Part shown: one piece after another, positions 1 to 64,000 of the stretch
Numbering within the stretch: the first letter of the stretch is position 1
How the letters are laid out: every line of letters starts with the position of its first letter
DNA from: Zygnema cylindricum
Taxonomy: Eukaryota; Streptophyta; Zygnematophyceae; Zygnematales; Zygnemataceae
DNA length: 64,000 bases
Reading direction: 5' to 3'
Assembly (NCBI GenBank): GCA_037447655.1
Contig: JBBHKE010002568.1
Coordinates: forward strand, 256,711 to 320,710
Notes under the pieces: generated by a model
The model's database searches: none
Seen by the model: the letters and a program-made list of their open reading frames with translations, nothing else
Told to the model about the DNA's origin: nothing
Program-made: the position numbers and the translations under genes

Positions 1-29
1 TTATCAGAAGTCATAGCGGAAAGAATTCC

Positions 30-530
30 ATGGGAGAGAGTGAGGAAAGTTCAAAAAATTGGGTGAGTATCATGGATAAAAATATGAGTTTGGAAGATGT
101 AGATTTTATGAGGAACTTAGTGGGGACTCTTGATATAACGATAAATTTGGGGGGTAATGGTTTTGACATCACTAATGGGAGTGATGGCATTTATGGTGGT
201 GTGCCTGTAAAAGGGTTAGCATCTGGGTGTGTGTCGCAGATTGGGGATGTGGCTGGTTTTTTGAATTGCAAGAGGGAAATCGGATTCTGTGTGGATGGAA
301 AAGAGATGAGTGGGATAAAATCTTTGATTGGATTTATGGAAAATTGTATGCTTAATAAAATATGTGATCAGCAAGGTGGAATGTTTATTTCAGCTCATCT
401 AATAGACCTTTTAAAATACGAGAGTATTCACTTAAAGTTTTATGAGGAGAAAAGAAAGAGGAAAAAGAAAAGAAGAAAAAAAAATATTATATATATATTT
501 TTAGTGGGAGTAGAAAAGAAAGTAGACTAG
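30..530 (+). CDS. Unrecognised 166-codon ORF at the 3' end of element A
   Basis: I do not recognise this protein. Its last eight or nine codons (VGVEKKVD then stop) line up in frame with the C-terminal tail of the copia pol in element D (CGLKLKID then stop), and the polypurine tract follows in both. Upstream of the tail, however, the ORF does not show the RNase H sequence (HMD..., MVADM) expected there. It has a glycine-rich N-terminal half, several cysteines and a lysine/arginine-rich stretch near residues 140-150. It could be a sequence captured by the element and joined in frame to the pol tail, or a badly decayed pol end that stayed open by chance. The ATG at 30 is the first in the window, so the true start may lie further left. 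Confidence 0.35.
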   Translation: MGESEESSKNWVSIMDKNMSLEDVDFMRNLVGTLDITINLGGNGFDITNGSDGIYGGVPVKGLASGCVSQIGDVAGFLNCKREIGFCVDGKEMSGIKSLIGFMENCMLNKICDQQGGMFISAHLIDLLKYESIHLKFYEEKRKRKKKRRKKNIIYIFLVGVEKKVD

Positions 531-543
531 AAAATAAGGGGAG

Positions 544-1780
544 TGTTGAAATTTATGTATTTTCAAGGTCTGTATTGGAAAAATAAATAGAGTAAGTAAG
601 CAAAGGCAACCTCCTTCTTGTTCAACTCTCTCCGGTCCCCATACTTGTTGCAGTCACAGAAGACCAGAGAGAGAGAGCTAGAGCCATGGTTGTCTAAAGA
701 GGATAGGCTAATTCGTAGTTTGTACCAAAATGTTTATGCTGGATCTAGGATTTGATCTTGGTACCTACATCCTATAACAATCGTTAGCTTTAGCCTATAG
801 CTAGGAGTCAACGATGGCATATGTAGGGTACAATAGGTATTTATAAATGTACAAGAAGAGAATTCTAACTAACTAACAAATAATTAAAATCTGCCTTACA
901 CCAGATTTGAACCGTGGTTTATGGGTTATTTGTAAATGTATGCCTTATCATATAAGGCGTTGACGAAACGATACACGTTACGGGATTCAAAAATATATAA
1001 ACGTTAACGTAACAACTAATTAACGCCAGACTAACGAAAAGGAGAAATTCATGCATGTACGCGAATCTGAACCGTGTAAAATATATTTTGATCGGACAGC
1101 CGCCATTGTAGCCACCACGCGAAGTGAGCTTTTGGCGGCATTTGGAGATAACGTCACGCGGTGCCACGTGGCGGCACATTATTTGATACCGGAGAAGATG
1201 GGAGGAGGAACCATGGCTCCCGATTTCACAGGTGTCACTTTGAAGACCATGTTGTACAATGGCCGTACAATAAGTACATCTCTTATTCTACCTTCTTGTA
1301 CTATATAGTGTTCCTATTGGACTAGGGTTTAGTAGTAGGTAGTCGTGAGTAGGCAGACCAAGACTTAGTGATATTTAGGTACCTCTCTCTAAGAGAGCTT
1401 GTAACTATAAAGGTCATCTTTGACCAGCCATAACTTAATGCTCGGGTGAGCAAATTCAGTGATTCTTTTTGCTGCGGACTCAGGGGAGTCCAAGCTACAC
1501 AGGGGTGTAGTCGGTCAAAGTCTTTGCGTGCCAGGGTGGCACTTATTCAGTGGGAAAGTCAAAGTGGGGAATATTGTCCAAAACACATATTCAAGCTTTG
1601 CATTCTGTGGTGGAACTGAGCACACAGAAGGTCTTCTCTTCACTGGGGTGAAAGTGTATTGGGATTTTGATTGTCAAGGGATCATTCATTTAGGTTTACA
1701 TCAACTAGGAGGTGGCACTATCTACATTAGCTTTTTTTAGATCTGCGAATTCTGTGGCCAATGGAGCCCATAGAATTTCA
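544..1780 (+). repeat. 3' LTR of element A
   Basis: A 1237-bp LTR with TG...CA ends. It shares blocks with the LTRs of B, D, F and the solo LTR at 48372-49518: a GA-rich box before CCATGG near the start, a GGATTTGATC palindrome near 750, CACGTGG near 1165, paired GTAC motifs near 1255-1270, and a box reading GACTCAGGGGAGTCC near 1478. The ORFs inside it are not credible genes. Confidence 0.8.
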
Positions 1781-2560
1781 CTCCTCTTAAAATCGGTTTT
1801 CAATATATTAATTTTTTCAATTGATTTACTTTAAACAAGTAAATCATTAACATAAATTGCAATAAATTTAATGCCTTACTCGTCTTCAAAAACATAGATT
1901 GAGTGATCTGAGCTGATCGGAATATATCCTAGACCGGTAAGAAACTCATCAAGTTTGTTATTCCATTGTCAAGGCGCATGTTTCAAACCGTAAAGTGATT
2001 TAATCAGCCGACATTCCTTACTATTCTCTCCTTCCTCCACAAATCTTTCGTGTTGTCGCATGAAGATCTCCAATTCCAATACTCCATAAAAAAAGGTTGT
2101 CTTGATGTCCATCTGGTGCACCTCCATTTCTTCCGCTACTGCTTGACTGAGAAGTATGCGGAGGGAGGGAAATCTGACGACCACGACAAAGGTTTCCTCG
2201 TAGTCAATTCCTTGTTTTTGTGTAAATTCCTTTGCCACTAATTTGGCCTTGTAACGCTCATGTGTGTCATCTTGGTTCAATTTTAATTTGAAAACTCACT
2301 TATAACCGATTGGTTTTCGGTTAGGTGGACAATCCACCAGCTCCCAAGTATCAACTGCCATAATTGAGGCCATCTCCTCATTGATGGTTGTATTCAACCG
2401 GTTTCTTTCTGGGCAAGTCATCGCCTCTCTATAAGTTTGAGGTTCATATTGATGAGATAGTTTTGTTACCTTGCTATTGACCGGTTTTTCCTACAATCTT
2501 TTGCTACTTCTCTTCCCCTCTCAAAATCTGTGGCCGGAATAAATCGTTCTCGTGGGTTCT
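1781..2560 (-). pseudogene. Reverse transcriptase fragment of B
   Basis: Minus-strand sequence shows the copia RT signature: ERYKAKLVAKEFTQ, then MDIKTTF, then LIKSLYGLKHAP, then IYVNDLLV. RNA-dependent DNA polymerases of this family carry YVDD at the catalytic site; here the first Asp reads Asn, so the copy is probably inactive on that ground alone. Stops follow KHAP and the YVND block. The reading frame ends abruptly at the LTR of element A near 1781. Upstream (about 2420-2560) lies the linker with KLSHQYEPQTY that precedes RT in D and F. Confidence 0.85.
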
Positions 2561-2590
2561 TTTGAGCAATCTCGGCTTTTCCCCTGTCGT

Positions 2591-4260
2591 TTAATTTCGA
2601 ATCAGTGTCCACCACGTCTTCTGCTTTGGGTGGGTTGTCACAAGAGTTTTCGCTGCTGAGTTTTTTTGGGTCTGATTTGTACCTGGAAGAATGTCATCTT
2701 CTCTAAAACCTAGATAGTTTAGAAGTTCAAAGTCATCAGGATTTTCTGACTCAAATCTGATTTTTACTGACTTTGTATACTTAAAGGGATCCACAGACTT
2801 TCTTTCATCCATAACTACTTGATGCTTTACTAAGATTATATCTTTTTTTTTTAGATCATAAACTCTAAATTCTTTAACATCCTCATCATATCCTAATAAG
2901 TATCCTGGTTTTCTTTTAGGATATAGCTTCCAATTAGGATGATCTGTATCTAGATTGAATACTTGACTACCGAAAACCTTTAAGTTAGATATGTCTGGTT
3001 TTCGGCCTGTCCATCTTTCATAAGGTGTTTGATTTTTTATAGCTGAAGTAAAAACTCTATTTTTGAGGTTATTAGCACAATTCATTGCTTCGGCCTAAAA
3101 CCTTTTTCCTATCTTCTTGTCCGACAACATACTTGTAGCACTATCACTTAGTGACCTATTTATTCTTTTAGCTATCCCATTCTGTTCTTGGTTTTCTAGA
3201 ACTGTCTTTTGGTGTTGGACTCCATGTTTCCGCATAAAATCCTCAAACTAGTTAAAAGTATACTCTCCACCATTGTGACTCCTTACTCTCTTGATTAGAG
3301 TTTCATGGAGTTTTTCGCTCCATGCTTTAAATTGTCTAAAACAATCTTGAGCTTTTGACTTGTTTCAAAAAATACACCTTGGAATATCGAGACCAATAAT
3401 CAGTGATAGTCATTATATATCTCTTCCCCCCATGTGAGGGCACTTTGGCCAGTCCCCAAATATCTGTGTGTACTAAATCTAAAAAAATTTTCTGCCCTGT
3501 AGGTGGCTGTTTTCCGAAAGCTCAATCTGTGTGCTTTATCTTGAGCACATCCACTACAATCACTTAGATTCTCACTCTTACTGAACTAAATTCCTTCCAC
3601 CACTCCCATCTTTTTCTTCTCTCTTAGCTTATCTAAATTTACATGCCCAAGCCTCTTATACCACATCATTATATCATAAATACCAAGATCATAAAGTTTC
3701 TTCAATTCATTGCTTAAAATCAGCATAAACATCTTTTGGCTACCTTATTCAGCAGTGAAATAAACTTCCTCCTAAAAACTAGCAGTAAAGACTCTTTTCC
3801 TAGTACTAATATCAAAACCCTTAACATCTAAGACAGACGTATAGATGAGGTTTTTGTTCTGCTCAGGAATAAACAATACATCGAAAAATGTAACTATGGA
3901 TGTTTTTCTTTCTACGAACACTTTTAGATCTACCGATCCTACAAGAGTAGTAATGACTATCTTCATATCCTCGTACTCTATCTCTACGGTGGGAATTTTT
4001 CTTATCTTAGTGAACAGTGTTTATCCTTACACATGTGCATAGAGGCACCTCAATTTACAATCCAGTCTGCTTCACCTTTCAATCCACCGAAAGCAAATTT
4101 ATGCTTTGGTGGAATTTCTACCTCGTTTGTTGCTTCCAACTCCTCATCCAATAGGAGCTCATTGTCTTTGTCTTCGGATTCCACCTCATGTACTTGTGTC
4201 ACAAGGGTCTTTTTTCTTTCCTCTCGAGGTTTCACTGGTATGCCCCTCCTTTAATCGAAG
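2591..4260 (-). pseudogene. Protease and integrase region of B
   Basis: On the minus strand, a retropepsin-like site (IVN-stop-GASMH, about 4040-4060) is followed by the segment LVGSVDLKV, then the zinc-binding H-H-C-C domain of integrase (WYKRLGHVN ... CSGCAQDKAHR, about 3530-3670), the core, and the C-terminal part (GRKPDISNLKVFGSQ ... 3085-2591). Several stops and frameshifts separate the pieces. Protease would process the Gag-Pol polyprotein and integrase would insert the cDNA; this copy can do neither. Confidence 0.82.
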
Positions 4261-4439
4261 CTCAGTTAGTTTAGTGCACTCCGCCATATAGTGCCTTGGT
4301 TTCTTACAGAAATGACATAAACCTTAGGGAGCCCTTGGTCCGAACTCGTTGGTTGATTTTTTTGCTCCCCCCCTCCGTAATTTTTGATCGGTCTCCGTGA
4401 ATCCTTCTTCCTCCAGTCGGTCCCAGCTGTCAAGGCTTA

Positions 4440-5192
4440 ACCACTCTTTCGTCCCATTCAATCTCAATTGTATTCTCCCGTACAAAAATCATTCCTACCA
4501 CAGAGTTCCATATCCACCTTGAGTCCGGCAAGTCCTGCACACGATTGACTATGTTCTCGGACTCATTGGGTAACTTCATCAATAAACAGTTAACCTTTTT
4601 TTTTCACTAAAATTATTTGCAGCACTCTTTAGCTCCATGAATAGTGTAGCAAGCTCATTGCAAAAATCCAACATCTTCCCCTTTTTGTATACATACTCCT
4701 TAACTTTTTGATTAGACAAACTGTTGTTGCTGAATCGTACCACTTCGGTACATCTCTATGAGAGCCATCCAAAGATCTAATGCCTTTTCTACCTCTAAAT
4801 GAAGACATGCAAGTCTTTGAGAAAGATGGCGGAGGATGAAGTGCTTTGCCGCCATATTGTTGAAGTCCCAGGCATCAGTATCATTCTCCTCGTTCCTCGA
4901 AATAGGTGACATGAATGCCAAACCAGTTGCTATTGGTGTGGTCGTCTCTTTCTTCTTTCCTTTGTCCACCACCTCTCATTCATTTGTCTCCTCCGTTAAA
5001 GATGGAACTGCATCTCTAATGAATTTGCTTTTTGTAAACCCAAGAGGTATCCCAAGACTAGATGGACGCCTCACTCGTCCACTCACTATTCTCCAAAACT
5101 CTTTCTCACATAGAGCTCCTATCATCATACTTTCCCAGTATATGAAGCCAGCTCCATTAAACATGGGCACCGTAGATGGTGGGCCTATAACC
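4440..5192 (-). pseudogene. gag fragment of B
   Basis: The minus strand reads IGPPSTVPMFNG at the junction with the LTR, then IYWESMMIGALCEKEFW, typical of copia gag N-termini. The ORF continues to an acidic linker, KHFILRHLSQRLACLHL, and then a block matching gag of D (PDEFENIV-like, about 4510-4560). The initiating ATG has become ATA, as judged from D, E and F, where the same codon is ATG within the primer-binding site. Frameshifts occur near 4700-4980. Confidence 0.8.
5178..5192 (-). promoter_or_regulatory. Primer-binding site of B (tRNA-iMet anticodon arm)
   Basis: On the minus strand it reads GGTTATAGGCCCACC directly after the LTR. This matches the complement of the plant initiator tRNA anticodon arm (recalled from memory) except for one base, which also destroys the gag ATG. 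Confidence 0.7.
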
Positions 5193-6275
5193 TGCAACTC
5201 TGAGACCTCTATAGGACCTCAGAGTAAGCAACTCACACAACACCTCTAGGATAATCGTGACCCCTTTATCTTTAAGGACGAATAACCATCTCATTGGCAA
5301 ACAAAAACTCTGACCACCTTCACCTTTGTGAAGGGAAGACTCCCCTGAGTCGATAGCAATAAGAATCTCTGAATTTGCTCCCTTGAGTAGTAAGTTATAT
5401 AGGGTCAAAGTTGACCTTTTGTATTGAAGCTCTTTGGGAGATAGGGTCCTATCTACCAATTTTTCTAAGTCTTATCTTTCTCACAAACTCTATCTACTGA
5501 TGTATTGAACCAATCATATTACACTTCCGTATGTAAAAGTACATCTGTTGGTGTACTTTCTGTACGAAAACTATACGATATGATCTAAAAATTGACACAT
5601 GTCATATCCGGGTTGGATTCCGTAATCCCGAGGATGTTGCGATCCAACGTAATTTTGCCACGTGTCATCCGATGTGGCGATGACCACAAACTGCCGAGAT
5701 TCTCTTCTGCGATCTCGGCTTTCTTCCCGACCATCTGATTGAATGCAGATTTCAATCGTAGCCGTGATAAATACTTGCGTGGTATTTGTTTTGTTAAAGA
5801 AATAAATGCGCGGTACTAGTTTCTTACACAAACTGTAATTCGTACTTTTACATAACTGGATCTATGTATCTTGTAAACAGTTGTATTTAAATGAATTATC
5901 GTACGTAATAATATTTAAATAGATATCAAACCCTATATTATACATCAGTAGTCTTAGACTTAACGGCTACAACTACCGGCTATCGGCTACCTTTCTTTCC
6001 GCAGGTACCGAGATCAAATCTCGGTTCTGACATCTATTTTTTTAGTAAATAAACTATTTATCGGTATATAAACTAATCCATTTCCCGTAAACCTCTGGAT
6101 AGCCAAGGAAGCCATTGTTCTAGCTTCCACTCCAACTTCCCAGTGACTGCGACAAGTGTGGGAGTTTGGAGAGAGAAGTTAGAGATAGACGAAGATAGAG
6201 ATTGACTGCCTCGGCTTCTTTCTGTATTGTAATTTTGACCTAGAAAATACTTAAAAGGAACCATCAATTTCTACA
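5193..6275 (-). repeat. 5' LTR of element B
   Basis: 1083 bp, on the minus strand TGTAGAAATTG to GAGTTGCA. It shares the A/D/F-group blocks, including a GCCACGTGTCA G-box near 5657 and a CCGAGAT...ATCTCGG palindrome near 6008-6024. Coding frames inside it are not credible. Confidence 0.82.
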
Positions 6276-6768
6276 ATTACGATTCGCGGTGTAGTGCTTA
6301 AAGCATGAATAAATTATGTAGATATTTTGAGTCACGAACGTGATTAACATGTTTCCATGCGACGCGCGTGACGCTATTTGTAGCGAATGCTAATTATGAG
6401 AACGCTATGAGTATGAACACTTTGTTTTTCTTGTTTTTTTTTGTCCATCGGACGTAATCAGCGAGGAGATTCCTAATAAAAATCGGGTATTTTTTTGTGA
6501 TTTAGATTGCCCGGGCAAATCTTCCTCGAAGGTCTCCACCCTGCCAAATAGGCCCTCCCCCAATTGTCTAATACACTAATACGACTACGGTTCTTTACTT
6601 GTACCAATGTGTACTTAACACGTACAATCTCTGACAAAGTGAGGTAAGTGACTGTGCGCAACCAAAATAGTCACTGCCATGATCAATTCCTTCTAAAAAT
6701 TCCCCTAATCTATCAATGAAAGTCGTAGCATTTTTAAACTGATTTGTAACTCTATTCTGACCTAAAAG
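6276..6768. other. Unassigned sequence right of element B
   Basis: This should be the sequence into which B inserted (B's flanking duplication would start ATTAC at 6276). I see no gene, RNA or repeat that I can name here. Confidence 0.5.
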
Positions 6769-7420
6769 TTGACACTAGATAACCAAGGTGTTTTGACGTT
6801 TTTCCGTTTTTCCGTCTTTCAGTTTTCCAGTTTTTTCAGGTTTTTAGTTTTCCAAGTTTTTCTAGTTTTGCCAAATTTTCCCTTTTTCCCTTTTTCTGTT
6901 TCTCTGTTTTCAAGTTTTTACATTTTGCAATTTTCTAAGTTTCTCATGTTTTTCCAAGTTTTCGAGGTTTTCCGTATTTCCTTATTTCCGTATTTCCGTT
7001 TTTCCCTATTTCCGTTTTTCCTTATATCCGATTTCCAGTTTTCCAGTTTTTCAGTTTTTCCAGTTTTCCCAATTTTTCTTGTTTTTCAGGCTTTTTTTTT
7101 TCCGGTCATCCTGTTTTTTCGCCGTTTTTCCTTTTTGAGTTTCCCGTTTTCCAAGTTTTTCCAGTTTTTCCCTTTTTAAGTTTGTCCGTTTCTCCAGTTT
7201 TCCATTTTTTCAGTTTTTCAGTTTTCCAGCTTCTCAGTTTACCAGTTTCCTGTTTTCTTTTTTTCCAGTTTCTCAGAGTTTCAGTTTTTCAGTTTCAATT
7301 TTTCAGTATTCCAGTTTTGCAGTTTTTTAGTTTTCGAGTTTTTCAGTTTTCCATTTTTCCAATTTTCTAGTTTCTCAGTTTTTTAGTTTTTCAGTTTTGC
7401 AGTTTTTCAGTTTTGTAATC
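6769..7420 (+). repeat. Degenerate pyrimidine-rich minisatellite
   Basis: Short units of the type TTTTTCCAG or TTTTTCAG repeat for about 650 bp with a drifting 8-10 base period. The plus strand is almost pure pyrimidine with periodic AG. The long phenylalanine-rich ORFs in it are by-products of the composition. Confidence 0.85.
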
Positions 7421-8105
7421 TGTAGTTCGATTCAAAACAGGACGAAAAGTAAAAAATGAGACCAAAAAAAAGAGCAAATCCGGTCGAACTTCTTAAGAAT
7501 TGCACACCACAATTAGTGTGGATGTGATGGTTGACTTTCTTTTTTTCCGATACAGAACAATCGAAAATATTTATGTTCATGTACCGAAAATAGTGTTTAT
7601 ACTGGTGCAGAACTAGGCAACAACGCCAAAAACACCCCCTTAAAATGTTAAAAATGCGACCCCATTGCCTCGAATCCGAAAGGAAGAACTGGACCAAAAC
7701 TATTGTAGTTAGAGCATATGAAAAACATTTGAATTTTATTACTTGGTGTACCAAAATAGTGTGGATACTAAAGCGGATTTGTGGTAACAACGACAACATT
7801 ACGGCGACCATTTTCAAAAGGGAGAACCAGACCAAAACCAGACAAAGATTGAAAGATGAGTCAGAGTGGATATCGTCCGATTCGAGAGTTTCATACCTAA
7901 ATTAGTGTGGATATACCGAATATCATCCATAAGCAGCACCATATTAAAAGGAACCGAACCGAAATAAGTATGGGTATTACACCTCATCCGAAGGATAACC
8001 AAAATTAATGTGGAAATTTGATGCGATTTAAAGACTGCAATAATGGAGGATTCGACGGAAAATAGTGAGGATACCCTATGGAATCCATAAGTAGCACGAA
8101 AATGA
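7421..8105. repeat. Spacer with a recurring degenerate motif
   Basis: No gene is visible. A motif close to CCAAAATTAGTGTGGATA recurs about seven times (near 7508, 7586, 7748, 7898, 7965, 8000 and 8058) at intervals of roughly 35-160 bases, often followed by ATACCG or similar. It lies between the pyrimidine and GA arrays and may be a much decayed tandem repeat. Confidence 0.5.
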
Positions 8106-9682
8106 GTTGAGGATAAGAGAGGGAGATAGAGAGATAAAGAGAGAGAGAGAGGGGGGATCAAGAGAACGGGATAGAGTGATATGGAGAGAGAGAGAGGGGT
8201 GGATTGAGAGAGGGGGATAGCAAGACAGGGAGAAACAAAAAGCGGGGGAATGGAGAGGGAGGGAGATAGAGAAAGGGGGGGAATGGAAAAGGGGGGATAA
8301 AGATACTGGGTGAGAGAGGGCGGTTTGAGAGAGGGGGATAGGGCGGTTTGAGAGAGGGGGATAGAGAGACAGAGAGAGAGAGGGGGGATCGAGAGAGGGG
8401 GATAGAGAGACAAAGAGAATGAAACAGGGGGGTGATCAAAAGAGGGGGAAAGAGAGACAATGAGAGAGAGAGAGGGGTGGATCGAGAGAGGGGGATAAAG
8501 AGATACGGAGAAAAAAAGAGGGAGAGAGTGACAGGGGTGGATCAAGAGAGAAAGATAGAGAGACAAGGAGAATGAAAGAAGGGGAAGATCGAGAAAGGGG
8601 ATAGAGAGACAAGGAGAGAGAGAGAGTGAGAGGGGTGGATCGAGAGAGGGTGATAGAGAGATACAGAGAAAGTAAGGGGAGGAATGGAGAGAGGGAGATG
8701 ATTGAGAGAGGGGGTTAGAGAGACATGGAGAGAGAGAGGTGCGGGTTCAAGAGAGTAGGAAAAAGAAAAGGGAGAGGGAGAGAGAGGGGGGGTTGAGAGA
8801 GGGGGATAGAGAGACAAGGAGAATGAGAGAGGGAGGGGATCGAGAGAGGGGGATGGAAAGACAAGGAGAGAGAAAGAGAGGGATATGGTGAGAGAGAGAG
8901 GGGGGTAGAGAGACAATGAGAGAGAAAAAGGAGGGAGTTTGAGAGAGGGGGATAGAGAGATAGGGAGAGAGAGAGAGGGATTGAGAGAGGGGGATAGAGA
9001 GACAAGGAGAGAGAGAGAGGGGTGGATGGAGAGAGGGGGATAGAGAGAAAGAGAGAGAGAGAGAGGGGGGTGATTGAGAGACAAAGATAGGTAGACAGAG
9101 TGAGGGAGAGAGATGAGGGGATCAAGAGAAGGGGATAAAGAGTCAAAGAGAGAGAGGGGGGTGATCAAGAAAGGGGAATAGAGAGAGAGGGATCCAGAGA
9201 CAAGGAGTGAAATGGTGGGATAGAGAGACAAAGAGAGAGACAAGGGGGGATCAAGAGAGGGATAAAAAAACAAGGAGAGAGAGAGAGAGAGGAAGGCGAT
9301 TGAGATAAAGGTATAGGGAGACAAAAAAAGAGAGAGGGAAGAGATTGAGAGAGAGAGAGAGAAAAGAGAGGATTGAGAGACAGGGATAGAGAGACAAGGA
9401 GAGAAAGAGGGGGGGGATTGAGAGAGGGGGATAGAGAGACAAAGAAAATGAAATATGGGGTGATCAAAAAAAGGGGGATAGAGAGACAAAAAGAGAGAGA
9501 GAGAGGAGTGGATCAAGAGAGGGGGATAGAGAGATACCGAGAAAGAGAGTGACGGGGAATGGAAAAAGGAGAATGATGGAGAGGGTGGGTTAGAGAGACA
9601 AGGAGAGAGAGAGATGGGGGTTTGAGAGAGTAGGATAGAGAGAAAGAGAGAGGGAAAGAGAGGGGGGATTGAGAGAGTAGGG
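8106..9682. repeat. GA-rich minisatellite array 1
   Basis: About 1.58 kb of almost pure purine on the plus strand. Units of roughly 45 bp are built from GAGAGAGGGGGATAGAGAG, then ACAAGGAGA, a run of GA, then GGGGTGGATC. Related arrays lie at 16050-16516, 48280-48371, 49519-50716 and 51340-51392. Long Ser/Leu/Pro ORFs on the minus strand (up to 475 codons) are open in more than one frame at once, so I treat them as composition artefacts. Confidence 0.92.
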
Positions 9683-9689
9683 TTGTTGT

Positions 9690-9892
9690 GCATGAGTGAG
9701 AAACAAGAGCGAACATGCATTACAACCATGAAAGTCATGCGGACACACATATATACCAACGAAAATGAATAGGGATAAAAATGGATCAGAAAATATATAT
9801 ACACCATGAAAAGAATAAGCGTGACTATGACAAGAAGAAAAAAAAGGAATAATACTTCCCTAGAGTGATATGGACCCAATAATCTCCCCCCA
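9690..9892 (-). repeat. Possible LTR start and polypurine tract (minus strand)
   Basis: On the minus strand a purine run (CTTGGGGGGAGAT, 9882-9894) is followed by TATTGGGTCCATATC, which resembles the polypurine tract and LTR start of plant LTR elements. The LTR would run toward lower coordinates and be cut off by the GA array near 9690. No matching LTR is in the window, so this is tentative. Confidence 0.35.
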
Positions 9893-11066
9893 AGCTCCTT
9901 AGCATGCAGAAGAGCTAGACAACACAACCAGGAGCATGGGACAGCCATGACGGCAGCAATAGTCATCAAGGTTGAAAGTGAATGGAGGAGCGAGGCACTC
10001 TATGTGGAACCTTTGATCACCACCTGTCCACGTATACACCCTCCGCAAACTCAACATCCCGTTAGTATCGATGTCCACCACAAAGAGAATGTGTGGAGAA
10101 ACATTAATGTCGAAAGTATCCAAAAGATGACGCTAATCGAAGAGAAAACCCATCTTACTGAAAATATCCGGCAATGATATGCTCTCTTGCAAGGCCTTTG
10201 CTGCGAAAAAAAGGAAAATGAAAATTTAATCCCTAATGCCAGTACCGGAGAATGTCGGAAGAGCCGAAGCCAAATGTGCTATACTGGGCAACAGTTTGCA
10301 CGAAGAGATAAGAGGAATGCAGATTTTGCGTCCAAGAAAGTTATAGAGGCCCTAACAGAAAGTTTGATCGTGCATATCTACTCCTCCACCTATTCGAAAG
10401 ATAACATCTTGTCTAACTAAGCATTCTAAGTCGCTACATTTTATGACCAAACCTTGAACAGAAACTTCCACGGATTCGTTCTCATTTATGTTTTGGAATC
10501 GAAAAACGAGCGGGTCCTTGGTGATTTCAAGAACTGGCTTCGAGGTAGTGGCTGAAGTAAAAAGCCGTGTAGTTCTGGCTTGAAAATTGTCTGCGGTCAC
10601 CTCAAGATTGAGCACAAATCTGGATCTAAAGATCGCGGGTTTGGCTTTGGTGTCTATGAGAAAGAGAGAATGGCAACACCATTGATAGAGAATGACTTCT
10701 ATGAGTTGTCTAAGAAACTAATATAAGGGTCTACGTTACGAAGTTTATCCATGGTAACCGACTGAACCACGGAAAGACTACGGTTCAGCTGCAATGCCCT
10801 CAAAGCGACGGCTGCAGCAACTTCGTTACCTAGAGGAAAGGCTTTCAGAACCTCATTAACAAGAGAGGAGGCTTTGAGGACATCTTATATCATGGCAAAA
10901 TGATGCTTAACCATTAGTTGACTCGATGCGCCTCAGGTATGGTACTATCAAAAATGGATGGCCCCTCAGCCGCAATGGAGGAAATTGTTTTTTGGTACAG
11001 AGGAGAGAGATTCTTTATCAAACAAAAGTGGAATTCGGGAATTCTGTAATTTTCCTTCTTGATTGT
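9893..11066. other. Unassigned sequence
   Basis: No gene recognised. ORFs are short and show no family signature. If the feature at 9690-9892 is an LTR end, this would be decayed internal sequence of that element. Confidence 0.4.
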
Positions 11067-11267
11067 GATCAGGCAAGACCTTATCAAAAGTTACTGCCTG
11101 CTGTTAGACACTAGAATCGCGGAGAATTCGGCAACCAACGATGGCATATGAAGATATGTGAAGACTTTCCTGATCAGGCAAGCCCTTATCAAAAGTTGCT
11201 GCCCGTTGTTGGACACTGGCATCGAGGAGGATTCGACCAGCCAACAATAATATGTGAAGACTTTCCT
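11067..11267. repeat. Tandem duplication, about 100 bp x 2
   Basis: Two direct copies starting GATCAGGCAAG at 11067 and 11172. They diverge by roughly 15 percent by eye and both end near GTGAAGACTTTCCT. Confidence 0.85.
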
Positions 11268-12121
11268 TGCCATTCAGGTGAATTATGGATTCATTTCTGT
11301 CATGAAGGCACCAAATTGCTCTTTCATCATGGGGGCCATCATGGCTTGCAACTTTTCCTTTTCCCTCTTTCGGCGAGAGATCTTAGGTAGAGTCACCTCT
11401 TTTTCAACCTCTTTATGAGGAGTAACCGGCTTGCCGAACATACTCGAATTCTCATGTTTTGAAATTCATTTTGATGCGTGAAATTAAGGTCTTTAGCATG
11501 GCAACGGAGGGCGGAATGTCTCTTCAGCTGGTAATGGGTGCATGTGGCCAACTTATTTGGGCACATGTAGGCATCGTGCTCCGTGATTTTACATCAGAAA
11601 TAGAATCGGTCTCCAATATTAATTATAGGGTTTCCTATGGTTGACGTCTTTGTAGGCCTATTAGGAGGCCATGGGTTCCTCGGAGGTGGAAGAGATTGGT
11701 CAAACTGTTGCCTTTAAAATTCGGGTTTCTCGTGGGCATCCCACCACGAAGATTGCATTGCGTAGATGACTGCGTATTTTGTCGTTTGCTCTTGCTCAAA
11801 TGTAAATTTCAGTGCGTATGTTTCACTAAGGTGAGTCTGAATGAAATTTATTGATTAAAGAGGAATCTATCCCACGAATTTTTAGACAGCCTCCGCATTC
11901 GACCATTGGACATGAGGTCAGGCAACGCTACTCGAAGTGTTTCTATCGAACTTGTAAAACGAGCGCAGTCTCACTCGGTTTAGGTTTGAAGTTTATCAAC
12001 TCTTTAACTTGATATCGATTTTGCATCCGGTAATCTTGTTGGAGGAGATCGAACATGATCGATAATGGGTCATTTAAAAGAATTAATCCTCCCACTCTAG
12101 ATAGAACCGCGGCACGGGCAA
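11268..12121. other. Unassigned sequence
   Basis: No gene, RNA or named repeat recognised. Short ORFs only. Confidence 0.4.
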
Positions 12122-12283
12122 CCATAGTATACTAATGAGGAATTTGAAGGATGGATGGATATAGCTCATCCCCATTAACGTCCAATACCGCTTGAAAAGT
12201 AGCCATAGCATATTGATGAGAAATCTCAAAGATGGTTGGATCTAGCTCATCCCCATAAACGTAAAATACTACCAAAAAAGTCG
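12122..12283. repeat. Tandem duplication, about 81 bp x 2
   Basis: Two direct copies beginning CCATAGTATACTAATGAG and CCATAGCATATTGATGAG, each carrying TAGCTCATCCCCAT in the middle. Confidence 0.8.
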
Positions 12284-12678
12284 CCAGGTAGGAAATTTTA
12301 CCAAGTTTGGAACAGCTGGGAGTCCCGCGAATGGAGGAGAGTGCTCTATCATTTAACAGATACTCTAAATGACACTCTCATACTTTTGTGTTCTGTGTCA
12401 TAAAGCGTGCGGAAATTAGACAAAGACATGGTGTTTATCAAACCCGAAAAGCAAAATTGCATCTTTCCCATTCCCCTCTCTGAAGAGAAAGCCATGTGAT
12501 TAAAGGAGTAATGCACCAGTGGTTCAAAATTTGAACCAGCAGGGAATCCAAAGAAGGGTTGAAATAGATATTCTCTTCAAATTCGTCTTCGGTCCCTTCA
12601 ACGTGGGACCTAGATGAAACAAAGGATAGTGATGAGATTGTGGTCAATACTAACTGAATTGACGAAAACCTAAGATCT

Positions 12679-12916
12679 ACAACTGAATTGGATGCGGTTA
12701 TGGTCTGTGGGAAAAGATACTGGAAATATGTTTTGTCGCGGGTAGATCAGAATTGGTAACGTAAATTGTCCCAATCTGTAGGCATGAAAAGCACAACTGA
12801 ATCGGATGCGGTTATGGTTTTTGGGAAAGAATAAAAATCTAGCTACATTGGACAGAAAGATGTCTTGCCGCGGGTAGATCCGAATTGGTAACGTAAATTG
12901 TCCCAATTCGTGGGCA
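12679..12916. repeat. Tandem duplication, about 112 and 126 bp
   Basis: Two direct copies start AACTGAATTGGATGCGG and AACTGAATCGGATGCGG and share GGTAACGTAAATTGTCCCAA. They differ by an internal insertion in the second copy. Confidence 0.82.
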
Positions 12917-13549
12917 TGAAAAGAGGGAAAAAACCCTAAATGATAACGGTTTGGATTTTGGCACGGTCTATCGAGGTGTATGAGATGTTAGACCAAACCA
13001 AACTAATCAAACTAGACACAAACAGTGTTTAACTACACCTGGTAGTCAGATTTAATCAAGAAACGTATTACCAAAAAATGTACCCTACAGACAATGTGGC
13101 AAGGCCGAAGGGCTAGATATATATAAACAAACAAAAAACTATCGAGGCACCTTTCGGTGCAGATCAATAGTGGCACAGAGAAAGGTATCTAAGCAGTGCC
13201 ACCCACGGTAAGATATAGGAGGAAATTCCAAGCCAAATAGCCACACAATCTCTAAGGCCACAGAAGGCCAGATAGCATGCAAGGAAAGCGGTAGAATGCA
13301 AATGCTCAATCTGATTGGGCTCCAAAGAACCCAATCCACTCCAAGCCCTATATATGAGTGTCCAAACTTAATCTAAACGCTCCACAAATTGCTCCTAGGG
13401 CGGAGTCTAAAGGTATCTTCTACAAGGATTTTCGTATGGTGCAGATTTCCGCCGAGGAATGTTAAGGAACTGAGAGAATGAAGATAAGAAATATATGAAA
13501 AAGATAAAATAAACCACAAAACAAGTTAGAATTAAGTAACAAGGCTGCC
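12917..13549. other. Unassigned sequence
   Basis: No gene recognised. A 66-codon minus-strand ORF at 13139-13339 has no recognisable motif and is probably chance. Confidence 0.4.
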
Positions 13550-13860
13550 CAAACCCTAGATCTTGAGCAAAACCTAGGCTCGAAACAACCCAAATTCGGC
13601 AGAAAACCCTAATACTGCCACAAACCTTAATTCTGCAGAAAAATCCTAATCCTGCAGAAAAACCCTAATTCGGACAGAAGAACCCTAATTCTGGCTACTT
13701 AAGACACTATATCTGCAACCAAGAACCTTTTTAGAACAAGATAGAAGGACAAGATGTAAAGAACTAGGCCCTTAATCTGCAAATACCCTAAAATCTGCAG
13801 CCAAAACCCTAAATCTGCAGTCATACCCTAATTTTGCAGATAAACCCTGAATCTGCTGCT
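13550..13860. repeat. Telomere-motif-like degenerate array
   Basis: AACCCTAAT or AAACCCTAAA alternates with CTGCAG or TCTGCAGA about ten times at 15-20 base spacing, with a non-repetitive gap near 13700-13780. AAACCCTA is the plant telomere repeat and telo-box motif, but here it is always separated by CTGCAG-type spacers, so this is a minisatellite and not a telomere tract. Confidence 0.6.
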
Positions 13861-14262
13861 GAATTTAGGTCTAACGCTGCAGCCAAGAAATAGAGTGGCA
13901 GCAGAATACGGCACCAAGATTGAAATAAAGAAATTGAAGAAGACAAAAACAAAATGGTTTTTTTTTTTTATAAAATAAAATTATATTTTCAATTGATTTT
14001 TTTTTTTAAATGAGTAACTTTTGAACAAGAATACTACTAAGCCGCGAGGTAGCCACTAGGCTCACGGGTCTTCCACGTATTCTCTTCAAGAGTTATCTAT
14101 AATTGGCAGCAAAGCAAGAAAATAATTCCAACCAAAACGAAGGAAAAATCAGTTTTGACCGGCAAGCCACTCTTTCCTCCACCAATGCAACACAAGCAAA
14201 CCCCAAACCAAACACTCAAACCGTACAGCTGGTCGTAGACGGCGCAGCCGGATCCTAATGCC

Positions 14263-14356
14263 TCCCCACTCGACCTCCAATCTACCACTTTCCCAAAAAG
14301 ACACAAGTCTCCCCACTCTACCTCCAATCCACCACTTTCCCAAAAAGACACAAGTT
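14263..14356. repeat. Tandem duplication, 47 bp x 2
   Basis: Two near-identical direct copies containing CCACTTTCCCAAAAAGACAC. Overlapping minus-strand ORFs (14097-14351) repeat the same residues and are not convincing genes. Confidence 0.85.
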
Positions 14357-14832
14357 TGGTGGGAAACCTTTCAGACTTGGATTACGGCCGCGTGGATTAA
14401 AGAATGTGGGCAGAAAATAAGATGGCAAACAAGTGTACGGACTAGCCTCTATCACTAGCTAGCCAACAACAAAAGAAAACGTGGGCAATCGGTAGAGGGA
14501 GAGCAAGAAAGAAGCTCAGCCGCCAAGAAGTTTTTTTTGTCCAAAAGTTAGAAAACTCTAAGTCTGAAATTACCTAAGTAGGAGCTAAGCTACGCCTACG
14601 CCAACTAACCTAAGTCTAGGCTAGTCCACATGGACGAAACTACTTTGGATGTCGACCTATAGTCGGCCAACATCGTCTACCATACATTGTGCAAAATCCA
14701 CTGTCGAAGAGTAAAAACCCTCCGTGTCTACATGAATGCGTGAACCTACATGGGTTCACGACTTAAATATGTACTCAAAATTGAAGCGCCACCAAACGCT
14801 CCCCGTACATGCGATTCTTACGTCGCGAGGAT

Positions 14833-15683
14833 CAGAGGTCGCAAAAGTCAAAAAAATTCATACCCGAAACCGACCGTTTTGTTTTTTTCAAAATCTGAGT
14901 AACCGACGCCCGACCGAGTTTTGTCACGCTCCAAAATTGTTAACCGTTAACCGACCGTCGTTTACGAAAAAAAAAATTAACCGAATCTTGATTTTTCGCG
15001 ACTAACCGTGCCCGCCCGGAACCGAAAAAGTACAAAATTAATCAATGTACGACGGAATAAGCCAATAATTACAATTTGTCACGTTCCCTAAGATTTGCGA
15101 AATGAATACTGTACTACTGTGTTAGATTTGCGACGCTTTGTCGCGTTGCCTAAGATTTGCGAAATGAATACTGTACTACCGTGTCAGATTTGCGACGCTT
15201 TGTCGCGTTCCCTAAGATTTTCGAAATGAATAGTGTACTACCGTGTCAGATTTGCGACGCTTTGTCGCGATCCCTTTGATTTGCGAAATAAATAGCTTAC
15301 TACAGTACCGTGACAGATTTGCGACGCTAATCATGATGTCACGTACTTCCACGATGCCAAAGAGTACAAAGTACATGAATGTTGGATTACCTTTTTGTAA
15401 GATTCGCGAAATTAATAGTGTTAGTACCGTGTCAGATTTGCCACGTACTTCCACGATACCAAAAGTACAAAGAACAATAATGTTGGAAAAATAAAGTACA
15501 TTTTCTTTTTTTTTTTTGGTTTTTTGTTTGACTGACCGTAACTGACCGTTTTTTTTTTCTTGGTGAGTCAACCGACCGTATCCGCCAGACCCCCAAAATT
15601 TGGCAACCGAATCCGTTCCGGATCCGGCGCGGGCGGTCGGTTAACGGTCAATCACGGTTTCGGTTGACCATTTGCGACCTCTG
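14833..15683. mobile_element. hAT-like non-autonomous DNA transposon (MITE)
   Basis: The ends are inverted repeats: CAGAGGTCGCAAA at 14833-14845 and its reverse complement ending at 15683. The flanking 8-mers GCGAGGAT (14825-14832) and GCCAGGGT (15684-15691) match at 6 of 8 positions, as expected for an old hAT 8-bp target duplication. Inside each end lie runs of ACCGACCG/GGTTAACGG-like sequence, common in plant hAT MITEs. The centre is a 62-bp minisatellite. No transposase is encoded. Confidence 0.72.
15075..15327. repeat. 62-bp minisatellite inside the hAT-like element
   Basis: Four tandem units start at 15075, 15137, 15199 and 15261. The first three are 62 bp; the fourth is about 67 bp and more diverged. 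Each carries CCCTAAGATTTGCGAAATG (or a variant) and ends GATTTGCGACGC. Two further half-units follow to about 15450 with CACGTACTTCCACGAT in place of the first half. Confidence 0.88.
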
Positions 15684-15691
15684 GCCAGGGT

Positions 15692-16049
15692 CCAATTGAA
15701 GTAAAAATATAGGCGAAAAAAAGGTACAAATGAAATATCGCGTAGGTTCGTCATCTCGTTTCGTACAACTTCCAAACGATATCCGTGCACGTCCTCCAAA
15801 TTGCGTAACTAAGAAATGAAACAAAACAAATCGCACCCAATTAGTACATATTCCATTAGATGCGTGCGCGAATCGCGCACACGCCTAACATAAGTGAACC
15901 GGCGATACATAACGATACAAAAAAAACGCGTGTGCATGAAATCGGCATACGTGCCAAAATCGTGCGCGAGAGCGAAAATCGTGCTCGCGTGCCAAAATCA
16001 TGCAGGCGTGCAACCGATACCATGCCTGCTAGGCACCGAAACGATGAGG
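15692..16049. other. CpG-rich spacer
   Basis: Unlike its AT-rich neighbours, 15855-16040 is rich in CG dinucleotides, with repeated GTGCCAAAATC separated by CGTGCGCGAG-type segments. No gene is recognised. Similar CGTGCGTACGCG sequence occurs in the solo LTR at 31250-31330. Confidence 0.5.
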
Positions 16050-16516
16050 CATGATAGGATAAAGAGACAAGGAGAATGAAAGAGGGAGGGGATCGAGAGA
16101 GGGAGATAGAGAGACAAGGACAAAGAGAGGGGAGAATAGTGAGAGAGAGAGGGATAGAGATACAGGGTGAAAGGGAGAGAGGGGGAATGGAGAGAGGGGA
16201 ATAGGCAAACAATGAGAGAGAAAAAGGGGGGGGGGTCGAGAAAAGGGGGGGGGTCGAGAGAAGGGGGTTGAGAGATACAGAGAGAGAGAAAGGGGGGTTG
16301 AGAGAGGGGGATAGAGAGACAAGGTGAAAGAGAGAGAGGGGTGGATGGAGAGAGGGGATACAGAGACAACGAGAGAGAGAGGGGGTGTTCGAGAGATGAA
16401 GATAGATAGACAGAGTGAGGGAGATAGAGGAGTGGATCAAGAGAGGGGGATAAAGAATCAAAGAGAGAGAGGGGGGTGATCGAGAGGGGAATAGAGAGAG
16501 GGGGATCGAGAGACAA
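16050..16516. repeat. GA-rich minisatellite array 2, left part
   Basis: Same unit type as 8106-9682. It is cut at 16516/16522 by element H. The array resumes at 48280, so this and 48280-50716 were one array before H inserted. Confidence 0.9.
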
Positions 16517-16521
16517 CGAAT

Positions 16522-17149
16522 TATTGTTTTTGAATACTTAGTTTCGGTATACACAGATTTTAGTGTAGCCATAAATACGCTACAGCGTGTACGCAAATTA
16601 CAGGAGTATTCAGTCGACCAAGGTTCATGTGATTTGGTACAGACTTACTTGGAGGATCGCGAAGCGATCCCGATGTGGAGATACGACGCAATCTTATACG
16701 AAGAGCGTCGCGACATTTAATGCGACAGTACGAAGCTTTGAGAAGTACGCATCGGATTGATTTAATTTTTACGACCGATGGCGGTTCCAACTTTTGTTAT
16801 CAGGCGTGAGGACAATCGGCAAGCATTGCAAATTTACAACGGACTATTCGCAACGATAAGTTACTGTACGCCATTGCGAACCAAAAACACCTTGACGAAA
16901 ATGTCACCGTACTCAAAATAGTGCAAGATCTTAGATGACTCGAACATATGTATAGTGATAAGCAGGCCGTTTGATGCCAATTAAAATAACGAACATTTTT
17001 GTTTTGACTTAGAGTGGTGTGAGTAATCAACCTAGTTAGTTTTTAGTGTAACAACAATCACCGTGGGGGGGCGCCAATTAGACCTATTAGTAAACATGCA
17101 CATTTTTTTTTTTATTGTTTTGTCAGATGTAGGTGGCTCACAATTGTAT
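16522..17149 (+). repeat. 5' LTR of H, first piece
   Basis: Aligns with 46483-47880, apart from the MITE in the latter. It carries the palindrome GGATCGCGAAGCGATCC at 16654-16670 and the empty MITE site (TTA at 16645-16647). The match ends at 17149, where copia pol sequence begins. Confidence 0.82.
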
Positions 17150-18678
17150 GTAGTTGGTGGATCTTCCTCCAACAGAAAAAGCCATCGTCAGCAAATGGGT
17201 ATTCAAAGTGAAGCTGAACCCAGACAACACCATCGAAAGGTATAAGGCAAGACTAGTGGCCAAGGGGTATAATCAAAAAGAAGGTATTGACTTTGAGGAA
17301 ACCTTCTCTCCAGTTGTCAAATTTCTCACTGTCAGAATTTTGCTAAGTCTAGCGGCTATAGAGAATATGGAAATACAACAAATGGATATGGAGAGTTAGA
17401 AAAAACCATATATATGAAACAACTTGAAATGTACATTGAAAAGGGAAAGGAAGAATTAGTGTGTAAATTGATGAAATCTTTGTATGGGCTAAAACAAGCC
17501 CCGCGTCAGTGGAATTTGAAGTTAGATGAGTTTTTGACTGGGGTAGGTTTTAAGAGAATTAACTTAGATCATTCTGTATATGTTCTACAAGGAGAGGATG
17601 GGGTAATTGAAATTGCTGTATATGTGGATGATCTATTATTAATAAGTAAGTGAATAGATGAAATAAACCGCATTAAACCAACTTTAAGGTCTAGGTTCGA
17701 GATGAACGACCTCTGTGAGGCCAAATACATCTTAGGAATACAGGTAAAAAGAGACAGAAACAAGAGGCTGATTATGTTAACTCAGAAAGAAGCGATAGGT
17801 AACATGCTGGAAATATTTGAAATGAGAGATGTAAAAGGATCCGTAATTCCTATGGAATTCAGGCAGAAATTAGAAGGAATTGATATAGATTCTGGCATAA
17901 TGGTTGGTGGGAGTCTAGAGACAGGGGAGGAATAGTTTATGGCTTCAAAGCCATATAGACAAGTAGTCGGAAGTCTTATATATTTTATGAATTGTACGAG
18001 ACTCGACATTGCTGCAGCTGTGGTAGTCTTGAGTAGAACTCTGCAGAATCTTAAAAGGGCAGATTGGGAAGCAGCGAAAAGGGTGTTGAGATATCTTGCA
18101 GGAAATCAAAATTTCAAGCTTGTACTCCGAGGAGGAGAGGTGAAAATACAGACGTGGCGCGATGCTAGCTATGGGGATATGCCAAACCGGAAATCTACAA
18201 CTAGTTTTGTACTTAAGATTGGAGATGGAACTACCGAAAATCTACAACTAGTTTTGTACTTAAGATTGGAGATGGAACTTGTTGCTGGAGTAGCAAATTA
18301 CAAAAGGTTACAGCTCAATCCACAATGGAGTCTGAATATATGGCTGCAGCTTCAGCCCTCAAGGAGCTCCTGTGGGTCGAGTCTATTCTACAAGAACTTG
18401 GGTACATGCAAACAAATCCTCAGTCTATTTGGTGTGAGAACCAGGCAGCCATTGCCATTGCTTCTAACCCCAACCATCATTTTAAAAGTAAACACATGGA
18501 TGTTACACTTCACTTTTTCAAGGAAAAAATACTTGCAAAATTCATAAAGTTGTGTTATTTACCAGATGAGAAGATGGTGGCTGATATGTTAACAAAAGCT
18601 CTTGCTGCCGTTAAGTTGCAGTTTTGCAGAGAAGCTGTTGGACTAAGTGAGTAACTGAGTCTAAAGATTTAGGGGAGT
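17150..18678 (+). pseudogene. E1: truncated copia RT and RNase H, extra copy
   Basis: Nearly identical to 27088-28615 (about eight differences by eye). It starts inside RT ([20 protein letters not shown]) and runs through LMKSLYGLKQAPRQW, the catalytic YVDDLLLI, LRRs of the RT tail such as YRQVVGSLIYFMNCTR, and RNase H (MESEYMAAASALKELLW, HMDVTLHFFKEK) to the polypurine tract AGGGGAG. Both copies share the same defects: a stop with loss of the KTAFLHGEL-like segment after MDMES, a stop after LLLISK, and a 47-bp tandem duplication near 18190-18280 that shifts the frame. The shared defects show that the duplication came after the decay. Confidence 0.9.
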
Positions 18679-19804
18679 GTTGAGATTTGAAATCTTTAGT
18701 TAGTAAATAGAGTAGACTTATAATAGCTTCTAAAAAGTGGTATATAAGACTTACCTTTATTAGTGTTACAGTAGGCAAAGTACAATAGAGTGTATTGTAC
18801 CTCTGCAAGTTTTACGGAGTGACGACGACACGCGTCACGCAGCAGGCAATTGGAATCGCTAGATTAAACGGACGGAATCAGATCCGAATATCTCGAAAAA
18901 ATATATGGTACGGCTATTTTTGGAGTCATACACATATTTTGGAATTATATGGTACGGAATATTTTTATGATCATTAAATAGAAACGTCCGGATATTTCGG
19001 AAGTGAATTATGATCATTGACTTTGAGAGACGTCGACGGACGCGATTCACGTGGGACCGCAAGTGACGAGGCGAGATTTACGTGGGACCACAAAGTGACG
19101 AGGCGTGATTCACGTGGGACCACAAGTGACGGAGCACTCAGGTGCTTCGTACTACACGACCACATTCGGCTGGACTTTAGCGGCTACCGCTGACTAAGCA
19201 TTTGGAACGTTTTGTGTACGGTTAGAATGTTTTGTGTACGGTTGAATGTCTGTAAATATCTGAATAACATTAGATTGTATTTTAGTGTGATAAAAAATAG
19301 TGTTCCATTAATCACGTTTTTAGAAAACAATAATTAGGGTTTTGAGGTACATTCACGTACAGGTAGGATGCTTTGTCGTTAGTCAAGATAATAACCGTAG
19401 TAACGATTACCCAAATTAGTGTAGATTAGTAGATAGACACAGTTAGTTTATAGCTTAGGACTTAGCCATTTTTGTAGTATTCAGTTTTGGGAATATGATT
19501 TTCTAAAGGCAGTTTTTGGAAAACTTCCAGACATTATATCTTATGGTTTACAAGGTCATTTGAGCTGCAATTTTGGGAATTGTCAGTTTACTGTATTTTG
19601 TATCATTGTGGCGAATTTGAAGCATATTGGCTTTCTGAGTCATATTTTTGTGTCAGTTCTAAGTTGGCTGTTGAGTAGGTACTTTGATAGTTTCTGTTGT
19701 TTTTCATGTGTACTTCCACTACTACTCCTAGTTTTCCGCCTACAATGATGGTTGTAGAACAACAAGACGTAGTTCCTTAATAATTGTAAAGTGTAGGAAA
19801 TGTA
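18679..19804 (+). repeat. 5' LTR of element E
   Basis: 1126 bp, TGTTGAGATTTG to GAAATGTA, so the end is TA instead of CA. About 30 differences from 28616-29740 by eye. Around 19035-19135 it has three direct repeats of a roughly 28-bp unit with ACGTGGGACC. The last 65 bp or so resemble the H LTR at about 47905-47974. Confidence 0.85.
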
Positions 19805-19815
19805 GGTTATGGGCC
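19805..19815 (+). promoter_or_regulatory. Primer-binding site of E and gag start
   Basis: GGTTATGGGCC follows the LTR directly and matches the first 11 bases of the half-tRNA-type site seen in D and H. The ATG at 19809-19811 starts the gag frame (MGLLSRFPIFNG). Confidence 0.72.
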
Positions 19816-20737
19816 TTTTGTCAAGATTTCCTATCTTCAATGGCCAAAAGTATGCGTACGAGCGGCGATGGTTGAATCGTCGTTTGAAACTGCAGACTTA
19901 TTGGGGGTCTTGGATGGCTCCCTTGATGAAACAAATCCAACTTGGGTGAAAAAGAATTCAATGGCATGGAACAATATAATTCTTTATATTTCATAAAATT
20001 TGGTCATGTCTCGACTGAAATTGAAGAAGGCGAGGGAGATTTGGACATCCCTCAAATTTGCTTTTGAGAAAGCGAATGTTCAAGAGGAGCTTTTGGTGGC
20101 TGGAAAAATTTGGGGATACAAATACAAGGGGGGAACTATGATTGAGTATTGTGACAATTTTCGCGCGCTCATTGATGCTCACTCTTCTGCAAGGGGGTCA
20201 TTTCCTGAGTTTCAACAGGCCGCTTTGCTTATTAGAGGTCTCCCTAATAGCATGAAGGGTGTGTATGTTCAACTAAATAGTCTTGATAAAGCTAGCTGGT
20301 CATTTCAGTTAGCGTATAATCTTATATTGGAGGAAGAAATAAATATTAAACTCCTTGAGGGAGAAGGAAAGGTTGAAGCATTTCCTACAGACTTGATAAA
20401 AGATATCAGTTTAATCAGAATCATAATCAGTTTAATCAAAAGCAAAATATGCCATCTACTACTAATTCTTTCTATTGTTCTCAAAAAGGTCATGGATACA
20501 AGTACTGTCCTAAATTGAAGAAGGCTAATGAGATAGGTTTATACAGGCCAGGTTAGCAACATAGCCAGTATCACAAAGGATTTTCTAGAAATCCTTCCTG
20601 TGGAAATGCTCTTTTTTCAGCTTCTACAATTGATACAAATGAGTCACTCAGCTTCAATGAGCAAGAGGAGGCAGATTTATTTGCTATGGCGGCTACCATG
20701 GAGGGTCAAAAGGATGCATGATGGATCATGGACACGG
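19809..20737 (+). pseudogene. gag of element E
   Basis: The frame starts in the primer-binding site (MGLLSRFPIFNG), which resembles the FNG.NY..W start of copia gags, then shifts frame. The main ORF (20000-20518) has EIWTSLKFAFEKANVQEE and ALLIRGLPNSMKGVY, the UBN2-type gag core. It is followed by a zinc-knuckle-like FYCSQKGHGYKYC in which the first Cys of CX2CX4HX4C is replaced by Ser. The end (WIMDT) is the start of the protease DTGA site, where D has inserted. Capsid and nucleocapsid functions would be encoded here; stops make it non-functional. Confidence 0.85.
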
Positions 20738-21805
20738 TGATACTGTGAGACCTCAATAAGTCCTCAAAGTGGACAGCTTCCAAGAAGCCTCTAGGATAAC
20801 CCTAACCACTTTGTATTTCATCAAAAACAACACCCACCTTGGCAGATAATAACAGTGATCACCTTCACCGCTGTAAAGGCAAGACTCCCTTGAGTCGATA
20901 GCAAAAAGAATCTCTGAATTTGCTCCCTTGAGCAGTAAGTTATGGAGGGTCAAAGTTGAGCTTTTGTACAGATGCTCTCTGGGAGAGAGAGTCCAATCTC
21001 CAAATTTTTCTAAGTCTTATCTCTCTCAGAGACTCTATCTACTGATGTATGGAGCCAATCAGATTACAGTTCCGTACACAAAGGTACAGTTGTCGGTGTA
21101 CTTATGTACGGACGCTGTACGACATAGCCTAAATGTCGACACGTGGTATGTCCGAATTTGCTCCCTTAATTCTCGGAGATGTCGCGATCCAATGTCATTC
21201 CGCCATGTGTCATCCGATGTGGCGATGACCATAAACCGCCGAAATCCTCTTCCGCGATTTTGACGTTAATTACGGCCGTCTGATTAAATTCACATTTAAT
21301 CGTAGCCGTAATAAATACATGCGCGACATTTGTTTCAATAAAGAAATAAATGCGCGGTATTGGTTTCTTATCCGTACCGTAATCCGTACTTTTAGATTAC
21401 TGGATATATGTCTCCCGTAAACAGTTTCAGTTAAATGAACTAACCTATGTATGAATGTTTAAATAAAGATCAAACCAAATAGTACGTAACACTACTTAAA
21501 GACTTAATGGCTAAGGCTACCGGCTACAGGCTATCTGCCGTCCGTAGGTACCAGGATCAAATCCTGTGGCCGACACATACCTTTTGGTAAATAAACCCCT
21601 AACTAATATATATTTCTCGTAAACCTCTGGATAACTTAGGTAGCCATGGATCTAGCTCCCTCTCCAATTTCTCAGTGACTGCGAGAAGTTTGAGAGTTGG
21701 AGAGAGAAGTTAGAGGTAGAATGCCTCGGCTTCTTTCTATATTTCTATTTAGATATTAAGATATTCAAACCTAGAATATACTACATAAATCTTGTGATTT
21801 CAACA
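20738..21805 (-). repeat. 3' LTR of element D
   Basis: 1068 bp; minus strand TGTTGAAATCAC to CAGTATCA. Polypurine tract GAAAATAAGGGGAC lies just inside (21806-21819). Confidence 0.92.
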
Positions 21806-23238
21806 GTCCCCTTATTTTCTAGTCAATCTTTAATTTCAGACCACACTTCTCCTTGGAGAAAATTAGCTTAGGGGAAGGCATAGGTTTGGTCATCATATCT
21901 GCTACCATCTCACTATCTAGTCGGTACTGTAAACTGATTATTTTGTTTTCTACTCTCTCTAACAAAGCTGAGTCTGATGTCCATGTGTTTGGCTTTGAAA
22001 TGATGTTTATGATTGGTAGAAATAACGATTGCTTCCTGATTATCACAAAAAAATTTGTGCACACCACTCTTAAGGTGACCAAGCTCACCAAGCAAAGACT
22101 TGACCCACATTAATTCTTTTACAACAGAGCAAGAGGTCATATTCTCAGCCTCCATGGTGGAATGAGCAGTAACTTTTTGCTATTTGCTACTCTAACAGCA
22201 AGCCCCATCACCCACATATAATACATATCCAGAAGTACATCTCCTCATCGGAGCATCACCATAATTGGCATCACTCCAAGTAGTGATGTCAGTATTCTCC
22301 CCACCCAAATGCAACCATTAATCCCTAGTTCTTATCAAATATCTAAGGACTCTCTTAGCTGCCTCCCAATCCCTCTTACTGGGAGCATTTAGACTTCTAC
22401 TCAGCACTCCTACAGCTGCAGCTAAATCCGGCCGGGTACAATTCATAAAATAGATTAGACTTCCCACTACTTGCCTGTAAGGAATAGTCTGCATAAACTT
22501 CTGTTCTTCAAGAGATAATTTCTCGTCTAAGACTATGAATCCTTCTTCCTCACTCCTCTCACTTCCCTTCTTCAACTCCATTGGAGTTGTACAACTATTA
22601 GCTTAGTCCATTTGAAATTTTTCAAGCATGTTCCTTATTGTTTCCTTTTGAGTCAATCTTATAATTTTTCCTTTACGGTCTCTCTCTAGTTGAATTCCCA
22701 AAAAATATTTTGCTTCCCCCATATCTTTCATTTCAAATCTCCCCTTAAGATCAAGTTTTTATTTATTAATTTTTTCCATTGATTTACTTAAAACAATCAA
22801 ATCATCAACATAAATTGCAATAAATATAAAACCTTCCTCATCTTCGAAAACATAGTTTGAGTTATTTGAGATGATCCAGATTATCCTAGACCGGTAAGAA
22901 ACTCATCAAGCTTCTTATCCCACTGTCGAGGCGCCTGTTTCAAACCATAAAGAGATTTAAGCAGCCGGCATACCTTACTCTCCTCTCCTTCCTCCACAAA
23001 CCCTTCGGGTTGTCGCATGAAGATCTCATTTTCCAATTCTCCATGCAAAAAGGTTGTGTTGATGTCAATAAAGTGCACTTCCATGTCTTCCGCTGCTGCC
23101 AAACTGAGAAGTATGCGGACGGAGAGAAATTTGACCACCGGGGCAAAGGTTTCCTTGTAGTCAATTCCCTCCCTTTATGTAAATCCCTTTGCCACTCGTC
23201 GGGCCTTGTAGCGCTCGATTGTGTTATTTTGGTTCAGT
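21806..23238 (-). pseudogene. RT and RNase H of element D
   Basis: On the minus strand: [71 protein letters not shown], an intact YVDD catalytic site near 22805, then SIPYRQ-type and LIYFMNCTRPDLAAAVG, and RNase H (MEAENMTSCSVVKELMW, MVADMMTKPMPSPKL) to the C-terminus CGLKLKID. Frameshifts occur near 22880, 22590 and 22030. In E and F the order is the same. Confidence 0.88.
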
Positions 23239-23239
23239 T

Positions 23240-24241
23240 TTAATTTGAAAACCCACTTACAACCGATTCGTTTTCGGTTAGGTGGACAATCCACCAGCTC
23301 CCAAGTATCGACTGCCATAATTGAGGCCATCTCCTCATTGATGGCTGTCTTCCACCATTTTTTTCCGGATAAGTCATCGCCTCTCCATAAGTTTGAGGTT
23401 CATCTTGATAAGATAGTTTAGTTACCTTGTTATTAACCTTTTTTTCTTGCAATCTTTTGCTACTTCTCCTTTCCCTCCTCAAAATCTGAGGCCGGAATAG
23501 ATGGTTCTCCTGGATTCTTTCGAACAAACTCGGCTTCTTCCCTATCCCTTGATTCCGAATCAATTTCCACCTTGAGTCTGGCAAGTCCTGCACATGGTTG
23601 ACTATGTACTCGAACTCTTCGGGTATCTTCATCAGTAAACTGTTAACCTTTTCTTTTTCACTAAAATCTTTTCCCGCACTCTCTAACTCCATGGAGAGTG
23701 TAGCAAGCTCATTGCAAAAATCCAACATCTTTCCCCCTTTGTATACATACTCATTAACTTTCTGATCAACCAACTATTGTTGCTGAATCGTACCACTTCG
23801 GTACATCTCTATGAGAGCCATCCAAAGATTGGATGCCCTTTCTACCTGCAAATGAGAACATGCAAGTCCTTTAGTGAGATGGCATAGGATGAAGTTTTTT
23901 GCCCCCATATTGTTGAAGTCCCAGGTTTTAGTATCATTCTCCTCTTTCCTCGGAATAGGTGACATGAATGCCGAACCAGTTGTTATTGGAGTGGTCGTCT
24001 CCTTCTTCTTTCCTATGTCCACCACCTTTCCTTTCTTTGTTTCCTCTGTTAAAGGTGGATCCTCTTTCCTGGTGAATCTGCTTCCTCCAAACCCTGGAGG
24101 GATTCTAAGACTTGAAGGACGCCCCAACCGTCCACTCATTATCCCCCAAAACCTTTTTTCGCATAGAGCTCCTATAATCATACTTTCCTAGTATATGAAG
24201 TCTGTTCCATTAAAGATTGGTACCCTAGAGGGTGGGCCCAT
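23240..24241 (-). pseudogene. gag of element D joined to the RT linker
   Basis: Starts at the ATG in the primer-binding site (MGPPSRVP) with a stop about 16 codons in; then MIIGALCEKRFW, FILCHLTKGLACSHL and, from 23773, YKGGKMLDFCNELATL and MKIPEEFEYIV. Near 23580 it goes without a break into RRERRSSKRLQEKK and YQDEPQTYGEA, which in F lies just before RT. The missing span (zinc knuckle, protease, integrase) is a clean in-frame-looking deletion. Confidence 0.88.
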
Positions 24242-24245
24242 AACC
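24231..24245 (-). promoter_or_regulatory. Primer-binding site of D with gag ATG
   Basis: On the minus strand GGTTATGGGCCCACC sits directly inside the LTR. It complements 15 bases of the plant tRNA-iMet anticodon arm (tRNA sequence recalled, not searched). The ATG within it opens gag. Confidence 0.78.
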
Positions 24246-25316
24246 TGAAACACTGAGACCTCCATAAGTCCTCAGAGTTGACAGCTTCCAAGAAGCCTCT
24301 AGAATAACCCTGACCCCTTTGTGTTTCAGCAAAAACAGCTGCTATTGTGGCAGACAATAACTTTGACCACCTTCACCAATGTAAAGGCAAGAATCCCTTC
24401 AGTTGATAGCAAAAAGAATATTTGAATTTGCTCCCCTGAGTAGTAAGTTATGGAGGGTCAAAGTGGACCTTTTGTACAGATGCTCTCTGGGAGAGAGAGT
24501 CCTAACTCCTTATTTTTCCAAGTCCTATCTCTCTCACAGACTCTATCTACTGATGTACGGAGCCAATCAGATTACAGTTCCATATACAAAAGTACAGTTG
24601 CCGGTGTACTTTCTGTACGAACATTGTACGACATGGCCTAAATGTCGACACGTGGTATGTCCAGATTCGTTACCTTAATCCTCGGAGATGCCACGATCCA
24701 ATGTAATTCCGCCTCGTGTCATCCGATGTGGCAATGACCAAAAACCTCCGAAATCCTCTTTCGCGATCTTGACGTTAAATCCGGCCGTCCGATTAAATTC
24801 ACATTTAATCGTAGCCGTAATAAATACATGCGCGGTATTCGTTTCACTAAAGAAATAAATGCGCGGTATTGGTTTCTTATCCGTAGCGTAATCCGTTCTT
24901 TTACATTACTGGATACATGTCTCCCGTAAACAGTTTTAGTTAAATGAACTATGCTACGTATGAATGTTTAAATAAATATCAAACCAATTAGTACGTAACA
25001 CTACTTAAAGACTTAACGGCTAAGGCTACCCTCTACTGGTTTCCTGCCGTCCGGTAGGTACCAAGAACAAATCCTGTGGTCGACACATACCTTTTGGTAA
25101 AATAAACCCCTAACTAATATATATTTCCCGTAAACCTCTGGATAGCCTAGGTAGCCATGGCTCTAGCTCCCTCTCTAATTTCTTAGTGACTGCGACAAGT
25201 TTGAGTGTATGAGAGAGAAGTTAGAGGTAGATTGCCTCGGTTTCTTTCTATATTTCTATTTACATATTAAGATATTCAGACCTAGAATATACTACATAAA
25301 TCATGTGATTTCAACA
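24246..25316 (-). repeat. 5' LTR of element D
   Basis: 1071 bp, minus strand TGTTGAAATCACATG to GTGTTTCA. Differs from the 3' LTR at several percent of sites by eye, so the insertion is not recent. Confidence 0.92.
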
Positions 25317-25321
25317 CACGG

Positions 25322-27016
25322 GTGCGTCTACCCACATGTGTTGGAACAAGGCGGCTTTTAGGAATTTGCAACAAACATCTCCAACTAGTATCTACTATGC
25401 TTACGGCATGAGTGTTCAAACCTCAGTTTAGGGTGATGTATCATTAGTGGTAGATGTGGGGGGGAAGTCGGTAGAGAGAACCCTTCACAATGTTTTGTAT
25501 GTTCCAGATTTTAAGAAAAATCTTTTTTCTACATCATTAGTGGAGAGGAAAGGCTTTCAAGTTGTTCTGAAACGAGGGCGACAGGTTGTTAGCAAGAAAG
25601 GGAAAGTCGCAGTAACAAGAACTAGAGATGCTAGCAAAATTTACCGGATGGACATGGCTGAATATAAGGAAAATGATGTTCTCTACTCTAGTGTCAAATC
25701 TGATAATGAGTTGTGGCATAAGAGATTAGGACACATGAATTATGATAGTCTAAAGAAAATGGTGAATTCGGGAAAAGTTGATGGAGTTTCTCTTGTAGAA
25801 ACTAATGGTTTTATTAGTATTTTCTAGGTCTGAAAAGAAATATAGAAGTCGAGGCAGTCTATCTCTAACTTCTCTCTCCAACTCTCAAACTTGTCGTAGT
25901 CACTGAGAAAGTGGAGAGGAAGCTAGAGCCATGGCTACCTTGGCTATCCTGAGGTTTACGGGAATTTTATATTAGGGTTTATATATTTAATTAAAATGTA
26001 TGTGCCGGCGGCAGGATTTGATCCACATTTACAGATGACTACTCGAGGTACACCAAATTTTACTTCATGCAACATAAAATTGAAGTGCTTACTCACTTAA
26101 AACACTACAAAGCGTGGGCGGAAAAGCTTCATGGAGTTCCAATATTGGCGCTACGATCGGACAACGGGGGTGAATACACATCGAAGGAATTCGAAGAATT
26201 TTTCCTTCAGGAAGGTATCAGTCACAATCTTCCAGTTTCATATACACCGCAACAAAATGGTGTGTCTGAGAGATCAAATAGGACAGTGACAGAGAGTGCC
26301 CTGTCCATGCTTGCAGATAAAGGGCTAGATATGAAATTATGGATTGAAGCACTTAACTGTGCTGTTTATGTTAAAAATTGAATTGCTTCTAGGTCTGTAA
26401 GCACTTTACCTTAAAAGCTTTAGACAGGGGAAAAACCTGATGTTAGTTACTTTAAGATCTTAGGTAGCAAGTGTTTTATTTTAGATACTTCACATGATAG
26501 ATGGAAAATGGAGCCTAAAGGCTTACCTGCGATTTTCATGGGGTATGATGATAATGGGAAAGGATATAGAGTTTTTGTACTTGAGAAACAAAAAGTGATT
26601 GTTTTTAGAAATATCTTGATAAAAGATGAACATGATTCGGTTGACCTGTTTAAAGTGTCAAATCAACCAGCAAATGAAAAGCATGAATATGTCATTTTTT
26701 ACCATACGCCGCGAGTCTACTTTCCACCGGCAAGTGGACACCTCTTCCTTCAGTTCCTCTGGTGCCTTTACAGGATGCTTCACAACAAGCTACGCCTCAT
26801 GTGGAAGGAACTACTACAGACTCTGTACCAGATGAAGTTACGGTTCACACTAAACAAGTTACGGTTCACACTAAACAAAAAAATCTGAGGTTGCCGACGA
26901 TCTCAGCCTCAAAATTTCCAGGGGGAAAGAGATCTAGCAGCCGTCTGCAAGCAAGCTCTCACTTTGCTTTTTCTTCAGCTACAAAGGATCCTCTAACGAT
27001 CCAGGAGGCCTTCTAA
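25322..27016 (+). pseudogene. Protease and integrase of element E
   Basis: After D, the frame resumes as GASTHMCWNKAAF (retropepsin site MDT-GAST across the insertion), then VLYVPDFKKNLFSTS, the integrase zinc domain start (LWHKRLGHMNYDSL), and is cut by an LTR fragment at 25794. The core resumes with TDDYSRYTKFYF, SDNGGEYTS (second Asp) and PQQNGVSERSNRT (third, Glu). The first catalytic Asp and the CXXC half of the zinc domain are lost at the fragment. The C-terminal domain (GYDDNGKGYRVF) and a linker to RT follow. Confidence 0.86.
25794..26024 (+). repeat. Truncated LTR fragment inside integrase of E
   Basis: Begins TGTAGAAACTAATGG, the LTR start seen in B, carries the GA box and CCATGG, and stops in the middle of the GGATTTGATCC block. 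There is no matching flanking duplication, and roughly 60 codons of integrase are missing at the site, so insertion was accompanied or followed by deletion. Confidence 0.78.
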
Positions 27017-27087
27017 TCACCTGAGAGAAATTAATGGATTGAGGCGGCAAACAATAAAATGAAGTCTATTAGGGAGGCACAGACATG

Positions 27088-28615
27088 GTAGTTGGTGGAT
27101 CTTCCTCCAACAGAAAAAGCCATCGTCAGCAAATGGGTATTCAAAGTGAAGCTGAACCCAGACAACACCATCGAAAGGTATAAGGCAAGACTAGTGGCCA
27201 AGGGGTATAATCAAAAAGAAGGTATTGACTTTGAGGAAACCTTCTCTCCAGTTGTCAAATTTCTCACTGTCAGAATTTTGCTAAGTCTAGCGGCTATAGA
27301 GAATATGGAAATACAACAAATGGATATGGAGAGTTAGAAAAAACCATATATATGAAACAACTTGAAATGTACATTGAAAAGGGAAAGGAAGAATTAGTGT
27401 GTAAATTGATGAAATCTTTGTATGGGCTAAAACAAGCCCCGCGTCAGTGGAATTTGAAGTTAGATGAGTTTTTGACTGGGGTAGGTTTTAAGAGAATTAA
27501 CTTAGATCATTCTGTATATGTTCTACAAGGAGAGGATGGGGTAATTGAAATTGCTGTATATGTGGATGATCTATTATTAATAAGTAAGTGAATAGATGAA
27601 ATAAACCGCATTAAACCAACTTTAAGGTCTAGGTTCGAGATGAACGACCTCTGTGAGGCCAAATACATCTTAGGAATACAGGTAAAAAGAGACAGAAACA
27701 AGAGGCTGATTATGTTAACTCAGAAAGAAGCAATAGGTAACATGCTGGAAATATTTGAAATGGGAGATGTAAAAGGATCCGTAATTCCTATGGAATTCAA
27801 GCAGAAATTAGAAGGAATTGATATAGATTCTGGCATAATGGTTGGTGGGAGTCTAGAGACAGGGGAGGAATAGTTTATGGCTTCAAAGCCATATAGACAA
27901 GTAGTCGGAAGTCTTATATATTTTATGAATTGTACGAGACTTGACATTGCTGCAGCTGTGGTAGTCTTGAGTAGAACTCTGCAGAATCTTAAAAGGGCAG
28001 ATTGGGAAGCAGCGAAAAGGGTGTTGAGATATCTTGCAGGAAATCAAAATTTCAAGCTTGTACTCCGAGGAGGAGAGGTGAAAATACAGACGTGGCGCGA
28101 TGCTAGCTATGGGGATATGCCAAACCGGAAATCTACAACTAGTTTTGTACTTAAGATTGGAGATGGAACTACCGAAAATCTACAACTAGTTTTGTACTTA
28201 AGATTGGAGATGGAACTTGTTGCTGGAGTAGCAAATTACAAAAGGTTACAGCTCAATCCACAATGGAGTCTGAATATATGGCTGCAGCTTCAGCCCTCAA
28301 GGAGCTCCTGTGGGTCGAGTCTATTCTACAAGAACTTGGGTACATGCAAACAAATCCTCAGTCTATTTGGTGTGAGAACCAGGCAGCCATTGCCATTGTT
28401 TCTAACCCCAACCATCATTTTAAAAGTAAACACATGGATGTTACACTTCACTTTTTCAAGGAAAAAATACTTGCAAAATTCATAAAGTTGTGTTATTTAC
28501 CAGATGAGAAGATGGTGGCTGATATGTTAACAAAAGCCCTTGCTGCCGTTAAGTTGCAGTTTTGCAGAGAAGCTGTTGGACTAAGTGAGTAACTGAGTCT
28601 AAAGGTTTAGGGGAG
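27088..28615 (+). pseudogene. RT and RNase H of element E
   Basis: Same content and same defects as E1 at 17150-18678, including the 47-bp tandem duplication (about 28130-28225). The catalytic YVDDLLLI is present near 27560. The polypurine tract GGTTTAGGGGAG follows the stop (SE then stop at 28590). Confidence 0.9.
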
Positions 28616-29740
28616 TGTTGAGATTTGAAATCTTTAGTTAGTAAATAGAGTAGACTTATAATAGCTTCTAAAAAGTGGTATATAAGACTTACCTTTATTA
28701 GTGTTACAGTAGGCAAAGTACAATAAAGTGTATTGTACCTCTGCAAGTTTTACGGAGTGACGACGACACGCGTCACGTAGCAGGCAATTGGAATCGCTAG
28801 ATTAGACGGACGGAATGAGATCCGAATATCTCGAAAAAATATATGGTACGGCTATTTTTGGAGTCATACAGATATTTTGGAATTATATGGTACGGAATAT
28901 TTTTATGATCATTAAATAGAAACGTCCGGATATTTCGGAAGTGAATTATGATCATTGACTTTGAGAGACGTCGACGGACGCGATTCACGTGGGACCGCAA
29001 GTGACGAGGCGAGATTTACGTGGGACCACAAAGTGACGAGGCGTGATTCACGTGGGACCACAAGTGATGGAGCACTCAGGTGCTTCGTACTACACGACCA
29101 CATTCGGCTGGACTTTAGCGGCTATCGCTGACTAAGCATTTTGAACGTTTTGTGTACGGTTAGAACGTTTTGTGTACGGTTGAATGTCTGTCAATATCTG
29201 AATAACATTAGTTTGTATTTTAGTGTGATTAAAAATAGTGTTCCATTAATCAGGTTTTTAGAAAACAATAATTAGGGTTTTGAGGTACATTCACGTACAG
29301 GTAGGATGCTTTGTCGTTAGTCAAGATAATAACCGGTAACGGTTACCCAAATTAGTGTAGATTAGTAGGTAGACACGGTGAGTGTATAACTTAGGACTTA
29401 GCCATTTTTGTAGTATCCAGTTTTGGGAATATGATTTTCTAAGGGCAGTTTTTGGAAAACTTCCAGACATTATATCTTATGGTTTACAAGGTCATTTGAG
29501 CTGCAATTTTGGGAATTGTCAGTTTAATGTATTTTGTATGATTGTGGCGAATTTGAAGCATATTGGCTTTCTGAGTCATATTTTTGTGTCAGTTCTAAGT
29601 TGGCTGTTGAGTAGGTACTTTGATAGTTTCTGTTGTTTTTCATGTCTAATTCCACTACTACTCTTAGTTCTCCGCCAACAACGATGGTTGTAGAACAACA
29701 AGATGTAGTTCCTTAATAATTGTCAAGTGTAGGAAATGTA
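28616..29740 (+). repeat. 3' LTR of element E
   Basis: 1125 bp; same termini as 18679-19804. Directly right of it (29741) the sequence continues as H LTR (GATATAAAACATGG against GATAAGAAACATGG at 47975), so H's LTR resumes at the end of E. Confidence 0.85.
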
Positions 29741-29757
29741 GATATAAAACATGGTTG

Positions 29758-30782
29758 TGTTAAAATTGATAGATTTCTAGAGTATTTTCTAGGTTTAATA
29801 TGTTAGTGTAAAAAGAAAAAGCCTGCCTCCACCTCCCCTCTCTACCCCCCAAAACTGTTGTAGTCACTGAAGGATAGAGAGGGTGGTTGATCCATGGCTG
29901 CCCTAGTCCAACAGGCAGTTATTTTCAGTAGGTTACTCTAAAAATATATATGACGGTCCTGGGATTTGATTCGGTACCTAGCGGTCATCAGGTTGACCGA
30001 CAACGGTCAACTTTATCATATTTGACTAGGAACAATGCTAAAGGCTATAGTATGTGATAAATATATATACATTTAGAAAAGAACAAATTTATTTAACTAA
30101 AACTAGATACGGCGTGCATAGATACAGTTTTATTAAAGTACGAAGTACGACATCATTTCAAAAACGAATACCACGCATGTTTTTGGCAACGAAACAAATA
30201 TCGCGCAAGTATTTATAACGGCTACGATTGTGTCTCATTGCGAATCCGACGGTGCACATCATCGCCGAAATCCCAGAGTGGTCACCTTGGTGTTTTGTGA
30301 CGTGGCATGACCCGAAGCCACGTGGAGAGATAACATTCGGTCATAGGAATTCTGAAGAAATGTACGGACGAGTAAAATGCAGACACGCGTCGGCTTAATA
30401 TCCTTGTCGTACATAGGCCGTACAAAAGGTACACCGGCAATAGTACTTTTTTGTAGGGTACACTAATCTGATTGGTCCGTACTTCAGTAGATAGAAGTTA
30501 TAAGAGGGAATCAAGTCTTAGAAAATTTTGGTAGGTAGTCACCTCTCCCTTTGAGAGTTTGTACAAATTGGCATTTTTACTGCCTTGTAACTTATCGCTT
30601 GGTTGAGCATTTTTATAGATTCTTTTTCTTACGGACTCAGGGGAGTCCAGGCTGCACAGGGGTTTATACATATTGTCAGCGTGATTACTTGGGCAGCGGT
30701 GGTTGTGGCTTAAAGTGGGCTAGTTAATAACTATCTAGAGGCCTTTTGTATTTTGTAGTCCAATGGAGGACACAGAATTGCA
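29758..30782 (+). repeat. 5' LTR of element F
   Basis: TGTTAAAATTGATAG to GAATTGCA. Has the A/B/D-group blocks, with GTGACGTGGCATG and CCACGTGGAG near 30297-30328. Confidence 0.93.
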
Positions 30783-30797
30783 GGTAATGGGCCCACC
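30783..30797 (+). promoter_or_regulatory. Primer-binding site of F with gag ATG
   Basis: GGTAATGGGCCCACC, one mismatch from the site in D. ATG at 30787-30789 opens gag (MGPPSRVP). Confidence 0.75.
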
Positions 30798-33260
30798 CTC
30801 TAGGGTGCCCACCCTTATGGATTTGGTTTCATCTATTGGGAAGCCATGATGATGGGAGCCTTGTGCGAAAAACGATATTGGGGTATCGTCAGTGGACAAG
30901 TGAAACGTCCACCTTCGGGAATTCCTCCGGGTTTTGGAGGAGTAAGGTTTTCTGCAGCAAAGACTGCTTCTATGGAGGAGGCAGATGATGGGGACAACAA
31001 TATATCGGAGAAGGGGAAAGGGAAGGAGACACCACTCACCCCTATTGCCATGGCACCGGGATCGGCGGCCGTGAAGACCGTGGAGAACGATACTCAAATG
31101 TGGGAAGACGTAAACATGGCTGCAAAAAACGTCATTTTAAGACACCTCACCCAAGGTTTTGCAACCCCTCACCTTCACATTTACAAAGCCGAGGAGCTAT
31201 GGGAGAGTTTGGTGGAAATATATAGAGCTGGAACTGTTGTTTTTGAAAAGTGAGTTTCGTGCGAACACGGCATTTCGTGCGTACGCGATGTTTCGTGCGT
31301 GCGCGAGTTCGCGTGCGTACGCATTTACGTGATATACTGTGGAGGTTCGAAAGGATTTGCGGATTAGGGGAGTAAGTGTACGAGTGAAATTAAAGTGACG
31401 TGGGGAACAAATTGGGTGGTGCAAAATGCGGTTAGAAATGAAGGGCGGATCGCGAAGCGATCCGATATGAAATGCTTGAAATATTTAAATTGTACGTCGG
31501 CCGTACGGAACCTAAAGTTACGAGCGACAATAATGGAAAGTACGCGATGGTACATAGAATCTATTTTGGACAGGTGTACTATTAAGTGTACTTTATTTGC
31601 GACGCATTTATCGAAAATGACGTGTACCTTATATGCGACAAGACGCATTTATGACGAAGTACGCGGTTTCGGTACGGACAATATTTGGATGGTACCGTAT
31701 CGTTTTGACAGTGGATTGTGTTGTACTTTGAGGCGTCCGCCGATTTTTTTTTTAATGATTCACACTATTTTGAGGATGTATGATCAAGTGGCCGTACGTA
31801 TGTGATATCGGTTCACTACGTGGACTTATCGACAAGTGACTAAGCAAGTTGTCACTTACGACGCGGATTTGTGGATGCTCGGTGTAAATATTTGAAGAAA
31901 CATTTTCTTGTCGTATGTGTATTAATAAATTAGAGTTGATTATGATGTTTATATTTAAGTGATCAATTAGGGTTTCGATAGTTTAATTTGTGTGTGTAAG
32001 ATGTCGTACTTGTAGACAAGTGTACGCTTACGATTGCTTGACTCTCAGGTGTACGCTTACGATTAGTTTACTCTTACTAACACGTTATTATGCGTAAATA
32101 GGATTTAGTGACAGTTGCGTAATTTACGTTGGTTATTTTGACACTTAGTGATTCTTTGACAGCTCACAAGTGTATATATAGGAATGAGTTTTGTTAAGAA
32201 TAAATAATCAATGCTTGTTAGAAAAGTAGGGACCAAAGATGTAGTATTTTAGGGTTGTCGATTAGGTCATGCACTTTGAATGGTGTAATGATTATTTGAT
32301 TATACTTTTGTTTATGTGTGGTGCATTTGTTTGTTATTATTTATTTATGTTATTTTATATATGTTTGATATGCATTGTTTATGCATTTGTCCTAGGGTTT
32401 GTTTATGTCGATTATTCCATCAAACCTAGATGTTGTCATAGGGTTTATTTATGTTGATTATTCCATGAAACCCTAAATGTTGTTTGTTGCGTCTGTGTAC
32501 GCAAATGGAGGATGCATTTCAAATGATTGTTCATTGGCCTAGCTTTGCTTAGCTTCTTGCATGATAGTTTGGGTTGCTTCTGCGGTCTATTTTAGATCAA
32601 AGAACAACAAGAACTATTTAGGAGCTCTAGTTGGCTGAGCAAAAGCTAGCTAGTTACACTTACAAAGGTGGAAAGATGTTAGATTATTGTAACGATCTAT
32701 CTTGTTTGTATATAGAGATGGAAAGTGCCGGGGGACAATTACAATAAAAATGAAAGTTAACACTCTTATGATGAAGTTACCAGATGAGTTCGAGAAAATA
32801 GTGTACCGAGTACAAGGAATGCCTGATAGTTCATGGAAATGGAACATAGTGGTCAGAATGATACTTATGCAGGAAAACACAATGGAGATTAGGAGAGGAG
32901 GAAAGAGCATTCAAGTACTAGCTGCAGGAGGGGACCGATGGGGGAAGGACCCGAAGAAACCTTACAAAGGGGAAAGAGATTAGTCTGGGGCACCAAGGCC
33001 CCCAAGGGGTCTTTGTCATTTTTGCAAAAACCAGGACACTTCATTGCAGACTGTGTGGAGCTGTCGGAGCTGAGGCTCCAAGAAAAAAGTAGAGGGGGTT
33101 CTTCCGGAGGGAAGAAAAAGGCACTTGTGGTTACAAAAGTGACAGGAGAGACCAAGGATGAGTCCTCTGAGGAGGATCGGGAACTTCTTCTTCACGAGAG
33201 TCGGGAGGAGAAGGAGATCCCTCAAAGACAGAAGTGTGCCGTTGGAGCAATTCGAGAGGC
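30787..33260 (+). pseudogene. gag of element F, split by a solo LTR
   Basis: First part: MGPPSRVP at the primer site, a frameshift, then MMMGALCEKRYWGIV, an acidic and Gly-rich linker, NVILRHLTQGFATPHL and WESLVEIYRAGT. A solo LTR interrupts at 31235-32609. The gag resumes as LAEQKLASYTYKGGKMLDYC, MKLPDEFEKIVYRVQGMPD, and a zinc knuckle (CHFCKN ... GHFIADC) split by a one-base frameshift near 33025. The order equals that of B and D. Confidence 0.86.
31235..32609 (+). repeat. Solo LTR of the H family inside gag of F
   Basis: 1375 bp, TGTTGTTTTTGAAAAG to AAGAACAACA, with flanks GGAAC (31230-31234) and AGAAC (32610-32614): a 5-bp target duplication with one change. It shares with H the start TGTTTTTGAA, the palindrome GGATCGCGAAGCGATCC (31447-31463), AAGATGTAGT...GTTGTCGA near 32235, and the end TCTATTTTAGA..AAAG. 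The ORF at 31395-31805 is inside it and not a gene. Confidence 0.85.
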
Positions 33261-34677
33261 TCCACAGGAAGGATGGATCATCGACTCAGGTGAATCCATG
33301 CATACGTGTCGTGATAAAAAACTCTTCACTAAACTACGAAAGATCCCTACTGTAGAGATAAAGTATAGGGATGGAAGAGAGGTAACTACAAATCAAGTGG
33401 GATCAGTAGATCTAAAGGTCTTAGTGGATGGTAAGACTTCTTTTCTTACATTCTCAGATGTACTCTACATTCCTCAGCTGAGTAAAAATCTTGTCTCTAC
33501 ATCTGTGTTAGATGACAAAGAGTTTGATACCTTCACTAGAAAGGGAGTCTTTACAGCTAAGTATGGGGATGAAGTTTACTTCACCGCAGATAAGGGTAGC
33601 CAATGAATGTTTAGGCTTAACCTGAGTAATGAAAAGAAGAATGCTTACTATGTTGGTGTTCCTAAGTTGATGATTTGGCATAACCGGTTGGAGCATGTGC
33701 ATTTTGATACGTTGAGGGAAATAAAAAAGCTTGGAGTAGTAGAAGACATTTAGTTTGGGGATAATGAAATAATGGATGATTGTAGTGGTTGTGCTCAAGG
33801 TAAGGCTCACAGACTTCCCTTTCCCAAAGCCGCCACATATAGAGATGAGATAGTGTTAGATTTGGTTCACACATATATTTGGGGACCTGCAAAAGTACCT
33901 TCGGTTGGAGGAAAGAGGTTTATGATGACAATAACCGATGATTGGTCTAGATACTCTAGAGTCTACTTTCTGAAAAAATAAATTTGAAGCATCAACTTAT
34001 TTCAAAGAATATAAAGTCTGGTGTGAAAAGTTGTATGAAACCCCCATTAAGAGGATAAGGAGTGATAATAGCGGGGAATATACCTCTAATCAGTTTGAGG
34101 ACTATCTAAGAGATGAGGGAGTGCAACACCAGAAAACTATACCATATAACCTGGAGCAAAATGGTGTAGTTGAGAGGTTGAATTGAACACTAGGAGATAG
34201 TGCATGCAGTATGTTGGCAGACAAGAAAATAGGAAAGAGATTTTGGGTAGAGGCAATGAATTGTGCCAACTATGTTAAGAATAGAGTCCTTACCTCAGCT
34301 GTAAAGGGAGTGACACCTTATGACAAATGGGTTGGAAGGAAACCAGATATCTCACACCTTAAAGTGTTCGGTAGCCAAAGCTACAATCTTGACACAGATA
34401 AGAAAAATTGGAAACTAGATGCTAAGGGAAAACTTGGATACTTTGTGGGATATGATGAGGATGTTAAGGGATATAGAGTCTATGACTTAGCAAAGAAAGA
34501 TATCATTCTGGTCAAACACTTAGTTGTCATGGATGAAGGAAAGTCATTTGACCCCTTCAAATATACAAAGAAGATAAGAATCAGATTTGAGTCTGAAAGT
34601 GAGGAGAACGCGATCGTTCCCGAAAGGGACATAAGTGAAACCGTGATTGCAGATTCAAGGGAGATCCAAGATACATG
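33261..34677 (+). pseudogene. Protease and integrase of element F
   Basis: Protease site WIIDSGESMH (Ala of DSGA is Glu), then VGSVDLKVLVDGK. Integrase zinc domain IWHNRLEHVHFDTL ... CSGCAQGKAHRL. In the core the motif expected as HTDIWGP reads HTYIWGP (near 33870), so the first catalytic Asp is lost. RSDNSGEYTS (second Asp) and NGVVERLN (Glu) remain, with a stop straight after. The C-terminal part (YDKWVGRKPDISHLKVFGSQ, GYDEDVKGYRVYD) is open from 34211 to 34678. Confidence 0.88.
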
Positions 34678-34699
34678 AGACTCACCGAAAACCTCACAT

Positions 34700-36480
34700 A
34701 CTCTTATGGACTTCGAGGAGATAGAAGAAGCGAGACAAGTACTGGCTTCCATAGACAAGGGAGGCGATGAGACAGTGAGAAGAAATCCAAGACTTCCATC
34801 CATTCCAGCTTTGGAGTTTGAGGGAGGAAGGAGGAGCAACAAAAGGATACAAGAAAAACAAGCTGCTCATAAGGTAACTAAGCTATCTCACCCAGATGAG
34901 CCTCAGTCTTACTTAGAGGCAGTGAATAGTCCAGAGAAAGAAAGATGGATTAGAGCCATAAATGATGAGATGGCTTCTATCATGGAAGCAAATACTTGGG
35001 AATTAGCGGATTGTCCTCCAGACAGGATACTTTTAGGGTGTAAATTGGTATTTAAACTAAAACTGCACCCAGATTATACCATTGAGAGATATAAGGCGCG
35101 ATTGGTAGCAGAGGGGTTCACTCAAAAAGAGGGGATTGACTATAAGGAGACCTTTGCCCTAGTTGTTCGGTTCCCCTCAGTAAGGATACTCCTCAGTCTG
35201 GCAGCAGCGGAAGACATGAAAATCCACCAGATAGACATTAAGACAACTTTCTTAATGGTGAGTTAGAGGAATAAATTTTCATGAGTCAACCCGAGGGATT
35301 CGTGGAAGAAGGAGAAGAGAGCAAAGTCTGCACGCTCATAAAATCCTTATATGGACTAAAGCAGGCTCCTCGACAGTGGAATAAGAAACTAGATGAGTTT
35401 CTCACCGATCTGGGATATATTCGGATCAGCTCTGATCATTCTATCTATATGTTTGAAGATGAGAATGGTGTCATTTTTATTGCAATTTATGTGGATGATC
35501 TGCTTGTGTTGAGTAAGTCTTTGGAGAAGATCAATAGGCTGAAGAAAGATCTTACAGGCAGATTTGATAAAAAGGATTTAGGGGAGGCAATATATATTTT
35601 GGGGATCGAAATGGAGAGAGACAGAGGTTAAAAGATTATCAGACTTACTCAGAAATAAGCAATAGGTAATATGCTTGAGAAATTCCAGATGGAAAATACT
35701 AACAGTTGTACTACTCCCATGGACTTGAAAAAAAGTAAGAGATGGGAGTGTAGAAGGAGGAGTGATGATCTTAGACGATCAGATGAGTCCAGAGGAGAGA
35801 GAGTTTATGAAGTCTATCCCTTACAGACAGGTCGTAGGAAGTTTAATCTACTTTATGAACTCTACCAGGCCAGACATAGCGGCAGCAGTTGGAGTACTTA
35901 GTAGGAGTCTTAATGATCCTAGAAAAAGAGAGTGGGAGGCAGCCAAGAGAGTCATGAGATATCTGGTTGGAACTAGAGAATTATGGTTGCATTTGGGAGG
36001 GGAGCACACTGATATCACCACTTGGAGTGATGCCAGTTATGGAGATGCACCTATGAGAACATGCACTTCTGGATATGTTTTGTATGTTGGGGAAGGTGAT
36101 TGCTGTTGGAGCAGTAACCAACAAAAAGTGGTTGCTTAGTCTACTATGGAGGCTGTGTATATGGCGTCTTGTTCTGCTATAAAAGAACTAATGTGGGTGA
36201 AATCATTATTGCAAGAACTGGGATATATGAAGGAGGGAGTGCATAAAATCTTTTGGGATAATCAAGCTGCAATCGCAATCGCAGCCAATCCAAACACCAT
36301 TTCAAAACAAAACATATGGACATAAGATTAAGCTTCGTAAGAGAAAAAGTTGAAAATAAAATTTTAAATCTTGTGTATAGACATGATGAAGAAATGGTGG
36401 CAGACATGATGACCAAACCAGTGCCCTCTCCTAAATTTAAATATTTTTTCGAAAAAATGCGGGTTGAAAGAAAAATTTAA
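34700..36480 (+). pseudogene. RT and RNase H of element F
   Basis: [43 protein letters not shown] then a frameshift before MSQPEGFVEEGEESKV, LIKSLYGLKQAPRQW, catalytic IYVDDLLV (35485-35510), a stop after EMERDRG, then SIPYRQVVGSLIYFMN, ASYGDAPMRTCTSGY, a stop at QQKVVA, RNase H (FVREKVENKI, MVADMMTKPVPSPK). The polypurine tract AAAATAAAGGGAG follows (36490-36503). Confidence 0.9.
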
Positions 36481-36503
36481 ATTAGATTAGAAAATAAAGG
36501 GAG

Positions 36504-37527
36504 TGTTGAAATTGATAGATTTTTAGAGTATTTTCTAGGTTTAATATGTTAGTATAAAAAGAAAAAGCTTGCCTCCACCTCCTCTCTCAACCCCCCCTAG
36601 TTGTTGTAGTGACTGAAGGATAGAGAGGGTGGTTGATCCATGGCTGCCCTAGTCCAACAGGCAGTTATTTTTAGTAGGTTACTCTAAAAATATATATGAC
36701 GGACCCGAGATTTGATATCGGTACCTACCAGTCGTCAGATTGACTGACAGCGGTCAGCTTTATCATATGAGACTATGACCAATGCTAAATGCTAAAGTAT
36801 GTGATAAATATATATACATTTAGAAAGGAACAAATTCATTTAACTAAAACTGGATACAGCGTGCATAGATACAGTTTTATTAAAGTACGAAGTATGACAT
36901 CATTTCAAAAACGAATACCACGCATGTTTTTGGCAACGTAACAAATATAGCGCAAGTATTTATAACGGCTACGATTGCGTCTCACTGCGAATCCGACGGC
37001 GTACATCATCGCCGAAATCCCAGAGTGGTCATCTTGGCGTTTTGTGACGTGGCATGACCCGGAGCCACGTGGAGAGATAACATTCGGTCATAGGAATTTC
37101 GAGGAATGTACGGACAAGTAAAAAGCAGACACGGTTCGGCTTAATAGCCTTGTCGTACATAGGCCGTACAAAAGGTACACCGGCAGTAGTACTTTTTGGT
37201 ACAATACAGTAATCTGATTGGTCTGTACTTCTATAGATAGAATTTATTAGAGGGAATTACGACTTAGAAAATTTTGGTAGGTAGTCACCTCTCCCTTTGA
37301 GAGTTTGTACAAATTGGCATTTTTACTGCCTCGTAACTTATCGCCTGGTTGGATGTTTTCAAAGATTCTTTTTCCTACGGATTCAAATGAGTCCTAGCTG
37401 CACAGGGGTGCATACAGATTATTAGCCTGATTACTTGGGCAACAGTGGCTGTGGCTTAAAGTGGGCTAGTTAATAACTATCTACACGCTTCTGTATTCTT
37501 TAGTCCAATGGAGGACATAGAATTGCA
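36504..37527 (+). repeat. 3' LTR of element F
   Basis: TGTTGAAATTGATAG to GAATTGCA, 1024 bp. In the first 125 bases I count about nine or ten differences from the 5' LTR, fewer further in. Confidence 0.93.
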
Positions 37528-37532
37528 GGTTG

Positions 37533-37762
37533 ATGGCGTTGCCTTGTTGCCTTGAGATAACATAAGAGTTTTTCGAAGATATCATGTGTATTGAAGTTGT
37601 TTAGAGCTTTGTGTATTTGATTCGTGTGTTATGTATTTTTTTCTGTGTGTTGAGACCTTTCTTACGTTATTTATAAGATGTAGTTCTTCATGTTTCACAA
37701 GATTAATATGTACATGTAAGGAGTGAATGTCATTATTTATGGTGGACTATACTACTCATCGC
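37533..37762 (+). repeat. 5' LTR of H, piece between F and G
   Basis: Matches 47994-48223 at high identity (ATGGCGTTGCCTTGTTGCC onward). Bounded on the left by F's target duplication and on the right by G's (ATCGC, 37758-37762). Confidence 0.88.
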
Positions 37763-38393
37763 TGATAGGAATAAGAGTCAATCAGAATGCGCTCACAATT
37801 ACTCAAATTTTATAATGTGGAAGCGAAATTGAAATTTAACCAAACATTACAACAAATTGGAAACTCATATTTCAAGATAGAGGCAAAATTGAACACTCAA
37901 TAAAATAAACCTATATTAACTCAATCCTTAAACATTACACTTTACTTAATTTTCTTTCTAATTATTAATTTTACCACACTCACACGATAACTTTTTAACT
38001 TAGCCACGGAAATAATCTAGAACACTATTCTCTAGAAGTGTGTAAATGTACTTAGACGCAAATATGGTACAACGCAAAATAAAACTACTAGAAACAAAAC
38101 TGACAAACTCATGTATCACTAACTTAAGTGAAAGGAAACAACTAGACGTACGTCGCGTGAAACGAATCTTCTCGACGTAGGTTTTATAACTTAAACGAAA
38201 CAAATCAAATCTAATCGTGTACACGCCAAACGTACACGCACGAAATTTAAAATCAAATCAAACAAAACGAAACCAAATGCGCAAACCGACGCACGACCAA
38301 ATCAAATGAAACTGACGCGCGACTAAATCTATACCACACTAACTACAAACCAACATTACGTAAATGTAGATTCTAACATTGATAATCCTAACA
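37763..38393 (-). repeat. 3' LTR of element G
   Basis: 631 bp. Polypurine tract on the minus strand (GAGAGGGGGAT, 38394-38404) lies just inside. Confidence 0.92.
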
Positions 38394-38404
38394 ATCCCCC
38401 TCTC

Positions 38405-39960
38405 AATGTTGAATCTCTAATAAATCTTAACCAAACTCAAAACAATCCTAAGTTAGGCATTCTTCTCACAAAAACATCATACATAACAGCCTTAGTTAAC
38501 ATATTTGCTGCTTTTTCACCCGTTGGTACAAAAATGAACTCAATCTCACCAGCATTTACTAAGTCTCTCACAAAATGCCACTGAATCCTAATATGCTTAG
38601 TCCTCTTATGAAACACTGGATTCTTAGCCAATGCAATACTAGACATACTATCTGAAAACAACTTCATACACTTCATAATTATTCCCAACTCACTTAACAT
38701 TTCTCTTAACCAAATAGAAGCTTTGGCCGCATGACAAGCCGCCATATATTCGGCCTTTGTCGAACTCAAAGCCACCGTAGGTTGAAGTCTTGAATTGTAT
38801 GAAATCCCACCTCCATATAATACAAAAGCGTAACCAGATGTTGACTTTCACGTTTTGAAGTCTCCACCCCAATGAGAATCGCAATATCCAAAACAATCTA
38901 ACTCTGAATCCGCCTTATAAACTAAACAATAACTTAAAGTTCTAACAAATATCTACAAATTATTTTAACACTCTCCCAATGACACTTCTTAGGTGCTTGA
39001 CAATATTTACTCACAATATTATTAGCAGCTAAAATATCTGGTCTAGTTCCAACACTAAAATACATCAAACAACCAACTGCTTCTGTATAAGGTACATTAA
39101 TTGCTGGCTCACTTTGTGCTTTACTCAACTGAACTCTAGGATCCAAAGGTGTACTTAAAGGCTTAGCATTCAACATAAAGAAGTTAGCTAAGACTTCCTT
39201 ACAATATTGTTAATGACTAAGTTTCAAGGAACCAAACTCATCTCGTATCACTTCAATACCAAAAATGTATCGAGCTTCTCCTAAATCACTAACTTTGAAG
39301 AATTTACTAAGAAAACATTTCAATTCGTGAATCCTTTCAAGACTATCTAAAATCATAATAAAATCATCAACATACACACTAAAAATAATTTGATTAACTC
39401 CTCCTTTCACAAAAACACCTAAATCCGAAAATGTACGTACAAAACCAAAATCCAAAAGTACCTTATAAACGAGTATACCAATTCCTTGGTGCTTGCTTAA
39501 GTCTATAGAGAGACTTCTTCAACTTCCACACATGTCCAGGTTTGCCCGAAACTCCTTCAGAAATCTTCATGTAAACTTTTTCTTCTAATTCTCCATTTAG
39601 AAAAGCAGTTTCCACATCCATTTAGTGGATATGCTTTCTGTTAGCAGGAGCAATCGCAATAATCATCGTTAAACTATTAAACTTAACCACAGGTGCATAT
39701 ATTTATGTATAATCTATACCTTCTTTTTGCTAAAAACCTTTAATAACTCATCTTGTCTTATATTTAATGATTTGTCCTGATGCACCTGTCTTAGTTTTAA
39801 ATACCCATTTATAATCAATAACTTTATTTCCCTCTAGAAAACTACTTATTCAAATGTTTCATTATCAATAATAGACTTAAGTTCTTTCTCAAAAGTTGGT
39901 TTCCACTTTTCATTACAATCACTTGATGCTACAGCTTCTGAATAGGACTTAGGATCCTCA
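38405..39960 (-). pseudogene. RT and RNase H of element G
   Basis: On the minus strand: WKPTF and KTKTGASGQI (RT start, about 39790-39900), a stretch with frameshifts carrying MDVETAF (39600), ISVYVDDFIMIL (YVDD intact, about 39370), LGEARYIFGIEVIRD, then VPYTEAVGCLMYFSVGTRPDI, and RNase H (ALSSTKAEYMAACHAAKASIW, KNPVFHKRTKHIRIQWHFV, AANMLTKA) ending at 38437. Stops and frameshifts separate these blocks. Confidence 0.88.
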
Positions 39961-40146
39961 TTCACAAGCTCACTCAGTAATTCTTATAAAATAAATTCAT
40001 TTAACATAGCATCTGAAATAAAATTAACTGACTTATCCTTAGCATTCATATGAAGAGCTAATCTCTCAGGAGCCTTTCTTTTATTTGCTCGATTACTTCT
40101 CTTAACAACAACTTCTTCTTCAACAACATTATCTCTCTCATCTTTC

Positions 40147-41817
40147 TCACTTTACTGATGGCAAACTACATTCACTTCTTTGTCTGCTAAGAGATCTCTC
40201 ACAAGATTTAGAACTTTGACTTCCATTCTCACTTTTTATGCTTTCAGAATCTGATTGGGAAGATTCAAATCTCTTACCAATTTTAATAGATTTCTTCTTT
40301 TTCAATGGAATTTCTTCATCCTTCTCTTCGTCACTCTCGTCATTAATTTTGAACTCCTCCAAATTGTTCTCTTCCTCAAAATCTAAACTTTCTTCCTTAT
40401 CCTTTGTAAACTACATTGCTTTCGCCAAATTTCCGTGAGACTCCACATTCCTCGTTTGGACAACCGCTCGTGTACCAGGATTGAAAATCCTATATTGACT
40501 TAAATTTGGACTATACCCACCAAAGATACCCATCCATGATCTGAGACTAAATTTTCCGGCTCGATATCTTTTCTTGATGTAGACAGTGGCTAGACATCCC
40601 CAAATCCTCAAATGTCGAACAGATAAAATCGTGCCACTCCACAATTCTTCAGGCGTCTTATCTCCAAAAACCAAAGTTAGTCTTCTGTTACAAATGTAAT
40701 TTGCTATAAGAACAACTTCTCCCCAAAGCCTCACACTATGTTTAGTTGTATGTAACATAGCTCTAACTATCTCTTGAAGTGTCATATTCTTCCTCTTAGT
40801 AATGCCATTAAATTCAGGTGAGTACACAACAGTAAATTGCTGCTTAATCCCTCTTTTCTGACAAAAGCTTTTAAAAGCAACAAATTCTCCTCCATTATCT
40901 GATATAACTGCTTTTAAATTTCTATCCGTTTCTCTCTCGGCCATTACAACAAATTCTCGAAACTTATATAACGCTTCTGACTTATGTTTCAACAAATATA
41001 CCTAACTCTTTGGACTATAATCATCCACGATTACAAAGATATACTTATGTCCTCCTAGACTTAATGGTTTGACGTCTCCACATAAGTCTACATGAACAAG
41101 CTCAAGGGGAGCACTAGCTCTATACCTCACATCTTTGATAGGATGAGAATTTTTAATATGTTTTCTTTTGCTACAACCATTAAAACCTTGAACTTTCTCT
41201 CCGGAAACACACTCTAATCCTCTTACTGCTGCACTTTTCATCATATTCTTTATATTAGACTCAGAAGTATGACAAAGTCTATGATGCCATAAACTTAGAT
41301 CTCCTCTTTCAGAACTTACAGCATAGATTGAAATTACTGAACTCTGATCTTTTGTGGTCTAATCCATTTTAACTTTGTAAACAATCTGTTACATAAACTT
41401 CTTCAAATTGATTCAATTCTCTATCTTGGAAAACTATTCTTCCATTTTCAAATAAGGTTACTCCACCAATATTCTTTTGTATCTGAAGAACACTAACAAA
41501 GTTTACAACTCCATCAGGAAAATACAAAGTATTGAATTCACTTACCTTACTACAACTTGACCATTCACATTCTTGACAGGTAAATCTATTTTGACAGTTC
41601 CCACTGTAACTATCGGGATAACATGTCCACTAGCAACCGTAATAGTCTTAGGAACTGTAAGTTTTCTCTAATCCGTAAACAAACTAAGATCATTACAAAC
41701 ATGATGAGTTGCTCCAAAATCAACTATCTAATCTTTATGACTTTGACTCCCACATGCGGAATTTGCAGAATTAACAGCAAGATTTCCATCTTCTTTCATC
41801 ATCATAGAAAAAGTTAG
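40147..41817 (-). pseudogene. Protease and integrase of element G
   Basis: Protease site IVDFGATHHVCND (Ser of DSGA is Phe, about 41715), integrase zinc domain LWHHRLCHTSESN ... GCSKRKHIKNSH, core with HVDLCGDVKPLSLGGHKY (first Asp kept), AVISDNGGEFVAF (second Asp), and FNGITKRKNMTLQE where the catalytic Glu position reads Lys. The C-terminal domain (WGCLATVYIKKRYRAGKF, GGYSPNLSQYRIF) and an acidic linker (40147-40362) follow. Confidence 0.88.
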
Positions 41818-41976
41818 GGACTTATTGCCTTGATCGTCATAAAAATCTGAATAGTGGGTTTGATGTCCTCCTCTATGTGATTGTCCGAATCTTCCACGAC
41901 CTCGTCCTCGTTGTCCACTTCGACCTCTTCCTCTATTTGAGTAGTAAGATGATCCTCCTCCATTTTGTTGAAAACA

Positions 41977-43117
41977 CTAAGCACTAACATGTCCCCATTT
42001 CCAACAAATATTGCATTGCTTTTCCTTATCTGGATAGTTTGTAGCCACGTGTCCCTCTTTATTACACTTATAACAAGTAACATGACTTACATCACCTTGA
42101 TCGCTATAACCTCTTCCAAATCTTGAATACTGAAAGTTGTTTCTACCCCCTCTTGATCTAAACCTTCCTCTACCTCCACAACCACGTAGAGAATATACCT
42201 CATACGTATCAGTGAGGTTTACATTATTATTTCCAAATCCTCTACTCTCTTTCTCTTTACTCTTCTCTGCACTTTTAAGAAGGTTGATAACAAAATCAAA
42301 AGTAGGATCCTCTATGGATCTTATAACTTCAATTGTGACATCAAACATGGATGGTAATCCATTTAGAAAAACGAATAATTTTTCATCTTCAAGAGGAAAC
42401 TTTCCTGCGCTATTCAACTGCTCTATCAAAACATTAAATATTTTTAGAGCATCATCAATCGACTCGTTACTCTTCATCCTAAATTTAATAAAGTCTTCAA
42501 ATACATAATTTGACTTAGTTACAAATCCTTTCTCATACAAATTTTGAAGATGAGTCCAACAAGCATGAGCCGTATTATGAGTTAACATATGCTCATGAAC
42601 CAAACTACTACTACTCTGAAGTAATGCAGTCATAGTTGCCATATCTTTAGTATCCCACTTTTTCCTTCCTTTTTCATCTAATGGTCTTTACTCTTCTCGT
42701 GTAAGTATTTTCCACAATTTCTTTGGAGTAAAGGTTCCCTGAATATATCTCTTCCATAGAGGATAATTATTTCCATTGATAATTATTTCCATTTAACATA
42801 ATAGTCTTAGAAGACACTTTATAATCTGACTCTTCATCTGAACTTCACTCATCATCATCATCATAAAAAGGTAATTGCAATTTACCCTTTTTGACTTTCT
42901 TCTTGGAACTCTCATCATTTGAATTGCCACCAAAGGTTGGAGTTTTACCAAAAGATTGTCCTTCTCTTTTTGCCTTTAGAAATTTGTAAAGTTCCTCCAT
43001 AGTCGTTGGATCAAATTCAATTGTGAGACTCTCTTTCGCCATTGATAGCTTCTCCGATTCTCCAACTCCAAAAGTGACTTCAGTGCCTTCTCTCTTTGCG
43101 GAGTTTTTCTCCACCAT
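41977..43117 (-). pseudogene. gag of element G
   Basis: N-terminus from ATG at 43117 (MVEKNSAKREG), Lys-rich, ending in DDDDE near 42845. After a broken stretch (about 42645-42840), which includes a 16-bp tandem duplication with TAATTATTTCCAT, the core ORF 42642-41977 has LVHEHMLTHNTAHACWTHLQ, FIKFRMKSNESIDDALKIF and FPLEDEKLFVFLNGLPSMFD, a UBN2-type gag. Two zinc knuckles follow, CYKCNKEGHVATNY (last Cys is Tyr) and CNICWKWGHVSA. Confidence 0.9.
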
Positions 43118-43162
43118 CAGTTATAAACTCTTAATCAATTCTTAACTCCACTCTAAATAAAC

Positions 43163-43179
43163 ACTGCTCCGATACAAAT
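43163..43179 (-). promoter_or_regulatory. Primer-binding site of G
   Basis: On the minus strand ATTTGTATCGGAGCAGT follows the LTR. It is a degenerate form of TGGTATCAGAGC, the complement of the tRNA-iMet 3' end used by most plant copia elements. A leader of about 45 bases separates it from the gag ATG. Confidence 0.75.
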
Positions 43180-43814
43180 TGATGGGAATAAGAGTCAATC
43201 GGAACGCGCTCACAATTACCCAAATTTTATAATGCGGAAGCGAAATTGAAATTAAACCAAACATTACAACACATTGGAAACTCATATTCCAAGATAGAGG
43301 CAAAATTGAACAGTCAATAAATAAAACCATATTAACTCAATCCTTAAACATTACACTTTACTTAATTTTCTTTCTAATTATTAATTCTACTACACTCACA
43401 CGATAGCTTTTTAAATTAGCCACGGAAACAATCTAGAACACTATACTCTAGAAGTGTCTAAATGTACTTAGACGCAAATATGGTACAACGCAAAATAAAA
43501 CTAATAGAAACGAAACTGACAAAGTCCTGTACTACTAACTTGACTTACGCGAAACGAAACAACTAGACGTACGTCGCGCGAAACGAAACTTCTCGACGTA
43601 GGTTCTATAACTTAAACGAAACAAATCAAATCCAATCGTGTACACGCCAAATGTACACGCACGAAATTCAAAATCAAACGAAACGAAACGAAACCAAATG
43701 GGCAAAACGACGTACGACCAAATCAAATGAAACTGACGCGCGACTAAATCTATACCACACTAACTACGAAGTAACATTACGTAAACGTAGATTCTAACAT
43801 TGATAATCCTAACA
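43180..43814 (-). repeat. 5' LTR of element G
   Basis: 635 bp, minus strand TGTTAGGATTATC to TTCCCATCA. Close to the 3' LTR, with scattered substitutions and a small insertion. Confidence 0.93.
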
Positions 43815-43819
43815 ATCGT

Positions 43820-43875
43820 TGGGGACGCAATAGTTTGGGTGTTTTCCTTGGTCTATTTTAGACCAAGGAACAACA
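43820..43875 (+). repeat. 5' LTR of H, last piece
   Basis: TGGGGACGCAATAGTTTGGG to GGAACAACA; matches 48224-48279. Followed at once by the primer-binding site. Confidence 0.87.
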
Positions 43876-43889
43876 GGTTATGGGCCCAC
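43876..43889 (+). promoter_or_regulatory. Primer-binding site of H
   Basis: GGTTATGGGCCCAC, identical to D for 14 bases. Its ATG (43880) opens only 12 codons (MGPQPNYLRQVE) before a stop, so H keeps the priming signal without gag. Confidence 0.78.
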
Positions 43890-43929
43890 AACCCAACTAT
43901 TTACGTCAGGTTGAGTAACAATAGTGTTT

Positions 43930-44503
43930 AGTGAATGCTCTAAGTGAGCATTATAAGCGGCCATGTGTGGCTGATTGTTAACTGAAAGCTCTAAAGGGAG
44001 CATTATAAGCAGCCATTAAGGGAGCATTATAAGCCGCCATGTGTGGCTGAGTGTTAAGTGAATGCTCTTAGCGAGCATTATAAGCAGCCATGTGTGGGTG
44101 AGGGTTAAATGAATGCTCTAAGCGAGCATTATAAGCAGCCATGTGTGGCTGAGTGTTAAGTGAATGTTCTAAGTGAGCATTATAAGCAGCCATGTGTGTC
44201 TAGTGTCAAGTGAATGCTCTAAGTGAGCATTATAAGCAGCCATGTGTGGCTGAGTGTTAAGTGAATGCTCTAAGTGAGCATTATAAGCAGCCATGTGTGG
44301 CTGAGTGTTAAGTGAATGCTCTAAGTGAGCATTATAAGCAGCCATGTGTGGCTGAGTGTTAAGTGAATGCTCTAAGTGAGCATTATGTGTGGCTGGGTGT
44401 TAAGTGAATGCTCTAAAGTGAGCATTCTTTGCAGCCATGTGTGGCTGTGTGTTAAGTGTGTGCTCTAAGTGAGCCTTGTTTGTAGTCATAAGTGGTTGTT
44501 AGG
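43930..44503 (+). repeat. 51-bp minisatellite in the leader of H
   Basis: About eleven tandem units; the regular ones are 51 bp. Each holds two inverted repeats, TGCTCTAAGTGAGCA and AGCCATGTGTGGCT, which can fold as hairpins. Outer units are irregular. Stops occur in the array, so it is not coding. Confidence 0.92.
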
Positions 44504-44562
44504 GATAAAGTGCTAGTGAGTCAGAGTTGACCAGTTTGTGAAGTACTATTGATGGATCTTTT

Positions 44563-44973
44563 GTGGAGAAGACGAACCTGAGGGAGAATCGCATTCCGGG
44601 GGAGACATTGTGGAGATTTGGTATTTGGTGGAGAGATCCGGGATTTGGGTATTTGACATTAGAATGGAGCTATGAGGAGCTGTTTGAAAATGTTTGCAGA
44701 AATTATTTGAAAATGTTTGCAGAAATTATGGGAAACTTTGCAGAAATTATGGGAAACTATAATGATGAACACGGAGGAGATATCTTTGACCACCATGATA
44801 GAATACACGTGACTGTTTTAAGGAGAGACGGATCGGAGAGACGGATCAATGAGCGTTCGGAGCAAAGTGGAGATTACAGTGCAAGTATGTTTGAAAACTT
44901 TGAAGATACGATTGATTACAATGTTTGTGATACGAGAAGTTATGTGATAGCACTTGGTGGCAGTTGTTGGTAA
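44563..44973 (+). CDS. Hypothetical 136-codon ORF in H internal region
   Basis: I do not recognise this protein. It is the longest ORF of H's internal region and lies just after the minisatellite. It contains a short internal repeat (KMFAEIMGNFAEIMGN region, residues about 49-65) and acidic and basic stretches. Nothing points to gag, protease or polymerase. A chance ORF is at least as likely as a real gene. Confidence 0.2.
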   Translation: MEKTNLRENRIPGETLWRFGIWWRDPGFGYLTLEWSYEELFENVCRNYLKMFAEIMGNFAEIMGNYNDEHGGDIFDHHDRIHVTVLRRDGSERRINERSEQSGDYSASMFENFEDTIDYNVCDTRSYVIALGGSCW

Positions 44974-46474
44974 AAAGATAAGAAAAAAAAAAGGAAAACA
45001 AAAAGAAAAGAAAAAAAAAAAAAAAAACCTCGTGATGATTTGCAGAATTCAAAATTTGTTACAGTTTGGATAAGGATTGCTTCAATAAGGACAGATTAGT
45101 GAACATTAGTTCAGAAGTTTATTTTAATTACGTATTTGTGGGAAAGAGCTGAAGATTAAAGTAATTATGTTTGGAATTTGGTATTTTTGGGCATAAATTT
45201 ATATTTGGATACAAAGTTAGATTTTTCCGGCAGTTAATGTTAGACATCGGATGGTTATCTTCAATTATTTTAAAGAGGTTATAGACATTGGCTGGAAATT
45301 AGAGTACTTCAAGGAGTAATGCTCGGAATGGAAAGAAAAATTTAGAATAATTTGCAGAATTTAGCAATTAGTTAATAAAATGTCATAATATGTTGTATAA
45401 GAAAGTATTTTATGGAAAAAAAAAAAAAAAAAAGGGAGAGCATGAAGGAGGCAGCGGAAGCAGTGGTGCAGTAAAGCAAGAAAAATACATCGAAAGAAGC
45501 GGAAGTTATGGAAGCATTCTAGAGGAGAGGAGATACTGCAGCTGTCTAAAGAAAATGGTGCAGATAAGGGAAATTGATTGCATGGCTAAGTAACAAATTC
45601 GAGCCTGGATCGGTTTTTGGAATTTCAAATCTTAAATTTTTAGTGAAATAGCAGTTTGGCGTTTATAGCGTAAGAGGAGCGGTTGCAGGACGACATTGAA
45701 ATCTGTAGAAATTCGTAGAAATTGGGGAAGCAGTTGATAAAGTTTTCACAAAAGTCGAGGACTGGCTGAATACTAAGTGACAAATTCAGGAGGGAAAATA
45801 AATCTACATAGGGCAGCGGAAGCAATGGAGCAAGAAAATTTACGAGCCTTACTTGATAGGAGGAGATTGCTAGAAAAAAGGAAAAATGTTGAGGTTTGGA
45901 AATTGGTTAAATTTTACATTGTGGTCTTTAAGAACATTCGGCAGTTGAGGGTAGATCAGTAGAGGTGGCGGGTAATTGTAGGCAGGCGCTGCTCCAAGTG
46001 GCTGGGAAGGAGCTGTAACATGTGGCATGGAGATAGGTGACAGAATGGATATCTGAACAGATGCCGGAGGACGATTGCAGAGCTGCGAAGTGAAACAAGG
46101 TTTTTTGAAAGAGAAAAGGTCTGAATACTGACCGAGGAGTGAAAAAAAGCTACGAGATTGGCTCGTGGCTGAACAAACGACGAGACTGCCTCGTCGCTGG
46201 TGTGAGACGATGAAGTACAAAGTATGGATTACTGGTACAGAAGGTGCAAAATTGGAAGGTCGGACTATTTTTTTTTAAATTAAGTTTGCGTGCCCGCATA
46301 TTTTAGTGTATACTTAATCAATACTTATAGTGTGGTACTAATGACTTTTTGGAATGGATTTCCGGATTAGGGAAGAATTACAATAGTAAGCGACAGTTGG
46401 AACTGTAGTAATTGTGCGGCGGACAGTTAGCTGCATGTGAATGGGGTATCTCAGAGGTGCAAGAAACAAGTCTT
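44974..46474. other. Rest of H internal region
   Basis: No recognisable coding sequence; two A-rich runs (about 44980-45026, 45415-45435) and fragments such as GGCAGCGGAAGCA occurring at 45453 and 45815. A purine tract CGGGGGAG (46475-46482) ends it and would serve as the polypurine tract. Confidence 0.6.
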
Positions 46475-46482
46475 CGGGGGAG

Positions 46483-48279
46483 TATTGTTTTTGAAGACTT
46501 AGTTTCGTATACACAGATTTTAGTGTAGCCATAAATACGCTACAACGTGTACGCAAATTACGGGAGTATTCGGTCGACCAAGGTTCATGTGATTTGGTAC
46601 AGACTTAGGGTACGTCTCTGTGTGCTTAAGTAAGGGTTTTTTTCTGTCGTTTTCTTGTAAAACTTAGAGCCGTACCGCGTAAGTTTCAACCGTACAATAA
46701 AATAGAAAAAAGGAGAAGTACATTTTGCGTCATCGTCGAATTTAAAATGTACTACATCTTGTCGCCTTGTGTTCTACGACCCACGTCGACGACAAAAAAC
46801 ATCATCTTCAACCTTAACTTTAAAATACAGGGCCGATGTGTTTAAAAATTAAGGATTTTATATAAACAAATAAGAGCACGTATTCGCACGTGTAATGTTT
46901 ATCAAACAATTTCAAGCGACGTGGAAGTGTACACGATTCGCTATGTTTTGTCCGTTTTTGCTTAATACGACAAAGAGAAGCATACAGTTTGTTTTGTTTT
47001 GTCCGTTTCCATCCGGTACGGATTTTTTTTTTGCAGTGGTCTCAAGGTTCCGATGCCATTTCACGTCGAGCGACAAATAGACGCAAAGGCAAAACGCATC
47101 TTCTTCAACCGTGAAATGGCACAGGCTGGAGGGCGGTAGGTCTACAATGTCACGAAAAGTCACGCGACATCACAAGCAGTTACGAAAAATGACGTGGGTC
47201 ATCACAGATTGTAGACGTTGACAGCCGTCACGGGCATTGTCGACGTATACAATCGTCACGCCCTAAGTGACAATTTCGTTTGGTACACATAGGGACACCC
47301 GAAATCCGGGTCCGCCGGATCTGCGCTAAAAAACAAAAAAAAATCTCTAAGTTTGAAGTACATAGAGACGCACCCATACTTGGAAAATCGCAAAGCGATT
47401 CGGATGTGGAGATACAACTCAATCTTATACGAAGAGCGTCGCAACATTTAATGCGACGGTACGAAGCTTTGAGAAGTACGCAGCGGATTGATTTGTTTTT
47501 TACGGCCGATGGCGGTACCAACTTTTGTTATCTGGCGTGAGGAAAATCCGCAAGAATTACAAGTTTACAACGGACTATTTGCGACAATGAGTTACTGTAC
47601 GACATTGCGAACCAAAAACACCTTAACGAAAATGTCGGCGCACTCAAAATAGTGCAAGTCCTCAGATGACTCGCACATATCTCTAGTGATAAGCAGGTCG
47701 TTTGATGCCAAATAATATAACGGACATTTTTGTGTTGACTTAGAGTAGTGTGAGTAATCAACCTGGTTAGTTTTTAGTGTAACGACATTCACCGTGGGGG
47801 GCGCCAATTAGACCTATTAGTAAACATGCGCATTTATTTCTTTTGTTGTTTTGTCAGATGTAGGTGGCTCACAATTGTATATATTCATGAGAGCCTTGTA
47901 GAACAATTATAAATGTGTTAAGAAAAGAAGGAACTTAAGATGTAGTTCTTTAAAGTTGTCGAGTGTAGGAAACGTAGATAAGAAACATGGTTGATAGCGT
48001 TGCCTTGTTGCCTTGAGATAACATAAGAGTTTTTCGGAGATATCATGTGTATTGAAGTTGTTTAGTGCTTTGTGTATTTGATTTGTGTGTTATGTATTCC
48101 TTTATGTGTGTTGAGACCTTTCTTACGTAATTCATAAGGTGTAGTTCTTGATGTGTCACAAGATTAATAAGTACATGTAAGGAGTGAATGTCATTATTTA
48201 TGGTGGACTATACTACTCATCGCTGGGGATGCAATAGTTTGGGTGTTTTCCGCAGACTATTTTAGACAAAGGAATAACA
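46483..48279 (+). repeat. 3' LTR of H, carrying a MITE
   Basis: TATTGTTTTTGAAGAC to GGAATAACA. Without the MITE it is about 1026 bp. This copy is uninterrupted where the 5' LTR holds E, F and G and so preserves their target sites (47880/47974, 47989-47993, 48219-48223). Confidence 0.85.
46608..47375. mobile_element. PIF/Harbinger-like MITE
   Basis: 768 bp present here and absent at 16645-16647 of the paralogous LTR. Terminal inverted repeats: GGGTACGTCTCTGTGTGC at the left and the reverse complement of GTACATAGAGACGCACCC at the right (15 of 18 matching). Flanks TTA (46605-46607) and ATA (47376-47378) against a single TTA in the empty site fit the 3-bp TWA duplication of PIF/Harbinger elements. 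ORFs inside are short and unrelated to transposase. Confidence 0.8.
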
Positions 48280-48371
48280 AGAATGAGAGAGAGACAGGGT
48301 GATCGAGAGGGGGGGATAGAGAGACAAGGAGAGAGAGGGGGGGCTCAAGAGAGGGGTAAAAAGGAAGAGAA
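48280..48371. repeat. GA-rich minisatellite array 2, middle part
   Basis: Continues the array broken by H at 16516 and is itself broken by a solo LTR at 48372. Confidence 0.88.
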
Positions 48372-49518
48372 TGAAACTTTGAGACCTCCATTGGCCCTCA
48401 GAGTAAGCAGATCCAAAGAAGCTAATCTAGATAGTGCTGACTCCTAACTTGATATAAACCAAAATGATTGAACCCTTGACAATCATAACCCAAATATAGA
48501 TTTACCTCTGTGAAATAACACTTTCTGTGTGGTAAGTTCCACCACAGAATGCAAAGTTAGAATATGAGATTTGGACACATTCACCCACTTTGACTTTCCC
48601 TTTGAAATGCAGCCACCTTGGCAGACAAAATCTGTGACCGACTACACCCTTGTGTAGCGTGGACTCCCTTGAGTCTGCACCAAAAAGAATCACTGAAAAT
48701 GGTCAAGTAAATTGATAGTTATGGCTGGCCAAAGTTTGCCATTTATAGTACGGCACCTATCAAATTAGTGTGTCGTACAGAAAAGTACAGGTGCCAGTGT
48801 ATTTTCTGTACGGCCATTGTACAACATGGCCAAATTGTCGACACGTGTCATAGCCAGATTGTTCCCGCAATCTCTGGAGTCGTCGTAATCCAACATTGTC
48901 GCGCCACGTGTCATATGAAGTGGCGATGGTTGAAAAACGCAAAAAGTACATGTTCCGTGATCGCGGCACCTGTCGTGGCTTTCGATCAAAACGGATACAT
49001 TTGTAGTGGTTGAAAATACTCACACGATATTTGTTTTGCGTTTCGAAACAAATGTGCGGTATCCGTTTCATAAAATTCATTAAATCGTACTCTGTACTAT
49101 ACAAAATTGTATCTATGCATTACGTATCTATTTTCCGTTTTATGAACTAGTCTACGTGTCAAAATATAAATATATGTCAAACCTAATGTACTCCAGCACT
49201 GGCTTTAGACATATTGGTTAAAGCTAACGGCTAGTTTGACGGAAGGTAGGTACCAGGATCAAATCTTGGATCCGTCAAACCTTTTAGATAACTCTATCAA
49301 GATTTGCCTTCCTGTCCTCTTTGGACAGCCAAGGCAACCATGGATCCAACTCCTCCTCAAGTCTTCAGTGACTGCGATAAGTGTGGGGACTAGTGAAGAG
49401 TTAGAGGCGGGTGACAAAGTGTGGGGACTAGTGAAGAGTTAGAGGCGGGCTGTCACTGTCCCCTATTTGCCTTTTATTTTTACAATCTCTAGACCTAGAA
49501 AATACTCAAATTTCAACA
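48372..49518 (-). repeat. Solo LTR of the A group
   Basis: 1147 bp; minus strand TGTTGAAATTTG to AAAGTTTCA. Flanks GAGAA (48367-48371) and GAGAG (49519-49523) fit a target duplication, though the GA-rich context weakens this. It resembles A's LTR (same GACTC box, same CACGTGTCA). A 37-39 bp tandem duplication with GTGTGGGGACTAGTGAAGAG lies at about 49380-49450. Confidence 0.85.
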
Positions 49519-50716
49519 GAGAGGGGTAAAGAGGAACATGGAGAGAGAGAGAGAGGAAGGTGATTGAGATTGGGGTATTTAGAGAAACAAAAAGAGAGAG
49601 GGGGGCGATCGAGAAACTAAGAGAGAGAGAGGAGAGGATTGAGAGACTGGGATAGAGAGACAAGGAGAGAAAGAGGGGGGGGGGATCGAGAGAGGGGGAT
49701 ACAAAGACTGGGAGAATGACATAGGGTGGTGATAAAAAGTGGGGGATAGAGAGACAAGGAGAAAGAGAGAGAGGGGTGGATTGAGAGATGGGGATAGAGA
49801 GATACGGAGAAAGATAGAGGGATAAAGTGAGAGGAGTGGACCGAGGGAGGAGGATACACAGACAGGGAGAGAAAGAGAGAGGGCAAGATCGAGAGAGGGG
49901 GATAGAGAGACATAGAGAATGAAATAAAGGGAAGATCGACAAAGGGGATAGAGAGATAGGGAGAGAGAGAGAGGGGTGGATTGAGAGAGGGGGATAGAGG
50001 GATACGGAGAGAGAGAGAGGGGGGAATTGGGAGAAGGGGATTATGGAGAGAGGGGGTTAGAGAGACAAGGGGAGAGAGAAGTTGGGGTTCAAGAGAGTAG
50101 GACAGAGAGAAAGGGAGAGGGAGAGGGAGGGGAGATCAAGAGAGGGGGATAGAGAGACAAAGAGAGAGAGAGGGGGATATGGTGATGAGAGAAGAGATAG
50201 AGATAGGTGAAATAGGGGAAAGAGAGGGGATAGGAGAATGAGAGAGGAGAAGGAGAGAGATAGGGAGAGAGAGAGGGGGATTGAGAGAGGTGGATAGAGA
50301 GATAAGGAGAGAGAGAGAGGGTTGGATGGAAAGAGGGTGATAGAGAGACAAGGAGAGAAAGAGATAGGGTGTGATCGAGAGACTAAGATAGATAGATAGA
50401 GTGAGGGAGAGAGGAGGATCAAGAGAGGGGGATAGGGAGTCAAAGAGAGAGAGGGGGGTGATTGTGAGTGGGGAATAGAGAGAGGGGGATCGAGAGACAA
50501 GGAGTGAGAGAGAGAAGGGGATTTAGAGGGGGGGATCTAGAGAGGCGTATAGAGGAGCAGATAGAGAGAGAGAGAGAGGAAGGCGATTGAGATTAGGGTA
50601 TAGGGAGACACAAAAAAAGAGAGGGGGGAGATCGAGAGAGAGAGAGGAGAGAATTGAGAGACGAGGATAGAGAGATAAGGAGAGAAAGAGGGAGGGGTTG
50701 AGAGAGGGGGATAGAG
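49519..50716. repeat. GA-rich minisatellite array 2, right part
   Basis: Same unit type as array 1, 1.2 kb. ORFs on the minus strand are composition artefacts. Confidence 0.92.
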
Positions 50717-51339
50717 ATGCTATTTTTGTGCGATCTTTGGCGATTCATTTGTACTGACAGACCTAAGTGACGCGACGCATACAAAATCTGAAGGCGATTG
50801 CGCCAACCTTAATTTTGTATACAGTTGTATCACAGATGTGTCAGAATTGGGGAGCGACACATTGTGGTGGAAGGCGACAAACGACAACATATCATTGCAC
50901 CATGCATTTAGGCATCTCATCACTAGTGACATATAGAAAGATAGAAATCCCATCAAAGCACTTAGAACTTTCATCTCGCAAACCATTTCATGTAGATCAC
51001 TTTTAGGTCTTTCAAAAGCAAACATCAACTTTATTGGTCATATGCCTCTTTGTACATTCATATTTAAGACTCTTATCATACAACTTAGAAAAAGATTGTA
51101 GGGTTTATTAGGATTGATTTGTAGGAACAACTGGAATCTAATCGGGGCTCACTTCGGCGTATGCCTTGTGGCCCCTTAACTATAAATCCATTTCCTATGT
51201 TGCTCAAACCTATCTATTATTTTGATTTGGTTCTATGCCTCCCCTAATGATATCTACTTAGTGGTTCCTACATGCTAAGTTTCGTAGTGTTTGAAATTCA
51301 TGAGTTTGTGAGTTGGGTGCCCACTTGCTCACATAACGA
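50717..51339. other. Unassigned sequence
   Basis: No gene recognised; a 102-codon minus-strand ORF (50720-51028) has no family signature. Confidence 0.4.
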
Positions 51340-51392
51340 GAGGATCGAAAGAGGGGGATAGAGAGACAAGGAGAGAGGGAAAGAGGATTGCA

Positions 51393-52072
51393 TCAATCTG
51401 GTGATGGCTGCTAAATTTTTCCTTTCGCAAAGTGTCCTAGCCTGATAATCCAAAATCGACATCTTCTCCACTCCGTTGATCGCTTTCCAAAAGCGGCGAA
51501 GTACCAATTGTACTTTTATGTACTTCTTCCACAATCGGTAATTCGTTCCGTTGGAGAGCATAATCTTTTCGGGCATCTGTTAGACCTACTCCTCATCTTT
51601 ACTCTAATCTTCAAGGTCGTAATCATCAACGGGAAATTTTCCCTTCCGAATCTGCTCCTTTCTTCCCTCTTCCTCGTCTACTTCTCCATCTCGATTGTAA
51701 TCCCTTGGATCTAGATTCGGATCTCTAAAGAAGAGAAAATTTTCCTTGCGGTTATTCTTCAAAATATGTTGATCCACATAGCCACAAGGACCATCGATTA
51801 GCTTTAGAAGACGGTCTTCCGCCATGTCATTCTCCTCCTTTTCCTTCCTTTTTTTGACCAAACGGGCCGGGTGGAAGTGTTTCCTCAACCATCGACGAGT
51901 AAAGCCAACAACACTAAGCTCTGAGTCCAATAAAGAATCTAAACAATAAGTCGGAGCCGGATCGAATGGCGGAGTAAACATAGGAGAGAGGTAGTTTACA
52001 CAGATTTCTTCTTCTTCCCCTCCATGGCGGCAATACTCGCTATTCTTGTACAACTCAACAGAGCACACAAGG
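51393..52072 (-). pseudogene. Truncated copia-type gag
   Basis: Minus-strand reading: an N-terminal acidic and basic extension (MAEDRLLKLIDGPCGYVD ... RDYNRDGEVDEEEG), stops near 51570-51600, then MPEKIMLSNGTNYRLWKKYI, the FDG.NY..W-type gag start with VLRRFWKAINGVE. At 51392 it passes directly into GA-rich repeat (51340-51392), where homology ends. With the primer site just upstream, this is the 5' end of a copia-type element whose remainder is missing. Confidence in the family is moderate because only the gag N-terminus remains. Confidence 0.65.
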
Positions 52073-52085
52073 CTCCGATACCACT
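52073..52085 (-). promoter_or_regulatory. Primer-binding site of the 52-kb fragment
   Basis: On the minus strand AGTGGTATCGGAGCC follows a sequence ending GATCCATCA (LTR end). It is the common copia site complementary to the tRNA-iMet 3' end. Confidence 0.78.
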
Positions 52086-55000
52086 TGATGGATCAAAAAC
52101 AAACAATAGCAAATGAAAAGCACACGTAAGCAGTGAGAAAAACACACACAAATAAAAACATTACACTGAAGACAATATATTCCACGGAGAATTTTTTTAA
52201 CTTCAACTCTCTCTCCTTCTCTATAAAACACTACAAACGCTAACTTGCCAACCGTACATTCAACACTAAAAAGCGGACCTATCACAAAGTGCCTACAAAG
52301 CCAAACATAAAGTACTAAACGTACTATGCGGAACGACACACATTGACCGAAATGTCACAAGAACATGTTTTGAAATGTCACCTCAAACGAAAACCAAACT
52401 AAGTAATGACTCTTGAAAGTGCTTAATCGCCCGTCTCCTAATGCCAAAATTGTAACCCGATAGAGGAGCTTTCATATAATATTTTAAAGGCAAAAACCTA
52501 AAATCAAAAGTAGAAACGATGTACACTTTGGGTCAAACAAGCCAAAAGTACCTTCCAGTTAAGTCTTCTCAAAAACCTCTTTGGAGGAAGTAACTCATTT
52601 TCATCTCTTGGTCATTTTTGAATTGTACTTTCCATTGCTCGATATGTGTGAATGTGATCAACACTCTCGCGGACTAGCATTTGGTTTTACATCAAGTAGG
52701 GAGTTGCAGAGAGCAAATCAGTTGTATGACGTGTAGAGTCATATATATATATATATATGTGAGCTATGGACGCTGGCGAGGATTTGTCGAAATTTGAACG
52801 ACATTCGGGATTACACTTTAAGTAGATTGAGGACGTTATCCAAGTGTGTTATTTGGGTTTGGCATTCAAGGATTCCAGTTTAAAGACTTGGTATCTCTGG
52901 GTATCGTTTCAAGTTTATTTTCTTTTGTAACCAGGCCCTGCTAAAATTTATTTTGGTTCATTATAACAGTACGGCTAAATATAGGTAGGAAACAACTTAT
53001 TTGGAACATGGACACAGATAATACTAGAAGGTCGTTCTCAAACTATTAGATCATGCCTGGAAAATATGTTTTCAGATCGTTGAGTATGCTAAGAGAACAA
53101 AAAATAGTAGAGAAAGTTGTGTTTGCATGGAAAGATCAGAACTTTCAAGAAGAGGAAGAGTTAGAAAGAAGAGGAGGGTAGTGGATGCAAAGCAATTACT
53201 AGTGTTGTTCCAAAAAACGTAAGTGCTATATTGAAAGTAGCTGATGTATCTAGAAATTTAATTTGTCTTTATAGCGTAAATATCCTTTTTTGATCGATGG
53301 AATCTAACAACTTTTAAAATATAAGAAGTACGAAACTATTTTGTGTTTCTTTTTAGAAATACTTGGGGCAGGATAAATTAAAAAGCACGATGGTAAACCA
53401 TCTGAGTCCGGGGGTACAAAGAGGGTGGCATGGCCAAAACAGAAAAACTACAATAAAAAGCAAAGAGAGCGACGAAATAGACAATGAAGCGTATCGTAGT
53501 TGGATATTTTGAAACGCGCGTTTGTTATTTTTTTATATAGAATTATATAATGTATGTCATTCAAACTTCAAATATTGACATACCATAAAACTTTGGTATA
53601 GTGCATTCGGTTCAAAACTCAGTGTTTTTACAATTTTACAAAACTACCTTTTATTACTGAAACACAGTCTATATACATATGGTTCTTTAATATTTTTGGG
53701 CAGTCCACAACAAATTGCCATTAGAGTAAAGAAATATATAGCGAGAGGAACTACTATTAGGGTAAAGAAATATATAGAGAGAGGAATATTCTAGCGCTTT
53801 TTTCACACATGTTTTAACAGCCTGTATTTATAAGTGACTGTAACAATTAGTTAAGTCCACACCCATCTGATCTGTTAACATGTGTAGTGTGACATTTATT
53901 TTGTCAGCGCCACACCATATATGGTTGTACAACTAAAATTATGAAATGGATTCCACGAGACTGCTGAATTTATGTTTGAATTGCTAACTTAAAGTAGGAT
54001 TTCTTTCCTTGAAGAATCTGATCACTATGCATTGTACTAATTCACTGGTAATCGCCACTGATTTAACTGAATAACTTCACTGAAAATCACTTTTTTTCGT
54101 TTCTTATCTATTGATCTCCTCAAGTTGCATGTCTCAAATTGATAAACAAGCAAATACCACAAATATCTTACATACTTTTAAATCTTAAGTTGCTTTTGTG
54201 ATTAGAATCAAGGATTCTTATTAAGATAGTTTTCCCTGTGAGTTTGGTGTAATTGCAGGCTCAGGACTGAAACCAATCCAGAGAGGAAACTAGGAGTTGG
54301 CGAAAACCTAAACAAACTCAAAAGAACAGATAAAAAATCACTGAGAAAACATCGAGGATGTTGGGGCCCAAACTAATATATTTTGGGCCCAAATGAGGCT
54401 GCAAATGTTAGTTGTTTTAACTCACAGATAGAGCCAATGTAAGGTTTCAAATAGTGTGATTATGTGGTGTATTTTTTTATAGACAACATAATCATCACTT
54501 CAGTATCAGCATCAAAGACTCACCAGGTTATTGTTGTTGATACTATTGCTACTATTTATGGAAATGCCACAATTTCTAACTCACTGGAAGAGTTTTTTTA
54601 TTATGTTCATTGCAAACAAAGACAAGGACAAGCCTCATTACATAATGAATGGCGCTGCATAAATTACAACTGTCACATTTGTACTAATGAATTGCATTTG
54701 ATTTAATTAAACTGATCCTAGAAAATTTCCTACAGAGAGAATTACATGGTAAAAACAAAACATATTTTCCAAAGTATGAAACCACAGCTAATCCACATTT
54801 TTCAACAAAACAGAGATAAAAACGCACACGAAAAGATAAACACAGTAACACCAATTTCTCAACAAGCAGGAATGCTTGCTAAATTTTCAGACTTATAAGG
54901 CAACTTGAACCATTTTAGTATGTTCCATTCTGTATATCTTTGACCAATCCATGCATCCCACTCTTGACTCCCCTCTCCCTATCTCTTCTGCTCTTTATCT

Positions 55001-55377
55001 AAACAGATTAGCGTTTATGTTCTCATTCATGTTTCAATTGCTACATATAGTAGATCACTTGAAGTAAATAATGTTTTACCGTTTATTATAACAGATTGCA
55101 CCAAACTGACGCAACTTACAATCCACACCATAGGATACATGAAGGAAAACATAATATATATTCGCCCAGATGTAGGTCATTTTCAATGTGATGTTGTATC
55201 AAGCCTGCCTATAGGAATCATGTGGAATTCTAACAGCACCATAAGGATATATTTTTTTAGCTACCCAACACTATAGATGTCAATTCTGTAGACATTAGCA
55301 GTTTGACTGTCTTTTTTAATTTCAAAAATCTCACGTGATTCAGAGCAAAGGTAGTAACGCTCCTAAACTTTCTGCAC
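52086..55377. other. LTR remnant and intergenic sequence
   Basis: 52086 to about 52360 is probably the 5' LTR of the preceding fragment (minus strand; a possible start TGTGACATTTCGG near 52358). From there to 55377 I recognise no gene. An (AT)n run lies at 52741-52758. Confidence 0.5.
53722..53792. repeat. Tandem duplication, about 36 bp x 2
   Basis: Two copies of ATTAGRGTAAAGAAATATAT followed by AGMGAGAGGAA. Confidence 0.85.
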
Positions 55378-57651
55378 TCACTTACATTTGCTAGCTTTGC
55401 TAACGCAGATGGTGGGATTACTTTTTTTCAGTAGAGATCCCAAAAACCTGTTTGTACATGACATCTTATTTAAGGATTTAAATGTGTCGGGTTTTTTGAA
55501 GCATTTTTTCAGTGACGAGCAGCTGGTCGTTTGTGTCAACTTGATAGCCTTCTGTTTGCAGCCCTTCAATATTTTTCCTAAATCTCCTTCTTCGAGGCAA
55601 ACCTGACCACAAACACAAAATAAACGAAACCGTTTTCCATAAACGACATACAAATGCGTTGTTGTGCAGACAGTTTTGGAATTGAAGGAGGAAAGAAATC
55701 AGATTCATGTCACTGCACGGAGGCACAATAGTTTCTAGTAGTATGAGCAAAAATATTTTTATTGACTACGTACCTCGTCATTGTAACCTGCCACAGTGGT
55801 GATATAACTGTCGATGCGAGAACAAAAAATTCCCACGTTGAGGGTGTAAAACTTTATGACATTCTCGAGCTTTTTGGCATCGGTTTTCTCAACATCGGGA
55901 TCCATAAGATTTGCAATAATTGAACTGCATGTGTCTTCTGGTTTGACTTGATAGAATTTCACACATGGTAAGGGGTACGGAAGATCCCCTCGAATGATGC
56001 ACACCTGACAAAAAAAACAGTCCACCTTATGAGAAAAGTAACTTTGATTTACGTCGTTTTCAACATTGAATGCATTCGGCTCCTGGGCATTCTTCGTCTA
56101 ACATTCAGCATAATCTTTTCCAAACCTGGTGAAAGGGCTGAAGCTCGCTGCAGTCAAGGTCTGGATTTGGTGAATCTATTCCGGAAAGTGCTGTTAGATT
56201 AAACATTTGTTGGATAGAGTCACAACTGTCATCCTGTAAAACAGACAAAATTATTCACTATTAATCGTAACTGCTGCGGGAAGGACTAGGAAACTGATGA
56301 AGAAAGAAGAATGTCCATAACATTTTCGATGTCTACAACATAAATACTATTTGACACATACAATAAGCAGCATCAGTCATTCTTAAACAAGGAATAAAAT
56401 CCGGCAATGGTCATATACAAGCTTAAACTATTTTACGTAGTTTATCACAGATCCTACGCCCATATAATGGGGCAACTAACCTCAGTCACAGTGTATGGAA
56501 GAGAGCAGTTGCGATATGCAGTCACGTTCACAATCGTCCCTGATAACAGTGGAACGTCGCAATCAAGTTTCTGTCAATCAAAGAAAGCTACTATCAGTTC
56601 AGAAAAACTTAACACTTAAGGAAAGGATTGCTTTTTTGGTGTTTATTTAGAGATTTGCAGTATGTTGCAATGCATTCTTTAGCACTAAATAGCCAGGGTC
56701 TTTCACGCGTATAGGGGCGTGTTTGACCCTCTGCCGGACCATTGTTTAGCCTATGCATCGCTACTCATTTGTTTTAAGTGAAAGATGAACAATATTTTGT
56801 TTCAAATAATTATTTGAGGAATGATAAAAATTTTGGTTGCTTATATCAGTTCAAGCCCTTTACGAAACAAGAACTTGATTTGGCTTTATATTTCTCAATT
56901 TGCAGTCATGGGAAGGTTTGACATCTACAAAAAAATCATCTAACCAAAGTTGTCTAATGTTTATCATACTTTAACATGGAAAAAATGCCCCTTAATCATT
57001 TTATGTAAGAACAACATTAGAGTTTCGACATGGTTAACAGTTAAAATTTTATTGTCTAGCTTGGAAATCGTTTTTTTTGCCTTTTGAAAAATCAGTTGAT
57101 CTTTTTTCCATGTCTAGCAATTATAATAGAAGTAAGTATGACAAATCTCGTAGCCAATATCCAATTTTACAAATTTTCTGGATATTTGCCTTTTTTTTTC
57201 GTTGTTTTGGTACACTAACGATTGTTTTCGTTATAGCGCCTGAATATCGAGAGTGTTTGAATCCAATGATGTTTAATGGTGGACAGACTCTAAAATGTTA
57301 CTAACAAGCTATTGCACATGTCTCGGGTATCTACTTAGGTCTCCAAGCAGGGCAGACATGAGGTAAAATATGCTATTGGAAGGGTACTAAATTGTCCTAT
57401 GGTCATGCGGGTGAGCTGGTGTAAATGGAGTTACTAGAATGAAAGGAAAATCCTTGATAAACGAATTCAGAAGAGGTTTGTGAAGTGAACAACTAGGAGT
57501 GCACATCATGAAACGTTCGAAAGTCGTCATACCAGATTCTGCTTTGTAAAGTCATCTTGGGAAATTCCGTATGCATTACGAATGGCATTACAAGTCACAT
57601 TTCCACTCTCTGGCACAGTGTAGAAATTTTGGCGGTCCCCGAGGATGACAG
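55378..57651 (-). other. Four LysM-like repeats
   Basis: Five exons: 57533-57651, 56481-56570, 56126-56233, 55774-56004, 55378-55602. Repeat 1: FYTVPESGNVTCNAIRNAYG with LDCDVPLLSG. Repeat 2: YTVTEDDSCDSIQQMFNL ... LDCSELQPFHQVC. Repeat 3: FYQVKPEDTCSSIIANLM. Repeat 4, most diverged: KLTQTTSCSSLKKCFKK ... PTICVS. The pattern Y.V...D.C..I, then C..L..G..VC, is that of Cys-containing LysM modules that bind N-acetylglucosamine polymers. The last exon ends SKCK and stop at 55378-55380. Confidence 0.78.
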
Positions 57652-60600
57652 CTGCAAGATTTGTTGGCGAATATTAGGGCATCCATCAAATAAACACATG
57701 GAGTACAACTATTTAAAGCAGTTAAAAATAGTTCCAATGCCAAAAAGTACTGTTTAGTTATTCAGAAATCAGAGAACCAATGGCTTTGATTATTTCATCG
57801 TCTGTGGAAATAAGTCTGTAATTTTAGGTTTGCAGCTTTATTACTGACCGGGCACACAAGTAAGCAGGCCGTCCGTGTCACTAGAAGAATATCCTATAGG
57901 GCAAACGCAAAGATAAGTGCCCGGATAACGCACAGAATTGATGCAAATACCCACGCCACAGCGATTTTTGGAGGCGAAGGTACACGGATTTGCTGCAACG
58001 CCACATCCACAATTAAGTACCCCCGGTTAGATAAAGTGCGTGAGGGATTCTTCTAAGATCTGTTTGCAAAACAGAACTACTTCAAACATTGTTATCCCAA
58101 CCATTATTATGTCATCCACACCAGGAATACCATATGTTTCTATGCAAATTAAGTTTTTGAGGTACTATGTCTGCGACCTTTCACGACTATTCAATTTCAT
58201 TGAAACATGAACGTTACTCATTGTTCATTGGCCCGCAAAAAACTAAGAATGTCAGCTCAGTACACATGCTTACGTGTTTAGGGTTTCCGGTTAACCATAA
58301 TCAGGTGGACCCAAAATCTTGGCGTAAGCCAAGTGCTTTCATGAATCTACTGAGCGCTGGCAACAGTTTAACTCTATTAGGCCTGGTCCATAGAACGATT
58401 TATATGCAGCTACAAAATGTTGACCACGGATTAGAAAAGCGCTAAAGATACTTTTACAGCATGTAAAGCTTTAAAATGAATTGAATTGAAGTCTTAAAAC
58501 TAGACATTACTGGTCCCATTTACTTCACATGCTTTGTATGACACGTTGTGTATAGGATTCAACGGTATGCTCGTCAGTTTCCTTATCCTGCATAATATAT
58601 TGGACACAAATATGTTACCACCAAGTACATCTATCCTTTAGGAATGGTGACAGATTTCCAAAACCTTAGGAATGGTGACCTAACCAGAGATTTCCAAAAC
58701 CAAGTATTCAAGGACAAACATAGTTTTTAAGTTACAAAGTGAGTTCCACACGTATATGCCTTCTAGATTAAAGTAATCTTCTTGGGATTATATAACCTTT
58801 AGCACATTTCGGCTCAACTTTATCCACTCTACTGGTTATGCAGTGGGTTTTATAGATCAGTGTGCTAAACCTTCCTTGGATTATGTTTATTTTAACATAT
58901 ATCAGTTAAACTTCATGTTATATCTTCTAATAACCAGTGGTCCAGTCTGTAATTAGATTTGATCCATTCCCTAAAAGTGCAATGTAGTTTATGGATCAGT
59001 GGAATTCTGCATTTCGGAAGGACCTGGAGCACAAGTCTGGCTGCCATCCGTGTTGGTGACGGCAACAAAGTTATCGCTGCATCTGCATAAGTTGGTAGAG
59101 CCTGACGGAATACAAACTCCGTTGCCGCATGGATTCATGCGGCCCGGGCCGTATCTAGCATTCAGCTTATTCTTGACAAAGTTGTTGTGGTTGCAGGGGT
59201 CCACTGCAAGGACAAAATAAATGGCATGGAAGCATGAGACTTTTATTCTGCGGTAGATTAGTAAAGGTGATTTGATTCTGAAACAACCCCTTTTGGTGTA
59301 CTCATGAAGACTTTTTTTACCGGACACAAGCTACAAAAGTATTTTTTCAGCAAGATTTTCTACTCATATTAGATAAATACAGATGATGCCTTTGAAAAGA
59401 ACAACAACAGTTTTAGGTCGGACTTAGTTATTGGAGATCGACATACATTAAATGGAAAAATCAATAAAATCTTGTCCTAACACCACTTGTTTCTGGTCAC
59501 GTCATTAAAGGATGACAAACAGCGAGCGATGTTACATGCCAGATGTTTGCTACTGTAACAGTAATGTTCATAAATCAGTTTTGGATCGATGTCAACAAAC
59601 GATATTCAACATTAGTCCACAGTAATTTCTGTCCATCCATTTCAGTCAATGTCCTCCAAATGTCAATGTCCAATATTTCCATGTCCATGCTGGTGAATTT
59701 CCGTGTCATTATCAGTTAATCACTGGAAATGAGTTCCCTCCATCACAAGGTTACAGTCAATATTCCTTTACAATCTTTTATTGTTTGAAATCCACTTTTT
59801 CTAGACTCCAACACAAGAATAAGCATCGAACATATGTATTCATGAAACAAAGGCATACATTTCCCAATTACAAATATGTTTCATATGGAACTTCATGCAT
59901 AATATGCGACAAGATACCCATAATCTCTGTGAAAATACTAAGTTTACACAGACAAAAAATAGTTTTAGAAAAATAACACAATTATAAACAAATAAATAAG
60001 CGAATACATTGTCAAAATACTATGTCATTGACCTTGCAGATGACCTTTCTTACATGGTAACTTCACAATTGGTACAAGCACGGGCAAGGTATTTATCCCA
60101 CATATTCCGGGCCCTCCAGCAATTTTTAGGCGCATATATCCTTTGTCGCCCCAAGTCGGACCCCAAGAGTTCCGAATGAGCCAATAGGGCGGATTGTAGG
60201 TCAAATCGTAGCCAACAACAACGACCGCGTGATCCACTCCATCGGAAAAGCAGTCTTCGTCAGAAAACACCCCCTGCAGAACCGAAAGGACACAAACAAC
60301 ACAATATTAGGTTTCGGCTCTATTACTATTGTCGACGGGTTCGGCTCCATGAGGCAACCAGTTGTGACATAAATCACAATAGATTCGTATACTTATAGAT
60401 GTGATATCTGCGTATCTATTAGAAGTTAAGGTAAGAAAATATTTTTATTGTTTTCTCTCTTAATTGGTGACATTGGTCTGCACTTCGTAACTTACCATGC
60501 ACTCACAAAAAATCACTTTGTCTTCTGGAACACCTAAAACGCCTCCTAAATTTTGTAAATTTGGAACCTTCAGAATTAACAATTGAGTTTTTTTTTGGGG

Positions 60601-63600
60601 TGTATTCGAACACACCCATACGTGCAGAGATCAAGGCATTCACAGTGGCGGAAAATACAAAGGTGCAGGTTTGTTGAAATTCACCATTTTGGGATCATAG
60701 TTGAGAAAAGTGCTACCACTTGCTTCTATGCCGACAACCGCTGTTTGTTGTTGGAGAGCTAAAAGCAGCCCCAGCCATCCATCTAGCTGGACTCTCTCAA
60801 AAGATTGGATCATTAAGTTTCCATCGATCTGGACATACACCCATATTTTTGTTGCTATTTACTAAAATGTAACCATAAATCACAAGGATGTGATATACCA
60901 AATGAAATATCTGTTCTTTTTTGAAAATGCATGTTGAAGAGGCAAACATGGGTATGCTCAATTTTACAAATATCGAACAGTTCCACAAAACGAAAAAGGA
61001 AATGTCCCTGTTTTTTTTGTATTGCTTTCCTTGTTGAAACAAATCTGTGGGACAAAAAAAATACCTGCCCTCCTGGACAATTGCCTGGAATATATTTTGA
61101 GGTCAACATGAGAGGATTATTAGATGCATAATCAAAAGCCTCTATTGGCCAACCACCGGCAGAGCAATCACGAGCCAAACTCGAGCAGTTAAAGATCTGG
61201 TTTTCTGATATGGTGGGAACGTCTAAAGCTCCCCCATTTGCGATGTAATAAGCACTCTCAATTGTTGAAATTGATGCGAAGAGCCAGCAAATATCTGAAA
61301 ATACCATTAATAATACGAAAATAAACATGTCAGCATATGATGTTAAGTGTGGAATTCAACATCTATTCTAATTCAACCAAACAACTAGGTGTGCATTTCA
61401 ATACTTCAAAGAATGTATGATAGAAATGAATCATGTCACGGAAGATAATCATCCACGAGTTGAAAGTCTGACATGTCATAACGCAAAGAATAAAACATTG
61501 ATGGTGAAACATATCAATGCTTACTTCTGAAATTAGGATGGCTGCTAGTTTCCTCCGGATAAAACATACATTATTTCTTTGCCTACAAATTAGACCCGAC
61601 TGCCCTTTTTATTCATAAATGCAGCCAGCTACAAGCAGAAAATTTGTCTAAATTTTGTCATTCACGATGACCACATGCCTCAATAATCTCAAATACCCGT
61701 TTCTTACTGAATTGTTCTTTTACATACTGCAATTTTGCTGGTCCTTGATGGCTGTTACCGCTCCTCGTTTCACCCAATTCCAGTTTGTTGCTACGAGCCA
61801 AGATGCCTTACTGTCGTCATCCGGAATTAAGTATCCCGAGCTTGCATAGCGAAAATACCTGTTCAGCTTCGTGTAATTGAATCTACTGAGAGTTGCAAGT
61901 CCCAGACCACGTCCCTCTGCAGGTGTTGGAGGAAGTTCTTGTCAGACGGTGGGATCACAGGAACATTAAAATACAATGTGATGCCGTATCTCTTATAATA
62001 TGAAGGAGATTACATAAACCTTCTCACTTCTCTCCTGAAATGACCTTGAGCCAGATAACTGGCATTCTCCCCTACAATTTGTTCTTAATCTCTCCATCTA
62101 TCAGCCTATACACAAGAGTTGGAAGTATATGTGATGGCTGGAATTGCAAGCGGCCACTTTGTAACATCAGAAAGCATAAACGTATCTTCTTTTTTTAAGT
62201 TGGTGATGTGGTGCAGATCTATTGTTTGTTTCACGTATGTTTCAAGGGTCTTGTTGTTAAAAAGAGGCAAATGCTTAATAAAATGTACAATTTCAGTATT
62301 TCATGTAACCCTTGCTTAATGAAGGTGAAAGCTTATCGTTATTAGTGGTCATAATACTACACCGCCCACCGCTATCAATGCTAGCGCATTCTAAACGTGA
62401 ACACTTTGTTGGAATTTACTACACGAATTTTTGTTTTGTGACGGCTAATACGGGGCACTTAAATAATATGTTATTAACACCATTTATGATTTTGTGTCAC
62501 GAAAAACACAAAAAACACTCACTTGAATTAGAGTGATTTACTCTAATAGCGATGGTAGTTTAGTTCAATTGTGACTTCTTTGGCCAAAAATCATAAAATA
62601 ATGCTCGTAACAATATGCGAGGGGAATGGACAACAACTGGTCACGTTATTTTTCACTATGTAAAAATTATTGAAATAGTTTACCGATAATACCAATGTTT
62701 CCTTTACAGCACGATGGGCAATGCATTGGTAAGAGGCATGTTATGAAGTGCTACTTACCAAAGCTACAAATGGAATTATCCACACTTGTTGAATATCCTT
62801 CATCACATATACATGGAACATCCAAAGCCGTACAGTAACCATGTCCTCCGCATACACCCATGGGTTGTGTCGCATTGCAAAATCTTTCGCATTCCGATAT
62901 AGGCCTTCTGCTTGATGTTGAGTTTTTACATGAGATGTCGTCAAAGCAATTGTTCTTAACAAAGGCACAAGCTGGATTGCCATTCACAGAAACACTCGTT
63001 CCAGATAAATAGTTGTAGCTGACATCAATCTTGACGTCGGCCAGACTTTGAAGGTCAATGGTGAAATTCCCAGTGAGAAAATTGTTTCGCAAATTCCTGT
63101 AGCCAAAACAAGGATTGTTGTACTCTTGGTGGCACATGTCACACGTATACAGCCTTGAAGGTCAGGAGAAATATCTAAGTTCAAAGGGTTGTAACTAATG
63201 GAAGTTGTGGAGTTTGGATCATTGTGTTTAAGAAAGAGCGGAGAAAAATCTCTAAAGCTTTCGATTAGATTCTGATGCATTAAGGCACTTGTAACTTACG
63301 CACGCCTGAGAAAGTTGGAGGAGACGAAGACTGGAACATAAGGGAGCTTTGCTAGAGATCTTTAGTGAGTTATGGCTTGAATTTCGTTAGCACGTGTACT
63401 AACAAAAATTTCTTGTGACGCTTGTGCCAAAAGCTTTCGAAAATATTTACAGCTGGAAAACTACTGATATGTATTATTAAATTATAATCGCTCTCTACCA
63501 AAAAAAACACAAAACAATAAACAAACGAATTAAAAAATCACAACTCACACGTCCTCGAGTCTTTTCAGGCTGCCAAAACTTGTAGGTATGGTGCCCACCA

Positions 63601-64000
63601 AATTGTTAAAGGATAAATCTCTGAAATAACAGAGGAACATCGAGTGCAAGCAAGTGTAAGAGTAGACAATTAAAGGTGAATTTCTGTAAAATTTGACTTC
63701 TGTAATTTTTCGTGATTTAACTACAGAAACGCTAGAAAGTTGCATTGTTTCTTCATGCTCATTAACCTTTTGTAGCTTCACTTATCTCTTCAGTTTAATT
63801 AAAACAGCAAAATGAACTTACATAATTCTCAACCTGTTTAGGCTGCCTATATTTGGAGGTAGGGTCCCACTGAAGTTGTTATCGTCTAAATACCTGAAAC
63901 ATCCATTTGTAAGAGTTCTTTCAAAACTTGTCAGTCATTTTTGACAGCATTACAGTCAAGGGTATTTATGTAGCAAAAAAAATTATAAGCAACACTTACA
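55378..64000 (-). CDS. LRR-EGF-papain protease-EGF-LysM protein, 3' part
   Basis: Fourteen exons are proposed on the minus strand: 63822-63893, 63549-63620, 62759-63096, 61728-61916, 61065-61294, 60685-60828, 60054-60273, 59024-59203, 57849-57992, 57533-57651, 56481-56570, 56126-56233, 55774-56004, 55378-55602. Introns follow GT-AG and every junction keeps the frame; total 2362 nt, 786 codons plus stop. A GTAAGTG donor begins at 63999, so an exon ends at 64000 and the 5' end lies outside. Domains in order: LRRs, EGF-like, C1A peptidase, two EGF-like, four LysM-like. LRR and EGF modules with N-glycosylation sites suggest an extracellular or vacuolar protein; no membrane segment is seen in this part. 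Function inferred: a chitin- or peptidoglycan-type glycan-binding protease. Main risk: two adjacent genes, joined by me across the 842-bp intron 61917-62758. Confidence 0.75.
57849..57992 (-). other. EGF-like module 3
   Basis: ANPCTFASKNRCGVGICINS ... YLCVCPIGYSSSDTDG, TCVP. Acceptor GTTGCAG, donor GTCAGT. Same phases and same final TC(A/V)P codons as module 2, so the two exons look like a duplication. Confidence 0.82.
59024..59203 (-). other. EGF-like module 2
   Basis: LDPCNHNNFV ... NPCGNGVCIPSGSTNLCRC ... QTCAP. Acceptor CTTGCAG (59204) is strong; the donor GTCCTT (59023) is weak, but its position matches that of the next exon and the phase fits. Confidence 0.78.
60054..61916 (-). other. 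C1A (papain-family) peptidase domain
   Basis: Four exons (61728-61916, 61065-61294, 60685-60828, 60054-60273). In order: a short RFNYTKLNRYFRYASSG segment resembling only the C-terminal end of an I29 propeptide; TNWNWVKRGAVTAIKDQQNC; the active site QQNCNICW with the oxyanion Gln six residues before the Cys; CSAGGWPIEAFDYA; VGIEASGSTFLNYDPK; GVFSDEDC; the active-site His in VDHAVVVVGY; the Asn in RNSWGPTWGDKGYMRL. Length about 220 residues, normal for the family. The catalytic Cys motif is formed across the 61295-61727 intron, and FLNYDPKM|GVF across 60274-60684. Confidence 0.9.
62759..63096 (-). other. Last LRR and first EGF-like module
   Basis: Acceptor GGCTACAG at 63097. Starts NLRNNFLTGNFTIDLQSL (third LRR), DVSYNYLSG, a Cys-capping region (NPACAFVKNNC), then an EGF-like module: CERFCNATQPMGVCGGHGYC and CICDEGYS. 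It ends phase 1 at donor GTAAGTAG (62758). Confidence 0.85.
63549..63893 (-). other. LRR exons
   Basis: Two 72-bp exons, each one 24-residue plant-type LRR: YLDDNNFSGTLPPNIGSLNR and DLSFNNLVGTIPTSFGSLKR. Both have splice phase 2 at either end, the one-repeat-per-exon pattern of plant LRR receptors. The intron between 63097 and 63548 has another open stretch (about 63155-63266, SISYNPLNLDISPD) but no junctions that keep the frame. Confidence 0.88.

What the first reader, a model, noticed from the sequence alone, without database searches (positions are those of the whole stretch)
55378..64000. One gene appears to combine LRR, EGF, papain-type protease and LysM modules
Fourteen proposed minus-strand exons join in frame across 13 internal junctions, giving 2362 nt with a single stop at the end. 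I know plant proteins with LRR receptors, LysM receptors, or papain proteases with a granulin tail, but not this combination. It suggests a secreted protease that is targeted by glycan-binding LysM modules and held by LRRs, perhaps acting in defence or at the cell wall.
Basis: partly seen in the sequence, partly recalled or inferred. Interest (0 to 1): 0.9.

Follow-up and report, generated by a model that had tools for sequence, protein, structure and literature searches.

The report
Plant protease fused to sugar-binding domains
This stretch of plant-like DNA looks like one gene for a papain-like protein-cutting enzyme, probably secreted, that also carries leucine-rich repeats, EGF-like modules and sugar-binding LysM modules: an extended version of a protease-LysM combination already reported outside the vascular plants.

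Summary
Fourteen minus-strand exons, joined at 13 GT-AG junctions, give 2362 nt and 786 codons with one stop, at the end. Pfam finds Peptidase_C1 (2.7e-38), LysM (1.6e-9) and LRR_1 (2.3e-5); one EGF module passes its cut-off alone. The protease keeps the catalytic residues by alignment; no I29 prodomain was found. The gene is cut by the window end, so start codon and signal peptide are unseen. One gene is the better reading, not proven: the protease exons have no in-frame Met before the catalytic Cys, and the 842-nt intron before them offers no convincing start exon. But exons 4-7 form a 783-nt cassette with phase-1 introns on both sides, so frame alone fits other joins too. C1A-LysM combinations are in print and said not to be retained in vascular plants (PMC6362431, section 12 part 1); LRR and EGF added to them were not seen in my ten paper searches. 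Homologues and transcripts could not be checked (genome tool unreachable seven times). Best reading: a secreted, glycan-anchored cysteine protease; a new variant of a known kind.

The parts
63822..63893 (-). E1: LRR, 72 nt, phase-2 introns; 5' part of the gene lies beyond 64000
63549..63620 (-). E2: LRR, 72 nt, phase 2-2
   Evidence: LRR_1 24.1 bits, cut-off 20.6
62759..63096 (-). E3: last LRR, cysteine-rich cap and EGF-like module 1 (10 Cys)
   Evidence: (EGF_Teneurin 17.7 bits and EGF_2 16.1 bits, both below cut-off)
61728..61916 (-). E4: linker of about 40 aa without I29 match, start of Peptidase_C1 with oxyanion Gln; E4 could also start 21 nt upstream at an AAG acceptor in the same frame (seen in the sequence)
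61065..61294 (-). E5: Peptidase_C1 with catalytic Cys
60685..60828 (-). E6: Peptidase_C1, middle
60054..60273 (-). E7: Peptidase_C1 with catalytic His and Asn; E4-E7 is a 783-nt cassette with phase-1 introns on both sides
59024..59203 (-). E8: EGF-like module 2, six Cys, phase 1-1; unspliced it reads to a stop at 58989
   Evidence: no Pfam hit alone
57849..57992 (-). E9: EGF-like module 3, six Cys, phase 1-1
   Evidence: (EGF 22.8 bits, cut-off 21.5)
57533..57651 (-). E10: LysM1, first part
   Evidence: LysM1 slice 21.4 bits, cut-off 20.9
56481..56570 (-). E11: LysM1 end and start of LysM2
56126..56233 (-). E12: LysM2 core, similar to the LysM of solved Chitinase A chains 5bum and 4pxv
   Evidence: (15.6 bits, below cut-off)
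55774..56004 (-). E13: LysM2 end and LysM3
   Evidence: 14.3 bits, below cut-off
55378..55602 (-). E14: LysM3 end, cysteine-rich tail (possible degenerate LysM4), stop TGA overlapping a donor-like GTAAGT
   Evidence: (no hit)

Best explanation
One gene, 5' end off the window, for a secreted multidomain C1A (papain-like) cysteine protease. Shown: exons, frames, domains, conserved catalytic residues. Inferred: the protein enters the secretory pathway, its LysM modules hold it on GlcNAc-containing glycan (fungal chitin, bacterial peptidoglycan or cell-wall glycan), and the protease cuts proteins there; the LRR ectodomain adds a protein contact that could guide the substrate or keep the enzyme quiet, in place of the I29 prodomain that was not found. 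The exon phases suggest assembly by exon shuffling, with the protease as a phase-1-1 cassette beside phase-1-1 EGF exons.
For: 13 of 13 junctions canonical and in frame with one stop; used frame open in 14 of 14 exons, exon GC 0.447 against intron GC 0.355. Peptidase_C1 2.7e-38, LysM 1.6e-9, LRR_1 2.3e-5. One C1 alignment crosses the E4/E5, E5/E6 and E6/E7 junctions with no gap at a junction (small gaps lie near two of them), and Gln, Cys, His and Asn of the active site (roles recalled) are present. The E4 frame carries no Met up to the catalytic Cys and is open only about 25 nt upstream; of five ATG frames of 15 or more codons in intron 3, two have a GT in the right phase, with poor donors and hydropathy peaks of 1.6 and -0.14 (no signal-peptide program was run). 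The donor of E3 ranks in the top 1.8% of 510 GTs by recalled plant weights. Six cysteines in each of EGF2 and EGF3 and seven in the protease fit disulfide pairs plus one catalytic Cys. LysM2 resembles chitinase LysM chains, E 0.0012.
Against: No transcript and no orthologue was seen. The acceptors of E4 (top 26.8%) and E10 (top 27.7%) are weak. E3 joined straight to E8 would also be in frame, because E4-E7 is a multiple of three with phase 1 on both sides, so frame does not prove the E3-E4 link. E3, E7 and E8 each meet a stop soon if unspliced (62751, 60025, 58989), so shorter products are possible. The start-exon scan looked only at single exons wholly inside an intron. In intron 7, 6 of 11 ATG starts have a GT in the right phase, and one (59856) has a hydrophobic start (3.05), so a separate EGF-LysM gene is not excluded; E8 also holds a Met of its own. 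N-glycosylation sequons are not enriched: 10, shuffle mean 9.2, 896 of 2000 shuffles as high. Codon-position GC is flat.
Confidence: 0.68

Rival explanations
1. Two adjacent genes: an LRR-EGF protein ending near 62751, and downstream a secreted C1A-EGF-LysM protease with its own start exon in the 842-nt gap.
For: E3 unspliced meets a stop five bases past the exon. C1A-LysM proteins are in print, with no LRR mentioned in the part read (PMC6362431). The E4 acceptor is weak.
Against: No Met in the E4 frame before the catalytic Cys; none of the five ATG frames scanned in intron 3 gives a hydrophobic start followed by a good donor in the right phase; the E3 donor is strong.
Confidence: 0.2
2. One gene with alternative products (compatible with the best explanation): full-length protein, a protease-skipping LRR-EGF-LysM form (E3 to E8, in frame), or a protease without LysM ending at 58989.
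For: E4-E7 is 783 nt, phase 1 on both sides; E8 read-through reaches a stop at 58989 and an AATAAA lies at 58891.
Against: AATAAA or ATTAAA is common in this AT-rich DNA (19 in the 11 kb scanned); no transcript data.
Confidence: 0.25
3. A decaying or non-expressed chimera produced in retrotransposon-rich surroundings.
For: Five of nine other reading frames tested in the window match retrotransposon families, and the window holds many repeats.
Against: 786 open codons, catalytic residues and cysteine patterns kept, higher GC in exons than introns.
Confidence: 0.07

Closest known systems
C1A peptidase-LysM proteins of Archaeplastida (PMC6362431, section 12 part 1)
   Same: papain-type peptidase and LysM in one protein
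   Different: LRR and EGF parts of those proteins are not mentioned in the part read; the supplementary table was not available
Plant C1A papain-like proteases such as protease omega (1ppo) and caricain (1meg)
   Same: mature domain aligns to chain positions 4-206 of 216 with active-site residues kept, E 5.3e-35 and 1.8e-34
   Different: no I29 prodomain found; extra LRR, EGF and LysM modules
RD21-type papain-like proteases with a granulin tail (recalled)
   Same: C1A protease with C-terminal cysteine-rich module
   Different: the tail is EGF plus LysM by the domain hits, not granulin
LysM chitinases, Chitinase A chains 5bum and 4pxv
   Same: LysM of a glycan-acting hydrolase; LysM2 similar at E 0.0012 and 0.0018
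   Different: the enzyme here is a protease, not a glycosidase
LRR receptor proteins such as GSO1 (6s6q)
   Same: 24-residue LRRs, best solved match by E-value; 72-nt exons with phase-2 introns, which I recall as usual for such plant genes
   Different: no transmembrane segment or kinase in the part seen; most hydrophobic 19-mer averages 1.58

Membership tests
Peptidase family C1A (papain) | Peptidase_C1 domain over its whole length | tested here: met
   132.7 bits, cut-off 20.7, profile 2-216 of 220
Peptidase family C1A (papain) | oxyanion Gln, catalytic Cys, His and Asn (roles recalled) | tested here: met
   alignment to 1ppo and 1meg
Peptidase family C1A (papain) | proteolytic activity | not testable with these tools
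   needs an assay
C1A subgroup with I29 prodomain (cathepsin L-like) | I29 inhibitory prodomain before the mature domain | tested here: not met
   no I29 hit up to E 10 in the whole model or the linker slice; the part beyond 64000 was not seen
LysM proteins | LysM domain above the curated cut-off | tested here: met
   38 bits for the whole model; LysM1 alone 21.4 against 20.9
LysM proteins | binding to GlcNAc glycans | not testable with these tools
   only sequence similarity to chitinase LysM
Plant LRR ectodomain proteins | LRRs above the curated cut-off | tested here: met
   LRR_1 24.1 bits, cut-off 20.6; LRR_8 23.1, below its 27
Plant LRR ectodomain proteins | N-terminal cap and signal peptide | not testable with these tools
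   beyond the end of the window
LRR receptor kinase or receptor-like protein | transmembrane segment, with or without kinase | tested here: inconclusive
   none in the 786 residues by Pfam and hydropathy; a further 3' exon is not excluded
EGF-containing proteins | EGF domain above cut-off | tested here: met
   EGF3 22.8 against 21.5 as a slice; EGF1 below cut-off, EGF2 no hit; none passes in the whole-model scan
C1A-LysM proteins in print (PMC6362431) | orthology to those sequences | not tested
   protein database switched off; supplementary table not available

The most novel reading that the evidence does not exclude
The LRR ectodomain has taken over the role of the lost I29 prodomain: a self-contained sensor-protease in which glycan binding by LysM places the enzyme on a microbial wall and ligand binding by the LRR releases its activity, making receptor and executor one secreted protein.
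Probability: 0.15. Interest if true: 0.85.

Novelty: new variant of a known kind. Interest (0 to 1): 0.5.

Why it matters
From what I recall, flowering plants keep recognition (LRR and LysM receptors) and apoplastic papain-like proteases on separate proteins; PMC6362431 says that C1A-lectin combinations were not retained in vascular plants. A single protein that joins them with LRRs would show a different wiring of extracellular defence or wall turnover, and the symmetrical phase-1 EGF and protease exons would be a case of exon shuffling in a plant.

Tried and rejected
Relatives: the protein search was not sent because the database is off. With the 626 residues from E4 on, viral contigs gave no pattern match and genome contigs 20 pattern matches with 0 confirmed relatives; both reach close relatives only and hold no plants by design. 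The window's own genome could not be searched (all unanswered). tblastn of the model against the window, up to E 1, found the exons themselves plus two weak internal repeat matches, E 0.32 and 0.47, so no second copy was seen.

Considered and rejected: sequons as support for secretion (not enriched); NCBIfam hits to XopAC and XopAE, which I read as plain LRR similarity, 21.3 and 19.8 bits against cut-offs of 450 and 600. Rfam at gathering threshold and ARAGORN found nothing in the window.

Papers: ten searches, eight of them with LysM among the terms (not 28 and 47). Listed: 20 of 100, 20 of 22, 20 of 226, 2 of 2, 4 of 4, 15 of 26, 0 of 0, 7 of 7, 12 of 32, 12 of 17. Seen: titles and abstract starts of those listed; part 1 of 2 of section 12 and passages of PMC6362431; passages of PMC5485960, PMC10380794, PMC10834447, PMC12512272 and PMC12890914. 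None of what I saw describes LRR, EGF, C1A and LysM in one protein; the rest of the matching papers, supplementary files and most subscription journals were not seen. One search, meant to document 72-nt phase-2 LRR exons, gave nothing I used.

Full report
Observation. After correcting exon ends, 14 minus-strand exons between 63893 and 55378 total 2362 nt and translate, from the second base, to 786 residues and a stop. All 13 junctions are GT-AG and in frame. In 14 of 14 exons the used frame has no internal stop, while each of the other two frames has at least one. Exon GC is 0.447 and intron GC 0.355, but GC is flat across the three codon positions. By recalled plant weights, 12 of 13 donors fall in the top 13.1% of 510 GTs in the stretch and the thirteenth in the top 13.9%; 10 of 13 acceptors fall in the top 7.3% of 451 AGs, the others at 12.4% (E9), 26.8% (E4) and 27.7% (E10). 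The gene is cut at its 5' end by the window.

Domains. Pfam on the whole model: Peptidase_C1 132.7 bits, residues 203-412; LysM 38 bits, three stretches at the lenient E of 10 used; LRR_1 24.1 bits; no EGF family reaches its cut-off. Of eight slices tested alone, LysM1 and EGF3 pass their cut-offs; LysM2, LysM3 and EGF1 have sub-threshold hits; EGF2 and the tail have none, and the linker has only one chance-level hit. EGF2 and EGF3 hold six cysteines each, the protease seven, the cap with EGF1 ten. The mature protease aligns to protease omega and caricain (chain positions 4-206 of 216), with the oxyanion Gln and catalytic Cys, His and Asn kept (roles recalled). No I29 prodomain was detected; about 40 residues separate EGF1 from the mature domain. 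LysM2 resembles the LysM of Chitinase A chains (E 0.0012). The first exons look like those of plant LRR receptors: 72 nt, phase 2 (usual size recalled), best solved match GSO1.

One gene or two. For one gene: the E4 frame has no Met before the catalytic Cys and is open only about 25 nt upstream; intron 3 holds five ATG frames of 15 or more codons, two with a GT in the right phase, both poor donors without a hydrophobic signal-like start; the E3 donor is strong. Against: the E4 acceptor is weak, E3 unspliced ends five bases on, and since E4-E7 is 783 nt with phase 1 on both sides, E3 to E8 would also be in frame. For the E7-E8 link, the open frame upstream of E8 has no Met, though E8 itself has one; in intron 7, 6 of 11 ATG starts have a GT in the right phase and the most hydrophobic (59856) scores 3.05, so this link is less well protected than E3-E4. 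Start exons split over several exons, or outside these introns, were not scanned. I put one gene at about 0.75, and the full mechanism statement at 0.68.

Mechanism. Shown: domain order and intact active site. Inferred: secretion (the start is off the window, and sequons are not enriched), glycan anchoring by LysM, and a guiding or restraining role for the LRR part. The phase pattern (EGF exons 8 and 9 each 1-1, protease cassette 1-1) points to assembly by exon shuffling.

What is known. [quoted passage not shown] So the protease-LysM core is not new. LRR and EGF on top of it were not met in what I saw of ten searches, but homologue databases were unavailable, so its rarity is untested. The listing limits are given in Tried and rejected.

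Surroundings. Five of nine reading frames tested outside the gene match retrotransposon families, one of them gag of copia type, and GA-rich repeats recur. The species was not identified.

Noticed in passing
17150-19805 and 27088-29741: Two direct copies of about 2.65 kb, 98.5% identical. Their frames look to me like Copia reverse transcriptase/RNase H, but the two frames tested gave no Pfam match up to 0.001.
   Followed up: partly
32893-34678 (+), 40411-42687 (-), 2591-3094 (-): Retrotransposon pieces by Pfam: Pol_BBD, SH3_retrovirus (three frames), sub-threshold rve, copia-type gag.
   Followed up: partly
44017-44474: Tandem array, 51-bp unit, 9.2 copies.
   Followed up: no
8111-9681, 16095-16513, 49580-50570: Long GA-rich arrays around GGGGGATAGAGAGACAA at three places in the window.
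   Followed up: no
13582-13693 and 13769-13856: Arrays of a 19-bp unit containing CCCTAA, reminiscent of the plant telomere repeat (recalled).
   Followed up: no
51604-52092 (-): Open frame of 162 codons with a charged C-terminal part and no Pfam match.
   Followed up: partly
55370-55390 (-): The stop codon of E14 lies inside a donor-like GTAAGTGAG, top 2.5% of GTs; a further 3' exon or an alternative end is possible.
   Followed up: partly
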